Assembly (NCBI GenBank): GCA_009787625.1
Contig: WQSX01000016.1
Span: 1-52,556, forward strand
Length of the DNA stretch: 52,556 nucleotides
Source: Oscillospiraceae bacterium
Lineage (GTDB): Bacteria > Bacillota > Clostridia > Oscillospirales > Oscillospiraceae
Direction: 5' to 3'
Shown: positions 1 through 52,556 of the stretch, piece by piece
Layout: each line of letters opens with the position of its first letter
How positions within the stretch are numbered: position 1 is the first letter of the stretch
Program-made: the position numbers and the translations under genes
The notes under the pieces: model-generated
Told to the model about the DNA's origin: nothing
The model's database searches: none
The model's input: the letters and a program-made list of their open reading frames with translations, nothing else

Positions 1-82
1 ATTCGTACCGCCCTAACGCTCTGTGCTTATGTCGATTATACGCCTATAAAACACTCGTTGTCAATACACATTTAAAGTGTGA

Positions 83-125
83 AAATGCCGTCAAAGTGTT
101 GAAAAACCACACTTTGGCGGCATTT
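83..125. terminator. Long hairpin, possible terminator of an upstream gene
   Basis: Arms 83-98 and 110-125 are complementary over 16 bp with a single G-T pair, around an 11-nt A-rich loop. The 3' arm ends in ATTT but no long T run follows, so this is either a bidirectional terminator of a gene left of the window or a palindromic repeat. Confidence 0.45.
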
Positions 126-270
126 GTATTGCAACATTTGGAGCGAAAGTCAAACAAAACACACTTTAGCATGTCGACACACGTAAGCCATTTGTGCCTG
201 AATCTGAGGATTGAGCTCGCTTGAAATCGGGTTACTGCTCACACTGTGCCGGAAAACGCCTCAAACCCTT

Positions 271-299
271 CGTCATTCTGCGCGTAGTCGCAGAATCCA
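271..299. repeat. Family C palindromic repeat, copy 1
   Basis: The sequence CGTCATTCTGCGCG-tag-TCGCAGAATCC is an imperfect palindrome. The same unit recurs at 26382-26409, 26458-26485 and 37759-37787, with a fragment at 27866-27880. All copies lie outside the coding parts of genes. Confidence 0.8.
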
Positions 300-333
300 T
301 TGACCTCTGTTTGCTGTTTACATTGCGCTTGCG

Positions 334-448
334 CCTTGTCCCCGCAGGTGATGGGCTATTTACGAAATATTTTTTCGAGCCATCGGGATCTACACCGCTG
401 TTCTCGAAAAAATATTTCGCAAACAGCCCCATCACTTGCTACCTTTGT
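334..448 (+). repeat. Family A palindromic element, copy 1
   Basis: A perfect 17-bp inner stem (363-379 with 403-419) encloses a 23-nt loop at 380-402. An outer imperfect stem pairs GTGATGGGCTATTT with AAACAGCCCCATCAC, and the right flank reads TTGCTACCTTTGTAG. The loop and flanks recur in inverse orientation at 4077-4185, while the inner stem sequence there differs but keeps pairing. Such compensatory change suggests a structured mobile repeat (MITE- or REP-like). Confidence 0.75.
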
Positions 449-508
449 AGTAATCTGATATTTGAGTTGCTTGTACAGACTTTTGCGTGTACACAAAACC
501 ACACACTC

Positions 509-547
509 TTGACTATATAGTAGTATTCTGATAGAATATTACTATAT
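509..547 (+). promoter_or_regulatory. Toxin-antitoxin promoter overlapped by a palindromic operator
   Basis: A -35 box TTGACT (509-514) and a -10 box TAGAAT (532-537) are separated by 17 nt. A palindrome with 15-bp arms (515-529 and 533-547, 14 of 15 positions complementary) covers the spacer and the -10 box. This is the layout expected for autorepression by an antitoxin or a toxin-antitoxin complex. Confidence 0.75.
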
Positions 548-567
548 TCATATGGAGGTGAAAAACA

Positions 568-828
568 TTGCCTACGATTCGCCCAAGTGCAGACCTTAGA
601 AATAACTATAATGAAATTTCCGGATTTTGCAATGAGCATAATGAACCTGTGTTCATAACACGAAACGGCAAGGGCGACCTTGTTGTGTTGAGCGTAGAAT
701 CTTACGAAAAACTGTGCGGTAAATTTGAACTGCACCGCTTGTTAAATGAGGGGATGGAAGCAGAAAAAGCCGGACAAGTTCGCCCATTTTCCGATGCCAT
801 GGCAGACATCCGAAAGGAATTAAATTAA
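568..828 (+). CDS. Phd/YefM-family antitoxin
   Basis: An 86-residue protein that starts at TTG 568, chosen because GGAGGTG at 554-560 sits 7 nt upstream. The N-terminal half (PTIRPSADLRNNYNEIS, then EPVFITRNGKGDLVVLS) has the features of the Phd/YefM DNA-binding fold, in which a dimer binds the operator. The C-terminal part (ELHRLLNEGMEAEKAGQV) is the helical tail expected to wrap the toxin. The next gene follows at once. The protein is expected to neutralise the toxin and repress the promoter at 509-547. The family call rests on recognisable sequence pattern; binding is inferred. Confidence 0.88.
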   Translation: MPTIRPSADLRNNYNEISGFCNEHNEPVFITRNGKGDLVVLSVESYEKLCGKFELHRLLNEGMEAEKAGQVRPFSDAMADIRKELN

Positions 829-1155
829 GTGTATCACATTGAAATCACAGCACCCGCTGAGAGAGACATACTTGAAGCTGCAAGATACATAAATGAGCAA
901 TTGCTAAACCCATCAGCGGCAAATCGCTTATTAGATAAAGCGGAAGAGGCAATAGCGTCGCTGAGTGATATGCCTAAGAGATACGCATTAGTTCGCGATG
1001 AAACCCTTGCACAATCAGGCATACGCCTTATGCCTGTGCTCAACTATCTTGTGTTTTACACTGTGAGAGACAAGCGAAACTGCGTAGTAATCCAAAGATT
1101 TCTCTACAAAAAACGAGACTGGACATCTATCCTAATCGCTGACCCGCCGGGTTAA
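829..1155 (+). CDS. RelE/ParE-family toxin
   Basis: A 108-residue basic protein that starts at GTG 829 directly after the antitoxin stop, with AAAGGA about 10 nt upstream. It has the ParE/RelE layout: an N-terminal strand ([13 protein letters not shown]), two helices ([14 protein letters not shown] and [16 protein letters not shown]), a PKRYALV-type segment, and C-terminal strands ([11 protein letters not shown] and [10 protein letters not shown]) ending in RDW. ParE members poison gyrase and RelE members cleave mRNA at the ribosome; the sequence alone does not decide between them. The pair sits directly upstream of pyrH, where rpsB and tsf are commonly found in other bacteria. Confidence 0.87.
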
Positions 1156-1228
1156 GATTATTTATCACGTAGTCATTGAAAAAATGAATCAATTATGGTA
1201 CCCTAAGAGAAAGAAAGAGGTGATGCAC

Positions 1229-1948
1229 TTGCCAAGTAAAAAACCTGCGTATAAACGTGTACTACTCAAAGTCAGCGGCGAAGCACTTGCCGGAGACAAG
1301 AAAACGGGCTTAGATTTTGACGTAATCAGAAGTGTCTGTAAAGCCATCAAAACATGCGTTTCGATGGGGGTTGAAGTCGGAGTTGTTGTCGGAGGCGGAA
1401 ATTTCTGGCGAGGAATCAAAGACGGCGAAGGCAAGATGGAGCGCACACGTGCCGACCACATGGGCATGATGGCGACAGTCATGAACTGCCTCGCAGTAGC
1501 CGACATGCTTGAGCAGCTTGAAGTGTCGGTAAGAGTGCAAACAGCACTTCAAATCTCAGCAGTGGCAGAGCCATACATAAGGCTGAGGGCTGACAGGCAC
1601 CTACGAAAAGGCAGGGTAGTTATCTTTGGCTGCGGAACAGGCCATCCGTTTTTCTCCACAGATACAGCGGCAGTATTACGTGCCGCCGAGATAAACGCAG
1701 ATGTTATACTACTCGCAAAAAACATAGACGGAGTATACACAGCAGACCCCAAACTAGACCCAAGTGCCACAAAAATCGAAGCAATCTCCTATGCAGACAT
1801 GCTTGAAAGACGGCTCATGGTTATGGATCAAACAGCCACATCACTCTCAATGGAAAATGAAATCCCGGTACTGCTTTTCGCACTGGAGGACCCCGAAAAC
1901 ATAGTGAGAGCAGTAATGGGCGAAAAAATAGGCTCACGCGTAGGGTAA
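1229..1948 (+). CDS. pyrH: UMP kinase
   Basis: Uridylate kinase phosphorylates UMP to UDP with ATP, in the cytosol, as a homohexamer of the amino-acid-kinase fold. Family landmarks are present: [14 protein letters not shown] at the N-terminus, [12 protein letters not shown], the conserved [11 protein letters not shown] segment, the [12 protein letters not shown] loop, and [11 protein letters not shown] near the ATP site. The length of 239 residues is normal. I chose TTG 1229 because AAAGAGGTG (1214-1222) is correctly spaced for it; the ATG at 1223 is too close and the one at 1184 has no ribosome site. It is the first gene of the pyrH-frr-uppS-cdsA run. Confidence 0.95.
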
Positions 1949-1949
1949 A

Positions 1950-2069
1950 ATGGAAGAAATTAATGTATGGGACGCACACCGGGTGTCCCGTGAAGAAATT
2001 GTGGAATTAATTAAAATACAAAAAAATCAGGAGGAAATATCGTGTACGAAGAATATGAAAGTAAGATGA
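1950..2069 (+). CDS. Possible 39-codon leader ORF between pyrH and frr
   Basis: An ATG two nucleotides after the pyrH stop opens a 39-codon frame (MEEINVWDAHRVSREEIVEL...) that overlaps the frr start by 28 nt in another frame. It contains a B-like palindrome at 1969-1990. The first ~30 codons look plausible as coding sequence (charged, helix-forming), but the ribosome site is weak (TAGGG). It may only be a spacer that couples translation of frr to pyrH. No family was recognised. Confidence 0.25.
   Translation: MEEINVWDAHRVSREEIVELIKIQKNQEEISCTKNMKVR
1969..1990. repeat. Family B-like palindrome
   Basis: GGGACGCACACCGGGTGTCCCG is a short palindrome resembling the family B copy at 24724-24750 (…GTCGCACACCGGGCGAC…). 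It lies between the pyrH stop and the frr ribosome site. Confidence 0.5.
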
Positions 2070-2587
2070 AGAAAACCGTAGAAGCCCTGCAAAACAGTTA
2101 TGTGACAGTTCGTGCAGGACGTGCAAACCCCTCAATTCTCGACCAAGTGAAAGTCGACTACTACGACACCCCCACCCCCATAAACCAAATAGCAGGAATC
2201 TCCACACCCGACCCAAGAACACTCATGATTACACCATGGGATAAAAGCAGTCTGAAACCTCTCGAAAAAGCTCTGCTCGCATCAGACCTCGGAATCACAC
2301 CCGCCAACGACGGAACAGTTATCCGCCTTCAATTCCCGCAACCCACCGAAGAGCGCCGCAAAGATTTAATAAAGCAAGTAAACAAACAAGCGGAAGATGC
2401 AAAAGTCTCAATCCGCAACATCAGGCGCAGTGCGGTAGATTTTTACAAAGCACAGCTTAAAACAAGCGAAATCACAGAGGACGACATGGTTCTCACAGAA
2501 AAAGACTTACAAAAACTGACAGACAAATACATCGAAGAATTGACACAAGTCGCAAAACGTAAAGAAGAGGAAATCAAAGAAATCTAA
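2042..2587 (+). CDS. frr: Ribosome recycling factor
   Basis: Ribosome recycling factor splits post-termination ribosomes together with EF-G. The 181-residue length is normal. Family landmarks are TVRAGRANPSILDQVKVDYY, TPINQIAGISTPDPRTL, PWDKSSLKPLEKAL and the long C-terminal helices with RRKDLIKQVNKQAEDAKVSIRNIRR. The GTG start at 2042 follows CAGGAGG with ideal spacing. The TAA stop at 2585-2587 shares its last A with the uppS ATG, a sign of translational coupling. Confidence 0.96.
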   Translation: MYEEYESKMKKTVEALQNSYVTVRAGRANPSILDQVKVDYYDTPTPINQIAGISTPDPRTLMITPWDKSSLKPLEKALLASDLGITPANDGTVIRLQFPQPTEERRKDLIKQVNKQAEDAKVSIRNIRRSAVDFYKAQLKTSEITEDDMVLTEKDLQKLTDKYIEELTQVAKRKEEEIKEI

Positions 2588-3360
2588 TGCGTAAGCTTTT
2601 TAAGAAAACTCAGTCGGCGTGGGAGCCTGAAAAGCTTCCACGCCATATCGCAATAGTGATGGACGGCAATGGCAGATGGGCAAAAAAACGCTCCCTGCCC
2701 CGCACCGCAGGCCACGCCGCCGGAGCGGAGACATTTCGGCGCATAGCAACATACTGTAAAAACATCGGTATAGAGTATCTCACAGTCTACGCATTTTCTA
2801 CAGAAAACTGGAAGCGCCCACCGGAAGAAGTGGAAAAAATAATGCAACTTCTGGAAAAATATATAATCGAAGCACTTGGCAAAATGGAGCGAGACAAAGT
2901 AAAAATGAAATTTCTGGGAGATGTGACAGTCCTCTCGCCAAAGCTCAAAGAGCTTGTAGCAGAGGCAGAAGAACTCTCAAAAACTTTTGACGGAGTTCAA
3001 GTAAACGTCTGTCTAAACTACGGAAGCAGAGATGAAATTATAAGAGCGGTAAAAAGCTACGCCGCAGAACAAATAATCGAAAGCAACGCAAATACAGAAA
3101 GCACCAAAAAAATGGAAGAGACAATCGGGTCGTTGACGGAAGAAAAATTCTCAAAATACCTATACACAGCAGACATTCCCGACCCCGATTTGATAATACG
3201 CCCAAGCGGAGAGCACCGGGTATCAAACTTCCTGCTATGGCAATCCGCATACTCAGAATACTACTTCACAGACGCACTATGGCCTGACTTCAACGAAAAA
3301 GAACTGGACAAGGCGATAATTGCCTATCAAAGCAGAGAACGCCGCTACGGAGCAATTTGA
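2587..3360 (+). CDS. uppS: Isoprenyl transferase (undecaprenyl diphosphate synthase)
   Basis: Builds undecaprenyl diphosphate from FPP and IPP at the membrane surface, giving the carrier lipid for wall synthesis. The signature IVMDGNGRWAKKR near residue 22 holds the catalytic Asp. YAFSTENWKRPPEEV and the C-terminal LIIRPSGEHRVSNFLLWQ / YFTDALWPDF motifs are intact, although the usual T-S-G-E is P-S-G-E. A short extra segment (about residues 160-180, rich in Asn, Thr and Lys) lies before the C-terminal motif. The length of 257 residues is normal. It follows frr with a 1-nt overlap. Confidence 0.95.
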   Translation: MRKLFKKTQSAWEPEKLPRHIAIVMDGNGRWAKKRSLPRTAGHAAGAETFRRIATYCKNIGIEYLTVYAFSTENWKRPPEEVEKIMQLLEKYIIEALGKMERDKVKMKFLGDVTVLSPKLKELVAEAEELSKTFDGVQVNVCLNYGSRDEIIRAVKSYAAEQIIESNANTESTKKMEETIGSLTEEKFSKYLYTADIPDPDLIIRPSGEHRVSNFLLWQSAYSEYYFTDALWPDFNEKELDKAIIAYQSRERRYGAI

Positions 3361-3407
3361 AAAAGAGCGCACACTCTTTTCCAAATTTGAGAGGAACAGT
3401 CAGAAAC

Positions 3408-4061
3408 ATGAAAACACGTATTATATCAGCTATAGTTTTGCTACCAATCTTTTTGGCAATCTTAATACTTCTCCCACAGATTGTGCTTGCAGGCACTATA
3501 GCCATTATATCCATAATAATCGCCATTGAACTATTCCGCGCAAGAAAAGTGACAGACTGCCCCAAACTAAAAATTTTACTGCCAATCCTGGCAATAATCC
3601 CAATACCACTGGCACTATCAACCCTATACTGGTTAAGAGTTATGCCATGGGGCAACTGGTTGGTACTGTTCCCGATAATAGTAACAATCCTGACAGACTC
3701 AGGCGCATACTTCGTAGGCGTAGCCATAGGAAAACGCAAACCGTTCCCAAACATAAGCCCGAACAAAACCATAGCAGGTTGCGTCGGCGGAATCATAATA
3801 GGCACAGCAGGCATATTCGCATACGGCATGATAATGCAACATTTTACAGGAATGACAATAAATGTACCGGTTTTGCTGACAATAGGGCTGGTAGGCTCGG
3901 TAATAACAGAAACAGGCGACTTAGCGTTTTCAAAACTTAAACGAAACCTGGGCATAAAAGACTACGGAAACCTAATCCCCGGCCACGGCGGCATGTTAGA
4001 CCGCTTCGACAGCATGATATTCTCCGCACCAACGGTGTATTTACTGATGATAATTTTGTAA
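3408..4061 (+). CDS. cdsA: Phosphatidate cytidylyltransferase
   Basis: Integral membrane enzyme that makes CDP-diacylglycerol from CTP and phosphatidic acid. The C-terminal CDS signature is complete: SKLKRNLGIKDYGNLIPGHG followed by GMLDRFDS. Several hydrophobic segments fill the rest (MKTRIISAIVLLPIFLAILIL, then VLAGTIAIISIIIAIELF). I chose ATG 3408 because GAGAGGA precedes it; the longer frame from 3357 adds a non-family N-terminus. At 217 residues it is shorter than many family members (~260-280). The family A element at 4077-4185 separates it from dxr. Confidence 0.93.
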   Translation: MKTRIISAIVLLPIFLAILILLPQIVLAGTIAIISIIIAIELFRARKVTDCPKLKILLPILAIIPIPLALSTLYWLRVMPWGNWLVLFPIIVTILTDSGAYFVGVAIGKRKPFPNISPNKTIAGCVGGIIIGTAGIFAYGMIMQHFTGMTINVPVLLTIGLVGSVITETGDLAFSKLKRNLGIKDYGNLIPGHGGMLDRFDSMIFSAPTVYLLMIIL

Positions 4062-4076
4062 CTATTGTAATTCACA

Positions 4077-4185
4077 AAGGTAGCAGATGATATGCTGTTT
4101 GTTCTGATTTTTTCGAGAACAGCGGTGTAGATCCCGATGGCTCGAAAAAATCAGAGCAAATTGCCTATCATCTGCGAGAATCAAG
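4077..4185 (-). repeat. Family A palindromic element, copy 2 (inverse orientation)
   Basis: Inner stem 4101-4117 pairs with 4141-4157 around a 23-nt loop (4118-4140) that is the exact reverse complement of the copy 1 loop. Flanks AAAGGTAGCAGATGATATGC and AAATTGCCTATCATCTGCG correspond, inverted, to copy 1 flanks. It lies inside the cdsA-dxr operon gap and ends next to the dxr ribosome site. Confidence 0.78.
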
Positions 4186-4200
4186 CAGAAGGAACAAGAA

Positions 4201-5262
4201 ATGAAAACACTGACAATTCTGGGCTCAACAGGCTCAATAGGCACGCAAACGCTGGAAGTAGCGGCATCACTGGGCTATAAAGTCATAGCCATGACCGCAC
4301 ACAGCAACCTGGAGCTGTTCGAGCAGCAAAAAAACAAATTCAAGCCCGAAACAGCAATTTTAAGCAGTGAGCCGGGCGGCGAAGATAAACTAATAGACAT
4401 AGCAAAAAACAGCGGAGCAGACATAATAGTGACGGCAATCTCCGGAATGGCAGGGCTCGCCCCGACACTTGCGGCATGTGAGACAGGCAAACGCATAGCA
4501 CTGGCAAACAAAGAGCCGCTGGTCTGTGCAGGCGAACAAGTAATGCAAACAGCACGCAGATACGGTACAGAAATAATCCCCGTAGACTCCGAACACTCGG
4601 CAATATTCCAATGCATTGAAAACAAAACAAAAAATATGTCCCGAAGTTCTGATGAGGGCAAATGCCTGAATGAAGGCCACCAAATAAGCAAACTAATCCT
4701 AACCGCATCAGGCGGTCCGTTCAGAGGGAAAACCCGCAAAGAACTCGAAAATATAACCCCCAAAGAAGCACTCAGACACCCAAACTGGAACATGGGAGAA
4801 AAAATATCAATAGACTCTGCAACCATGATGAACAAAGGACTGGAGCTAATAGAGGCGATGCATCTATTCAGTATGCCTCCCGACAAAATTGAAGTAATAA
4901 TCCACCCTGAAAGCATAATTCACTCCATGGTAGAATACACAGACGGAAGTGTGATAGCGCAGCTCTCAACCCCCGACATGCGCCTACCAATCCAATATGC
5001 ACTGACATACCCCGAACGCAAAACATCTCTGACAAAACCAATAAATTTTGCAAAGCTAGGCAAACTAACATTCGAAAAACCCGACCCGGACACATTCCCA
5101 TGCCTGGAACTAGCCTACAGAGCAGCAAAACAAGGTCCAAAAACATGCAGAATACTAAACGAAGCAAACGAAGAAGCAGTAGAACTATTTCTAAACGGAA
5201 AAATCGGTTTCCTGGAAATACCCCAATATATAGAAGATAGGACAAATAAATGTTTATTGTAA
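4201..5262 (+). CDS. dxr: 1-deoxy-D-xylulose 5-phosphate reductoisomerase, C-terminally shortened
   Basis: Second enzyme of the MEP isoprenoid pathway; converts DXP to MEP with NADPH and a divalent metal. The N-terminal LGSTGSIGTQTLEV is the NADPH-binding loop. Active-site segments are ALANKEPLVCAGE, PVDSEHSAIFQC, LTASGGPFRG, HPNWNMGEKISIDSATMMNK and HPESIIHSMVEY. About 20 extra residues (KNMSRSSDEGKCLNEGHQ region) sit between the HSAIFQC and TASGG segments. The protein ends soon after NEANEEAVELFLNGKIGFLE, whereas family members continue for ~35-45 residues as part of the C-terminal helical domain. The frame stops in TAA inside the rseP start region, overlapping it by 13 nt. Start ATG 4201 follows AGAAGGAACA. 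Whether the short form is active cannot be told. Confidence 0.92.
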   Translation: MKTLTILGSTGSIGTQTLEVAASLGYKVIAMTAHSNLELFEQQKNKFKPETAILSSEPGGEDKLIDIAKNSGADIIVTAISGMAGLAPTLAACETGKRIALANKEPLVCAGEQVMQTARRYGTEIIPVDSEHSAIFQCIENKTKNMSRSSDEGKCLNEGHQISKLILTASGGPFRGKTRKELENITPKEALRHPNWNMGEKISIDSATMMNKGLELIEAMHLFSMPPDKIEVIIHPESIIHSMVEYTDGSVIAQLSTPDMRLPIQYALTYPERKTSLTKPINFAKLGKLTFEKPDPDTFPCLELAYRAAKQGPKTCRILNEANEEAVELFLNGKIGFLEIPQYIEDRTNKCLL

Positions 5263-6305
5263 TCGGAATATTGGCATTTGGTGTAATCATAGCCATACAC
5301 GAAATTGGACATTTCGTGGCGGCAAAATCCATGGGAGTCAAAGTAAACGAATTCGCCATCGGTATGGGACCGAAAATTCTTTGGAAACAGGGAAAAGAAA
5401 CCCTCTATTCGCTTCGCTTATTCCCATTCGGCGGATTTTGCAGTATGGAAGGCGAACATGAAGAGGGCGAAGAACCTGACAAACGCTCATTCTTATCGCA
5501 GAGCCGCCTGAGACGAATTGCTATCCTTGCGGCAGGCAGTATGGCAAACTTTGTTGCGGCATTCATAATGGTGCTCCTGCTCACAATAGGTGCTCAGGGC
5601 TTTAGCACAACAACGATATACAGCGTCGCGGACAACTTCCCTGAGTTGGGGCAAAGCGAGATTCAGGTGGGTGACAGGCTGGTGTCCCTAAATGGCGAGC
5701 GGCTTTTCTTCCACGAAGATTTGAATATGTTTCGGAATCTGAATTTAACCGCAGGCAACCCCATTATTTACATCGTTGAGCGAAACGGAGAGTTTTTCGA
5801 ATTTGAAAGCCGTCCAATTTTAATCGACGGCGCAGAGCGTTTTCGCTATAGTCTGCAATTTGAAGTGATGGAACCATCATTTACGAACAACATTGAATTT
5901 GCAGTCTATCGTACTTTCAACTTTGTCCGTATGATTCGTGTGAGCGTAATGATGATGTTTGCAGGAGATGCAGGAATACAAGATCTGGCAGGACCTGTCG
6001 GTATCGTAAACGTAATGCATGAAGTCGGGCAGCAAGCCCCGAACTTTGGCATTGCGCTCTTGTCAATAGTGCATTTTGCGGCATTCATCGGAGTAAACGT
6101 AGCAATTGTCAACATGCTGCCTATCCCCGCAATGGACGGTGGTAGAATCCTGTTCACAATAATCTCATGGATAATCGAGAAAGCCACCCGCCGCCCACTG
6201 GATCCCAAGTACGAGGGCTACATAAACACGGGAGCATTTTTACTGTTAATCGGACTAATGGTTTTCATAATGTACAACGACATAGTAAACATAATAACGG
6301 GTTAG
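5250..6305 (+). CDS. rseP: RIP metalloprotease RseP/RasP (site-2 protease)
   Basis: Membrane zinc protease that cleaves transmembrane anti-sigma factors and signal peptides inside the bilayer. The HEIGH zinc motif is at residues 17-21 in the first membrane helix. GVKVNEFAIGMGPKI and YSLRLFPFGGFCSMEGE follow, then a PDZ domain (about 120-190), and the C-terminal NMLPIPAMDGGRIL motif with the third zinc ligand. The length of 351 residues is normal. It starts inside the end of dxr and precedes ispG, the common Firmicute order. It could act on signals such as those of the membrane-linked sigma factor genes at 39.9-41.3 kb, but that is only inference. Confidence 0.95.
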   Translation: MFIVIGILAFGVIIAIHEIGHFVAAKSMGVKVNEFAIGMGPKILWKQGKETLYSLRLFPFGGFCSMEGEHEEGEEPDKRSFLSQSRLRRIAILAAGSMANFVAAFIMVLLLTIGAQGFSTTTIYSVADNFPELGQSEIQVGDRLVSLNGERLFFHEDLNMFRNLNLTAGNPIIYIVERNGEFFEFESRPILIDGAERFRYSLQFEVMEPSFTNNIEFAVYRTFNFVRMIRVSVMMMFAGDAGIQDLAGPVGIVNVMHEVGQQAPNFGIALLSIVHFAAFIGVNVAIVNMLPIPAMDGGRILFTIISWIIEKATRRPLDPKYEGYINTGAFLLLIGLMVFIMYNDIVNIITG

Positions 6306-6313
6306 GTGATGTG

Positions 6314-7309
6314 ATGAAATACGATTACATAACAATCGAATCAATGACAACAACCAAAACCGACGACATTGAGGCGACAACAGAGCAGATAAAGTCACTC
6401 GAAGCACTCGGTTGCGATATTATCCGTGTTGCAGTACCCAACCCGGAGTCGGCAAATGCAATCGCTAAAATCAAAGAAAACATAAAAATCCCACTGGTTG
6501 CAGACATTCACTTCAACCATAAATTAGCCCTACGCGCCATAGAAACAGGTGCGGACAAAATACGCATAAACCCCGGAAACATAGGCGGAGAAAGCAATGT
6601 AAAAGCCGTTGCGGACGCATGCAAGCAAAAAAACATTCCAATAAGAATAGGTGTAAACAGCGGAAGTCTTGAAAAAAAACTTCTGGAAAAATACGGCGGG
6701 GTGACACCGGATGCTATGGTAGAGAGCGCCATGAGCCACGTCGCACTGCTAAACAAATACGACTTCAACGACATCTGGCTTTCAGCAAAAAGCTCAAACG
6801 TTGCACTCACAGTCGCAACGTATAGAAAGCTGAAACAGCAGACAGACTACCCATTTCATATAGGAGTCACAGAAGCGGGAACAGAGTATAACGGTATAAT
6901 AAAAAGCGCAATAGGCATTGGCGCACTACTGCTGGACGGCATAGGCGACACCCTGAGAGTCTCGCTGACAGCAGCACCTGAGCGTGAAATAATAGCAGGA
7001 AAAGCAATCCTAAAAGCACTGGGTCTGCGCGAAGGCACAGACATAATATCCTGCCCAACCTGCGGCAGATGCAACATAGACATAATAGGCATAACAAATG
7101 AAGTGGAGCAGAGATTAACCGACGATTACAAAAACCTGACAATCGCAATTATGGGCTGCGAAGTAAACGGCCCCGGCGAAGCCGCCCACGCAGACTACGG
7201 CATAGCAGGCGCAGGCAATGAGGCAATAATATTCGCAAAAGGCAAAAAACTGGGGAAATACCCCATCAATGAAATTGTAAATAGATTGTTAGAGGAGGCG
7301 TACACTTGA
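6314..7309 (+). CDS. ispG: 4-hydroxy-3-methylbut-2-enyl diphosphate synthase
   Basis: Iron-sulfur enzyme of the MEP pathway; converts MEcPP to HMBPP. ESMTTTKTDDIEATTEQI starts the TIM barrel, followed by DIIRVAVPN, PLVADIHFNHKLAL and KIRINPGNIG. The 4Fe-4S ligands are in SCPTCGRCNID and MGCEVNGPGEA. I used ATG 6314, just after AGGTGA and the rseP stop; the longer open frame begins inside rseP. The length of 331 residues fits the short Firmicute/Gram-positive type. The stop TGA overlaps the polC TTG start. Confidence 0.95.
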   Translation: MKYDYITIESMTTTKTDDIEATTEQIKSLEALGCDIIRVAVPNPESANAIAKIKENIKIPLVADIHFNHKLALRAIETGADKIRINPGNIGGESNVKAVADACKQKNIPIRIGVNSGSLEKKLLEKYGGVTPDAMVESAMSHVALLNKYDFNDIWLSAKSSNVALTVATYRKLKQQTDYPFHIGVTEAGTEYNGIIKSAIGIGALLLDGIGDTLRVSLTAAPEREIIAGKAILKALGLREGTDIISCPTCGRCNIDIIGITNEVEQRLTDDYKNLTIAIMGCEVNGPGEAAHADYGIAGAGNEAIIFAKGKKLGKYPINEIVNRLLEEAYT

Positions 7310-10300
7310 ATCCGGTACCGTTATTTGAAATGTTTCCCTTCATAAGAGAAAACAGCAGTCTCGCTTCCGACTACAGCTCGGCACGGGTAACTTCTGTGAA
7401 AGTAAATAGTGAACAAGAGACAATGAGCCTTGTGCTGGCTCTGGTAAACGATGTTCCCCCGTTTGAAATAGGAATAATCGAAGAACTGATAAAAAACGAA
7501 TTCGGCTTAAAAAGTGTCACAGCCACAGCCACCGGAGCAGCACCGGCATTTTCAGACGAAAACCGTAGGGGCGACCGTCCCCGGTCGCCCGTGCCAATTG
7601 CAGACAACAGCCAACCGACCACACCCACAAGCACTCCACCAAAGCCACCCGCAAAACCCACCGCCACCAAGTATGCCGCAAGCAAGAAAAACTCAGCAAA
7701 ACCACCAAACCCCGCAATCTTGGGCAGAGCGACAAAGGTAAAACCTATCCCCCTGAGTGAGGTAGATCTTGACTTGGGGCGAGTTACGGTGAGCGGAGAA
7801 GTATTTTCCATAAGAAACAGGTTTATAGAAAAAATAAATGCATGGCTGATAAACTTCGACATTACAGACTACACAAGTTCTATAACCATTACAAAATTCA
7901 TGCGCGGCGAGGATAAAAACTCATATGACAAAGCCACAAAAGTGGCACAGTCGATAAAACAGGGAATGCACCTGATTATTTCGGGAAATCTCAGTATAAG
8001 CAAGTACGACAATGACCTCGTACTAGACCCGCAGAACATAGTACCATACGAACCTGAACAGAGAATGGACACCGCCGAGGAAAAGCGTATCGAACTGCAC
8101 CTGCACACAAAAATGTCAGAAATGGATGCACTCACAGACACAGTAGATGCAATAAAAAAAGCCGCCGCATGGGGGCATCCCGCCATAGCCATAACAGACC
8201 ACGGAGTGCTTCAATCGTTCCCAACGGCGGCAGTGGCGGCATCAAGATTAAAAAGCGATATAAAAATAATCTACGGAGTAGAGGGTTATTTCCGCAATGA
8301 TTCAAGGGAGATGAAACGCAGATACAACCATATCACATTGCTGGTTAAAAACCAAGCAGGCATGAAAAACTTATACGAACTCGTCACAAAGAGTCATCTT
8401 GAAAACTATAACACAAGACCGATAATATTTAAAAGTGAGCTAACTCAGCTTCGTGAAGGGCTGATAATCGGCTCGGCATGTGAAAGCGGAGAGGTTTTCG
8501 AGGCAATAGTACAGAAAAAGAGCGATGAGGAAATCGAAGAACTTGCCTCATTTTATGACTATTTTGAAATAATGCCGATATGCAATAACAACTTCATGAT
8601 AATGAGTGATAAATTTGAACCAAACACAGAAGAAGAACTGCGAGATTTAAACAGAAAAGTGTTGGAGCTGGGAAGAAAACTAGATAAACCCGTTGTGGCA
8701 ACCGGTGATGTGCATTTCCTAGACCCTGAGCATGAGGTGTATCGCAAAATATTACAGACATCAAAAGGTTACAAAGATGCGACAAGCAGTTTGCCGTTAT
8801 ACCTTAAAACAACGGTTGAAATGCTTGAAGAATTCAGCTATCTCGGTAAGGAGACAGCATTTGAAGTAGTAGTAAAAAATACCCAAAAAATTGCCGAAAT
8901 GTGTGAAACAGTAAACCCTCTCCCGGAGGGTGGAAAGCTCTACGTGCCAACACTTGATAACAGCACAGAAAACCTAAGAAAGCTCGTGTTTGATAAAAGT
9001 GTTGAGCTATACGGAGAGAACATGCCCGTGATAATCAAAGAGCGCATTGAATATGAGCTAAACGATATTTTAGGGCTGGGTTACGGTGTCATCTACATGG
9101 CGGCACAAAAACTTGTGTCATATCTGCGAGAGCAACACAGCCGTGTCGGTTCAAGAGGCAGTGTCGGCTCTTCCATGGTGGCGCACCTCGCAGGAATAAC
9201 AGAAGTAAACCCAATGCCGGCGCACTACAGATGCCCCAACTGCAAAAATTCAGAGTTCTCCGAGTCATACGCCTGCGGTGCAGATATGCCCGACAAGAAA
9301 TGCCCAAGTTGCGGAAGCGATTACGCAAAAGACGGATTTAATATACCCTTTGAAACATTCATGGGCTTTGACGGCGACAAAGTGCCGGATATAGATCTGA
9401 ACATAGCGAGCGACAGCCTAAGTGAAGCTCACAAATATGTATATGAGATGTTTGGTGAAGAGCATGTATTTAGAGCCGGTACAATCGGAACGCTAAAAGA
9501 AAGAAACGCATATAAAGCAATGAAGAAGTATCTCGAAGTTACCGGAAAAAATGTATCAAGAGCCGAAGAAAACAGACTGCTCAGCGGTTGCCTTGGGGTA
9601 AAGGCGACAACAGGGCAGCACCCCGGTGGGTTAATAGTAATACCCCAAGATATGGATCTCTCAGACTTTTGCCCCGCACAATACCCCTCAAACGACAGCG
9701 AAAAAGGAGTGACAACACTCCACTATGAATATGGATTTTTGGAAGATAACCTGATAAAGCTCGATGTACTGGGACACGACAACCCCACAATGCTTAAAAT
9801 GCTCGAAAACATGACAGGCATAGATGCAGACGAAATAAAACTCGATGATCCGGACACAATGGCGCTTTTCACAACACCAACAGTTATGGGATTACCCGCA
9901 GACGACCCGATAATAGGAGAGACAGGTTCATTCGGCATACCTGAGTTCGGCACGCCGTTTGTGCGTCAAATGCTTTGCGACACAAAGCCAAAAGACTTTG
10001 ACGCTCTCATCAGAATTTCAGGATTTTCACATGGCACAAACGTCTGGCTGGGCAACGCAAAAGACCTGATAGAAAATAAAACAGCAACAGTTGCCGAGAC
10101 AATAAGTAGCCGCGACGACATTATGCTCTACCTCATTTCCAAAGGAATGAAAGACAGAGCGGCATTTAAAGTCTCAGAAAATATCAGAAAAGGCAAAGGA
10201 ATTCCATCAGGCATGGATGAGGAGATGAAAGCGCTCGGAGTGCCAAAATGGTATATCGACTCCTGCAACATGATAAGCTACCTATTCCCAAAAGCACACG

Positions 10301-10815
10301 CCGTAGCCTATGTAGACATAGCTTTCCGTATAGCATGGTTCAAGATGCACCGCCCTCTGGAATTTTACAGCGCACATTTTTACAGACGCAGAAAAAGTTT
10401 TGCCGCTGAAACAATGACAAAGGGCATTGATAAAGTAAAACGCAAAATCGAAGAACTAAAAGCAAACACCGAAGCAACCACAAGCAAAGACGATAACCAA
10501 CTGACGACCTTGGAGTCCTGCTACGAGTTTTACAAACGAGGTTTTCAGTTCACAAACATAGACATCTACGAGTCAGATGCCGAAAAGTTCCTGATAGTAG
10601 ATGAAAAGACCCTACGCCCACCATTCGCAGCAATAAGCGGAATGGGCGAAACCGCCGCATTCGATCTGGCAGAGCAGAGAAAAAGCAGACAATTTGTCTC
10701 GGAGCAGGAGATTTTAGCGGCATGTCCGAGCGTAAACAAAAACATAATAGCTCAACTAAAAAGCATTGGCGCATTGAGAGATTTGCCCACTAGTAGCCAA
10801 ATGTCGCTGTTTTAG
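7306..10815 (+). CDS. polC: DNA polymerase III PolC-type alpha subunit, lacking the proofreading exonuclease domain
   Basis: Replicative polymerase of low-GC Gram-positive bacteria. Order seen: a short N-terminal domain; a low-complexity linker (about 85-155) that includes the family B repeat; an OB-fold domain (about 157-255, LGRVTVSGEVFSIRNR); a PHP domain beginning ELHLHTKMSEMDA (~262) with AIAITDHGVLQSFP; a zinc-binding segment (HYRCPNC...CPSCGSDY, ~640-675); the palm with PDIDLN (Asp695 and Asp697) and KLDVLGHDNPT (~Asp820); TTGQHPGG; and a C-terminal end QMSLF. At 1169 residues it is far shorter than Bacillus PolC (~1437). The DnaQ-like exonuclease that normally interrupts the PHP domain after YG(M/V)E is absent: the text passes from IIYGVEGYFRND straight to RRYNHITLLVKN. 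The TTG start follows AGAGGAGG. Confidence 0.96.
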   Translation: MNPVPLFEMFPFIRENSSLASDYSSARVTSVKVNSEQETMSLVLALVNDVPPFEIGIIEELIKNEFGLKSVTATATGAAPAFSDENRRGDRPRSPVPIADNSQPTTPTSTPPKPPAKPTATKYAASKKNSAKPPNPAILGRATKVKPIPLSEVDLDLGRVTVSGEVFSIRNRFIEKINAWLINFDITDYTSSITITKFMRGEDKNSYDKATKVAQSIKQGMHLIISGNLSISKYDNDLVLDPQNIVPYEPEQRMDTAEEKRIELHLHTKMSEMDALTDTVDAIKKAAAWGHPAIAITDHGVLQSFPTAAVAASRLKSDIKIIYGVEGYFRNDSREMKRRYNHITLLVKNQAGMKNLYELVTKSHLENYNTRPIIFKSELTQLREGLIIGSACESGEVFEAIVQKKSDEEIEELASFYDYFEIMPICNNNFMIMSDKFEPNTEEELRDLNRKVLELGRKLDKPVVATGDVHFLDPEHEVYRKILQTSKGYKDATSSLPLYLKTTVEMLEEFSYLGKETAFEVVVKNTQKIAEMCETVNPLPEGGKLYVPTLDNSTENLRKLVFDKSVELYGENMPVIIKERIEYELNDILGLGYGVIYMAAQKLVSYLREQHSRVGSRGSVGSSMVAHLAGITEVNPMPAHYRCPNCKNSEFSESYACGADMPDKKCPSCGSDYAKDGFNIPFETFMGFDGDKVPDIDLNIASDSLSEAHKYVYEMFGEEHVFRAGTIGTLKERNAYKAMKKYLEVTGKNVSRAEENRLLSGCLGVKATTGQHPGGLIVIPQDMDLSDFCPAQYPSNDSEKGVTTLHYEYGFLEDNLIKLDVLGHDNPTMLKMLENMTGIDADEIKLDDPDTMALFTTPTVMGLPADDPIIGETGSFGIPEFGTPFVRQMLCDTKPKDFDALIRISGFSHGTNVWLGNAKDLIENKTATVAETISSRDDIMLYLISKGMKDRAAFKVSENIRKGKGIPSGMDEEMKALGVPKWYIDSCNMISYLFPKAHAVAYVDIAFRIAWFKMHRPLEFYSAHFYRRRKSFAAETMTKGIDKVKRKIEELKANTEATTSKDDNQLTTLESCYEFYKRGFQFTNIDIYESDAEKFLIVDEKTLRPPFAAISGMGETAAFDLAEQRKSRQFVSEQEILAACPSVNKNIIAQLKSIGALRDLPTSSQMSLF
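7565..7590 (+). repeat. Family B palindromic repeat inside polC
   Basis: GTAGGGGCGACCGTCCCCGG continuing TCGCCC is a palindrome matching the intergenic B copies at 24724-24750, 27817-27842 and 31012-31036. Here it lies in the coding sequence and is read as RRGDRPRSP in the linker of PolC without breaking the frame. Confidence 0.8.
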
Positions 10816-10992
10816 TCTCTGACCCTCTTTAGTGAACAATGTCTGGCAGTTTTAGGCGAAAATCCGCGGGCCGCCCGGACATCTCTCTACAATGTACACC
10901 CCCCAAAAAAACACTCTTCGTCATAATCTTAGACACAGACAGTACATTCAATTTCGTAGTCGCCATGATGTATTCCCAGCTATACATAAGAT
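10816..10992. other. Gap between polC and agrB (convergent)
   Basis: The two flanking genes converge here. An imperfect hairpin (ATGTCTGG with CCGGACAT) lies around 10840-10882 and may act as terminator. I looked for an AgrD-type peptide downstream of agrB on the minus strand and found none. Confidence 0.4.
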
Positions 10993-11580
10993 TCAACCTG
11001 CATTATTAATCTTATTCTTCAATGCACCTGCACAAACTGAGAAGCACACGAAAAGTAAGGTAAGAGTCAGAACAATCGATGCCAGCCTAAAACCAAATAG
11101 CGACAAAATAAGTAATAAACCAAACTCAGCGCATAAAATTTTTGTTGTGCGTTTTTTATATAGCTTAATTTCATCATCATCTAAAGGCTTGTTCGCATCT
11201 TGAACCGGAGAAAGCATATACAAAACAGCCACGCAGACAACAGCTGTAATCACAATCATTGGAATATTTACAACGGTCATAATCATATTTGCAGCTATGA
11301 GTAGCAACACAACGGCAATAGCAGATAGAATTAAACACCGAGTATTATTTGAGGCATGGATTCCGCCTGCACACGACCGCAGGGGTATGAACACAAATAG
11401 AAATAACAGACTTTCAAGCGGCATTCCAAGAATAAACCCAATCGTCAACGTAACAGCTATATTAAACAGAATTACAAAGCCGTTTTTAAATCCAAAAACG
11501 TAAATCTCAGAATCCACCTCATTTATGACGCTATTTTCCACAAGGCTTTCCGTTATCTTTAAGGCAAATTTATTAAACAT
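10993..11580 (-). CDS. agrB: AgrB-like accessory gene regulator protein (AgrD-processing membrane protease)
   Basis: Polytopic membrane cysteine endopeptidase that trims and cyclises the AgrD precursor to a thiolactone signal. The 195-residue protein has several hydrophobic segments. The catalytic constellation Arg68, His75, Cys82 (in PLRSCAGGIHASNNTRC) has the same spacing as Arg70/His77/Cys84 known for Staphylococcus AgrB. The start at 11580 follows AAGGGGAAC on the minus strand. It is divergent from the LytTR regulator gene and separated from its likely substrate gene (13976-14206) by two genes, which differs from the classical agrBDCA order. Confidence 0.9.
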   Translation of the reverse strand: MFNKFALKITESLVENSVINEVDSEIYVFGFKNGFVILFNIAVTLTIGFILGMPLESLLFLFVFIPLRSCAGGIHASNNTRCLILSAIAVVLLLIAANMIMTVVNIPMIVITAVVCVAVLYMLSPVQDANKPLDDDEIKLYKKRTTKILCAEFGLLLILSLFGFRLASIVLTLTLLFVCFSVCAGALKNKINNAG

Positions 11581-11815
11581 ATGTTCCCCTTGTCAGATTA
11601 TTACTAAAAATCAATAGTACCATAAAAACTTAGTATAAGAACTGAAATGTAATGAATATATCGAATTTTGTAAGTTTTGCAAATTTCACAATGAATAATG
11701 ATAATAAAAAATCAATATAAGGACTATACATAAACGAAATATTTTTATATACTTTAGTTAGCAATTATAAGCCAATAGTGTCGAAGAACACACGGGTATC
11801 TAAGCGAGGCAAGAA
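11581..11815. promoter_or_regulatory. Divergent promoter region between agrB and the LytTR regulator gene
   Basis: A 235-bp A+T-rich gap separates divergent starts, so it must hold promoters for both directions. TATACT at about 11750 is a possible -10 box for the plus-strand genes. No convincing pair of LytTR-type repeats was identified by eye. Confidence 0.45.
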
Positions 11816-12544
11816 ATGATCAGTATAGCAATATGTGACGACAATGTTAGTTTAACTGGGGAGATAGAACAATTTGTTTTAAATTTAAGCCGCTCGATGC
11901 AAGAGAAAGTATATATCCATGTTTTTTTTTCCGCTGAAAAATTCTTTGAGTACTTGAAAGAATCCGGTGATGTCTTTGACATCGTTCTGATGGACATAGA
12001 AATGGGAAAAGTTTCAGGAGTCGCTGCGGGGCAGAGATTGAGAGATGACCCTGCATATGACCAAACGCTCCTGATCTATATTTCAGGCCATAGCTCCTAT
12101 TTCGCAGAACTAATTCATTTACATGCATTTACTTTTATTCAAAAACCATTTCAAGCAACAGACTTTAATATCAAGATGACTAAAGCGATAAAGCATGTGC
12201 TAAGTCGGCGCTTTGTGACCCCATTTCCCGATTTTGTATTTGAGAACAAAGGCGATAAAACTTATGTGCCGATGAAATCAATAATGTTTATTGAAAGTGA
12301 TAATAGAAAGGTAAAACTGCATACTACTACACAGGAACATTCATATTACGGCAAACTCAATGCAGCAGAAAAACAGTTGCCAAAAGATTTGTTTTGTCGC
12401 ATAAATAGGTCATATATAGTCAATTTTTCGCATATGGATAAGATGACCTCTCAGAATTTAATTATATCAGGGCAAACCCTGAATATCAGCAAAAAATATA
12501 GAGAAACTACAAAACTCGCCTACTTTCGCTATCAAGGTGGTTAA
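11816..12544 (+). CDS. LytTR-family response regulator (AgrA-like)
   Basis: A 242-residue regulator. An N-terminal receiver (1-~125) shows the acidic pair at Asp8/Asp9, the phosphorylation site Asp60 in FDIVLMD, and the conserved Lys in FIQKPF. The C-terminal LytTR DNA-binding domain (~140-240) contains DKTYVPMKSIMFIESDNRKV, the LFCRINRSYIVNFSHM core and ISKKYRE. It is expected to be phosphorylated by the kinase encoded 2 nt downstream and to bind direct repeats in target promoters, probably agr and the peptide cluster. Base composition is more A+T-rich than in the housekeeping genes to the left. Confidence 0.92.
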   Translation: MISIAICDDNVSLTGEIEQFVLNLSRSMQEKVYIHVFFSAEKFFEYLKESGDVFDIVLMDIEMGKVSGVAAGQRLRDDPAYDQTLLIYISGHSSYFAELIHLHAFTFIQKPFQATDFNIKMTKAIKHVLSRRFVTPFPDFVFENKGDKTYVPMKSIMFIESDNRKVKLHTTTQEHSYYGKLNAAEKQLPKDLFCRINRSYIVNFSHMDKMTSQNLIISGQTLNISKKYRETTKLAYFRYQGG

Positions 12545-12546
12545 AT

Positions 12547-13860
12547 ATGGGATATGATATTCTTTCGTGGGTTGCTTATATTGTAGCGAGTGCAATTTTT
12601 TTAGTAGTAGTTTTTTCATATTATTCGGCAATATTTAGCCGGAAGCATAGTCGTGCAGTGACATATGGCATTGGTATAGCACTTGTTTTTATAAACTTTT
12701 TTCTTATGTTTGCAAACAGTGCAATGTTGAATATAACCGTGAGTATTTTCACATTTACAGTGATAGCCCTTTTGTTTTCAGGCAGTCTCACAAATCGCTT
12801 AATCTTCACAGTGTTTCTCTTGATTGCTGCTATAGTAAGTGAGTTTATTGTAAGTTATGCTATAGCCATTTTTGGAAATATTTCACCCTATGATATGCAA
12901 TTTGGCACACCTGCATTTATCATAGGGCTTATGCTTTCAAGGACGCAATTTGCAATAATAGCGAGAACCATTTCAAGAATCGCAGAAAATCGAAAGCTCC
13001 CACCAATCAGCATAAAAAGGTGGATAGTGCTCATTGCGCTACCCATCGGGAATTTACTGGTGCTTTACAATTTTCTGTTTCAACGCAATCATACTGCATT
13101 AGACATATTCTCATCACTCGTCGTCATGACAACGGCTATTGCAGTGTTGACTGTTTACGGAAAAATACTCTCGGATTATGAAGTTGAGGTTAAAAATCGC
13201 TACCTAGAGGAGCTGCTGAGCCATCTCCGTTATCAATACGTTATGGCAGAGAGATCCATAAAGTTAGTATCAAAAACAAAGCATGATATAAAAAATCTTC
13301 TCATAGGATTTAAAACAGGGATACAGAATCAAAATATAGAAAGTGTCCAAAATCATATTACGAAAATATTAGACGAGATAGACGCATACGATGGCCCGGC
13401 GAAGAGCGGTAACTTGGTTATTGATTCCATCATCAACTACAAATTTGGTATTGCGAATGAAAATCAAATACATTTTTCAACGGACTTGAATATTTCAAAT
13501 AATCTAAACCTAGACTCGGTGGTTGTCTGCCAAATAATTGGCACTGCCCTGGATAACGCAATAGAAGCTACCGAGAAAATTGAAGATGCTGAAAAGAAAG
13601 TCGTTGAAATAACCGTGAAGTCAGAGCAAGGAACCCTTTCAATTCAAATAACCAACCCATACGTGGGGGACATAGTAACTAACACCAAAGGTGGTATCAT
13701 GTCTTCTAAGAAAAATCACCGCTCAGAAGGTATAGGGCTTCAAAGTATTATGGGAGTTGTTTCAGAAAATGACGGCATATACAATGTTGATTATAGCGAC
13801 GATAGGTTTAATCTTAGGGTTTTGCTTTTTGATACTGAACAGGCTGAAAACAAAAAATAG
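12547..13860 (+). CDS. AgrC-like sensor histidine kinase (GHKL type)
   Basis: A 437-residue membrane kinase. About six hydrophobic segments occupy residues 1-205 and would form the peptide sensor. The cytosolic part carries the H-box SKTKHDIKNLL with His246. A GHKL ATPase domain follows, with N-box QIIGTALDNAIEATEKI and G-box EGIGLQSIMGVV. This is the AgrC/ComD class that senses cyclic peptide signals. The gene starts directly after the regulator stop, and the autoinducer gene agrD lies 115 nt downstream. Confidence 0.92.
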   Translation: MGYDILSWVAYIVASAIFLVVVFSYYSAIFSRKHSRAVTYGIGIALVFINFFLMFANSAMLNITVSIFTFTVIALLFSGSLTNRLIFTVFLLIAAIVSEFIVSYAIAIFGNISPYDMQFGTPAFIIGLMLSRTQFAIIARTISRIAENRKLPPISIKRWIVLIALPIGNLLVLYNFLFQRNHTALDIFSSLVVMTTAIAVLTVYGKILSDYEVEVKNRYLEELLSHLRYQYVMAERSIKLVSKTKHDIKNLLIGFKTGIQNQNIESVQNHITKILDEIDAYDGPAKSGNLVIDSIINYKFGIANENQIHFSTDLNISNNLNLDSVVVCQIIGTALDNAIEATEKIEDAEKKVVEITVKSEQGTLSIQITNPYVGDIVTNTKGGIMSSKKNHRSEGIGLQSIMGVVSENDGIYNVDYSDDRFNLRVLLFDTEQAENKK

Positions 13861-13913
13861 CAATTTACTACAAAAATCGGCCTTTTCACTACATTGGCGA
13901 AATCTAATGACAC

Positions 13914-13950
13914 TTTTTGGTACACTCCTTTATAGGCAGTGTGCCAAAAA
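13914..13950 (+). terminator. 13-bp hairpin between agrC-like gene and agrD
   Basis: Arms 13914-13926 (TTTTTGGTACACT) and 13938-13950 (AGTGTGCCAAAAA) pair over 13 bp with one G-T pair, around CCTTTATAGGC, itself partly self-complementary. It lies upstream of the agrD ribosome site. It may be a terminator/attenuator separating the two-component genes from agrD and the peptide operon, or an operator. Confidence 0.6.
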
Positions 13951-13975
13951 ATTTTTGAAGGAGAAATTTGATATC

Positions 13976-14206
13976 ATGAGTAAATTTATTTCAACCTATG
14001 GGTGTATTTTGAGTGCGTGTGCCATGCTGGTGGCTGAATACACTGCAAGATTTTGTTTCTTCGTATTCCATCAACCTGAAATTCCAGAATCAGTGAAAGT
14101 ACTTAGGAATTCACGACTATTACAAACATGGCCGAAAGATAATGAGCGCATTCGTTCGGAGCCTCCAGTAAGATATAATAATCACATTCATGAGGAAAAG
14201 ATATGA
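13976..14206 (+). CDS. agrD: AgrD-like cyclic-lactone autoinducer peptide precursor with a long tail
   Basis: A 76-residue ORF starting at ATG 13976 behind GAAGGAG (13958-13964). The N-terminal half is amphipathic/hydrophobic (MSKFISTYGCILSACAMLVA). Residues 24-39, ARFCFFVFHQPEIPES, carry the clostridial AgrD pattern in which Cys plus four residues is followed by an HQPE-P motif. The predicted thiolactone ring is Cys27-Phe-Phe-Val-Phe31. It should be processed by the AgrB at 10993-11580 and sensed by the adjacent AgrC-like kinase. The C-terminal tail after the PES motif is ~37 residues, clearly longer than usual. Its stop codon overlaps the ATG of the next gene (ATGA), coupling it to the peptide cluster. 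Confidence 0.87.
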   Translation: MSKFISTYGCILSACAMLVAEYTARFCFFVFHQPEIPESVKVLRNSRLLQTWPKDNERIRSEPPVRYNNHIHEEKI

Positions 14207-15396
14207 TTCCAAAACTCAATAGTATCATTTCACACGCATATAAAGAGGTTGAATATTACCATCGGCTTTTTGATGAAAAAGGGATTAACACAGAAAAAAT
14301 CAATACAATGCAAGCATTTGAACAAATTCCATTTCTTTCAAGGGATGAACTGCAAAGCGATGAAAGTCGATTTATTGCTGATTGCTGTCAATATTTTCCG
14401 TGGAATGAAAAGCTTGAACTACGAAGAACTATAAGTTCGTCAGGTCATTTTATGAAGATTTATTGGAGCGGTGGTGATAACGGCAAATCAACGGATTACT
14501 TCAACATGTTCAGAAAAGATCTAAGAAACGTCTCACCACTATCGAAAATTTGTAGTTTTTATGGTACCTTTTATATAGGTAATAAATTATCCGAACATAA
14601 GGATACATTTTTAAGTCATGACGGCGCACATATCTTATTTTCCCACAGGGGGCTTTCAAGTTCAAAAATAAGTGACTATCTAAAAAGAATGGACGATTTT
14701 GGGGTTAATGGGCTTTACTTACAACCAAGTGTTGCAGTTTTACTTGCCGAAACAATTAAGAGCGAAAATCTGACCGTGCCTAATACTTTAGTTTATATTG
14801 AATTGACGGGAGAGTTTTTGAGCGATGACCATAGAAAACTTATCCAGGAGGTGTTTCAAGTCGAACTTGCATATTCATATAACTTGGAAGAGTTTAACAC
14901 AATTGCTTACGAATGCGGTCATGATTCGCTTCATATATTAGAGAATAATGTGGTTGTTGAAGTAATTAAAGATGGAAAATCGGTTTTTGATGAAATCGGA
15001 GAGATTTGCATTACATCTCTAACAAATCATGCAATGCCATTGTTGAGAGTTTTGACGGGCGACACGGGAATTTTAACTGAAGCAAAGTGCGAATGTGGTG
15101 CTACTACTAATACGTTGAAATTAATAAGTACTCACCTCTGCAACTTCATAACAACAGAAGATGGACAAAAAATAAGTGTTTGTGTTCTAAGCAGTATAGT
15201 CGAACATACAAATGAGTCCATGCAATTTGCTATTCGAAAATTTTGTATTACGCAAAAGAGCTCGAATCTTATTGATGTAGAGATTTCCTTGAAGCCCGCT
15301 TTCGAAGGTTGGCACAATTCGGTCAAAAGAGAATTTTTGAAGAGTGTAAAAGAATTCAGATTGCCAGAAGTAGGATGGAGTTTCACTTTTTATTAA
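14203..15396 (+). CDS. Adenylate-forming enzyme of the F390 synthetase / phenylacetate-CoA ligase type
   Basis: A 397-residue protein of the CapK/PaaK-like adenylating group (F390 synthetase-related). Recognisable landmarks are an N-terminal AYKEVEYYHRLFDEKGI and FEQIPFLSRDELQ, the ATP-loop-like TISSSGHFMKIYWSGGDNGK, LVYIELTGEFLSDDHRKLIQ, and VELAYSYNLEEFNTIAYECG. A C-terminal part has LLRVLTGDTG and a CECGA motif. Such enzymes activate a carboxylate with ATP. Homologues are known beside CcpM-type radical SAM enzymes, but their substrate there is unknown to me. The start overlaps the agrD stop by 4 nt. An acyl-carrier-like protein is encoded three genes downstream and could be a partner, although it lacks the carrier serine. 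Confidence 0.8.
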   Translation: MIPKLNSIISHAYKEVEYYHRLFDEKGINTEKINTMQAFEQIPFLSRDELQSDESRFIADCCQYFPWNEKLELRRTISSSGHFMKIYWSGGDNGKSTDYFNMFRKDLRNVSPLSKICSFYGTFYIGNKLSEHKDTFLSHDGAHILFSHRGLSSSKISDYLKRMDDFGVNGLYLQPSVAVLLAETIKSENLTVPNTLVYIELTGEFLSDDHRKLIQEVFQVELAYSYNLEEFNTIAYECGHDSLHILENNVVVEVIKDGKSVFDEIGEICITSLTNHAMPLLRVLTGDTGILTEAKCECGATTNTLKLISTHLCNFITTEDGQKISVCVLSSIVEHTNESMQFAIRKFCITQKSSNLIDVEISLKPAFEGWHNSVKREFLKSVKEFRLPEVGWSFTFY

Positions 15397-15430
15397 GTCT
15401 GAGAGTATTCAATTTTAAGAGGTAAGCAAA

Positions 15431-16870
15431 ATGATTAAACAAAATCTTCCATTTATTCATTTAATAAAAACGCCCATGAACAATTATGTTTATGATGTAA
15501 ATACAAATTCATTTATTGAACTTAGTGATGAAACATATGCTTATCTTGAGGATATGCAATACTGCGGGGTCATGAATACACCTGCAAGTCAAAATGTACA
15601 AGAAAGTATAGAACGCTTGCAAAAACAAGGTTTGTTATCAACTAAACGTCCAAGAAAGATTGAGCACTCACAGAGCAAGTTTTTAGAAAATTCACTCAAA
15701 AGAAATATCAACCAAATGACCTTACAGATAACTCAAGAGTGTAATTTTAGATGTGCTTACTGCTCATATGGTGCAAAAGATTTTCAATATCAAAGAGAGC
15801 ATTCTCCTAAAAAAATGTCAATGGAAACAGCATTTAAAGCGGTTGATTTCTATGTTGCCAACTCAGTAGGTCGCGATACTTCGACTGTAGGGTTTTATGG
15901 AGGAGAACCACTACTGGAGTTTGAGTTAATTAAATGTATTGTGGAATATGCTGAGAAAAAGTTCTTTGGAAAGAATCTTAAATTTCCGATTACAACCAAT
16001 GGTTCTTTATTAACGCCGAGAATTGCAGAATATTTATCAAGCCATAATTTCAGTATTACTATCAGTTTAGATGGCACATCAGAAATTCATGATAGATCCA
16101 GAAAATTTGCAACAACAGGTGAGGGAACATTTGCGACAATAATTAAAAATTTAGAAGAAATAAAAAAATATTATCCGACATTATTTGAAAGAATTTTATT
16201 CAACGTTGTCATCGACCCAAGATACTCGTGTAACGACATGCATACTTTGTTCACTGACAATCATATATTCAAAAGTTCAGAAATTATGAGTGGGATTATC
16301 GAGGATATCTACAGTATTGAAAAGGTTGTGCCAAGCGATACTTATATAAGCGAGGACAAGCATCACAACCTAAAAGTTTATTTGTCATTACTTGATCGAT
16401 ATCCGCATGAAAATGTATCAAAGGTGGCAAAAAGGGAAATTATAACCAGGTATTCAAAACTAAAAAATGACATGACCATATTTACTGAACTCTCGGATGT
16501 AATGGCACCAGGCGGGCCTTGCATTCCAGGCGGTCAAAGATTGTTTATCGGTGTTGATGGCGATTTTTATCCTTGTGAACGTGTAAGTGAGACATCAGCG
16601 GTAATGAAAATTGGGAATCTCAATGATGGTTTTGACATCAATAAGGCAAAAGATATGTTAAATATTGGGCAGCTGACTGAGGAAGATTGTAAAAACTGTT
16701 GGGCAATAAGGCACTGCCAAATATGCGTAAAACATTGTGACAATAACGGGTATTTGTGTGCGGAATTCAAGCGAAGCCATTGTGAGGCAATCAAAAACCA
16801 AGCAGAGCTTCAACTGAAGGATTATCTTTTACTCAAAGACTTTGGTGTATCAATTAATAGTTTCGAATAA
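15431..16870 (+). CDS. Radical SAM/SPASM peptide maturase (CcpM-like, Cys-rich peptide type)
   Basis: A 479-residue enzyme. Residues 1-~90 resemble a RiPP-recognition region. The radical SAM cluster motif CNFRCAYC gives Cys104, Cys108 and Cys111 as 4Fe-4S ligands. GFYGGEPLLEFELI and ITTNGSLLTP are typical of the barrel. The C-terminal SPASM part is Cys-rich (GGPCIPGGQRLFIGVDGDFY, PCERV, then CKNCWAIRHCQICVKHC and a final HCEAI) and should bind two auxiliary clusters. From memory it fits the family of 'Cys-rich peptide radical SAM maturases' that act on CLI_3235-type precursors. The expected substrate is the peptide at 18437-18667, probably by thioether formation; that chemistry is inference. 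Confidence 0.9.
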   Translation: MIKQNLPFIHLIKTPMNNYVYDVNTNSFIELSDETYAYLEDMQYCGVMNTPASQNVQESIERLQKQGLLSTKRPRKIEHSQSKFLENSLKRNINQMTLQITQECNFRCAYCSYGAKDFQYQREHSPKKMSMETAFKAVDFYVANSVGRDTSTVGFYGGEPLLEFELIKCIVEYAEKKFFGKNLKFPITTNGSLLTPRIAEYLSSHNFSITISLDGTSEIHDRSRKFATTGEGTFATIIKNLEEIKKYYPTLFERILFNVVIDPRYSCNDMHTLFTDNHIFKSSEIMSGIIEDIYSIEKVVPSDTYISEDKHHNLKVYLSLLDRYPHENVSKVAKREIITRYSKLKNDMTIFTELSDVMAPGGPCIPGGQRLFIGVDGDFYPCERVSETSAVMKIGNLNDGFDINKAKDMLNIGQLTEEDCKNCWAIRHCQICVKHCDNNGYLCAEFKRSHCEAIKNQAELQLKDYLLLKDFGVSINSFE

Positions 16871-16889
16871 AATGTGAAAGAGGATGAAA

Positions 16890-18020
16890 ATGGAACTAGA
16901 TCTAGTAGGCGTATATCCGTATAGTGCAGAGTTTGATCCTTTTTTGAGGCATGCATCGTTGCTTGATAAGACATTTCGAATTAAGGCTTTAATTTCACCT
17001 TATGGCTGGGGTTTAGTGGGGCAAACTTTTTCACTGGAAACTGAGAGAATAGACTTGACCGTGGTATCTGAGTTTGACACAGTGATCAGCGATATAGATA
17101 CTATTTTCATTCCATATTTTTATGCAGATGAAAATATGGAAACCTTAATAATCAAAGATATTGAGGATATTGCTCTATTTGTAAAAAAAATTATATGCGC
17201 CGCGAAGTTATCTAAACAAAACACTAAAATTCTTGAGAATATATGTGAAGCAGCAGGTTGCATATTTGAGGACTTAAATCAGTTAACACATGTTGAGCAA
17301 TATGAACTAATGGATTCATTTGAGGAGAATCCGGCAATAGAAAACATTGACGTACCAATTATAGTCATTGCCGGACTTTGGGAAGAGACCGATAAGTTTG
17401 AAGTTTCGTTGGCACTTCGTAAGAAGTTCCTTCAAAACAATTACAAAGTTACACAAATTGGTTCAAGAAACTGCTGTGAGCTATTTGATTTTCATTCATT
17501 TCCCGGATTTATGTTGCGTTCTCATGTGGATGCTGTAGACAAAATTATACACTTTAATCGCTTGATAAAGCACCTAACGGAAAACGAGCGTCCCGATATT
17601 ATCATCTTAACAATACCGGGAGCAATAAAAAACTTATCTGATGAAATAACAAAAGGATTTGGTATATTACCGCATATCATATTTCAGTCCATAATGGCAG
17701 ATTACCTCATTTTTTGTACGATGTATGATGAGTGTTCAATTCAGTTTTTGCAAGAAATATCCACAATGTGTAAATATAAATTTGATTGTCCAGTGGATTG
17801 TTATCACATGTCGAATATGCTGTTTGACCTGGCTGAGTCTAAATCCAGAAAGCGAGTCGTGATAAATCGTTTTGACCGAAATGATGTGTCACTTGCAGTG
17901 GAACTTGGATTTAAAAACAGCCCGATTTCGGTTATGAATATATTGGAACAAACTTCGCAGGATATGCTATTTGCAATGATTATAGATAAGCTGGCAGGTA
18001 CAGATTGTCAAATTATTTAG
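16890..18020 (+). CDS. Peptide maturation system protein (TIGR04066-like)
   Basis: A 376-residue cytosolic protein that accompanies CcpM-like enzymes; I recognise it as the TIGR04066-type maturation protein, whose biochemical role is unknown. The N-terminal part (1-~80, LVGVYPYSAEFDPFLRHASL) looks like an alpha/beta domain. A second domain from ~156 begins VPIIVIAGLWEETDKFEVSL and resembles a degenerate P-loop NTPase: G-x6-K positions fit, but the usual G-K-[ST] is D-K-F. This domain resembles the C-terminal domain of the protease at 21482-22645. ATG 16890 is preferred over 16884 because AGAGG at 16878-16883 is properly spaced only for it. Confidence 0.78.
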   Translation: MELDLVGVYPYSAEFDPFLRHASLLDKTFRIKALISPYGWGLVGQTFSLETERIDLTVVSEFDTVISDIDTIFIPYFYADENMETLIIKDIEDIALFVKKIICAAKLSKQNTKILENICEAAGCIFEDLNQLTHVEQYELMDSFEENPAIENIDVPIIVIAGLWEETDKFEVSLALRKKFLQNNYKVTQIGSRNCCELFDFHSFPGFMLRSHVDAVDKIIHFNRLIKHLTENERPDIIILTIPGAIKNLSDEITKGFGILPHIIFQSIMADYLIFCTMYDECSIQFLQEISTMCKYKFDCPVDCYHMSNMLFDLAESKSRKRVVINRFDRNDVSLAVELGFKNSPISVMNILEQTSQDMLFAMIIDKLAGTDCQII

Positions 18021-18037
18021 TTTGTGAGGTGATAATA

Positions 18038-18331
18038 TTGCATTTATGTAATAAGAGTTCTGAATTAGAAAAAATTAAACTGAAAATATTGTATCTGCTA
18101 AATACAAAGTTTGATGTTCCATCACTTACAGTTCACGAGTTAACAGATGATTACTTTGAAACGACATTTCCACTTACCCCATGTGAAATGGTGTATTTGC
18201 TTCATTTTATTGAAGATATGCTTGACTTCAAGTTTACTAAGTCAGATATTGATGACATATGTATATATACTATAAATGGGTTAACTCAAATTATTGAGAC
18301 AAAGCAATCATTTTCAGAAAGACGTTCATAA
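18038..18331 (+). CDS. Acyl-carrier-related small protein lacking the carrier serine
   Basis: A 97-residue protein with TTG start at 18038 chosen because GAGGTGAT lies 6 nt upstream; the open frame begins earlier inside the previous gene. The helical pattern (LEKIKLKILYLLNTKFDV, then DDYFETTFPLTPCEMVYLLH, FIEDMLDFKFTKSDIDD) matches an acyl carrier fold. At the D-S-L position that carries phosphopantetheine in true ACPs, the sequence reads Thr47-Pro48-Cys49, so no prosthetic group can attach in the normal way. It matches the 'acyl carrier-related' proteins known from CLI_3235-type peptide systems. It may serve as a scaffold or recognition module rather than as a carrier. Confidence 0.75.
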   Translation: MHLCNKSSELEKIKLKILYLLNTKFDVPSLTVHELTDDYFETTFPLTPCEMVYLLHFIEDMLDFKFTKSDIDDICIYTINGLTQIIETKQSFSERRS

Positions 18332-18343
18332 AGTAACAAATGT

Positions 18344-18362
18344 CACTATACGGCCGATAGTG
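18344..18362. other. Small hairpin upstream of the precursor peptide gene
   Basis: CACTAT and ATAGTG are paired around ACGGCCG, 13 nt after the acyl-carrier-like gene. It may limit read-through into or protect the precursor transcript. The remaining gap to 18436 shows no clear promoter. Confidence 0.35.
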
Positions 18363-18436
18363 CTAAAGTTCTTCATGTTACGCATATCTCCAGCAAAGTT
18401 TCAACTGGATTATTTTTTGAGAAAGGAGGTAACCTC

Positions 18437-18667
18437 ATGAAGAAGTTAAGAAAAATTCGCTCTACCCGAATGGATACAGTAGAAGCTTATAGTTGTAATT
18501 GTTCTGGTGTAACTTGTAGCTGTAGTTGTATGAACTGTAATTGCATGCCTAACAACACACCACACACAGTTATGACATCAAATCTTCGTGCTAACACAAG
18601 TAGTTCAAACTTTGATTCGTTTTTGATAGGTGCAAGGACTGCAACGATGAATTTTAGACCATGGTAA
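18437..18667 (+). CDS. Cys-rich RiPP precursor peptide (CLI_3235-type)
   Basis: A 76-residue precursor behind a very strong ribosome site (GAAAGGAGG). The basic leader MKKLRKIRSTRMDTVEAY contains the D/E-T-V-E-A-Y motif that I recall from CLI_3235-family putative bacteriocins. It is followed by a core with seven Cys at 20, 22, 27, 29, 31, 34 and 36 in a C-x-C spaced pattern rich in Ser, Asn and Met. A Ser/Thr/Asn-rich tail ends in FRPW. It is the likely substrate of the SPASM enzyme at 15431-16870, cleaved by the protease at 21482 and exported by the ABC protein at 22635. Final structure and activity are unknown. Confidence 0.87.
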   Translation: MKKLRKIRSTRMDTVEAYSCNCSGVTCSCSCMNCNCMPNNTPHTVMTSNLRANTSSSNFDSFLIGARTATMNFRPW

Positions 18668-19018
18668 ACGCATTTTCTGACAATCCTTGTACACTTTTAC
18701 AAGCCGAACTGAGAGTAAAACGTTCGGCTTGTAAGGCTAAGATAATTTTTCTTAATCTGAGTATGTGCAATATTTTTGTCTGGATGTATCTCCCGAAAAC
18801 TTAAAGTTGACATGTGGGATTGTTTAATTAGTCGTGGGAGTAATATTTCGAATTTGCGCTATAAAAAGAGTCATTGCACAAGTAGACCTTGCGCATTATA
18901 AACATAACTCTGTGATTGCTCGAACGACAGCGATGCTGGAAACAATCATATTTCAACTATATTTTCAGATATACCGTCTGGGCAAATAGTTTGGCGAAGT
19001 GGAGGCATATAGGTCATT
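18668..19018. other. Gap between the precursor peptide gene and the lipoprotein gene
   Basis: Contains the hairpin at 18699-18732 and about 285 nt in which I see no gene of the right codon pattern on either strand. A new promoter for the lipoprotein-protease-exporter genes is likely here but no clear -35/-10 pair stands out. Confidence 0.5.
18699..18732 (+). terminator. Terminator or attenuator after the precursor gene
   Basis: Perfect 11-bp stem: ACAAGCCGAAC (18699-18709) with GTTCGGCTTGT (18722-18732). It is followed within about 15 nt by a short run of T (ATAATTTTTCTT). The placement directly after the precursor would give it a higher transcript level than the downstream genes. Confidence 0.72.
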
Positions 19019-21427
19019 ATGCAAAAAGTTCATTTTATTTTATTAATCATAACTCTAACATTACTTGCACTTTTCGGAGCAGGCTGTTCAAATAATTCAC
19101 CACCCACAGATCAAGAAACTGATTATATCACTGGAACTCGCGCAGAAACCTTGAGTACTTGGGGCGATGTAAATATTGACACTCATTTTTACCTTGTTGA
19201 AAATCTACCTGTCAACTTTCCAAGGAGAGCTATTGTAGACGGAACTTTCGTTCATAATGATAAAATATTCACATATTTAACAGAGCTTGGAATTAGCGGA
19301 GAAACAGTAATTTCAACAACGCTCTATGTAATTGGTATAAATCCAGACAGCAGGGAAATTACTGAAACGACAATACAATTTTCCGGACATATACGTGTGG
19401 GTGGTTTAAGTATAACAGATGACGATATCATAGCATTATTTGCAACCAATCATCTTGAAGAAGATGAGGATGCTCCCTATATACCTGCCTTTTATGCGAA
19501 ACATGATTTTGATGGAAATGAGCTTAGCAAGATTAATTTTGAAGCTCTATTTAATTATAGTTCAGGAAGTATCAATGTTTTGGAGGTGCTTTTTGATGTG
19601 CAGGATTATCTTGTAATATCGGTGATGCACAATGAATTACAAGATTTTAGGTCGAGTATTTATTTAGTGAACTTAGAATCAAGTGAGATAAACGTAATAA
19701 ACCGACGAGAGGAAACATTCTTCGGGCATATTTCAATTTTGCCAGATAACAGAGTTGTTCTCTTAGATTGGTCAGGACAGGAATTGTCTTTAAGGGAAAT
19801 AAAAGTTTCAGAAGGTAAGCTAGGAGAAGTGGTAGCAACACTAGGCAGGAATGTTCTGCAAATTTCTGATGTTGGCAATAACAATCCTTTCGATTTAATG
19901 ATGGTAGATGACAGTTTCCTGTTTGGATACAACATTGAAGAAAATACTTTCACTACATTAATCAGTTGGACTGAAGTAGGAATGCAATGGTTTGAGTACC
20001 TAGGAACAATGGAAAACGGCAGAGTGGCATGCCTTAGACGCACCTGGAATGAAGAAAATGAACAAGAACTAAGTTTATACATATTAAAGCCAAGTGAGCG
20101 TTATGCTGCAGATGGACGGATAACACTTACTTTAGCTGGCGTAAATATCGACACTGAGTTCAGAGAGGTTGTTTCGTCTTTTAATAGGGCAAACGCCAGA
20201 TATAAGGTAATTGTAGAAGATCACAGCAGTACTCCATTTGCACCTGGAGGGCATGATGATTTTGGACAAGAGCTTTCGCGTTTTCAAATTGAGCTAATAA
20301 CAGGGAATCTTCCTGATGTAATATACGATTCTTCAATGGCTTTAGCCACAACGATGGCAAATCAAGGAATGCTTCTCAACCTTAATCCTTTCATTCAAGA
20401 CGATGATTTGCTGAGTATTGAGGATCTTGTACCTAGCTTTCTATCCAGTTTGCAACATTACGATAATTCCCTCTATAAGATAGCAAACACTTTTCTAATT
20501 ATATCGCTTTATAGTACGCCTGAGGTTCTGGGTGATATCACTATAGACGATTGGACAGTGGAAAAATTACTTGAAACTTTTAGAAACAATAACCACACAC
20601 AGTATCAATATCCACTAGGATTTAATGTAACACCACAATGGTTTGTCTCATTTATGCTTTCCAGTGATGTAGATTATTTTATATCAACATCTACATTTGA
20701 GGCGAATTTTGAAAACGAAACGTTCATAAATATATTAAATACAGCAAAAATCCTCTACGATGCAATCGAGAGGGGTATTGAAAGAGAAAGAATAGATGAT
20801 ATTGTAGACTTTGGACGAGGCAAAATACCAATACTGTATGAGATTTTTTCAGGTGCAGGTTTTTTTATGCTAATGGTTAATTCGGTTGAAGAAATCATAC
20901 CAATAGGTTTTCCCACACAACATGGCGGTATACATCGTGTGATGCAAGCTGAGCCAACATTAAGTATCAGTTCAACAACAGATCACCCAGAAGGTGCATG
21001 GGAGTTCATTCGTTTCTACTTGCTAAACGCCGGGAGTGGTGATAATTTTCGCTCTCTTCCTTTGCGTAGAGATTTGCTAGAAACAGTAATCGAGGAAAAT
21101 GTTGTACCTCTATACGGTTATGATGAAGATGGGAGTTGGGGAATTGATAAAATCTCACATGGTTTCATAGAATTTAGAGATGAAGTAGGATTTGGGGGAC
21201 TGGTTATTCCACTGGCTCCCAGAGATTACAAACCAGAAGCAATACTGCGGTATCTAATAGAAAATGCGACACCGTTTACTCAGACAGAGTTTCTTTTGGA
21301 TGAATTATGGTTTAGAGTACTGGCTGATGATTTAACACCTTTTTTTGCAGGTAGCAGATCAGCAGAAGAAACAGCCAGAGTAATGCAAAGCAGAGCGCAG
21401 GTATTTTTGGCAGAGAGACAGAGGTAG
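19019..21427 (+). CDS. Lipoprotein: extracellular solute-binding protein with N-terminal propeller-like domain
   Basis: An 802-residue lipoprotein. The signal peptide ends in the lipobox LFGAGC (Cys at ~23). Residues ~45-360 are a chain of short beta-rich units (for example LYVIGINPDSREI, IYLVNLESSEIN, ISILPDNRVVLLDWSGQ) that suggest a beta-propeller. Residues ~370-790 look like an ABC-type family 1 solute-binding protein (EFREVVSSFNRANARYKVIV, GNLPDVIYD, HPEGAWEFIRFY). No permease genes follow; instead the protease and an exporter do, so it may bind the exported peptide or another ligand at the cell surface. Role in the cluster is inferred from position only. Confidence 0.8.
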   Translation: MQKVHFILLIITLTLLALFGAGCSNNSPPTDQETDYITGTRAETLSTWGDVNIDTHFYLVENLPVNFPRRAIVDGTFVHNDKIFTYLTELGISGETVISTTLYVIGINPDSREITETTIQFSGHIRVGGLSITDDDIIALFATNHLEEDEDAPYIPAFYAKHDFDGNELSKINFEALFNYSSGSINVLEVLFDVQDYLVISVMHNELQDFRSSIYLVNLESSEINVINRREETFFGHISILPDNRVVLLDWSGQELSLREIKVSEGKLGEVVATLGRNVLQISDVGNNNPFDLMMVDDSFLFGYNIEENTFTTLISWTEVGMQWFEYLGTMENGRVACLRRTWNEENEQELSLYILKPSERYAADGRITLTLAGVNIDTEFREVVSSFNRANARYKVIVEDHSSTPFAPGGHDDFGQELSRFQIELITGNLPDVIYDSSMALATTMANQGMLLNLNPFIQDDDLLSIEDLVPSFLSSLQHYDNSLYKIANTFLIISLYSTPEVLGDITIDDWTVEKLLETFRNNNHTQYQYPLGFNVTPQWFVSFMLSSDVDYFISTSTFEANFENETFINILNTAKILYDAIERGIERERIDDIVDFGRGKIPILYEIFSGAGFFMLMVNSVEEIIPIGFPTQHGGIHRVMQAEPTLSISSTTDHPEGAWEFIRFYLLNAGSGDNFRSLPLRRDLLETVIEENVVPLYGYDEDGSWGIDKISHGFIEFRDEVGFGGLVIPLAPRDYKPEAILRYLIENATPFTQTEFLLDELWFRVLADDLTPFFAGSRSAEETARVMQSRAQVFLAERQR

Positions 21428-21481
21428 AGTCGTTAGTTTAGAGAAACATTAATTAATTATTTGTTGATTGTTAAGGTGCAA

Positions 21482-22645
21482 ATGAAATATATAACAGCAA
21501 TAATTGATACTGCAATTGACCGAAAAAATCATGCAAAACACCTCAAAGAGTTAGAGTTTTTTATGATAGATTCAGGTGAAATGATTCAACTTAAAGAATC
21601 ACGTTTACTTGAGAACCCTTCTCATGGCGGAGAGTGTATACGTTATTTTGAAGATGGCTCACAATCATGTGCAGATTACTTTATACTTTTACAATCTACA
21701 GAAGATGGAGTGTGCAATCTCCACGACTTGGTAACCTCCCTGAACTGGTGCATAGTCAATGGAGTATCACTTATAAGCCTAAGCATGGGAACAACTCAAT
21801 ACAGCGATTCAGCTGAGTTCGCAGGGACGATGAACTGCATGCACAAAAATGGAATCTGTCTCATAGCAGGAGCGAGTAATAGTCGAAAATTATCATATCC
21901 GGCATGTTTTGATGAATGCATTGGAGTGTGTCACGATTATACAAACGCAACCATCAAAGGTCAGTTTGCATATATCGAAAATCCGTACGACGGAATAGAA
22001 GTTGTGTTAAATCCTAAAGCTTCAAGTGTTGCTTTTATTGACAGCACAAGTATGGCTACAGCCTATTTTGCGGGCCTTGTCGCAAAAGCGATAAAAGATG
22101 GAGACACAAAACCTTCCGAAGTGAAAAAATGGATAGCCTCAACAGGAGAAAAACTAAATGCTAAAGCAATCTATGACTACACACGTAATTCCATATTTTA
22201 CGATTATACGGAAGATGTAGTTGTAGTAGCATTAAGCACAGAAAAAAAAACATTGGCATTTCGCAGAGAACTACAGAAATTATTTCTTGAAAATAAGTAT
22301 TTTTGTTTGTCATTGTTTGCATCAGAAAATGTTGTGCAGAAAAATAATTTATTTAATCATGAATTTATTCGAGTTACTAACAACAGAGATTCATCTTACG
22401 AAGACTATGTTGAACTAATGATAAAACTCTGCGAGCCCAACTTGATATTAATTGATTTAAATGAGTACGAAGCTCCAACAGATGTTATTATTTCAAAAAC
22501 AGTTCAAACAGGAAGAAAAGGTGATGTTTTTATGTTAAACTTAGAACAAAACACCCCGCAAGAGACTTTTGAACAGATTGTCAGCCACTTTGAAAGTGAC
22601 AAAGATTCAGAAACCGATGATATTAAGGACAACCATGACCAATAA
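21482..22645 (+). CDS. Subtilisin-like (S8) protease, probably the RiPP leader peptidase, with an extra C-terminal domain
   Basis: A 387-residue protein without signal peptide. The subtilase triad is readable: Asp9 (AIIDTAID), His48 (NPSHGGEC), Ser190 (DSTSMATAYFAG), with oxyanion Asn133 (AGASNS). The catalytic domain is compact (~1-235). A C-terminal domain (~245-370) starts VVVVALSTEKKTLAFRREL and resembles the second domain of the maturation protein at 16890-18020. ATG 21482 is chosen for AAGGTG just upstream; the open frame extends to 21461. Being cytosolic and next to the exporter, it most likely removes the leader from the precursor. The stop overlaps the exporter start by 11 nt. Confidence 0.86.
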   Translation: MKYITAIIDTAIDRKNHAKHLKELEFFMIDSGEMIQLKESRLLENPSHGGECIRYFEDGSQSCADYFILLQSTEDGVCNLHDLVTSLNWCIVNGVSLISLSMGTTQYSDSAEFAGTMNCMHKNGICLIAGASNSRKLSYPACFDECIGVCHDYTNATIKGQFAYIENPYDGIEVVLNPKASSVAFIDSTSMATAYFAGLVAKAIKDGDTKPSEVKKWIASTGEKLNAKAIYDYTRNSIFYDYTEDVVVVALSTEKKTLAFRRELQKLFLENKYFCLSLFASENVVQKNNLFNHEFIRVTNNRDSSYEDYVELMIKLCEPNLILIDLNEYEAPTDVIISKTVQTGRKGDVFMLNLEQNTPQETFEQIVSHFESDKDSETDDIKDNHDQ

Positions 22646-24515
22646 TGCAAAAAATATAGTAAAAAATCTTCCAGAACTTACAAAGACGCTAAAATGGTGT
22701 CTTTCCCTATTATGGCAAACATCAAAATTTTATACAATAGTCCGCATATTTACTGAATTGCTGACACCAATATTTTCAACAGTAGCGATATTTATCGGGC
22801 GAGTTGTTATAAATATGCTTGCAGGGCAAGCAGCTTTTAATGTGAACCCTGAAAATATTCTCATTATTTTACTAGCTGGATTGTGTGCCGTAGCTATAGT
22901 GCGAGGACTTTCGCAGAACATCATGCAGTATTGCAGAACTATGCAAGACGATATGATGAATGCAAAAATATCGGAAATAATGATGGAATATGCATTCAAA
23001 GCCGATATTGAATATTTTGACAACCCAGAGTATTACGACAAACTCAACTCTGCAAACAGAGATTCATATGCAGTAAACAATGTAGTATGGAACACCATAG
23101 GCATTATCAGCAGCGGGTTTTCTTTTTTACTAGCCTTTGTAATACTATCGCAAATGAGCTTAGTTTACAGCGTTGCCTTAATAATCGCTGCAATCCCTGC
23201 ATCAATAGCAGCTGCAGGTTTTGCAAAGGCGTTATACATGTTGAGCTTAGAACAGATAAATGGAATGAGGCAAATGGGATATATTCAGGGAATATCTTCC
23301 GAGAGAATATTCACACAGGATTTTCGGCTATTTGATATAGGATACAGACTAAAACACAGATACAAGCGAATTTGGGAAGGTTTGTTTTATACAAGACGAA
23401 AAAAAACACATAAAAGAACGGTATTTTTATGTGTTTTGGAAGCTCTACCCGAAGCAGTTATAGCACTGATAAGCATTGACATAGCCCTTAGTGTTATAAG
23501 TGGAAATGCAACTGTTGGTGATTATTCTTTATTTGTGGGTCTGACTGCACAGCTTTGGGGAGCAATATCTATGCTCTCTTTATCTGCAATGCAAGTTTAT
23601 GATAACCGTATGCAACTAGATAATTTCAAGAGTATAAACGATTTTAAAAGCAAGATAAAAAATGATGGAAAACTAGAGCTTAAAGGCATTGATTCAATAG
23701 AGTTTGATAACATCTGCTTTACTTATCCTGGAGCAGTTGATAAAGCTTTGGATGGCATAAATCTTACACTAGATAAAAACACAAAAACTGCAATAGTCGG
23801 TTTAAACGGCTCAGGAAAATCAACTTTGATAAAACTTTTGCTCAGACTATATGAGTCCGATTCAGGTGTTATAAAGATAAATGGAAAAGATATTAGAGAA
23901 TATACATTACACTCTATTAGAGCAAATTTCAGTGTATATTTTCAAGGTATGCAAAACTTAAGTTTTACACTTGAGGAGAACTTTGCATATACAGATTGCG
24001 ACAGTGAGAACGATGACATTGAAGATAGAATCAAAGCAGCACTATCAGCGGCGGGTGCAGATGATATTTGGGAAAAATGTGATAAAGGCATTAAAACAAG
24101 CATCACAAGGTTTTTCTCTGATGATGGCATCGAACTCTCAGGCGGTCAGCATCAAAAACTAGCACTTGCAAGGGTGTTGTTCAGAAACCGCTCTGCACTT
24201 ATTTTAGATGAGCTGTCATCAAACCTCGACCCAAAGGCCGAGCATGAAGTTTTTGAGGCTTTGAGAAAAATAACAGACGGAAAGATGACTATTTTCACAT
24301 CGCACAGACTGTCTAATGTTTTTCTTGCCGATAGAATTATTGTTTTAGAAAATGGAAAAGTAGCAGAAGACGGAACTCAGGAGCAACTACTTAAAAACAA
24401 ACAAAGATTTGCAGAGTTATATAAATATCAATCTGATAAGTTTGCGACAAATGAAAATTCAAGTAGTGTAGAGTGGACAATACCAATGGTTTGGAGGCAT
24501 GGACACTTAGAGTGA
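22635..24515 (+). CDS. ABC transporter, membrane domain fused to ATPase (peptide export)
   Basis: A 626-residue half-transporter. About six membrane segments lie in residues ~30-330 (for example VALIIAAIPASIAAAGFAKA). The ATPase domain has Walker A GLNGSGKST near residue 390, a Q-loop VYFQGMQNL, signature LSGGQHQKLALARVL, Walker B ALILDELSSNLD, and a switch His in TSHRLS. There is no N-terminal C39 peptidase, consistent with a separate leader protease. ATG 22635 is used because TAAGGA lies 5-10 nt upstream and because the earlier open frame overlaps the protease gene. It is the last gene of the peptide cluster and is followed by a strong terminator. Confidence 0.9.
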   Translation: MTNNAKNIVKNLPELTKTLKWCLSLLWQTSKFYTIVRIFTELLTPIFSTVAIFIGRVVINMLAGQAAFNVNPENILIILLAGLCAVAIVRGLSQNIMQYCRTMQDDMMNAKISEIMMEYAFKADIEYFDNPEYYDKLNSANRDSYAVNNVVWNTIGIISSGFSFLLAFVILSQMSLVYSVALIIAAIPASIAAAGFAKALYMLSLEQINGMRQMGYIQGISSERIFTQDFRLFDIGYRLKHRYKRIWEGLFYTRRKKTHKRTVFLCVLEALPEAVIALISIDIALSVISGNATVGDYSLFVGLTAQLWGAISMLSLSAMQVYDNRMQLDNFKSINDFKSKIKNDGKLELKGIDSIEFDNICFTYPGAVDKALDGINLTLDKNTKTAIVGLNGSGKSTLIKLLLRLYESDSGVIKINGKDIREYTLHSIRANFSVYFQGMQNLSFTLEENFAYTDCDSENDDIEDRIKAALSAAGADDIWEKCDKGIKTSITRFFSDDGIELSGGQHQKLALARVLFRNRSALILDELSSNLDPKAEHEVFEALRKITDGKMTIFTSHRLSNVFLADRIIVLENGKVAEDGTQEQLLKNKQRFAELYKYQSDKFATNENSSSVEWTIPMVWRHGHLE

Positions 24516-24643
24516 TTCAACAAAGATATCCCATATGAAGATTCCAGTGGATAAAATCATCACAACTATTTACCCTAACTTCTAATATTTTTCCTCTCGG
24601 ATACAACATTACTCATAAATCTTCACATTATGTAAATGCACAT

Positions 24644-24675
24644 CGAGCGTCGCAAGTCGGCGCTCGTGCTTTTTT
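24644..24675 (+). terminator. Rho-independent terminator of the peptide cluster
   Basis: A 9-bp stem (CGAGCGTCG, 24644-24652, with CGGCGCTCG, 24658-24666; one G-T pair) with a 5-nt loop CAAGT is followed by TGCTTTTTT. It ends the 11.8-24.5 kb cluster. Confidence 0.88.
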
Positions 24676-24723
24676 ATTGCCCCCACTTCCCACCCTTTTC
24701 AATACAAACAAAAGAGGTTTCCT

Positions 24724-24750
24724 GTAGGGGTCGCACACCGGGCGACCCCT
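24724..24750. repeat. Family B palindromic repeat
   Basis: GTAGGGGTCGCACACCGGGC followed by GACCCCT is a palindrome of the B type. It sits between the peptide cluster terminator and the pilT stop, followed by a second palindrome (GCCGCCCGCAGGCGGCGGG) near 24771-24789. The 24516-24798 gap holds no gene. Confidence 0.75.
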
Positions 24751-24798
24751 GGATTCTTTAGTAAAGAGGGTGCCGCCCGCAGGCGGCGGGTGACTAGA

Positions 24799-25884
24799 TT
24801 ACCGCAGCCCCAGAGCTGTAATTTGCTGTTGCATTTGGTCGTGATTGCTTGCGTTTAAAAGTGCGGTGTCGACGGTGATTTCCCCATTTTTGAGAAGTTG
24901 CAGAATGTAGGTGTCCAGTGAAATCATGCCCTCTGCGGAAGAGGTTTGGATAACTGCATTTATTTGATGCGTTTTACCCTCGCGGATAATGTTTTTAATA
25001 GCCGGATTGGCACTCATGACCTCAAAAGCAGGCACGGTTGTACCGTCGATGCGCTTGACGAGTCGCTGAGTTACAACCATTTTGAGAGACATGGAGAGCT
25101 GAACACGAATTTGCTGTTGTTGTATAGGCGGAAAGATGTCAACGATTCGGTCGATGGTATTAGCCGCACCGATGGTGTGCAGGGTTGAAATGACAAGATG
25201 TCCCGTCTCCGCTGCGGTTATAGCAGTTCTGACAGTCTCATGGTCTCGCATTTCGCCGAGCAAAATAATGTCGGGAGATTGCCTGAGAGCGGCACGCAGA
25301 GCGTCCGAATATGAGTTGGTATCAGTGAAAATCTCGCGTTGACTTACAAGACTTTCGTTATCTCTGTGCAGAAACTCGATAGGGTCTTCAAGGGTGATGA
25401 TGTGTGAGTTTCGAGTTTTGTTTATGGCGTCGATGATACATGCAAGAGTTGTAGATTTACCGCTCCCGGCGGGACCTGTGACAAGAGCAAGCCCATTGAC
25501 CTCTTTTGCGATGTTCATTACAGCATCGGGAATGAATAGGTCTTTATAGTCGGGAATATTAAACATAACAACGCGAATAATAGCCGCCATAGTGCTTCGC
25601 TGACGATAGGTGTTAACACGAAATCTTGCCACCCCCGGAATTGTCACAGGAAAATCATCATCACCGGACTCGTTATACCTTGTCATAGGGCGGCTTGCAA
25701 GCTCATAAAGACCCGAAATAAGTTTCATCGAATCATCAGGCTTGATAATATCGCCATCTTGCGCTACGAGAGCTCCGTTGACTTTAAAAGTTATCTTACG
25801 GCCTGCACCAATAAAAATGTCTGAGACACGCAACTCAACAGCCCGTTTCAAATATTCCAATATCGCTTCTTTAGCATCAATCAT
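24799..25884 (-). CDS. pilT: PilT-family type IV pilus retraction ATPase
   Basis: Cytosolic hexameric ATPase that powers pilus depolymerisation and twitching. Family landmarks in the 361-residue protein are Walker A GPAGSGKST (137-145), the Asp box HIITLEDPIEFLH, Walker B region PDIILLGEMRDHETVRTAIT, the His box GHLVISTLHTIGAANTIDRI and the AIRNLIRE-like region IKNIIREGKTHQI. The N-terminal PAS-like domain is present. It is the last gene of the minus-strand pilus operon. No PilB/GspE assembly ATPase is present in the window. Confidence 0.93.
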   Translation of the reverse strand: MIDAKEAILEYLKRAVELRVSDIFIGAGRKITFKVNGALVAQDGDIIKPDDSMKLISGLYELASRPMTRYNESGDDDFPVTIPGVARFRVNTYRQRSTMAAIIRVVMFNIPDYKDLFIPDAVMNIAKEVNGLALVTGPAGSGKSTTLACIIDAINKTRNSHIITLEDPIEFLHRDNESLVSQREIFTDTNSYSDALRAALRQSPDIILLGEMRDHETVRTAITAAETGHLVISTLHTIGAANTIDRIVDIFPPIQQQQIRVQLSMSLKMVVTQRLVKRIDGTTVPAFEVMSANPAIKNIIREGKTHQINAVIQTSSAEGMISLDTYILQLLKNGEITVDTALLNASNHDQMQQQITALGLR

Positions 25885-25928
25885 TATCTAATGACCAAAC
25901 CTTTCAGAAAATTTTAAATGCATTAATA

Positions 25929-26354
25929 CTAATCCTCAATAAAAACATTGAGTCCAGGGTTGTATTCCCACTGCCCGGTATCGCTCATTCGCCAGCTGAG
26001 GATTTTAAACGTATCCTCAAGAAAAGCCAAATGAACATAGAGTGCATTGAAGTCAGAAATGCGAGTGTAAAAGTAAACAGTTTCCATTTCTAAAGAATTG
26101 TGCCAATGTGTCATGATTTCCACACCGCGTGCGTTAGCGGGAATTTCGTCTGCTTGCAGGATATCTGCTAAGATGAGTTCCGCAAGAGTGTCAGCCTCAT
26201 AATAGCCGACGACGAGATTTACTTCAGCCTCTACAAGTGCTCTGTCGTTTGAAGCGACAATGAATGTAATCAGTGAAAAGATAGTCAGGCACAAAACAGC
26301 AAATACAAGGACAATAGACGCACTTCCGACGCCAACTCCACCTGTATTTTGCAT
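25929..26354 (-). CDS. Pilus-associated membrane protein, unknown family
   Basis: A 141-residue protein with one N-terminal membrane segment (SIVLVFAVLCLTIFSLITFI) after a short Gly-rich head, then a soluble beta-type domain. I set the start at ATG 26354 behind GGTGGTGAGGT; the open frame runs further only because a family C repeat is open in that frame. Position between PilT and a pseudopilin-like gene suggests a minor pilin or assembly accessory. No catalytic motif or recognised family. Confidence 0.6.
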   Translation of the reverse strand: MQNTGGVGVGSASIVLVFAVLCLTIFSLITFIVASNDRALVEAEVNLVVGYYEADTLAELILADILQADEIPANARGVEIMTHWHNSLEMETVYFYTRISDFNALYVHLAFLEDTFKILSWRMSDTGQWEYNPGLNVFIED

Positions 26355-26381
26355 TACCTCACCACCTTTTTGTTTATTGTT

Positions 26382-26409
26382 GTCATTCTGCGCGGAGTCG
26401 CAGAATCCA
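26382..26409. repeat. Family C palindromic repeat, copy 2
   Basis: GTCATTCTGCGCGGAGTCGC continuing AGAATCC. It sits 48 bp from copy 3 (26458-26485) in the gap between two pilus genes. Confidence 0.8.
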
Positions 26410-26457
26410 CACGGCAAGCTTGAACTATAAATGACCTGACTTTAGAACTGATATTTT

Positions 26458-26485
26458 GGATTCTGCGACTACGCGCAGAATGACG
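26458..26485. repeat. Family C palindromic repeat, copy 3
   Basis: GGATTCTGCGACTACGCGCA continuing GAATGACG. It is the reverse orientation of copy 2, so the two copies face each other and could pair into one long stem in the operon mRNA. Confidence 0.8.
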
Positions 26486-26500
26486 TGAGAAAATTCTCGT

Positions 26501-26968
26501 TTAAGATTGAACCCTCGCCGCAAGTGGGAAAGAGACAAGTGAATCTCCTGCGGCTCTCGAAACCGAAAGCTCACCCAAAGAAAGAGACTGCGGAATTCCC
26601 GATTCAGAACCTGCCGCTAAACCGCCCGGCTTACTGACTATGTGTAAGACAAAACCTCCGGTCTGTTCATAGGAGACCACCTGCCATTGCCTGTCATAAA
26701 ACACCGTTAGTATAGGTCTGTTTGAATCATCAAAGCTGACAGTTCCGCCCGTGAGCTCCGCAATACGTTGAAGGTCGCCGCCCGTAGCCTTAAAAACCTC
26801 AGCACTGCTTTCAGCCTGAATAAGCGCGCGTGAAGTATCGCTCGAATCCATTGCAAAGAAAAAGGCAGATGTCAAAATACTGATACACGCCACGGCGCAG
26901 ATGGCAAAAACAGCGACAACTATGAGCTGTTCAATCAAAAACAGCGTGGACTTACTGCGAGTAGTCAT
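26501..26968 (-). CDS. Pilin/pseudopilin-like protein
   Basis: A 155-residue protein with a basic head (MTTRSKSTLF) followed by LIEQLIVVAVFAICAVACI, the hydrophobic helix with Glu at the fifth position of the type IV pilin N-terminus. The residue before the expected cleavage is not the usual Gly, so processing by a prepilin peptidase is uncertain. The remainder is a soluble domain without recognised motif. Its position in the operon agrees with a minor pilin role. Start at 26968 follows AAAGGGGGAT. Confidence 0.65.
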   Translation of the reverse strand: MTTRSKSTLFLIEQLIVVAVFAICAVACISILTSAFFFAMDSSDTSRALIQAESSAEVFKATGGDLQRIAELTGGTVSFDDSNRPILTVFYDRQWQVVSYEQTGGFVLHIVSKPGGLAAGSESGIPQSLSLGELSVSRAAGDSLVSFPLAARVQS

Positions 26969-26990
26969 CAGGCAATCCCCCTTTCAATTT

Positions 26991-27464
26991 TCAATTATAC
27001 TGAGCAGCACGTAGATATAAAAGTATACTCAAATCTCCGGCGGAGACCCGAAGCATTCCGAACTCCGTCTTCTCAAAGTTTAGGCTCGAAGCAGGCGCAA
27101 CTCGCATACCTGCTGCACCGGTTAGAGTTAAAGATGCCTCGGCAAACAGCTCATAAATAAAGCCGTCTCTATTGTAGATAACAGTACGAAATAGTCTGTC
27201 TCCAATAGTTTGATAGAGAAAAAGTGCGGTGACACCATCGAACTCGCCGACGGAAATACTGTCATAGTTGTCCATATTTCTTATTTTTGTGCGTACAAAA
27301 GAAAGTGCTGTCCGTTCATCTTCTCCGCTCCGGGAAATATCATGGATATTTCTGTAAATACCGGCACCAAGCATGAGTACCATGAGTACGGAAAAAGCAA
27401 ATATAGAAAAAATAATAAGCACAAAAATAGTATCTATGCTGCGTCCTCGTTTAGCTTTAATCAT
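26991..27464 (-). CDS. DUF4860-like pilus-operon membrane protein
   Basis: A 157-residue protein with a basic N-terminus (MIKAKRGRSIDT), a membrane helix (IFVLIIFSIFAFSVLMVLML) and a soluble domain with ALSFVRTKIRNMDNYDSI and VTALFLYQTIGDRLFRTVIY. This matches the DUF4860 pattern seen in clostridial pilus/secretion operons. Function unknown; likely a pilin-like subunit. Its ATG overlaps the stop of the preceding gene (ATGA). Confidence 0.72.
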   Translation of the reverse strand: MIKAKRGRSIDTIFVLIIFSIFAFSVLMVLMLGAGIYRNIHDISRSGEDERTALSFVRTKIRNMDNYDSISVGEFDGVTALFLYQTIGDRLFRTVIYNRDGFIYELFAEASLTLTGAAGMRVAPASSLNFEKTEFGMLRVSAGDLSILLYLRAAQYN

Positions 27465-27787
27465 CTGGCAATCACCATAATTTCAGGATGTACATTAGAT
27501 GCGAAAATTCGATAGTGTATAATAAACCTCTCCCTATCTATGTGAATCCCGAAATTTTCTTCAATATATTCAATGCTCTCAGGGTACCTTCCCTCAATTG
27601 CATACGCAATAATAACGGCACGGCGGATGCTGTTTTCCAAAGTGCGAAGTCCCTCCGCACGACTGGAATAATCAGCACTGCTCAGCCCAACGACAATCAT
27701 ACCAATAATAACCGCAGCAAAAACAAGCGGCAATATAGCCGATTTCAAAAAATCAAGTGGTTTTTTTTTGTAAATACTTTTGCGCAT
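27461..27787 (-). CDS. Small single-membrane-span protein of the pilus operon
   Basis: A 108-residue protein: basic head (MRKSIYKKKPLDF), membrane helix (AILPLVFAAVIIGMIVVGL), then ENSIRRAVIIAYAIEGRYPE and SIEYIEENFGIHIDRERFII. The second part resembles a pilin-like helix with a Y-P-E-S loop. No named family recognised. Gene overlap with the DUF4860-like gene indicates one transcript. Confidence 0.65.
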   Translation of the reverse strand: MRKSIYKKKPLDFLKSAILPLVFAAVIIGMIVVGLSSADYSSRAEGLRTLENSIRRAVIIAYAIEGRYPESIEYIEENFGIHIDRERFIIHYRIFASNVHPEIMVIAR

Positions 27788-27816
27788 TCCTGTTAATGCT
27801 CCTGTTCCTGTTTTAC

Positions 27817-27880
27817 GGGCGACCGGAGACGGTCGCCCCTACAAGATTTTAATTTTAAAATTAGTGCGCGCAGAATGACG
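27817..27880. repeat. Family B repeat followed by a family C fragment
   Basis: A B palindrome at 27817-27842 (GGGCGACCGGAGACGGTCGC continuing CCCTAC) is joined by an A/T palindrome (ATTTTAATTTTAAAAT) to a C fragment at 27866-27880 (GCGCGCAGAATGACG). A similar ATTTTAATTTTAAAA lies beside the C copy at 37759-37787. Confidence 0.7.
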
Positions 27881-27904
27881 AGGGTACTTAATAGTTATCA
27901 AAAT

Positions 27905-28951
27905 TTACCCAATAGATGTCATAATGCCCATCAGCGGCAACATAACCGACAATAAAATTATGCCTACCACCACAGACGACAATATGACAAGCGTTGGCTC
28001 AACACCTGCAACGATGCGGTCAATGCTGTCTCTTACATTTATATCACTTCTGCGGGCGATTTCGGCCATTGCTGTATCTGCTTTACCGCTGACACTGCCT
28101 ACGGAAAGCATTTTAGCGTCCTGTGCAGACAAAATTCCCGCGGCATTAAGTGCCTCTGAGAGAGTTTTGCCGGACTCAAGCAACTCAGCGCATTTCCTGT
28201 GTTTTTCATCAACAACTCGTGAGCCCCCACTGACCCTCGAAGCAATGTCGATAGAGTCTGCTGTGTCCATACCACTTGCCATAGCCAGTGTGAGAGCATA
28301 TATAAAACGTGATGATGCAATCCGACCAAAGATGGCTCTATTGCCCCATCTGTCGGCAAAAAAGCGGCTAATACCTCTGCGGATAGCCGGGATAACCCAC
28401 ATTATGAATAAAAGGGCAAAAATCACAGCAAAAACTATAGCAATTCCGATAGCGGCATTGGTGAGCCAGCCGCCAAACTGCATAAGGCTGAGTGCGAGCG
28501 GATCCATCTGAGCACCAAGGCGAGCAAAGATGTCATTAAAAATCGGAAGAACCTGTACAATCAAAATGAGTACAACTGCAATCATCAGTACGAGCAGGAT
28601 TGCAGGGTATAGCACCGAGTTTTTTATCGTGATAGAGAGCCTGGTCTGACGCTCATAGTGTTCGGCAAGAGCGTGGAGCGTTTGCACAAGTCGCCCTGTT
28701 TTTTCACCAACTTCAATCATATGAATCATGTATTTTGGGAAAACTCCGGCTTCGCCGAGCGCAGCTGAAAGAGGGTTTCCCAAAATTAGCGAATTATATA
28801 GGTTGGTGGTAACTTCCCTTGACTCGCTATTGTTGTTATCGTCTTGCAGAACTTGAATGCTGTCACTTACAGTTAAACCCGCATCAAGCAGCATAGCCAG
28901 CTCGGTGCAAAACATAGATAGATATGTATTGTTAAGAGTTTTTTGCATCAC
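27905..28951 (-). CDS. pilC: Type II secretion/type IV pilus inner-membrane platform protein (GspF/PilC)
   Basis: A 348-residue membrane platform protein. Two GspF domains are visible: FCTELAMLLDAGLTVSDSIQ with later FPKYMIHMIEVGEKTGRL, and FIYALTLAMASGMDTADSID with ILSAQDAKMLSVGSVSGKAD. Three membrane segments are seen (ILLVLMIAVVLILIVQVLPI; IGIAIVFAVIFALLFIMWVI; the C-terminal LVILSSVVVGIILLSVMLPL). It organises the pilus machine and should work with the ATPase, here only PilT. It is the first gene of the operon; start is GTG 28951 or ATG 28948, both behind GAGG. Confidence 0.92.
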   Translation of the reverse strand: MMQKTLNNTYLSMFCTELAMLLDAGLTVSDSIQVLQDDNNNSESREVTTNLYNSLILGNPLSAALGEAGVFPKYMIHMIEVGEKTGRLVQTLHALAEHYERQTRLSITIKNSVLYPAILLVLMIAVVLILIVQVLPIFNDIFARLGAQMDPLALSLMQFGGWLTNAAIGIAIVFAVIFALLFIMWVIPAIRRGISRFFADRWGNRAIFGRIASSRFIYALTLAMASGMDTADSIDIASRVSGGSRVVDEKHRKCAELLESGKTLSEALNAAGILSAQDAKMLSVGSVSGKADTAMAEIARRSDINVRDSIDRIVAGVEPTLVILSSVVVGIILLSVMLPLMGIMTSIG

Positions 28952-29022
28952 GGAATAACCTCATTTCATATAATCTATCACTATAGATTATAGAAGTTTT
29001 AAATGAAGTTTGCAAGTGTTTT

Positions 29023-30039
29023 TTAAAATAGAAATTTTACGATATAGTTACTTCCGTCACCGATAAATTCTTGCAAGGCGGCGGCGTTACCTGCAGTGGA
29101 TTCAAATGTAGGATCCATGAGCGTCCACTCATGGCCGTCAAATAAAATTACACCGTTAATCCAACCGGTTTCTTCCGAGTGTACATTGATCCATGCGTGG
29201 TAGACATCTCCGACATAGCCGAAAATCATCTTTGTGGGAATCCCTTGACTTCTGAGCATTGCAGTCATTACAGCGGCATAGTCAAAGCAGATACCATACC
29301 CTCTGGCGATAACATCGTCAAGGTCGGGAATGTATCCCGTAACATATCCATCGACGACTTTCTGCGCAAATTCTGCGTCATATGTGATGTGTGTCGCGAC
29401 AAAGTTGTATACAGAGGCAATTTTGTCAAGTAATGTTTCTTGTCCTGCGACCAACTGTGCGGCAACAGCCACTACATTGCTGTTTTCGTTGAAATTGACA
29501 TACTGGTTCGGGCGCAAAAACGGACCAAACTCATCTGCGAGCTGAACATCAAAAGTAACTTCAAGTGCCAAGGCAAAGTTTGTACCCTCCACCTGTTCAA
29601 GCACCATGACAGAATATTGCCCACTGCCGTCGGAGAGCGGAAACACTTCATACTGATCATCTGCCCATAGTCTGTATGTATAGAAGACTCCTGTAGGGCC
29701 TGTGACTCGCACGCGAAGCTGCATATCTGTTTCTGTGAGCCACCTTACCATGATGTATCCATCTTCCTTGTTGGAAAAATCTAACAAAGCTCGCTCATTT
29801 TGTTCAACCAGGGTCCCGGAAGCTTCGGGAATGAGAAGAATTGGGATTGCAGGGGCGGGAGAAATGGGGGTGTTTGAGGACGATGTAGCATCAATATTGA
29901 CAACTACCGGGTCACTTGGCCTCTGATTTGAACCGATGTCTTCTCGGCCGGGAATAGGTATGCTATCACATGAGGCGAGCAGAACCATCGCAGATACGAC
30001 GGAAACTAAAACAAAAATAATTTTTAGTAATCTACTCAT
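29023..30039 (-). CDS. Transglutaminase-like lipoprotein
   Basis: A 338-residue lipoprotein with lipobox MVLLASC. A Pro/Ser/Thr-rich stretch follows. An N-terminal beta domain (~75-185) precedes a transglutaminase-like domain (~190-330) with GYGICFDYAAVMTAML (catalytic Cys), VGDVYHAWINV (His) and WTLMDPTFES (Asp). The triad is intact, so a protease, transamidase or peptidase activity on cell-surface targets is possible. It stands alone upstream of the pilus operon, which starts 71 nt further on, and might be cotranscribed with it. Confidence 0.86.
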   Translation of the reverse strand: MSRLLKIIFVLVSVVSAMVLLASCDSIPIPGREDIGSNQRPSDPVVVNIDATSSSNTPISPAPAIPILLIPEASGTLVEQNERALLDFSNKEDGYIMVRWLTETDMQLRVRVTGPTGVFYTYRLWADDQYEVFPLSDGSGQYSVMVLEQVEGTNFALALEVTFDVQLADEFGPFLRPNQYVNFNENSNVVAVAAQLVAGQETLLDKIASVYNFVATHITYDAEFAQKVVDGYVTGYIPDLDDVIARGYGICFDYAAVMTAMLRSQGIPTKMIFGYVGDVYHAWINVHSEETGWINGVILFDGHEWTLMDPTFESTAGNAAALQEFIGDGSNYIVKFLF

Positions 30040-30157
30040 GCCAATTTCCTCTCAAAAAACTAACGTTGCTTTAATTGTATCAAAACCATAAAATAAATGC
30101 AATAGGCGGGGGTAAAATGTCACAAAAAAGTCACAACGTTAGTTACACTTCACCGGG

Positions 30158-30185
30158 TAAATTGCCCATTATCTGCGGGAATCAA
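30158..30185 (-). repeat. Family A fragment
   Basis: TAAATTGCCCATTATCTGCG followed by GGAATCAA matches the right flank of copy 2 at 4158-4185 with few differences. The hairpin part is absent, so it is a remnant. Confidence 0.6.
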
Positions 30186-30207
30186 CCGCGGTGTGAACAG
30201 TTACCAA

Positions 30208-30966
30208 TTAATGCTCATAAGTTAAATCATTGATAACCTCACCTGCAATAATAAGCCCAACAACGGACGGAACAAAGGCGTTACTACCCGGAATTTGTCT
30301 GCGTTTCGTACACTTTCGCGCTGTGCCGGGCGGGCAGACACAGTTTACATTACAATTCACTATTGCATCTTCAATCGGAGCCATGGGAATCTCACGGGAA
30401 TACACAACTTTGAGCTTTTCGACACCTCGCTTACGGAGCTCATGCCTCATAACTTTTGCCAAAGGGCAAACCGAAGTACTGTAAATATCTGCAACCTCAA
30501 AAGCAGAGGCATTTACTTTATTTCCTGCACCCATGGAGCAAATTATGGGTACATTGGAGCTCTTTGCTTGCAGAACAAGTTCGATTTTCCCTGAGACGGT
30601 GTCAATGGCGTCAATTACATAGTCATAGTTAGAAAAGTCAACCTCACCGGATGTTTCAGGCAGGTAAAAAAGTCTGTGAGCTTGAACTGTTGCACTCGGA
30701 TTTATCTCTAAAATACGCTCCTTTGCAACATCAACTTTATACATTCCGATTGTCTTTTGAGTCGCATGAAGTTGGCGGTTTAGGTTTGTCAGGCAGATTT
30801 TATCATCGTCAAACAGGTCGAGACAACCCACACCGCTGCGGACAAGCGCTTCAACAGCATAACCGCCCACACCGCCGATACCAAACACAGCAACTCTTGA
30901 CTCCGCAAGCTTTGCCATGCCTTGTTTACCGAAAATTAGTTCTGTTCTGGAAAATTGATTTAGCAT
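30208..30966 (-). CDS. tcdA: tRNA threonylcarbamoyladenosine dehydratase (TcdA/CsdL-like, E1/ThiF fold)
   Basis: A 252-residue ThiF/MoeB-fold enzyme that cyclises t6A37 in tRNA in an ATP-dependent reaction. ATP-binding GIGGVGGYAVEALVRSGVG is near residue 30. Then LFDDDKICLTNLNRQ (conserved D-x-D and N-x-N-R-Q), YDYVIDAIDTVSGKI, and ICSMGAGNKVNASAF. The C-terminus has NCVCPPGTARKCTKRRQIPG and ends in a GLIIAGEVI helix. It is 252 residues, normal. mtaB, another t6A-modifying enzyme gene, lies nearby at 32.3 kb, separated by the cysteine desulfurase gene. Confidence 0.88.
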   Translation of the reverse strand: MLNQFSRTELIFGKQGMAKLAESRVAVFGIGGVGGYAVEALVRSGVGCLDLFDDDKICLTNLNRQLHATQKTIGMYKVDVAKERILEINPSATVQAHRLFYLPETSGEVDFSNYDYVIDAIDTVSGKIELVLQAKSSNVPIICSMGAGNKVNASAFEVADIYSTSVCPLAKVMRHELRKRGVEKLKVVYSREIPMAPIEDAIVNCNVNCVCPPGTARKCTKRRQIPGSNAFVPSVVGLIIAGEVINDLTYEH

Positions 30967-30975
30967 TTTGTATCT

Positions 30976-31116
30976 CCGTATGTGGTGGGCTGTTTGCTAC
31001 GCTTTTTTGCTGTAGGGGCGACCGTCTCGGTCGGCCTGCTCTTGCCGTACACACAATGTAGCCGCTGTTCTCGCAAAAAAATTTACGCAAACAGCCCACC
31101 ACATGCTACCTTTGTA
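30976..31116 (+). repeat. Family A palindromic element, copy 3, interrupted by a family B repeat
   Basis: Outer arms TGTGGTGGGCTGTTTG (30981-30996) and CAAACAGCCCACCACA (31088-31103) pair perfectly over 16 bp. The right half contains GTAGCCGCTGTTCTCGCAAA and ends in ATGCTACCTTTGTA as in copy 1. In the loop region a family B palindrome (31012-31036) is inserted. It lies between tcdA and the cysteine desulfurase gene. Confidence 0.75.
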
Positions 31117-31118
31117 TA

Positions 31119-32264
31119 TTACTTAGTTTTTGCCAATGTTTTCGTCGCTGTTTTTAAAACATCAACCAAACGCTCTACTTCTTCTCTGGTGTTGTACCTT
31201 GAAAAACTCACCCTGATTGCACCGTCAATAACTGCGTTTTTTAGCTTCATCGCCTCAAGAACTCGACTGCGAGTGCCTTTTTTGCAAGCACTGCCACGCG
31301 AGACGCATATGCCCTCGCCGTCAAGATAATTCATCAGCACCTCACCTTTGAAACCGGAGAGTGCGAGGCACATTATATATGGAGAATCACCTTCACCTAT
31401 GATAACTGCTTCGGGGAGCTCAGCTTCAATTGAGCTAACCGCAAAATCTCTTAGCGATCCGGCATTTTCAGAGAGCATTTGCGCCTCAGAATGTGCAATC
31501 TTAACAGCTTCACCAAAACCAATAATTGCAGAGAGAGGCTCAGTACCCGCACGTCTGCCGTATTCCTGCCCACCGCCTAAAAGAGCAGGGGAGAGGCGAA
31601 CTTTGTCAGAGATAATAAGCGCACCCACGCCCATAGGACCATGCAATTTATGGGAACTCACAGAAACGAGGTCAGCACCCAATGAAGTGAAGCTAAAGGG
31701 AATTTTACAAAAACTCTGCACAGCATCGGTGTGCAAAATAGTGCCTAACTTTCTGCGCTTTATCTCACGAGCATACTTCTCAATAGGGTTCAGCGAACCA
31801 ATTTCGTTATTGACATGCATAATAGAGGCAAAAACAGTATCCTCACGCAGAGCATCCGCAAAAGAGCGCGGAGGAATCCGCCCAAACTCATCGGGACTCA
31901 AGTAAGTGACCTCAAAACCCGATGATTCAAGCTTTTTCATAGACTCAAAAACAGCGCTGTGCTCTATTTCAGAAGTGATAATATGCTTACCGCGATGCGA
32001 AAGCCTGTCAATCACACCAAATATAGCAAGATTATTAGCCTCAGTTCCCCCTGAAGTGAAAATAACATTTTTAGGATCCACAGAAACTGAACCGGCAATA
32101 TGCTCTCTCGCAAGCCGAAGAGCCGCTTCAGCCCCCCGTCCCCGACTATGCATAGAAGAAGGATTGCCGTAATCGTCTCGCATAAACCGAACCATAGCCG
32201 CAAGAACATCTTCATGCACCTGAGTAGATGCCGCACTGTCAAAATAAACTGTTTCGTTACCCAT
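31119..32264 (-). CDS. Cysteine desulfurase (NifS/IscS family)
   Basis: A 381-residue PLP enzyme that mobilises sulfur from cysteine for Fe-S clusters and thio-modified tRNA. Landmarks: VYFDSAASTQVHEDVLAAM, YGNPSSMHSRGRGAE, IFTSGGTEANNLAI, EIEHSAVFESMKKLE, HTDAVQSFCKIPF, the PLP-Lys segment VSSHKLHGPMGVGAL, GGGQEYGRRAGTEP, and the catalytic-loop Cys in SRGSACKKGTRSRVLEAM. I start at ATG 32264; the open frame extends 132 residues further but that part is antisense to mtaB and not family sequence. No ribosome site precedes the ATG, and a -10 box lies 7 nt before it, suggesting a leaderless mRNA. It is divergent from mtaB. Confidence 0.92.
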   Translation of the reverse strand: MGNETVYFDSAASTQVHEDVLAAMVRFMRDDYGNPSSMHSRGRGAEAALRLAREHIAGSVSVDPKNVIFTSGGTEANNLAIFGVIDRLSHRGKHIITSEIEHSAVFESMKKLESSGFEVTYLSPDEFGRIPPRSFADALREDTVFASIMHVNNEIGSLNPIEKYAREIKRRKLGTILHTDAVQSFCKIPFSFTSLGADLVSVSSHKLHGPMGVGALIISDKVRLSPALLGGGQEYGRRAGTEPLSAIIGFGEAVKIAHSEAQMLSENAGSLRDFAVSSIEAELPEAVIIGEGDSPYIMCLALSGFKGEVLMNYLDGEGICVSRGSACKKGTRSRVLEAMKLKNAVIDGAIRVSFSRYNTREEVERLVDVLKTATKTLAKTK

Positions 32265-32271
32265 ACAGTAC

Positions 32272-32299
32272 AGTATAACAGAAAATTTCCTGCTGTAAA
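32272..32299 (-). promoter_or_regulatory. Promoter of the cysteine desulfurase gene, predicted leaderless
   Basis: On the minus strand TTTACA (32299-32294) and TATACT (32277-32272) are separated by 16 nt. The start codon ATG at 32264 begins 8 nt after the -10 box, so transcription should start at or next to the A of ATG. Confidence 0.65.
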
Positions 32300-32310
32300 T
32301 ACAAAATTTG

Positions 32311-32319
32311 TGGTATAAT
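32311..32319 (+). promoter_or_regulatory. Extended -10 promoter of mtaB
   Basis: TGGTATAAT is an extended -10 element (TGn-TATAAT) without a good -35. Transcription would start near 32326, about 22 nt before the mtaB ATG at 32348. It is back-to-back with the minus-strand promoter at 32272-32299. Confidence 0.7.
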
Positions 32320-32347
32320 GATTGAAAACAGAAAGGCTCAAACAAAC

Positions 32348-33679
32348 ATGAGATTTTCGTCAACAACACTGGGGTGCAAAGTAAATCAGTGTGACACAAA
32401 CACGTTAGACAGAGCGCTGGCAGAGCGGGGGCACGAGCGCGCGGCACTCGGTGCCGGCTGCGATTTGTGCATTGTAAATACCTGCTCAGTGACAGCGGAA
32501 AGTGTGAGAAAATCAAGACAGGCAATTCGCCGTATAAAAAGACAGGAACAAAACGCAATAATAGCAGTGTGTGGATGTTACTCGGAGCTTGAGCCGGACG
32601 AAATAAACACACTAGGAGTAGATTTCGTGAGCGGAACAGGCGATAAGGCAGAACTCGCACAGGAGCTGGAACAGTTTGTGGCAGAAAAAAGTAACAGAGA
32701 ATATAGCAATGACAATCAGAAAAGCGTTCATGTAACAGAGCAACCCATACAATTTACAGATAAACAAAACTCCGTAAACCACTTACCGAAAAAACCAACC
32801 AAAACAACCCGCACCCGTGCCTTCCTAAAAATCCAAGACGGCTGCGACAACTACTGTGCCTACTGCATAATACCCTATGCCAGAGGACATTCGCGCTCAG
32901 AAAAACCTGAAAACATAATAAAAGAGGCAGAGGAACTCTACGCACAGGGCTATAAAGAAATAGTCATAACAGGAATAGAGATATCATCATTCGGAAAGGA
33001 CTTAAAAGACGAAAACCTGATAAGCATACTAAAAAAAATAGCTGAAGTCGCACCAAAAACCCGCCTACGCATAGGCTCCTTAGACCCAACTATACTAACA
33101 GAAAAATTCTGCGCAGACTTGGCGAAAATACCAAGTTTATGCAACCATTTCCACATATCCCTACAGAGCGGCTCAAATGAAACACTAGCCCGCATGGGGC
33201 GAAAATACAAAACAGAGCAAGTTAAAAAAGCAATGGAATCACTACGCAAAAACTTCAAAGACTGTGCAATATCAGCGGATTTAATAACGGGATTTCCGGG
33301 CGAAATAAGTAAGGAATTTAAGGAAACACTGGAATTCCTTGAAGAGGCGAATTTCTCGACCATGCACATATTCCCATTCTCTCCCCGCCCAAGAACCAAA
33401 GCGGCAGAAATGCAAAATCAGGTAGAAAAGCCGGTAAGCAAAGAACGCGCAAAAGCAGCCACAGAAACAGCAAACCAAAGCGCAAAAAAATTCAAAGAAA
33501 CCCAAATAGGAAAAACAGCAGAAGTCCTATTCGAGCAAAAAAAAGACGGCCACAGCACAGGTCACACAACAAATTACATAGAAGTAAAAGTAAAAGGCGA
33601 ATATAAAAGAAACAGTATAAAAAAAATAAAACTAACAGGCATAGAAAACAACAAAATGACAGGCATTGCAGAAAGCTGA
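32348..33679 (+). CDS. mtaB: tRNA t6A37 methylthiotransferase MtaB
   Basis: Radical SAM methylthiotransferase that adds a methylthio group to t6A37 of tRNA. The N-terminal UPF0004 domain begins STTLGCKVNQCDTNTL with Cys ligands, followed by LCIVNTCSVTAESVRKSRQ and IIAVCGCYSEL. The radical SAM motif is in IQDGCDNYCAYCIIPYARG. ISLQSGSNETLARMGRKY and LITGFPGEISKEF follow, then a short TRAM-like end (~390-443). ATG 32348 is used as start (443 residues, normal); the open frame starts at 32318 right at the promoter. It works in the same modification pathway as the TcdA-like enzyme at 30.2 kb. Confidence 0.93.
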   Translation: MRFSSTTLGCKVNQCDTNTLDRALAERGHERAALGAGCDLCIVNTCSVTAESVRKSRQAIRRIKRQEQNAIIAVCGCYSELEPDEINTLGVDFVSGTGDKAELAQELEQFVAEKSNREYSNDNQKSVHVTEQPIQFTDKQNSVNHLPKKPTKTTRTRAFLKIQDGCDNYCAYCIIPYARGHSRSEKPENIIKEAEELYAQGYKEIVITGIEISSFGKDLKDENLISILKKIAEVAPKTRLRIGSLDPTILTEKFCADLAKIPSLCNHFHISLQSGSNETLARMGRKYKTEQVKKAMESLRKNFKDCAISADLITGFPGEISKEFKETLEFLEEANFSTMHIFPFSPRPRTKAAEMQNQVEKPVSKERAKAATETANQSAKKFKETQIGKTAEVLFEQKKDGHSTGHTTNYIEVKVKGEYKRNSIKKIKLTGIENNKMTGIAES

Positions 33680-33680
33680 G

Positions 33681-33838
33681 CAGACAAAAGGTGTAAAAAA
33701 TATTAGCAGCCCGACCGACATGAGAAAAGCCAGTATAAGAAAAGTAAAAAACCTAAACAAAACTAAGTGCACCGGTGGCAAAGAGGCGGCTGAGTGGTGC
33801 TAAAATTTTTTACACCTTTTGTCTGCGGGAACCCGCAG
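33681..33838. repeat. Element with 28-bp terminal inverted repeats plus a small hairpin
   Basis: Arms 33681-33708 and 33798-33825 are inverted copies differing at one of 28 positions. They enclose 89 nt with no gene. The right side runs into a 7-bp perfect hairpin CTGCGGGAACCCGCAG (33823-33838). The GTCTGCGGGAA end resembles family A flanks (ATCTGCGAGAATC). It starts just after the mtaB stop and may also terminate that transcript. The rest of the 33680-33955 gap is A+T-rich and presumably holds the serC promoter. Confidence 0.7.
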
Positions 33839-33955
33839 AGAACCCTGTAGAGAACCAATTAAAATTGACACAACAAGCAAAATATTATATAATTCTACTA
33901 AAAATAAATAAGAGAATAAACAGTAAATGTAAAAATTTAACAGGAGGAAAACATA

Positions 33956-35038
33956 ATGTCAGAGCGCGTATTTAATTTTTCGGCAGGCCCATCAACACTT
34001 CCGTTGGAAGTACTGGAAGAAGCAGCAAAAGAGATGACAAACTACAGAGGCACGGGCATGTCGGTGATGGAGATGAGCCATAGAGGAAAACCCTACATGG
34101 CAATATTCGAGGAGACAAAAGCCGATTTAAAGCGCATACTGAAAGTGCCTGACACACATGAAATCCTGTTCACGCCCGGCGGAGCAACAATGCAATTTTC
34201 CGCAATCCCGATGAACCTAATCGGAAAAACAGGCAAAGCCGACTACGCAGTCACAGGAAACTTCTCTACAGTTGCAATGAAAGAAGCGAAAAAATACGGT
34301 GAAATCCACGTAGCTTGCAGTTCCGAAGACAAAAACCACACATACATCCCCGCACAAAAAGATATAGACGTATCTGAAGATGCATCATACTTCCACTATT
34401 GCTCAAACAACACAATTTTCGGCACAGAGTGGCAATATGTACCCGAAACAGGCGAAGTACCTCTGGTCTGCGATATGTCGTCAAACATACTCTCGATGCC
34501 CATTGACGTTTCAAAATACGGTCTGATTTACGCAGGTGTGCAAAAAAACATGGCGCCCGCAGGCGCGGCAGTTGTTATTGTCAATAAAGATTTAGTCGGA
34601 AACGAGCATCCTCTCACGCCCAAACTACTGAGCTATAAAGTGATGAGCGAATCAGATTCAATGAACAACACACCACCGTGCTACACCATTTACATGCTCG
34701 GACTCGTGCTGAAATGGCTTGACAGACAAGGCGGACTGGAAGCTATGGCAAAGTTAAAAGCCGAACGGTCAAAATATATCTATGACGTGCTCGACGACAG
34801 CAAAATGTTTATCGGATGCGCTGAAAAAGAAGCTCGCTCCGACATGAATGTAACATTCAGAACATCGAGTCCGGAGCTTGACGACAAATTCATAAAAGAA
34901 GCAAAAGCCGCAGGCTTTGACACACTCAAAGGTCACAGAGCAGTTGGCGGCATGAGAGCATCAATCTATAACGCCATGCCAATAGAGGGAACAAAAGAGC
35001 TTGCCGCCTTCATGCGCAAGTTTGAACTCGAAAATTAG
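33956..35038 (+). CDS. serC: Phosphoserine aminotransferase
   Basis: PLP enzyme that converts 3-phosphohydroxypyruvate to phosphoserine with glutamate. Landmarks: FNFSAGPSTLPLEVLEEAA, GTGMSVMEMSHRGKPY, ILFTPGGATMQFSAIPMNL, the nucleotide of FHYCSNNTIFGTEW, CDMSSNILSMPIDVS, the PLP-Lys segment IYAGVQKNMAPAGAA, and the C-terminal GHRAVGGMRASIYNAMP. The 360-residue length is normal. Start ATG 33956 follows AGGAGG. serA lies 1.5 kb downstream, separated by an MFS gene on the other strand. Confidence 0.95.
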   Translation: MSERVFNFSAGPSTLPLEVLEEAAKEMTNYRGTGMSVMEMSHRGKPYMAIFEETKADLKRILKVPDTHEILFTPGGATMQFSAIPMNLIGKTGKADYAVTGNFSTVAMKEAKKYGEIHVACSSEDKNHTYIPAQKDIDVSEDASYFHYCSNNTIFGTEWQYVPETGEVPLVCDMSSNILSMPIDVSKYGLIYAGVQKNMAPAGAAVVIVNKDLVGNEHPLTPKLLSYKVMSESDSMNNTPPCYTIYMLGLVLKWLDRQGGLEAMAKLKAERSKYIYDVLDDSKMFIGCAEKEARSDMNVTFRTSSPELDDKFIKEAKAAGFDTLKGHRAVGGMRASIYNAMPIEGTKELAAFMRKFELEN

Positions 35039-36295
35039 CTATGCAGCTTTCCCCCGCATCATATGGACACCAACCAAGCTCGCACAAACCAAAATCCCAA
35101 AGCCGATAGTCAAATACCACGCCAAGTCGTACCCGCCCGTGATGTCAAAAACAAAACCCAAGCCCGGTACGGATATTGCCACCCCGGTCATAGTCGCCAT
35201 CGAAACAATGCTAAAAACTTTTGCAAAATCCTTACGGCCAAAATATTTTGCTGTAATAACCGGGCCGAGAATCGTTGCACCCGTTGAAGCAATACTGAGC
35301 GTTATGACATAAGCCCACATCACAGGAATATTTTCGGCAAACAGAGCCAGCATTGGAAATATAGCACAACAAACACCCATCAGCAAGCCGCCTCTAAATG
35401 CGCCTATGCGATCCATAAACCAGCCGATTAGAAGTTTATTACCGGTGAGTATAATCATATAAACAGAAGCAACCGTCGATGCAAAAGCAGGAGAATACCC
35501 GATGTCATTGAGAAATGCGACGGTTTTTACGTGCGCCCCGGCTTGTGAAAGCCCTATGCCGAATGTGGCTGCCACAAGTAACCAAAATGAGGCTTTGCGG
35601 ATTGCCTCACCCCTTGTGAGCCCTTCGATGGCGGCAACGACAGGCTTTTCCTCGGTTTTATCACTATTTTTCTTCACCCTGTAGGGCTTTAGCCCGATAT
35701 CCTCCGGAGTATCCTTCACGACAAACAATATGACTATAATCAAAATTCCGAGCATTATAAAGGATAAAAACCGAAATCCAAACCGCCAGCCGTAAGCCTC
35801 TATAATCATATTCGACACGGGAATCATAATTGCCGCCATCAGTCCGCTGCCCGAAAAAGCAATCCCTGTTGCTATGCCTTTTTTATCGTCAAACCACCTG
35901 TTTATAAGAATCCCGACTGCCATTATTCCCACGCCGTTTATAAACATTCCGCTAACTAAAGCCAATGCGTAAAAATGCCACAAATGTGTAGAAAAAGAAA
36001 ACCCAAGCAAGACCACGCCAACAGCAATCGCACCCGAAATTGCAATACGTCTGAATCCAAAGCGGGTAAATAAACTGCCAAAAAAAGGAGTAAGTATTAT
36101 CATTGTGATCAAAGATATCGTCTGGTGTGCAGTAAACTCTCCGCGCAAAAATCCCAACTCTTCAGTGACAGGAATAATAAATACACCCAATGTACCGCCA
36201 AAAGTCCCAACACCTGCTCCGGTAATCAACACACAGGCAGCGGCGATAAGCCATGCGTAGTGAAATCTGTGTACACCATCAAATTTAGATAACAC
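35039..36295 (-). CDS. MFS transporter (OFA/monocarboxylate-like)
   Basis: A 418-residue major facilitator with about 12 membrane segments. The N-terminus (YAWLIAAACVLITGAGVGTF), the loop GSLFTRFGFRRIAISGAI after segment 2, the central basic/acidic loop (~190-215, KPYRVKKNSDKTEEKPVV) and the second-half LIGWFMDRIGAFRGGLLMG loop are typical. Overall pattern resembles oxalate/formate-antiporter-like MFS proteins; substrate unknown. The GTG start at 36295 follows AAGGCGG. It is convergent with serC (stop codons adjacent) and divergent from serA. Confidence 0.85.
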   Translation of the reverse strand: MLSKFDGVHRFHYAWLIAAACVLITGAGVGTFGGTLGVFIIPVTEELGFLRGEFTAHQTISLITMIILTPFFGSLFTRFGFRRIAISGAIAVGVVLLGFSFSTHLWHFYALALVSGMFINGVGIMAVGILINRWFDDKKGIATGIAFSGSGLMAAIMIPVSNMIIEAYGWRFGFRFLSFIMLGILIIVILFVVKDTPEDIGLKPYRVKKNSDKTEEKPVVAAIEGLTRGEAIRKASFWLLVAATFGIGLSQAGAHVKTVAFLNDIGYSPAFASTVASVYMIILTGNKLLIGWFMDRIGAFRGGLLMGVCCAIFPMLALFAENIPVMWAYVITLSIASTGATILGPVITAKYFGRKDFAKVFSIVSMATMTGVAISVPGLGFVFDITGGYDLAWYLTIGFGILVCASLVGVHMMRGKAA

Positions 36296-36402
36296 TCAAA
36301 TTTCCGCCTTTCTGAGATAATGGTGTAAAATTGCGAAAGTCTCTGCGATTAGTTGTTTTTATGTAGTATAGAACTTAATGGGCTTGGTGTCAAGTTTCCG
36401 GC

Positions 36403-36463
36403 TGAGCTTTTACTTATATGAGCTTTTACTTATATTGACTGTAGTGCCGGCCCATGATATAAT
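36403..36463 (+). promoter_or_regulatory. serA promoter with a tandem 16-bp direct repeat upstream
   Basis: TTGACT (36435-36440) and TATAAT (36458-36463) are spaced by 17 nt. Immediately upstream the 16-mer TGAGCTTTTACTTATA occurs twice in exact tandem (36403-36418 and 36419-36434), abutting the -35 box. This is a plausible binding site for a regulator. Confidence 0.75.
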
Positions 36464-36469
36464 CAACAA

Positions 36470-36576
36470 GCTATTCTTTCGGGATTAGGTAGCACTGCTC
36501 CAAATAGTAGATTATTACAGATGCTGGTCATCAGTAGTCGCCGAACGGTGTTGAGACACACTACACGAAAGGAACA
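36470..36576 (+). promoter_or_regulatory. Structured 5' leader of serA
   Basis: The predicted ~107-nt untranslated leader contains several possible hairpins: CTGCT with AGTAG around 36495-36510, GATG with CATC near 36520-36532, and GTAGT (36534-36538) with ACTAC (36560-36564) enclosing GTGT-TGAG-ACAC (36548-36559). No known riboswitch class was recognised; no T-run terminator is evident, so control would be at translation or stability. Confidence 0.45.
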
Positions 36577-37752
36577 ATGAAAATGTATAAAGTTAATCTG
36601 CTCAATAACATAAAATCGCCAAAACTGGAATTGTTTGACAAGTCAAAATATGAGGTCGGGCATGATACAGCAAATGCTGAGGCGCTTATGCTTCGCAGTG
36701 CCAAGATTCACGAGATGGAGTTCAGTCCTCAGCTTCTGTGCATTGCGCGTGCGGGAGCGGGGTTTAACAACATACCCATCGACCGTTGTGCCAAAGAGGG
36801 CATTGTGGTATTCAACACCCCCGGTGCAAATGCCGAAGCGGTCAAGGAGCTTGTTATATGCTCGTTATTTCTTGCCTCGCGCAACATAATTGCAGGTGCA
36901 AACTGGGTCAAAAGTGTTGCAGACAAAGGAACCGAAATACCTGCGATGGTCGAAATACAAAAGGCGCAGTACGCAGGGGCGGAAATCTTAGGAAAAACCC
37001 TTGGCGTCATTGGGCTTGGAGCAATAGGTGTTAAAATAGCAAATGCGGCACGAGCTTTGGGTATGAACGTACTTGGGTATGACCCATATATGTCAGAACA
37101 GTCGAAAAAACTGCTGTCCTCGGAAGTAAAGCGCATAGAAAATCTCGACGAAATATACACACAGTCTGATTATATCTCAATAAATGTGCCATATATGGAA
37201 GCGACTAAACATTTTATAAACAAAGAAACTATTGCAAAAATGAAAAAAGGTGTAAAAATCATAAATGCGGCAAGAGCAGAGCTTGTAAACGACGACGACA
37301 TCATTACGGCGATCGAATCAGGGCAAGTCGGGAATTACGTTACGGACTTCCCAAACGCTAAGACTGCAGGAGTAAACGGAATCATAGCGATACCGCATCT
37401 CGGAGCCTCAACATCAGAGAGCGAGGCAAACTGTGTTAGTATGGCGGCACAGCAAATTATTGACTACATAGAAAACGGAAACATAACCAATTCGGTCAAC
37501 CTGCCTGCGGCAAATTTGCCGCGCAGTGCTGAAGCTCGAATATGCATAATTCACGACAATAAGCCTGAGATAAATGCAAAAATAAAAGCTGAAATCAGCT
37601 CATCAGGTGCAAAAGTCGAAGAGACGCTATACGTTGCAGCAGAAGGGAAAGAAACAGCATATGCGCTGATTGATTTAGCAGAAGTACCGGGTGGTCTGGC
37701 AGAGAAGCTCGGCAAAGTAGAAGGAGTCATTAAAGTAAGGTCTTTAATCTGA
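36577..37752 (+). CDS. serA: D-3-phosphoglycerate dehydrogenase
   Basis: First enzyme of serine synthesis; oxidises 3-phosphoglycerate with NAD. The substrate domain is followed by the NAD-binding LGVIGLGAIGVKIANAARAL, GYDPYMSEQSKKL, the GVKIINAARAELVNDDDI segment, and the catalytic His in AIPHLGASTSESEANC. A C-terminal ACT domain (~318-391, ARICIIHDNKPEINAKIKAE) may mediate feedback regulation by serine. The 391-residue length is normal for the short form. ATG 36577 is the first possible start; ATG 36583 is better spaced from AAAGGA. It completes, with serC, the first two steps of serine synthesis. Confidence 0.93.
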   Translation: MKMYKVNLLNNIKSPKLELFDKSKYEVGHDTANAEALMLRSAKIHEMEFSPQLLCIARAGAGFNNIPIDRCAKEGIVVFNTPGANAEAVKELVICSLFLASRNIIAGANWVKSVADKGTEIPAMVEIQKAQYAGAEILGKTLGVIGLGAIGVKIANAARALGMNVLGYDPYMSEQSKKLLSSEVKRIENLDEIYTQSDYISINVPYMEATKHFINKETIAKMKKGVKIINAARAELVNDDDIITAIESGQVGNYVTDFPNAKTAGVNGIIAIPHLGASTSESEANCVSMAAQQIIDYIENGNITNSVNLPAANLPRSAEARICIIHDNKPEINAKIKAEISSSGAKVEETLYVAAEGKETAYALIDLAEVPGGLAEKLGKVEGVIKVRSLI

Positions 37753-37758
37753 TATACT

Positions 37759-37787
37759 GGATTCTGCGACTTCGCGCAGAATGACGG
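37759..37787. repeat. Family C palindromic repeat, copy 4
   Basis: GGATTCTGCGACTTCGCGCA followed by GAATGACGG, just after the serA stop. It is followed by an A/T-rich inverted repeat (GAGGATTTTAATTTTAAAAA then TCCTC), which together may terminate serA. Confidence 0.8.
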
Positions 37788-37838
37788 AGGATTTTAATTT
37801 TAAAAATCCTCCAAAAGTTTTCGGAGGTACCTTTTAGT

Positions 37839-38720
37839 ATGAACAAAAGAATGATGCTCATTATTAATCCAATGTCGGGCAGGGGGCTGTCTAAAACAGC
37901 CCTCGGTTCGATTGTGTCAAACCTCTGTGAAGTGGACTACATCGTCACAGTGTTTTTTTCGCATGAAAAAAATCCGGAGGAACTTGCACTTGAGTATTCA
38001 AAAGGCCATGATTTAGTAGTGTGTGTGGGCGGTGACGGAACTTTGAGCGGAGTCATATCGGGACTTCTGCAAGCAGGAGTGAAAATCCCCGTGGGATACA
38101 TTCCCACAGGCACTTCAAATGACGTTGCAACAACCCTTGCGCTGACAAAAGACCCCTCGGCGGCTGCAAAGAAAATCATAGGCGGCACACCAACTCCACT
38201 AGACATAGGGCTCTTCGGAGAGAGATATTTCACATACATAGCGGCGTTCGGAGCATTTACGGGAGTCTCCTATAACACACCACAGAGCGCAAAACAATCG
38301 CTTGGGCATCTTGCATATGTTTTCGGCGGCTTAGCAGAAGTTGCAGCAATAGTGCCGCGGCGCACAATCGTCAGATATGATGACAACGTAATTGAAGGCG
38401 AGTTCATATTCGGCGGAGTAATAAATTCCACGTCCGTGGCAGGACTGGTAAAGCTAAATCCAAACCGTGTTGATCTAGCTGACGGAGAATTTGAAGTTGT
38501 GTTAGTGAGACAACCGGTGGTTTTAGCCGACTATGCTGAGATACTCACAAGTCTGGTCATGCAGACCTATGAGGGAGACAACTTTATAATGCTTCACGCC
38601 AAAACCGTGAGTTTTGACTTTGAAGAGGAAGTAGCATGGACAGTAGATGGTGAAGACGGTGGTAAACACAAAAATGTAGACATAAAAATAAAAAGTCATG
38701 CAATAGAAATTGTTTTATAA
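37839..38720 (+). CDS. Diacylglycerol kinase-family lipid kinase (YegS/BmrU-like)
   Basis: A 293-residue protein of the DAGK catalytic family. Landmarks: LIINPMSGRGLSKTAL at the N-terminus, DLVVCVGGDGTLSGVISGLL (the GGDGT ATP motif), VGYIPTGTSNDVATTLAL, and PLDIGLFGERYFTYIAAFGA. It phosphorylates diacylglycerol or a related lipid; in Gram-positives the family's DgkB recycles DAG from lipoteichoic acid synthesis. Start ATG 37839 follows GGAGG. It is 12 nt ahead of the YmdB-like gene and likely cotranscribed. Confidence 0.88.
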   Translation: MNKRMMLIINPMSGRGLSKTALGSIVSNLCEVDYIVTVFFSHEKNPEELALEYSKGHDLVVCVGGDGTLSGVISGLLQAGVKIPVGYIPTGTSNDVATTLALTKDPSAAAKKIIGGTPTPLDIGLFGERYFTYIAAFGAFTGVSYNTPQSAKQSLGHLAYVFGGLAEVAAIVPRRTIVRYDDNVIEGEFIFGGVINSTSVAGLVKLNPNRVDLADGEFEVVLVRQPVVLADYAEILTSLVMQTYEGDNFIMLHAKTVSFDFEEEVAWTVDGEDGGKHKNVDIKIKSHAIEIVL

Positions 38721-38732
38721 AGAGGAAAGCAC

Positions 38733-39506
38733 ATGAGCGTTAACATACTTGCCGTTGGCGATATTTGCGGGCCTGTGGGGCTTGAATTTTTCTCGAAAAA
38801 ACTCAGAACCATAAAAAAACACTATAATATAGCATTCACCGTAGTAAACGGCGAAAACGCATCAGGTCTTGGCGTTATACCAAGCCAAATTGAGGAGATG
38901 CTTGATGCGGGAGCGGATGTTGTAACTTTGGGAAACCATGTTTGGAGCCGCAGGGAAATTTGCAATTTCCTCGACGACAGCAGATATACTCTTCGCCCTG
39001 CAAACCTCGCACCGCAAGCACCCGGCCGCGGTTGGGGAGTGTTCGACTCCTCCTTTGGCGAAGTTTGCGTAATAAACCTCATAGGCAGAGTAGGTGTGCC
39101 GATGGAGAGTGATAACCCGTTTCATGAAGTTGATAAAATCTTAAAGCAAGTGGAAGCAAAAATCATTTTGGTAGATTTCCACGCAGAGATGACCAGTGAA
39201 AAATATGCCATGGCATACCACTTAGACGGAAGAGTTTCAGTAGTTTGGGGCACCCACACCCACGTGCAAACGTCGGACAACAGAGTGTTCGCCGGAAAAA
39301 CAGGCTACATAACAGACATAGGAATGACAGGTGCCGTAAATTCAATCATAGGCATGGAGCCCAAAGAACCGGTGGAGCATTTCCTTGGGAACCCAACTGA
39401 CCGCTACAAACCCGCCACCGGTCCCGCTAAACTGGAAGGCGCAATATTTGAAATCGACGATATAACAGGAGAATGTCTAAGCGTTGAGACAATTAGGATT
39501 TTGTAA
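38733..39506 (+). CDS. ymdB: YmdB-family metallophosphoesterase (TIGR00282)
   Basis: A 257-residue dinuclear metallophosphoesterase; Bacillus YmdB hydrolyses cyclic nucleotides and affects biofilm and RNA turnover. Metal-ligand motifs are visible: AVGDICGPVG, VVNGENASGLG, DVVTLGNHVWSRREI, DFHAEMTSEKYAMAYHLDGR, VVWGTHTHVQTSDNRV and YITDIGMTGAVNSIIGM. Length normal. It is followed by a hairpin terminator at 39536-39561. Confidence 0.92.
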   Translation: MSVNILAVGDICGPVGLEFFSKKLRTIKKHYNIAFTVVNGENASGLGVIPSQIEEMLDAGADVVTLGNHVWSRREICNFLDDSRYTLRPANLAPQAPGRGWGVFDSSFGEVCVINLIGRVGVPMESDNPFHEVDKILKQVEAKIILVDFHAEMTSEKYAMAYHLDGRVSVVWGTHTHVQTSDNRVFAGKTGYITDIGMTGAVNSIIGMEPKEPVEHFLGNPTDRYKPATGPAKLEGAIFEIDDITGECLSVETIRIL

Positions 39507-39535
39507 GGGGCGCAAATGAACACAGAGCTGAAAAA

Positions 39536-39565
39536 GCGTTGCACACGTAATTGTGCGACGCATTT
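39536..39565 (+). terminator. Terminator after ymdB
   Basis: GCGTTGCAC (39536-39544) pairs with GTGCGACGC (39553-39561), 9 bp with one G-T pair, loop ACGTAATT, followed by ATTTT and preceded by AAAAA, so it may work in both directions. Confidence 0.75.
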
Positions 39566-39771
39566 TGCTACCCTGAAAGCCGGCAAAACCACAAAATAAC
39601 CACATTTTTAGCATAAAAAAACCACAAAAATATTCCATATATTGCACTGACCTCCGATTGACGTTTTTATGGCGCAATTTAAGCGAAAAATACCTGCTTT
39701 TCGCTACTCTGAAGTGCAAAATTTTGCTTTCATGTTTTGTTTACATATCATTTACAATTTAACGTAAAAGC

Positions 39772-39784
39772 CATAGTGCGAAAT
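39772..39784 (+). promoter_or_regulatory. Motif CATAGTGCGAAAT, copy 1 (candidate operon control site)
   Basis: The exact 13-mer CATAGTGCGAAAT recurs at 42513-42525. Both copies precede transcription-unit starts in the same surface-protein cluster and both follow an A-rich AAAAG(C). A sigma-factor gene is encoded in the cluster, so this may be its promoter element. Confidence 0.45.
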
Positions 39785-39883
39785 GGCGTGAGCGTTACAC
39801 TTAACTACTAAGAGGTGAAAAGCAGGCCGAACGACTTTGATGATTATTTTGAAGCAAAACATCATGGAAAGAGAGGCGAAGAA

Positions 39884-40429
39884 ATGGTGAAGAGACCTAC
39901 TTTTATTTCGAAATACGATGATAAAAAAATCGCCTCAATTATCACATACGCACTAAAAGAAGATGCAAAAATGACAATAAGCGACGAACAGATAGAAAGA
40001 GTAGCTGCACCTATAAGAGAAATGATTTTATCAGGCTATTTTGCAGAGATAAATATCAAAAAAACACCAAAAAAACCGAAGCGTTATCGGATTGCCGTGT
40101 TTTCTGCCATGGTTGCTGTAGTTGCACTCGCTTTGACAGCATTTCCGAGAATATTTGCGGTTGAGCAGGAATCCGGGGATGCATATTTAGAAATTCCCGG
40201 ATTGGAAATACCGCTCATGGGTCTGATTTTTGACGAGGACATATTAAACTCTGCAATAACATTAATAAATGAGGAGAGCTTTGAAGTGATGCTCATGCCT
40301 CAGGGAATGCACGATGCAGTGCCGGATGGGGTGTGGACTGTTTATAAGGAGATTGATGGCATAGACATAGAAGTTGGGATGCTGATTGTGAAAAATGGCA
40401 TTGCCGAATTTGACGATGCAAAAAGATAA
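39884..40429 (+). CDS. Single-span membrane protein, possible anti-sigma or sensor
   Basis: A 181-residue protein using ATG 39884 behind GAGAGGCGA; a GTG at 39815 would add 23 residues. It has a cytosolic helical N-terminus (ISKYDDKKIASIITYALKED), a membrane helix (YRIAVFSAMVAVVALALTAF, about residues 65-84) and an extracytoplasmic domain of ~95 residues. This is the topology of an anti-sigma factor, and the gene lies 34 nt upstream of a sigma-factor gene. No recognised anti-sigma motif (for example HxxxCxxC) is present, so the role is inference. Confidence 0.6.
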   Translation: MVKRPTFISKYDDKKIASIITYALKEDAKMTISDEQIERVAAPIREMILSGYFAEINIKKTPKKPKRYRIAVFSAMVAVVALALTAFPRIFAVEQESGDAYLEIPGLEIPLMGLIFDEDILNSAITLINEESFEVMLMPQGMHDAVPDGVWTVYKEIDGIDIEVGMLIVKNGIAEFDDAKR

Positions 40430-40463
40430 GATATCATGAAATTGAGAGAGGGTGCATGTCAAG

Positions 40464-41288
40464 ATGTCTATCAAAGTGAGAGGACGCAAAAGAGCAAATG
40501 CCCTGTACGGTGAACTTGAACCCACGATAACAAGAGCAGTGAGCGGCGACAGAGAAGCCCTGTGTCATTTGTGTGATACCGTAGCCAGAGACGTGCTGTA
40601 TATGGCGACATACCTTGTGAGCAACCCACAAGATGCCGAGGACTTAGCACAAGATGTGCTCTATGATGTCTGCAAAGATATATGCAAGCTTCGCGAACCG
40701 AAAGCATTCAAGCAGTGGCTCACGACTATCACAATAAATAAAAAAAATAAATATCTCACAGAGCGCACCAAACGAGGAATCCTTTTAGATATAGAAGACT
40801 ACTTGGAAGAATTTGTCGAAGAACGTAATGAATATATACCATCTATAAGTTTTGAAAACTCAGAAGAACGCAAAATGATATTATCCCTTGTGCAGCAGTT
40901 GCCGGAAAGACAGCGAGAGGCGGTCATGCTCCACTATTACTCAGGCTACCGCGTTACAACAGTTGCAAAGATTATGGATATAACTCACCAAAATGTTTCG
41001 AGATATCTGATACTTGCGAGGGAAAAACTTAGAGAAGATATCAAAAAGCACAAATCCTCAGAAAAAAAACCGGTCGTAATGAAGTTCACCATTGCACCTA
41101 TTGGTGCGTTGCTGTGTGAGGCACTGAAGCAGGAGGGTATGCTTTTTGGCGTTGCAAGCGAGACAGCAGAACTTTCAGTCAGCTCAGTCGCAGTTACTGC
41201 GATTGCAGGCTGTGCAGCGGGACTTATCGGATTATGTATATTGATAAGCCCAAAGGCGAAAAACCATAGGAGGAGCAGTGATGAATAA
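40464..41288 (+). CDS. ECF-like RNA polymerase sigma factor with a C-terminal membrane segment
   Basis: A 274-residue protein. Region 2 (~35-105) has [20 protein letters not shown] and [19 protein letters not shown]. Region 4 (~145-200) has [20 protein letters not shown] followed by the helix-turn-helix [20 protein letters not shown]. Unusually, ~70 residues follow (from ~203) that contain a hydrophobic helix [20 protein letters not shown] and a basic end, so the factor may be membrane-bound. ATG 40464 is preferred because AGAGGG is well spaced for it. Its stop overlaps the next gene start by 8 nt. It probably controls the surface-protein genes to its right. Confidence 0.86.
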
Positions 41289-42498
41289 GCGCATAGTAAA
41301 AAAAGCGTTTGCCATATTTTTGATCACTATTATGACCCTGACTTTGATAGCCCTGCCGGGATTGGCGGCACCGATGCCGGGTACTGTGGGAGAACTCGAA
41401 GGCGAAGCGGGAGCAGAGACGGGCAACTGGCCTGCACTTGCCGTAGCCTACTTCATGGGGCAGGGCGAAGAGTTGGTCATAAGCAATGCCATAAGCGTAG
41501 GTAGCGCTTTCGTGGGCACAACCGTAAATCTTTTGTCCGGGCCAACTTTGGCAGGTTATACCTTTGCCGGCTGGACCTACCGGGAACTTTTCACAGGGGT
41601 AACAGAGGCGTTTTCCTTAGCAAGAACGAACTTTATAATGCCGCAGAGCACTGTAATTCTTATCGCAAGATGGACACCTGCGCCAAGCCCAAGTCCAAGT
41701 CCAAGTCCAAGTCCAAGCCCGAGTCCGAGTCCGAGTCCAAGTCCAAGTCCGAGCCCAAGTCCGAGTCCAAGTCCGAGCCCAAGCCCGAGTCCAAGCCCGA
41801 GTCCAAGCCCGAGCCCAAGTCCAAGCCCAAGCCCGAGTCCAAGCCCAAGCCCGAGTCCAACGCCAACCCCGGCACTGCCGGCACCACCACCCGCACCACC
41901 CGCTGAAGATGCTGAACCACTTGTTGTTTTAGATGTGCCTGATGACGCTGAGACACCACCGGAGCCACCATCCGCCCCACCGGCGGAGGGAGAAGCTGAA
42001 CTCCGAGAGCTTGAAATCATTGAGCAAGACGAGGAAGATGAATATTTTACCATAAACGGTCTGGACCCCAATATACCGACAATAGCTTTCCCGTGGGGTG
42101 AAACAGGCATTTTTGCCCCGGCAGGCGTCCTTGCATGGGCTTTGGTAAATTTGATACTTACGATACTCGGTGTAATTATCATCATATGGCTGTTAATTCG
42201 CCTCATAATCAGAAAGCGCCACGGAGAAAAATACAAAGAGGAATCCGAGGCATATACGGAAGAGGAGAGAAAGCACAGGAAAATTTGGCTGATTGCGGCT
42301 CTTGGCGCAGGAGTTTTAGGCGTCATACTATTTCTGTTGACACAAGATATGAGCCTACCAATGTTCCTGATTGACTGGTGGACTCTGGCACAGACAGCTA
42401 TATTTGCAGCACAAGTAATTGCTATGCAGTTTGTATTCAAGCGTGGAAAAGAAACTGAACATGAGGATGAATCGGTACGTTCACAAAAAATTAATTGA
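41281..42498 (+). CDS. Cell-surface protein with InlB-type repeat, (Ser-Pro)n stalk and C-terminal membrane domain
   Basis: A 405-residue protein. A signal peptide ([20 protein letters not shown]) is followed by a short domain with [13 protein letters not shown] and [19 protein letters not shown], which is one InlB B-repeat/Listeria-Bacteroides unit. About 30 Ser-Pro dipeptides come next (~136-194), then a Pro/Glu-rich acidic linker. The C-terminal domain has about three membrane helices ([60 protein letters not shown]). A domain of this type with W-A-L-V-N-L is familiar from clostridial InlB-repeat proteins. Start ATG 41281 follows AGGAGG. Confidence 0.8.
41685..41862 (+). repeat. Hexanucleotide tandem repeat encoding (Ser-Pro)n
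   Basis: About 30 in-frame copies of the hexamer AGYCCR (AGTCCA, AGCCCG, AGTCCG, AGCCCA variants). The unit keeps the reading frame so copy-number change alters stalk length without frameshift. It may be length-variable between cells. Confidence 0.9.
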
Positions 42499-42512
42499 AA
42501 ACTTTAAAAAAG

Positions 42513-42525
42513 CATAGTGCGAAAT
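42513..42525 (+). promoter_or_regulatory. Motif CATAGTGCGAAAT, copy 2
   Basis: Exact 13-bp match to 39772-39784, located 15 nt after the (Ser-Pro)n gene and about 120 nt before the WxL-like gene. Possible promoter or operator shared by the two parts of the cluster. Confidence 0.45.
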
Positions 42526-42647
42526 ATTATTATGTTGCCACTATTTTAAAAAGAGGAACAAACAGCAAATCTCTATTTCAGGTAGTGATCTCGATGTTCA
42601 AACGAGTTACTATAAATAAAACATAATTTATGGAAAAGGAGAGAACC

Positions 42648-43316
42648 ATGAAAAAGAAACTTGTAGCATTAATCCTGATAGTAGCATTGACTTTTGCCCT
42701 GGCAGCAACAGCAACGATGACAGACCCTGCGGGAACAGAAAGCGGTGAAGCCGGCGCAAAGACCGGACGCGGCGAAACAATTATTATTCCCCCCGATCAA
42801 CCCAGGGAACCGGAACTCCCGGAAGAGTATACGAAGCTGGGTGCGATGAATCTTTGGTTCTCAGACCTTATGCTTCACATGAATCTTTTTGGAAGCCAAA
42901 CGACTTACAAAAACAGAGACAAAACAACTGATATGCCGGTCCCGACAGGAGCGATAATCACCAACAACAATACGAGCCTAGACTACCTCAGACTAGGTGT
43001 ATCAATAACCGATTTTGTTGATAGCGACGGTCAAATTGCTTTAAAGGGCTTCAGAATTCATTTTGACGGAAGCGCCAACAGAATAGTGTTTGATGGAGGA
43101 GGAGATGATGTCAGTGTGTCGCTGAGCTCCAGTGAAGATAATGGGCTGGAACCGGATCAAGCAATTAATCGTCTCCTATTGGTTTCACAGTTTACAGAAA
43201 GTGGTGCATTCGGAGGTTCTTGGGATGTCACTATGGAGGTTCCCAACTCAAAAATCAGCGCAAACAATGTATACACAGCCAAAATGACATGGTTCGTTAT
43301 GGACACACCTAAATAA
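42648..43316 (+). CDS. Secreted WxL-like domain protein
   Basis: A 222-residue secreted protein with a signal peptide (KKKLVALILIVALTFALAAT) and start ATG 42648 behind AAGGAG. The mature part (~70-222) is a beta-rich domain with GAMNLWFSDLMLHMN at its beginning and VYTAKMTWFVMDTPK at its end. The end resembles the second motif of WxL domains (Y-x-A-T-L-T-W-T-L-x-D-A-P) in degenerate form, W-F-V. WxL domains bind peptidoglycan non-covalently. The DUF916-like gene next door strongly supports this reading, since the two families occur together. Confidence 0.68.
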   Translation: MKKKLVALILIVALTFALAATATMTDPAGTESGEAGAKTGRGETIIIPPDQPREPELPEEYTKLGAMNLWFSDLMLHMNLFGSQTTYKNRDKTTDMPVPTGAIITNNNTSLDYLRLGVSITDFVDSDGQIALKGFRIHFDGSANRIVFDGGGDDVSVSLSSSEDNGLEPDQAINRLLLVSQFTESGAFGGSWDVTMEVPNSKISANNVYTAKMTWFVMDTPK

Positions 43317-43352
43317 GTTGAGTTGCAGCGCAGAAGCGGAGGTACAGTATAA

Positions 43353-44444
43353 ATGCAAAAAAAAGCAAGAAAACTAGTGTCAATTATAGCTTTAGTGATG
43401 CTGAGTGCCTTTGCACTTAACATAACAGCTGCGGCTATGGGATTCTCGGTTAATGCTGTATTGCCTGAAAATCAGCGCGACAACGGAAGTTCATTTTTTG
43501 ACCTTATCGTGTATCCCGGTCAGGAGCAGGATTTGCTCATCACGATTGATAACATGCAGGATAGGGAAGTTTTGATGCTGGTGGAAATTATAACGGCTTC
43601 CACCAGCCGAAACGCAGAAATAAACTACACATCAGCAGGGTTATCTGATGAAACAATGAAGTTTTCGATTGGAGACATTCTAACAGTGTCCGATAGTGCA
43701 ATAACAGTTGCACCGGAGACAACGATACAAGTGCCTCTCAAGATGGTAGTTCCCGATGAGCCGTTTGAAGGAATACTTCTCGGCTCCATAAAAGTAACCG
43801 CAGAGCCGACAGAAGAAGAAATAGCAGCGGGTGGAATTGTAAACCGCTTTTCACATATAATTGCCGTCAGGCTTATGCAAAGTGAAGGTGCAGACCAAAA
43901 TATTCCGGTCGAATTTTTGCTCAGAGATGTCACGGCAGAACTCACAAATCACAGAGTGTCAGTTGTAGCACGAATAAGAAATCCCGAGCCAAGAATAGTA
44001 AGAGACTTCACAGTATCGGCAGAAATCACACCGGTGGGCAGCAATCAAATCTTTTTTGAGCGTGAAATACAAAATGTGGAAATGGCTCCAAACTCCATAT
44101 TTCCCTTTACATTAGTCGACGAGGCAGGCTATGGCATAGAAGCGGGAGATTACGTAGCGCGGCTGACAATCACCCATGAGGAGCAAACGTGGTATTTCGA
44201 GGAAAACTTCACAGTAGACGACCGGTGGGCGGCAGAACTCAAAGAAGGCGCAATAAACATAACAGGCGAAGAGCGCCCGGATCCAAGTTGGTGGATGAAT
44301 ATCCCCATGTGGGCGATAATCGCCGCAGGAGGGGGAGCGTTAGTTATATTCCTTTTAGTAATACTTATAATTTCGCAAAACAAAAAATCAAAAAAAGACA
44401 TGCAACGCCTAATGGAAGCGGTGCTGGGTCAGAGGAGAAACTGA
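43353..44444 (+). CDS. DUF916/DUF3324-like surface protein (WxL-associated)
   Basis: A 363-residue protein: signal peptide (VSIIALVMLSAFALNITAAA), then a DUF916 domain (~28-150: GFSVNAVLPENQRDNGSSFF, then IVYPGQEQDLLITIDNMQDR), a DUF3324-like domain (~160-300: GGIVNRFSHIIAVRLMQ, VSVVARIRNPEPRI), and a C-terminal membrane helix (MWAIIAAGGGALVIFLLVIL) with a basic tail. In lactic acid bacteria these proteins form complexes with WxL proteins at the wall. Transcribed with the gene before it (36-nt gap). Confidence 0.88.
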   Translation: MQKKARKLVSIIALVMLSAFALNITAAAMGFSVNAVLPENQRDNGSSFFDLIVYPGQEQDLLITIDNMQDREVLMLVEIITASTSRNAEINYTSAGLSDETMKFSIGDILTVSDSAITVAPETTIQVPLKMVVPDEPFEGILLGSIKVTAEPTEEEIAAGGIVNRFSHIIAVRLMQSEGADQNIPVEFLLRDVTAELTNHRVSVVARIRNPEPRIVRDFTVSAEITPVGSNQIFFEREIQNVEMAPNSIFPFTLVDEAGYGIEAGDYVARLTITHEEQTWYFEENFTVDDRWAAELKEGAINITGEERPDPSWWMNIPMWAIIAAGGGALVIFLLVILIISQNKKSKKDMQRLMEAVLGQRRN

Positions 44445-44547
44445 TTGAAAATGGAAAATTGAAAATTGTTATCAAAACTTCAATAAAATTGCATAGTTTA
44501 ACAATTTAAGTCAAATTTCGCCTAATTTTCCATTTTCCATTTTCAAT
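44444..44547. terminator. Inverted repeat flanking an A/T-rich gap
   Basis: ATTGAAAATGGAAAA (44444-44458) and TTTTCCATTTTCAAT (44533-44547) are perfect 15-bp inverted repeats enclosing 74 nt. The left arm begins at the stop codon of the DUF916-like gene. It could partly terminate transcription before the 1103-residue protein gene, or be a small mobile repeat. Confidence 0.55.
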
Positions 44548-44601
44548 TAAGAAAACGACTTTTACAATCGAATATATCATACAACCGTGGGAGGGAGAGT
44601 C

Positions 44602-47600
44602 ATGAAAATCAATCAAGCTCTAGGTAAGATTATAACAATAACGCTGATACTTGCTATGGCTATATCGGTGGCATTACCGCTTAGTGTCTTTGCTCAGCCG
44701 GGCGAGCTTGAAGCAAGTGTTGAGCCCGACACATCTGTGGCTCCTGAAAACCCTGCGGAAGAAAACCCACAAGAGCCGGTGCTTGAGTTACCCATAACCG
44801 AAGAAAATGTGGGCGGCACAAACACGCCGGGCGAAAGTGAGTCTGTTGACTTAATCCCGGAAGAGAAACCTGAAGTCCCAAACGAAATCGAAACTGCATC
44901 CGAAAACAGCGAAAATAACAACTTTGAAGAACCTGCAGGGGATGAGTTTTACCATCCGGAAGATGAATCAGTTGACGAAAATGAGGAAAAGCAAGATGAC
45001 GAAGCTCCGATAGATGCACCCATAATGCAAAAAGCGAAAATGCAACCAAACACAGGTGACATAGTAGTCGCCGATTGGATACGCCTACGAAATATTATCG
45101 AAGCCACAGACCACGATGGTTTTGACGCCACTTTCGATGCAATCGGAAACATCACTCGCATCACTATATATCGGGCGGGCACGTCGCACGAGAGCGGTAC
45201 ACCGGTGCCGGGAGGCGGAGCAGATTGGATAACAACATGGGGGAGCGGAAGCATCTATAACCTCGTGATAAGTGAATCGGAGCAACTGACAGATCTAATA
45301 AACAGCAGCGGCATCGACTCAGCGATAAATGTCAGGCGTACAGTTACGCTTGCTACAGGTGCAAACGACATACGTTTGCTGCACCCACAGAGCAGCGATC
45401 AGAGGCACTTTGTAATACACCAAGGTGGAAATTTGGCTTTGGGTGGCGGAATTATACTGGATGGACAGAGACCCGGCACCATGATTAGTGACGGCGGAGT
45501 GACGATTAATAGCGGCGGCGGAGTGACGATTAATAGCGGCGGCACTTTAGAAATGGACGATGGCTCCGTTATCAGAGGCAATCGAGGAGTCGTCGATAAT
45601 GCGGGGGGCGTGCAAATAAACGACGGAGGCACCTTCACCATGAGGGGCGGTGAAGTAAATGGGAATTCAAGCCCCACTGCAGGCTCGTCCGCCATAGGTG
45701 TTGTAATGCAAAATGGTGCTACAATAAATGTCGGTGGTAATGCAAGAATAGGCAACGGACCGACTATATCAAACGACAACAACACACTTCTGCGCGATAA
45801 CAGCGACCAAGTAATCAACATTTTGACGGACGGTTTTAAAGATGATGCAAGTATCACGATACATTCCTTGGACACCGATATCACGGGAACGATGATAGCC
45901 ACGAGAGAAGATGGTGGGGATGCGGATAAAGATACTTTAGATAAGTTCTTTTATACAGATTCAAACTATAATATAAGGAGGCAAGAACCCGGCAGCTCAA
46001 ACGTGATACTATATGGTCTCGATTGGGTTCGTCTTAGAGATATTATAGAGCGTCAAGATGATGGTTTAGGCACTAATCAAGTCAAGATACATCCGGCATA
46101 TACAAATCGCTATAGCGACCACATGGATTGGATTGAGGGTGGTTTCTACAACTTCGAAATAAGCGATTCGGGTGGAATGACAGATATAATCAATAATAGT
46201 ACTATTCAAGGGGCAATAAATGTAACTCGTCAGGTTACACTCTCAACGGGTATGGACAAAGTAAGTATAATATACCCTTTGAGCAACACTCAAAGGCATT
46301 TTGTGATAGGCGAGGGCGGACATCTAACCTTAGGCAGGGGCATTATATTAGATGGGCAAAGAGTGGGCACAATGACTGGTAGTGGAGGAGGAGTAGCGAT
46401 TAATAAAGGTGGCACTTTGGAAATGCTCAATGAATCCGTTATCATAAACAATCGGGCAAATAATGGTACTGCAGGGGGTGTACAAATCAACAACGGTGGC
46501 ACTTTCACGATGAAAGGCGGTTTAGTTGTCGATAACCATGGTCAAACACCCGATGAGAGAGGTGTCCTGATGATGGAAGGCAGCACAATGAACTTTGGAG
46601 GTAGAGCAAGAATAGGACACGGAGCTATAGAAAACGACAGTGTATCGCGAAATGATAGTAACCTAGTCATAAATATCTTAAATGATGGATTGTTGGATGG
46701 AGCAATTTTAACTATGAGTCCTCAGAGCAACGATGCCCCCGGCACTATGATAGCTCGGAGGGAAGATGGTAAAGCTGCCACAATAGGAGACTTGGAGAGA
46801 ATCGCTTACGTTAGCAGTGACATGTGGCCGGCGAGGCAGACAAAAGACAGCCCCAATATAGTGCTGGGCTGGCAGGTAATTTTCGAGATGAGTGACAATA
46901 TTACGTCTCGCATTTTTTCAAGAATCGGGCATGAAAACCCTTATAAGTACGGCACAGCGGAGTGGCCTGAAGCTCCATTGACAAAAACTACATTAGAAGA
47001 TGTGAGGCACGGTATAATCGGCTGGTTTACAAAACAGTCAAACTTCACACAAGCCGACCAAAAATTCGAAAATGACCCCGTAACTGAAAATCATTCACTA
47101 TGGCCACGCAAGGACTATCTATTCAGGATTAGCGTCGATGATGAGAGCCATAAGCATAAAGTAACAGTGACAAGTAGCTCCATTAGATTGGATGAATCAG
47201 GAACAAAGTGGGCTCCCGAGCATACAGAAGCGCTATCCTCGATAATAACAATGAGCGCAGAGCCTCCGCCAGAGGGCTACAAAATAGTATGGACAGTAAT
47301 AAACGACCGCACGGATGCCGTATATTATGAAAATTCAGGTAACAGCACTAATTTCAAAATGCCTGCATTCGGCGTCACCATTCATGCAGAGGTTATCGAG
47401 GGAGATGTTGAGCCATTTATGACGTGCATCGACTTCGGAAAAATAACTCGCCCAACATTTACACCACTGTTCTTTACTCTGGGCGGCTCAAAAACAGAAG
47501 AAAAAAATGATGATGTGTTAATAGGCACGGACGCAAGTCACATGGAAGATATTATATTTAAGTATCCCAGTGGATTCAACATAAAATTAGACTTAATAGC

Positions 47601-47913
47601 AGGACCGTTTTTCCAAATTAACGAAGACGGAGAGTACGTCGAAAATGAAAAAGACCCAAACAGTCAAGTCTTTACTATGGTAGCATGGGAAAATGGCAAC
47701 AGGAAGAACCCCATTTCGCCGGATCTCAGCGGCAACCTGAGAGTGAAATCCATATTTGAAGGCAATGGGGAGACATCGTGGACTTGGAGCGATCTGCGCC
47801 ATGAAATTCTGATTTCACTAGACGCATTCCACACACTACGCGAACCCTTGGGCTCAGACACCGAAGCAAGATATCGCTCAGTGTTCACATGGTTATTTTC
47901 TAACATACCATAA
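44602..47913 (+). CDS. Large secreted repeat protein (beta-helix-like) with WxL-like C-terminus
   Basis: A 1103-residue secreted protein; ATG 44602 follows GGGAGGGAGAG. Signal peptide IITITLILAMAISVALPLSV. An acidic Pro/Glu-rich region (~30-150) follows. Two homologous repeats (~150-465 and ~465-765) each begin DWIRLR(N/D)IIE, pass through INV(R/T)(R/Q)(T/Q)VTL and QRHFVI, and contain G-G-(V/T)-x-I-N-x-G-G-T-(L/F)-x-M runs typical of a right-handed beta-helix. A beta-rich domain follows, and the C-terminal ~190 residues end in SVFTWLFSNIP, reminiscent of the second WxL motif. Likely the main wall-bound product of the operon. Function (adhesion or structural) is unknown. Confidence 0.78.
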   Translation: MKINQALGKIITITLILAMAISVALPLSVFAQPGELEASVEPDTSVAPENPAEENPQEPVLELPITEENVGGTNTPGESESVDLIPEEKPEVPNEIETASENSENNNFEEPAGDEFYHPEDESVDENEEKQDDEAPIDAPIMQKAKMQPNTGDIVVADWIRLRNIIEATDHDGFDATFDAIGNITRITIYRAGTSHESGTPVPGGGADWITTWGSGSIYNLVISESEQLTDLINSSGIDSAINVRRTVTLATGANDIRLLHPQSSDQRHFVIHQGGNLALGGGIILDGQRPGTMISDGGVTINSGGGVTINSGGTLEMDDGSVIRGNRGVVDNAGGVQINDGGTFTMRGGEVNGNSSPTAGSSAIGVVMQNGATINVGGNARIGNGPTISNDNNTLLRDNSDQVINILTDGFKDDASITIHSLDTDITGTMIATREDGGDADKDTLDKFFYTDSNYNIRRQEPGSSNVILYGLDWVRLRDIIERQDDGLGTNQVKIHPAYTNRYSDHMDWIEGGFYNFEISDSGGMTDIINNSTIQGAINVTRQVTLSTGMDKVSIIYPLSNTQRHFVIGEGGHLTLGRGIILDGQRVGTMTGSGGGVAINKGGTLEMLNESVIINNRANNGTAGGVQINNGGTFTMKGGLVVDNHGQTPDERGVLMMEGSTMNFGGRARIGHGAIENDSVSRNDSNLVINILNDGLLDGAILTMSPQSNDAPGTMIARREDGKAATIGDLERIAYVSSDMWPARQTKDSPNIVLGWQVIFEMSDNITSRIFSRIGHENPYKYGTAEWPEAPLTKTTLEDVRHGIIGWFTKQSNFTQADQKFENDPVTENHSLWPRKDYLFRISVDDESHKHKVTVTSSSIRLDESGTKWAPEHTEALSSIITMSAEPPPEGYKIVWTVINDRTDAVYYENSGNSTNFKMPAFGVTIHAEVIEGDVEPFMTCIDFGKITRPTFTPLFFTLGGSKTEEKNDDVLIGTDASHMEDIIFKYPSGFNIKLDLIAGPFFQINEDGEYVENEKDPNSQVFTMVAWENGNRKNPISPDLSGNLRVKSIFEGNGETSWTWSDLRHEILISLDAFHTLREPLGSDTEARYRSVFTWLFSNIP

Positions 47914-47942
47914 TCAGGGAGAGGGAGCAAAAGGCGAGCAGA

Positions 47943-47969
47943 GACGAGCAGCAAAACTGCTCGTCTTTT
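47943..47969 (+). terminator. Rho-independent terminator of the surface-protein operon
   Basis: Perfect 9-bp stem GACGAGCAG (47943-47951) and CTGCTCGTC (47957-47965), loop CAAAA, followed by TTTT. Confidence 0.88.
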
Positions 47970-48017
47970 GCCGCAGGGGCGGCATTAAACCTCACGTTAC
48001 ATAGTCACACACACCAC

Positions 48018-48095
48018 GTCATTGCGGCCTCCGAGCCGCAATCCCCTGAATAATGAGCATATCCGCGGGGGATTGCGGGTCGAGCCCGCAATGAC
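48018..48095. repeat. Long palindromic repeat at the convergent gene boundary
   Basis: GTCATTGCGG...CCGCAATCCCC (48018-48045) and GGGGGATTGCGG...CCCGCAATGAC (48067-48095) form nested palindromes: each half is a hairpin and the halves are inverted copies of each other. It lies between two convergent genes and may terminate the SLH-protein transcript. Confidence 0.7.
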
Positions 48096-48117
48096 GGGCT
48101 TTTGAATGCTGTTGCTG

Positions 48118-51100
48118 CTATGCGCTTGCGGCTTTAATGAAATTCCGTAGCATTTCTGCCATTTCTGCGCGTGTGGTGTTGCCCTGCGGATTGAACACAT
48201 TATCATCATCGCCGCTGATTATCCCGGCTTCAAACATGGCGTTGACCGCTTGCCGTGCCTCTGCGCTTATTGACATATTATCCGCAAATCTGCCTGTTCG
48301 GACTTGCGGCAACGTAATGCCCATGTACTCCGCAAGGTTAAAGAGCATAACCGCCATTTGCTCACGGGTTATGTTGTTGCCGGGTGCGAACTCATAATCA
48401 TCTGTGCCGAGAACAATGCCGCTTGCCGCCGCCCATCTTACGGCGTTTTCATACCATGCACCGTATGTTACATCTTCAAAGTCGTTTGGTAAGTTATCTG
48501 TGCTTGGCTCTCCCGCCATGAGGAACAGCACTTTCACCAACTTTGACCTTGTTACCGGAACGTTCGGGGCGAAAGTGTCGTCTTGCTCTTCGTCAAGGAG
48601 GTTTTCCATATCGAGGTAACGCAGCGATTCAAAGAACCAGTCGGCATACTTAATTTTGGCAAGTGGGTTTACCCAGTCTGAATCTGTCGGCGGGGCTTCG
48701 GTGGGCTGTCCGTCTGTTTCCGAGCCGCCGTCAAAGCCTATAGCATATACGGAGAGATTATCCGTGCTGAATGTCACCGTACCTGTAGCCGCGTTAAAGG
48801 TGCTCTCCTTTGTCGCTATTTCTCCATCTTCATTTAGGTACCATACACCGACGGGGAGTTCGCCTGAAAAATGGGTGGTTACAGTGACAAGCCCGTCAAA
48901 ACTGCGGATTCGCTCTGTGCCTGATGATATGGCAATGTGAAACAGAGCATCATCACTGTCACTCACCTCATATTGTTCAGCGTTTGTCAGCGTGCTGATT
49001 TCTATGTGATTAAGTGTGATTTTGATAGTTTCCTCTGCTTGCTCCGCTGTGCTTGCCGCCGCTTCCGCATCGAATGTGATTGTGCCTTGCTGCAGGCGGA
49101 TTTCCACGTCAAATCCTGCGTTTGCAAATAGGGCTAATGCCGCTGTCGGGATTTGTGTGCTTGTTATGTTGGAAACATCTGATAGGTCAATCAGCACTGT
49201 GTCATTGAGGTTGCCGGTTTGGGTTGCGTTTATAATCCGTGCTACTGTTACAGCGGGTAAATTCAAAGTTGCAATGCCGTTTTGCTCGGTAAAAGTCATA
49301 AGTATGTCGTTTACTCTGATGGTGGGCAATACGGGTGCTGTGGGTGCTTCAGGTGCTGTAGTCGGAGTCGGTGTCGGGGTTGGTTGCCACGGGTCTTGCG
49401 GTGTTGGCTGCCATGGCCACCATGGGTCTTGCGGTGTTGGTGGCGGTGGTGGCGTGGGTGTCGGTGGCGTTGGTGTTGGCTCCGGTTCGGATGGTGGTGT
49501 CGGCGGCACTGCCGTTACTGTCACAGTTACTGCGGCTGTGCGTCCTCCGTCCTCGCTTGTTGCCGTGATTGTTGCGTTGCCGGGTGCTGCTGCCGTTACC
49601 AATCCTGCGTTGTTTACTGCGGCAATGGCGGGATTGCTCGATGACCATGTTACATTTTGGTTTGTTGCGTGGGCGGGTGTAATTGTTACGTATAGCTGCT
49701 GTGTCTGTCCGACTTGTATTGAAATGTTGCCACCGGTTATAGCTATGCCTGCTACGGGTACACTGTCTACGACTTCAACTGTGATTACCGCATTGAAATC
49801 CTCGTAATTTTGGCTTGATATTCTGATGGTGATGGTCGCTTCTTGCCCTGAATCCGCTTCTCCTATTTGTATGGGCATGGGTGAAGTGACTATGCCGCTC
49901 GGCACAGCGGATAAAACATCGTCTGTATCTGTAACGTTTTCGATGTAAAATTGTCTGCCGATGTTTATGCGGGGGACATTCGGCACAAGGTCAAGCAGAT
50001 TAAAACTGTGGGTTGTGGCGTAGTTTTGGAGAACATAAAGTGTTTGCGGAACACCTGCGGGTGCAGAGGCTTGTCCTATGCTGAAAGTTCCCTGCGCTGT
50101 GCCGCCAAAGTTGCCTGCGCCTGTCACTGTGACTGTTGCATTTCCGGCATCTAAGTTATTTGTCGCAGAAATAGTGAAAGTCGGTGTGCCTGTGAAGCCG
50201 GGTATAGCTGTGACTGTCACTTGTGCTGCGGTCGGGATTATCGGAGCGCCTGTAAATGAATGTGTGCCGCTTACGGTTACGGTTGCACCTGTCAGCGGTC
50301 TTTGCGTGATGGTTACTGTAGCCGAACCGTAGAACGGATTATATCCTGTGCCCGCTCTTTCCACACGGAAATGCACGGTAAGCGGTGAATCTGCAACATT
50401 GGTGATTGTCGGGCTTGCACTGAGTGTATAATTTCCGCTTGTATCACGGAAAGTTACCGTGCCGCTGCCCCCATTGTTTACAACAAGCCCATGTGCCATG
50501 CCATCAAACACCACATTAACAGGCGGCGCGGTTACGTTGGTCATGGGTACGCCTGTGATGGTCAGATTGCCTGTCAGCGGAATAGTCGCCGCATAAAAGT
50601 TTGCACTCTGCGCGATGTTCACCCGCACATTGTACGTTCCCACATCAGACGGCGCGGTTGCTGTCCAAATGTTCGGCGTTGCGGTGTTTGCGTATTCCAC
50701 CGTGATTGTTCCAAGCCCATTTACGCCGATTCCGACAGGGTTGACAACAACTGCTTGAGGGCTGCCCGTCCATCCTACGCTACGCGGAAAATCAACCACT
50801 TGTATGTGGCTTGTGGTGGGCGTTGCGCGGGTTACTGTAAAGCTTGCAACAAAAGATGCACTAATGCCTGTGGCTGTTATATTGAAGGTGTTGGTATGTG
50901 TTCCAACGCCAAGCCCCAAAGTCGGTTCCACCCGAAGGATTGGAGAACTCACTCCGGGATTTAAGCCGGGGTGGGATTGATATACTAAATTAATCGGTGC
51001 AGGAAATTGAGTAACCTGTGAAAATTCAAGCTGCCCTGTGTGTACGTTTCCTGTGTTGGTGATTGTTATTGCTTGCTCAAACGGTGCAATACTCGTATAA

Positions 51101-52556
51101 CCAAATACAGCATAGCCTAAATAGACTGTGCCGCCCGAAGCAAGCGGGTTGTTGTTAACACTAAGGCTAATACTCCGCACTTCCGGCACAATATGGCTTG
51201 GCATGGGTTGTGTCGTGCCGCCGAGACCGGGCAAATAGCCGTTTGCAGTTGTCCACGGTGGACTTGGAAAACGCCCGCCGAGCGCACCGTTTTCATGAAT
51301 CCAGTTGGCGGTTACGCTTTCGCCATTGCGATGGGTTGCGCCGCTGTTGGTTGCCGGATTGTCGGTGAAGTTGCCTGTCATACCCGAAAAGGCGATGTTG
51401 CTTGTGAGATTTGCACCACCGCCGGCAACACCGATTCCTATCACACGCCCGACATTCGGGGTTACGGTGCTTGTGTTTACAATGGCATCTACGCTTGGGT
51501 TAAGTGCGGCACTGTTTAGTATGTTGCCGCCATTTGCATTACCCACAAGGCCGCCAACATTAAACTCCACTGTGCCGTCTGTTTGGCTTACGCTTCCTGT
51601 TGCAAAGCAGTTTCGCACAGTAGCACCGCTTATTAGTGTTCCAACCAAACCGCCCAAAGAACCGTTTGCACCGCCTGTGCCTGTTACATTGCCCGTTGCA
51701 AAACTGTTTTCTATCAGTATCATCGCACCGCTGGCATTTCCAACCAAGCCACCAGAAGCTCCGGTAGCGGTAATGTTTCCTGTGGCGGAGCTTGCTCTTA
51801 CAATATTAGAGGTTGCGTCGCCCGGCCAAAATTGCCCCAGCAAACCGCCTGTCATAAGAAGAGAAGTAATGTTTACATCTGCGTGGGCATTTTCAATCAA
51901 GCCGCCGTACAAACGCCCTGCCAAGCCTCCTACATTACTTGCCGCCGGGGAATTTATCGTGCCCGACACACGTATATTTCTTACCGTGCCGTTTTGTATA
52001 ATGCCAAACAGCCCTTGGAAGTTTGAAGTGGCGTTGTTTATAGTCATGTTTGAAACAGTGTGGTTGCCGCCGTCAAATGTGCCGCGAAATGGGTTGGCGG
52101 CTACGTTTCCAATCGGTGTCCAGTTGGGAAACACGGAAAGGTCGATGTTGTTTTCGAGCCTAAAATATGCGGCGTTGTATGTCGCGTTCCCTTCATTTAC
52201 AAGGGTTGCCAAAAGCGCAAGGTCGTCTGCTGTGCTTATCAAAAATGGACTCGCTGATGTACCCTCGCCGGGGAAAGCGGGGGGCAATATCGGATGATTG
52301 CCTTGAATCACACCGTTGTTTATGATTATACCGTTTGCACTGTCAATTGTGCCGTAATTTTGGATTGTACCATTATTCGTGATTATACCGTTATTTATAA
52401 GAGTGAGGCTTTCGTGAATCGTTATTGTCTCGCCAACATGTACAATCACATTTCCGATGTTGTTGATTGTAATTGTGCGGGGGTCTGTGCCGGCAGTTCT
52501 TCCGAACGCTCCGCTGATATTTACCTCTCCGCTAATGGCGATATTACGGTTTGCTG
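48118..52556 (-). CDS. Giant SLH-anchored surface protein with GLUG, Ig-like and Big_2 domains (N-terminus outside window)
   Basis: The frame is open through the right edge, so the ~1478 visible residues lack the true start; a GTG at 52449 is only an internal start. Order from the N-terminal side: beta-helix-like N-G-x-I repeats; GLUG-type units (GGLAGRLYGGLIENAHADVN, GGLVGNASG, GGLVGTLISG, GGLVGNANGG); several ~80-residue MBG/Ig-like beta domains with TVTVSGTHSFTGAP and related strings; a Big_2 domain (VGQTQQLYVTITPAHATNQN, VTWSSSNPAIAAVN); a Pro/Trp/Gln-rich linker; a beta domain; and three C-terminal S-layer homology repeats (for example NITREQMAVMLFNLAEYMGI, NTTRAEMAEMLRNFIKAASA). SLH domains anchor to pyruvylated wall polymers, so this is an extracellular adhesin or S-layer-associated protein. 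Confidence 0.9.
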   Translation of the reverse strand, partial: ANRNIAISGEVNISGAFGRTAGTDPRTITINNIGNVIVHVGETITIHESLTLINNGIITNNGTIQNYGTIDSANGIIINNGVIQGNHPILPPAFPGEGTSASPFLISTADDLALLATLVNEGNATYNAAYFRLENNIDLSVFPNWTPIGNVAANPFRGTFDGGNHTVSNMTINNATSNFQGLFGIIQNGTVRNIRVSGTINSPAASNVGGLAGRLYGGLIENAHADVNITSLLMTGGLLGQFWPGDATSNIVRASSATGNITATGASGGLVGNASGAMILIENSFATGNVTGTGGANGSLGGLVGTLISGATVRNCFATGSVSQTDGTVEFNVGGLVGNANGGNILNSAALNPSVDAIVNTSTVTPNVGRVIGIGVAGGGANLTSNIAFSGMTGNFTDNPATNSGATHRNGESVTANWIHENGALGGRFPSPPWTTANGYLPGLGGTTQPMPSHIVPEVRSISLSVNNNPLASGGTVYLGYAVFGYTSIAPFEQAITITNTGNVHTGQLEFSQVTQFPAPINLVYQSHPGLNPGVSSPILRVEPTLGLGVGTHTNTFNITATGISASFVASFTVTRATPTTSHIQVVDFPRSVGWTGSPQAVVVNPVGIGVNGLGTITVEYANTATPNIWTATAPSDVGTYNVRVNIAQSANFYAATIPLTGNLTITGVPMTNVTAPPVNVVFDGMAHGLVVNNGGSGTVTFRDTSGNYTLSASPTITNVADSPLTVHFRVERAGTGYNPFYGSATVTITQRPLTGATVTVSGTHSFTGAPIIPTAAQVTVTAIPGFTGTPTFTISATNNLDAGNATVTVTGAGNFGGTAQGTFSIGQASAPAGVPQTLYVLQNYATTHSFNLLDLVPNVPRINIGRQFYIENVTDTDDVLSAVPSGIVTSPMPIQIGEADSGQEATITIRISSQNYEDFNAVITVEVVDSVPVAGIAITGGNISIQVGQTQQLYVTITPAHATNQNVTWSSSNPAIAAVNNAGLVTAAAPGNATITATSEDGGRTAAVTVTVTAVPPTPPSEPEPTPTPPTPTPPPPPTPQDPWWPWQPTPQDPWQPTPTPTPTTAPEAPTAPVLPTIRVNDILMTFTEQNGIATLNLPAVTVARIINATQTGNLNDTVLIDLSDVSNITSTQIPTAALALFANAGFDVEIRLQQGTITFDAEAAASTAEQAEETIKITLNHIEISTLTNAEQYEVSDSDDALFHIAISSGTERIRSFDGLVTVTTHFSGELPVGVWYLNEDGEIATKESTFNAATGTVTFSTDNLSVYAIGFDGGSETDGQPTEAPPTDSDWVNPLAKIKYADWFFESLRYLDMENLLDEEQDDTFAPNVPVTRSKLVKVLFLMAGEPSTDNLPNDFEDVTYGAWYENAVRWAAASGIVLGTDDYEFAPGNNITREQMAVMLFNLAEYMGITLPQVRTGRFADNMSISAEARQAVNAMFEAGIISGDDDNVFNPQGNTTRAEMAEMLRNFIKAASA

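Follow-up and report, generated by a model that had tools for sequence, protein, structure and literature searches.

Does the agr quorum-sensing circuit that adjoins a radical-SAM peptide cluster in an Oscillospiraceae genome govern this cluster, or are the two only neighbors? The window analyzed here (contig WQSX01000016.1, 52,556 nucleotides) contains both sets of genes in one island at positions 10993–24515. We lean toward reading it as a quorum-controlled RiPP island; gene content, gene order, and the repeated occurrence of agr beside such clusters were found directly, and the regulation is what we infer from them. The peptide half is of an already known kind (CcpM/TIGR04066/CLI_3235). The new part of the island is its coupling to agr, which, as judged from sequences, holds up under comparison.

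Genes and Boundaries of the Island

All four parts of an agr system, AgrB, AgrD, a GHKL kinase, and a LytTR regulator, were found by profile matches. The agrB gene (10993–11580; PF04647, 120 bits), encoding the membrane peptidase and exporter for AgrD, is located on the minus strand, divergently from the remaining island genes, and its product contains GG-x-H-(6)-C, which we take to be the AgrB motif. Beyond a putative divergent agrB/regulator promoter region, read from the sequence (11581–11815), the plus strand carries genes for an AgrA-like LytTR response regulator (11816–12544; PF04397, 67.8 bits; PF00072, 45.8 bits), an AgrC-like GHKL sensor kinase (12547–13860; PF14501, 71.8 bits), and AgrD, the signal precursor (13976–14206; TIGR04223, 32.2 bits, cut-off 19). 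The predicted AgrD ring is C-F-F-V-F, located ahead of HQPEIPE and then a long C-terminal tail. The overlap of the agrD stop with the start of the first RiPP gene, noted in the original prediction, is seen as ATGA, shared by the TGA of agrD and the ATG of the F390-like gene (start at 14203).

The peptide genes follow on the plus strand. CcpM, a radical SAM/SPASM peptide maturase (15431–16870), scores 531.8 bits with TIGR04068 (cut-off 500) and 215 bits with the lachnocin maturase profile NF038170, below the cut-off of 550. Together with the TIGR04066 maturation protein (16884–18020; TIGR04066, 294 bits, cut-off 200) and the Cys-rich precursor (18437–18667; TIGR04065, 27.6 bits, cut-off 26), in which the leader MKKLRKIRSTRMDTVEAY is followed by seven Cys residues, it places the cluster in the CLI_3235/CcpM system, all three being above the curated cut-offs. 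These genes are followed by those for a lipoprotein with an SBP_bac_1 domain (19019–21427; PF01547, 33.7 bits), a subtilase with a C-terminal TIGR04066-like domain (21461–22645; PF00082, 23.2 bits, cut-off 21.8), which is the putative leader protease, and an ABC exporter (22569–24515; PF00005, 98.8 bits, cut-off 25). The true start of the exporter is probably inside this ORF, and its best NCBIfam match is TIGR02203 MsbA (252 bits, below the cut-off of 602). The N-terminal part of the lipoprotein is confined to the window's genus among the compared loci, with relatives in L050, L114, and L117. The genes originally named are all present at the positions given for them.

The G+C content is approximately 35–38% inside the island (2-kb windows) vs. 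44–46% in the adjacent windows, and GC3 is 24–36% across the twelve island genes and 45–50% in four flanking genes, confirming that the region is more A+T-rich than both sides. The base composition fits the proposed transfer of the whole block as a unit. No empty site was found when the PilT neighbor was searched in the genus, PolC being absent from the flanks (≤1.5 kb) of every fetched match, and a search for end repeats of the island found none. The same base composition favors the alternative that agr and peptide clusters travel together in AT-rich variable islands, with the RiPP genes transcribed from their own promoter independently of the signal.

This alternative is also favored by the gap between the kinase gene and agrD (13861–13975), where both arms of a near-perfect dyad, a hairpin or operator, were found at approximately 13914–13950. 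The segment 13900–13976 has a folding energy of −22.1 kcal/mol (z −4.1), with the main stem at 13916–13948 and a second, A/U-rich stem; this hairpin or dyad may divide the transcription unit. The gap also contains a weak direct repeat (TTTACTACA/TTCACTACA, 21 bp spacing), and an equally good repeat pair is present in another gap. Further plus-strand hairpins were found 3' of the precursor gene (18695–18736; −20.1 kcal/mol, z −5.7) and, by folding, at the close of the unit, where the structure is terminator-like (24644–24666). The hairpin predicted at 24644 is therefore present, but it is not the sole strong one, given those at 13900–13976 and 18695–18736. Scanning the window's intergenic gaps and those of several relatives for LytTR-type repeats revealed no convincing site, 11581–11815 included; the scores ahead of agr and RiPP genes resemble scores elsewhere, these being raw scores without a shuffle control.

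F390-Like, Carrier-Like, and TIGR04066 Proteins

The sequences of the adenylating and carrier-like proteins named in the original prediction do not support the reading that the first serves the second. The F390/PaaK-like protein (14203–15396, plus strand; NF045666, 96 bits, cut-off 300) is a degenerate adenylate-forming enzyme. It matches PDB 4r1l (6e-17) and lacks the A8 and A10 regions (GR[ST]DDM and GKA.R, motifs of adenylate-forming enzymes), both of which are kept in 9/9 aligned relatives. Its A3 region is SGGDNGK; the relatives have S[ST]GTTG[KTR]. The carrier-like protein (18005–18331, plus strand), characterized by alignment and phmmer, scores 18.6 bits with TIGR04069 (cut-off 70), and single-sequence phmmer relates it to the same-position carrier-like proteins in L062 (3e-6), L050 (2e-4), and L063 (3e-4). 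It has no phosphopantetheine serine: the attachment position is occupied by Pro, and among 59 aligned proteins by Pro or Ala in 45 and by Ser in three, one of the three being the alignment reference, likely a genuine carrier protein from a neighboring gene.

The TIGR04066 protein is perhaps distantly DUF1611-like, as the TIGR04066 profile matches PDB 2g0t (2e-5). A Pfam scan of 25 TIGR04066 proteins found DapB_N in three (best 8e-4) and DUF1611 in one (0.005), and the DUF1611 reading is weak because DapB_N scored better. An AlphaFold model of TIGR04066 from two sequences had a pLDDT of 40 and was set aside. A domain common to TIGR04066 and the subtilase occurs fused in sibling clusters. The two families are related by profile-to-profile comparison (hhalign probability 98.1, E 1.3e-13), and the window subtilase alone is at noise level with the TIGR04066 HMM (0.4 bits). 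The same subtilase scores 70 bits with the QhpE profile NF049966, below the cut-off of 165.

The F390-like, carrier-like, and TIGR04066 proteins could instead add an acyl or other group, for example an N-cap, yielding a new chemical class. The reach of the TIGR04066 profile to 2g0t and the DUF1611 match of 1/25 members fit this idea, as does the N-terminus of the antibacterial peptide SacP23, which was blocked to Edman degradation (PMC10731318). We consider such chemistry extremely improbable, with the attachment serine missing from the window carrier-like protein and A8 and A10 from the F390-like protein, which did not turn up in any other CcpM locus (59 compared, some of them cut by contig ends).

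Linkage of agr and CcpM

Of 60 CcpM loci, the window among them, 7 had AgrB on the same fetched stretch (≤20 kb); CcpM was counted leniently here, L053 and L054 carrying partial or TIGR04066-less copies, and several loci end at contig edges. These 60 loci were obtained from 62 by removing L056 and L092, which have no CcpM. Removing also the window and L048, the single locus found by a one-protein query against genome contigs, left 58 loci with background counts for the chance test. AgrB is present in six of them vs. 0.81 expected (p 1.5e-4), in a test that presumes random AgrB placement and uses genome AgrB counts. Within 10 kb of SCIFF maturase genes, taken as a control and read off tables, AgrB was found in 0/37 cases. 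The linkage of agr to CcpM clusters exceeds chance and is not seen in the SCIFF control.

Outside the genus g77, 6/38 loci carry AgrB (p 1.6e-6, the split having been chosen after the data were seen). In g77 itself, the best-sampled genus, agr is absent from all 20 loci within the fetched stretch, and the peptide system therefore does not need agr. The four CcpM contigs with TIGR04066 from the window's own genus (L049–L052, three genomes) stop 175–309 bases upstream of ccpM, so the agr link is not checkable there.

In L058, L083, and L088, the agr and peptide genes are contiguous, share a strand, and are accompanied by an AgrD-like ORF. The pairing is seen again in L184, L185, and L187, with same-strand order, contiguous or nearly so, in L184 and L187. 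Among related clusters with a subtilase–TIGR04066 fusion, AgrB was found in 4/10 loci; the ten are all the long TIGR04066-like matches, and two had AgrB visible before fetching. For fusion loci in genomes with AgrB counts, this corresponds to 2/6 vs. 0.083 expected (p 0.0026). AgrB alone, with no kinase or regulator, was recognized in the fusion locus L161.

The linked AgrBs are scattered over the AgrB tree, in which L120 is tagged as unlinked although its agr is 8 kb from CcpM, and the gene arrangement varies. The idea that one AgrB clade is dedicated to RiPP clusters (5/5 in the tree) was rejected, as regards the wider type, by a follow-up in which 20 further AgrBs of one type yielded CcpM in just three loci, one from a seed's genus. 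CcpM was found in 3/4 follow-up loci above 280 bits and in 0/16 below, several of the loci being on short contigs.

Scattered AgrBs, varying arrangement, and the 53/60 CcpM loci without agr in the fetched stretch all favor co-travel in variable islands with signal-independent RiPP promoters. This explanation is at odds with the order in L058, L083, L088, L184, and L187, with the agrD overlap, and with the SCIFF control, and we regard it as somewhat unlikely. Recurrence of the pairing in other bacterial families suggests that a crowd signal may govern the making of such peptides.

Proposed Mechanism and Known Systems

In the favored quorum-controlled island, AgrB would cleave AgrD and close it into a thiolactone of five residues. 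Once cell density is high, the LytTR regulator, phosphorylated by the kinase, would switch on two targets: the divergent promoter between agrB and the regulator gene, and the strand on which agrD and the peptide genes lie. Given the overlap of agrD with the first gene of the peptide cluster, signal and product are proposed to rise together. CcpM would cross-link the Cys-rich core via thioethers, and its partners TIGR04066 and the carrier-like protein would bind the leader without carrying acyl groups. The leader would be cut off after EAY by the subtilase, the product would be exported by the ABC protein, and the lipoprotein would shield the producer or bind the peptide. A wider proposal, which we hold to be unlikely, is that agr has been recruited time and again to switch on the whole superfamily of TIGR04066-dependent radical-SAM peptides. 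In this island, autoinducer and weapon would then be read off a single transcript, and the broken adenylating enzyme and serine-less carrier would have been repurposed, along with the TIGR04066 domain that the protease also carries, into a scaffold for handling the leader and not for acyl chemistry.

For most radical-SAM peptide clusters, no trigger is known. If agr signals switch them on, each such island would encode its own inducer, a short ring peptide whose sequence can be taken from agrD, which would provide a direct way to induce such products and tie quorum sensing to competition among anaerobes. The domain common to TIGR04066 and the protease, together with the serine-less carrier, narrows the possible roles of these unexplained maturation proteins.

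QhpD, QhpE, and QhpF, a radical SAM thioether maker, a cytoplasmic subtilase, and an ABC exporter, mature quinohemoprotein amine dehydrogenase; in contrast to the window, the product is an enzyme subunit, and the window subtilase is under the QhpE cut-off. The lachnocin-type loci L155 and L161 have a related radical SAM maturase, a subtilase–TIGR04066 fusion, an ABC exporter, and AgrB nearby, but their maturase belongs to another family (NF038170, 838 and 805 bits; window CcpM, 215). The sactipeptide-like cluster of Roseburia intestinalis L1-82 shares TIGR04068, TIGR04066, subtilase, and ABC genes and has TIGR04069, for which the carrier-like protein is the window's candidate counterpart, whereas in the passage describing it no precursor is recognized and agr is unmentioned (PMC4573289).

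In Clostridium acetobutylicum, agr controls the adjacent LanM-like gene CA_C0082; as in the window, an agr operon directly adjoins a RiPP-synthetase-like gene (PMC10301443). However, the LanM-like protein lacks the conserved catalytic residues, has no other lanthipeptide machinery, and plays a role in granulose formation. This precedent favors a modified peptide that acts as an additional signal or as an effector inside the cell, not as a bacteriocin, and SBP-type lipoproteins adjoin both agr and CcpM in the window's genus. We find such a role quite improbable: a subtilase and an exporter are present as in the cluster of the antibacterial SacP23 (PMC10731318), and among 62 aligned precursor-like peptides (the window and 61 others), conservation is confined to the ends of the leader and several Cys residues of an otherwise variable core, which is more weapon-like than signal-like.

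The original view that the product of this system is wholly unestablished was overstated. SacP23 of Paenibacillus polymyxa #23, made by the same gene set, was active against Gram-positive bacteria on expression in B. subtilis, although its bridges were not solved (PMC10731318). Its cluster resembles that of the window in the ABC exporter, CcpM (TIGR04068), TIGR04066, subtilase, CLI_3235-family precursor, and, putatively, TIGR04069 (the carrier-like protein of the window), and differs in that the eight genes listed in the passage include an ECF sigma-24 factor and no agr, F390-like, or SBP lipoprotein gene (PMC10731318). For the island described here, a narrow antibacterial of the SacP23 kind is the most likely product.

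Gene content and composition of the island

The window contains a block of twelve genes flanked by polC (end at 10815) and pilT (24799-25884). The leftmost block gene, agrB, lies on the minus strand. The plus-strand genes are, from left to right, those for the LytTR regulator, GHKL kinase, AgrD, F390/PaaK-like protein, CcpM, TIGR04066 protein, carrier-like protein, Cys-rich precursor, lipoprotein, subtilase, and ABC exporter. An ATGA overlap joins agrD to the F390-like gene. The G+C content is 35-38% in 11 of the 12 block genes and 28% in one, with about 45% in the surroundings. The genes and coordinates of the original prediction, an agr module joined to a radical SAM Cys-rich peptide cluster at 10993..24515, were right, and the observation as a whole was confirmed. 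Its interpretation, a secreted modified peptide under agr control, was supported in part.

A terminator-like hairpin is present 3' of the exporter gene, as had been predicted; its description as the only strong one overlooked two others of similar note, both strong and both within the block. A near-perfect dyad (TTTTTGGTACACT / AGTGTGCCAAAAA) is located at 13914-13950, in the gap between the kinase gene and agrD. It may represent a terminator, an operator, or an attenuator. A direct repeat and the dyad upstream of agrD are candidate regulatory elements, offered as leads only.

For the flanking polC protein (7306-10815, 1169 aa), the alignment to the PolC model (1445 positions) begins with residue 336, matched to model position 610. 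No exonuclease domain is listed by Pfam for this protein, and it possibly lacks the proofreading domain.

Peptide-modification genes

The window CcpM, TIGR04066 protein, and precursor all pass curated cut-offs, and the peptide half of the island is of an already known kind. Paenibacillus polymyxa #23 is reported to carry the same CcpM/TIGR04066 gene set; when B. subtilis expressed it, the product, SacP23 (m/z 3404), was purified and proved active against several Gram-positive bacteria, and inactive against L. monocytogenes, C. perfringens, L. plantarum, and Gram-negatives (PMC10731318). The same peptide-cluster genes are reported for Roseburia (PMC4573289). Of 391 genomes drawn from the class, 18 had TIGR04066 matches, 16 of them above the cut-off. 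Across 62 precursor-like peptides from CcpM/TIGR04066 loci, conservation is confined to the two leader ends (MKKL.K and T-V-E-A-Y) and several Cys residues, and the remainder varies.

The subtilases are homologous to TIGR04066 in their C-terminal part (hhalign probability 98.1, E 1.3e-13). Moreover, in ten sibling loci (L154-L163), first spotted as long TIGR04066-like proteins, the subtilase and TIGR04066 are fused as one protein of 553-621 aa, and each locus also includes a radical SAM gene. Of the maturases from these loci, three were scanned: two belong to the lachnocin type (838 and 805 bits), and the third does not. Other matches are weak: the TIGR04066 profile matched PDB 2g0t, which we take to be a DUF1611 protein, at 2e-5, and of 25 TIGR04066 members one reached DUF1611 at 0.005 and three reached DapB_N, the best at 8e-4. 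By these comparisons, the relation to the subtilase appears firmer than the likeness to DUF1611 or DapB_N. We infer that the TIGR04066 domain may handle the leader and pass it to the protease.

An adenylating enzyme serving a carrier protein was not borne out. At the phosphopantetheine-serine position, set by a reference that is likely a genuine carrier protein encoded by a neighbouring gene, 45 of the 59 aligned carrier-like proteins have Pro or Ala (Pro in the window) and three, including the reference, have Ser. In an alignment with nine ordinary relatives (eight of the genus, one of another family), the window F390-like protein is missing the A8 stretch and all of the A10 end; no F390-like protein was found in the other 59 CcpM loci. 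For these reasons, a simple activation-and-carrier step seems unlikely.

Occurrence of agr beside CcpM genes

Up to 20 kb of sequence surrounding TIGR04066/CcpM was fetched per locus, from members of the genus, of the class, and of three families, and was annotated by HMMs grown from the window genes. AgrB was found in seven of 60 CcpM loci: the window and its relatives L058, L061, L062, L083, L088, and L091. An AgrD-like ORF adjoins AgrB in all six relatives (by eye, and for L061 also by phmmer). In L058, genes for the regulator, kinase, AgrB, AgrD, a small Cys-rich ORF (our own reading, with no HMM match), CcpM, TIGR04066, carrier-like protein, and ABC protein follow on one strand. The order in L083 is regulator, kinase, AgrB, AgrD, one gene, precursor, CcpM, TIGR04066, carrier-like, subtilase, and ABC. 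In L088, agr directly follows the ABC gene, and in L061, L062, and L091 other genes separate agr from the peptide genes.

Outside the window (n = 58), AgrB was seen in six CcpM loci versus 0.81 expected from AgrB counts in 38 genomes (p 1.5e-4). In the same genomes, no AgrB was found within 10 kb of the 37 places of SCIFF maturases, a control radical SAM family. Among the ten fusion loci, AgrB was found in four (L154, L155, L158, and L161), in L161 with no recognised kinase or regulator. A further locus, L120, has agr at a distance of 8 kb from CcpM, on the border of the fetched stretch L075; the AgrB proteins of L120 and L062 are sisters. Agr was absent beside CcpM in all 20 loci of the most-sampled genus, g77, within fetched stretches of up to 20 kb.

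The AgrB tree (39 proteins, 11 linked) needs seven label changes, at least four forced by well-supported branches; because a change may be a gain or a loss, the number does not count origins, and some branches are long. One clade (support 100/98) consists of five linked AgrBs and at first suggested a dedicated type. A profile built from four of them was searched against 397 genomes of one family, and 20 new loci were inspected. CcpM was found only in L184, L185, and L187, three of the four best-scoring loci; L184 comes from the same genus as a profile seed. A dedicated RiPP-linked type was therefore rejected for the wider group, and the pairing is recurrent, not obligatory.

Other features of related loci and known agr-linked systems

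Two CcpM operons of genome G005, L050 (end near 8931) and L051 (end near 10026), have a common 164-base upstream stretch (98.8% identity) at which both contigs break; it may be a common promoter or belong to a longer regulatory cassette that is repeated. In genome G018, about 60 bases are common to the end of the agr contig L119 and the start of the CcpM-like contig L053, which hints that the two may be adjacent. Large SBP-type lipoproteins whose N-terminal parts are related adjoin agr in L114 (353-5123) and L117 (3-815), both from the window's genus, and related ones occur in the CcpM clusters of L050 (2924-5278) and the window. A tandem pair of agr modules (regulator, kinase, AgrB) lies by a small-gene run in L188 (4480-10300) and L189, from two genomes.

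Among the matches listed from titles and abstract starts of the open-access literature, none was found that describes agr together with CcpM or lachnocin clusters. The nearest precedent for coupling of agr to a RiPP is C. acetobutylicum, where the LanM-like gene CA_C0082 is reported to adjoin agr and to be controlled by it (PMC10301443).
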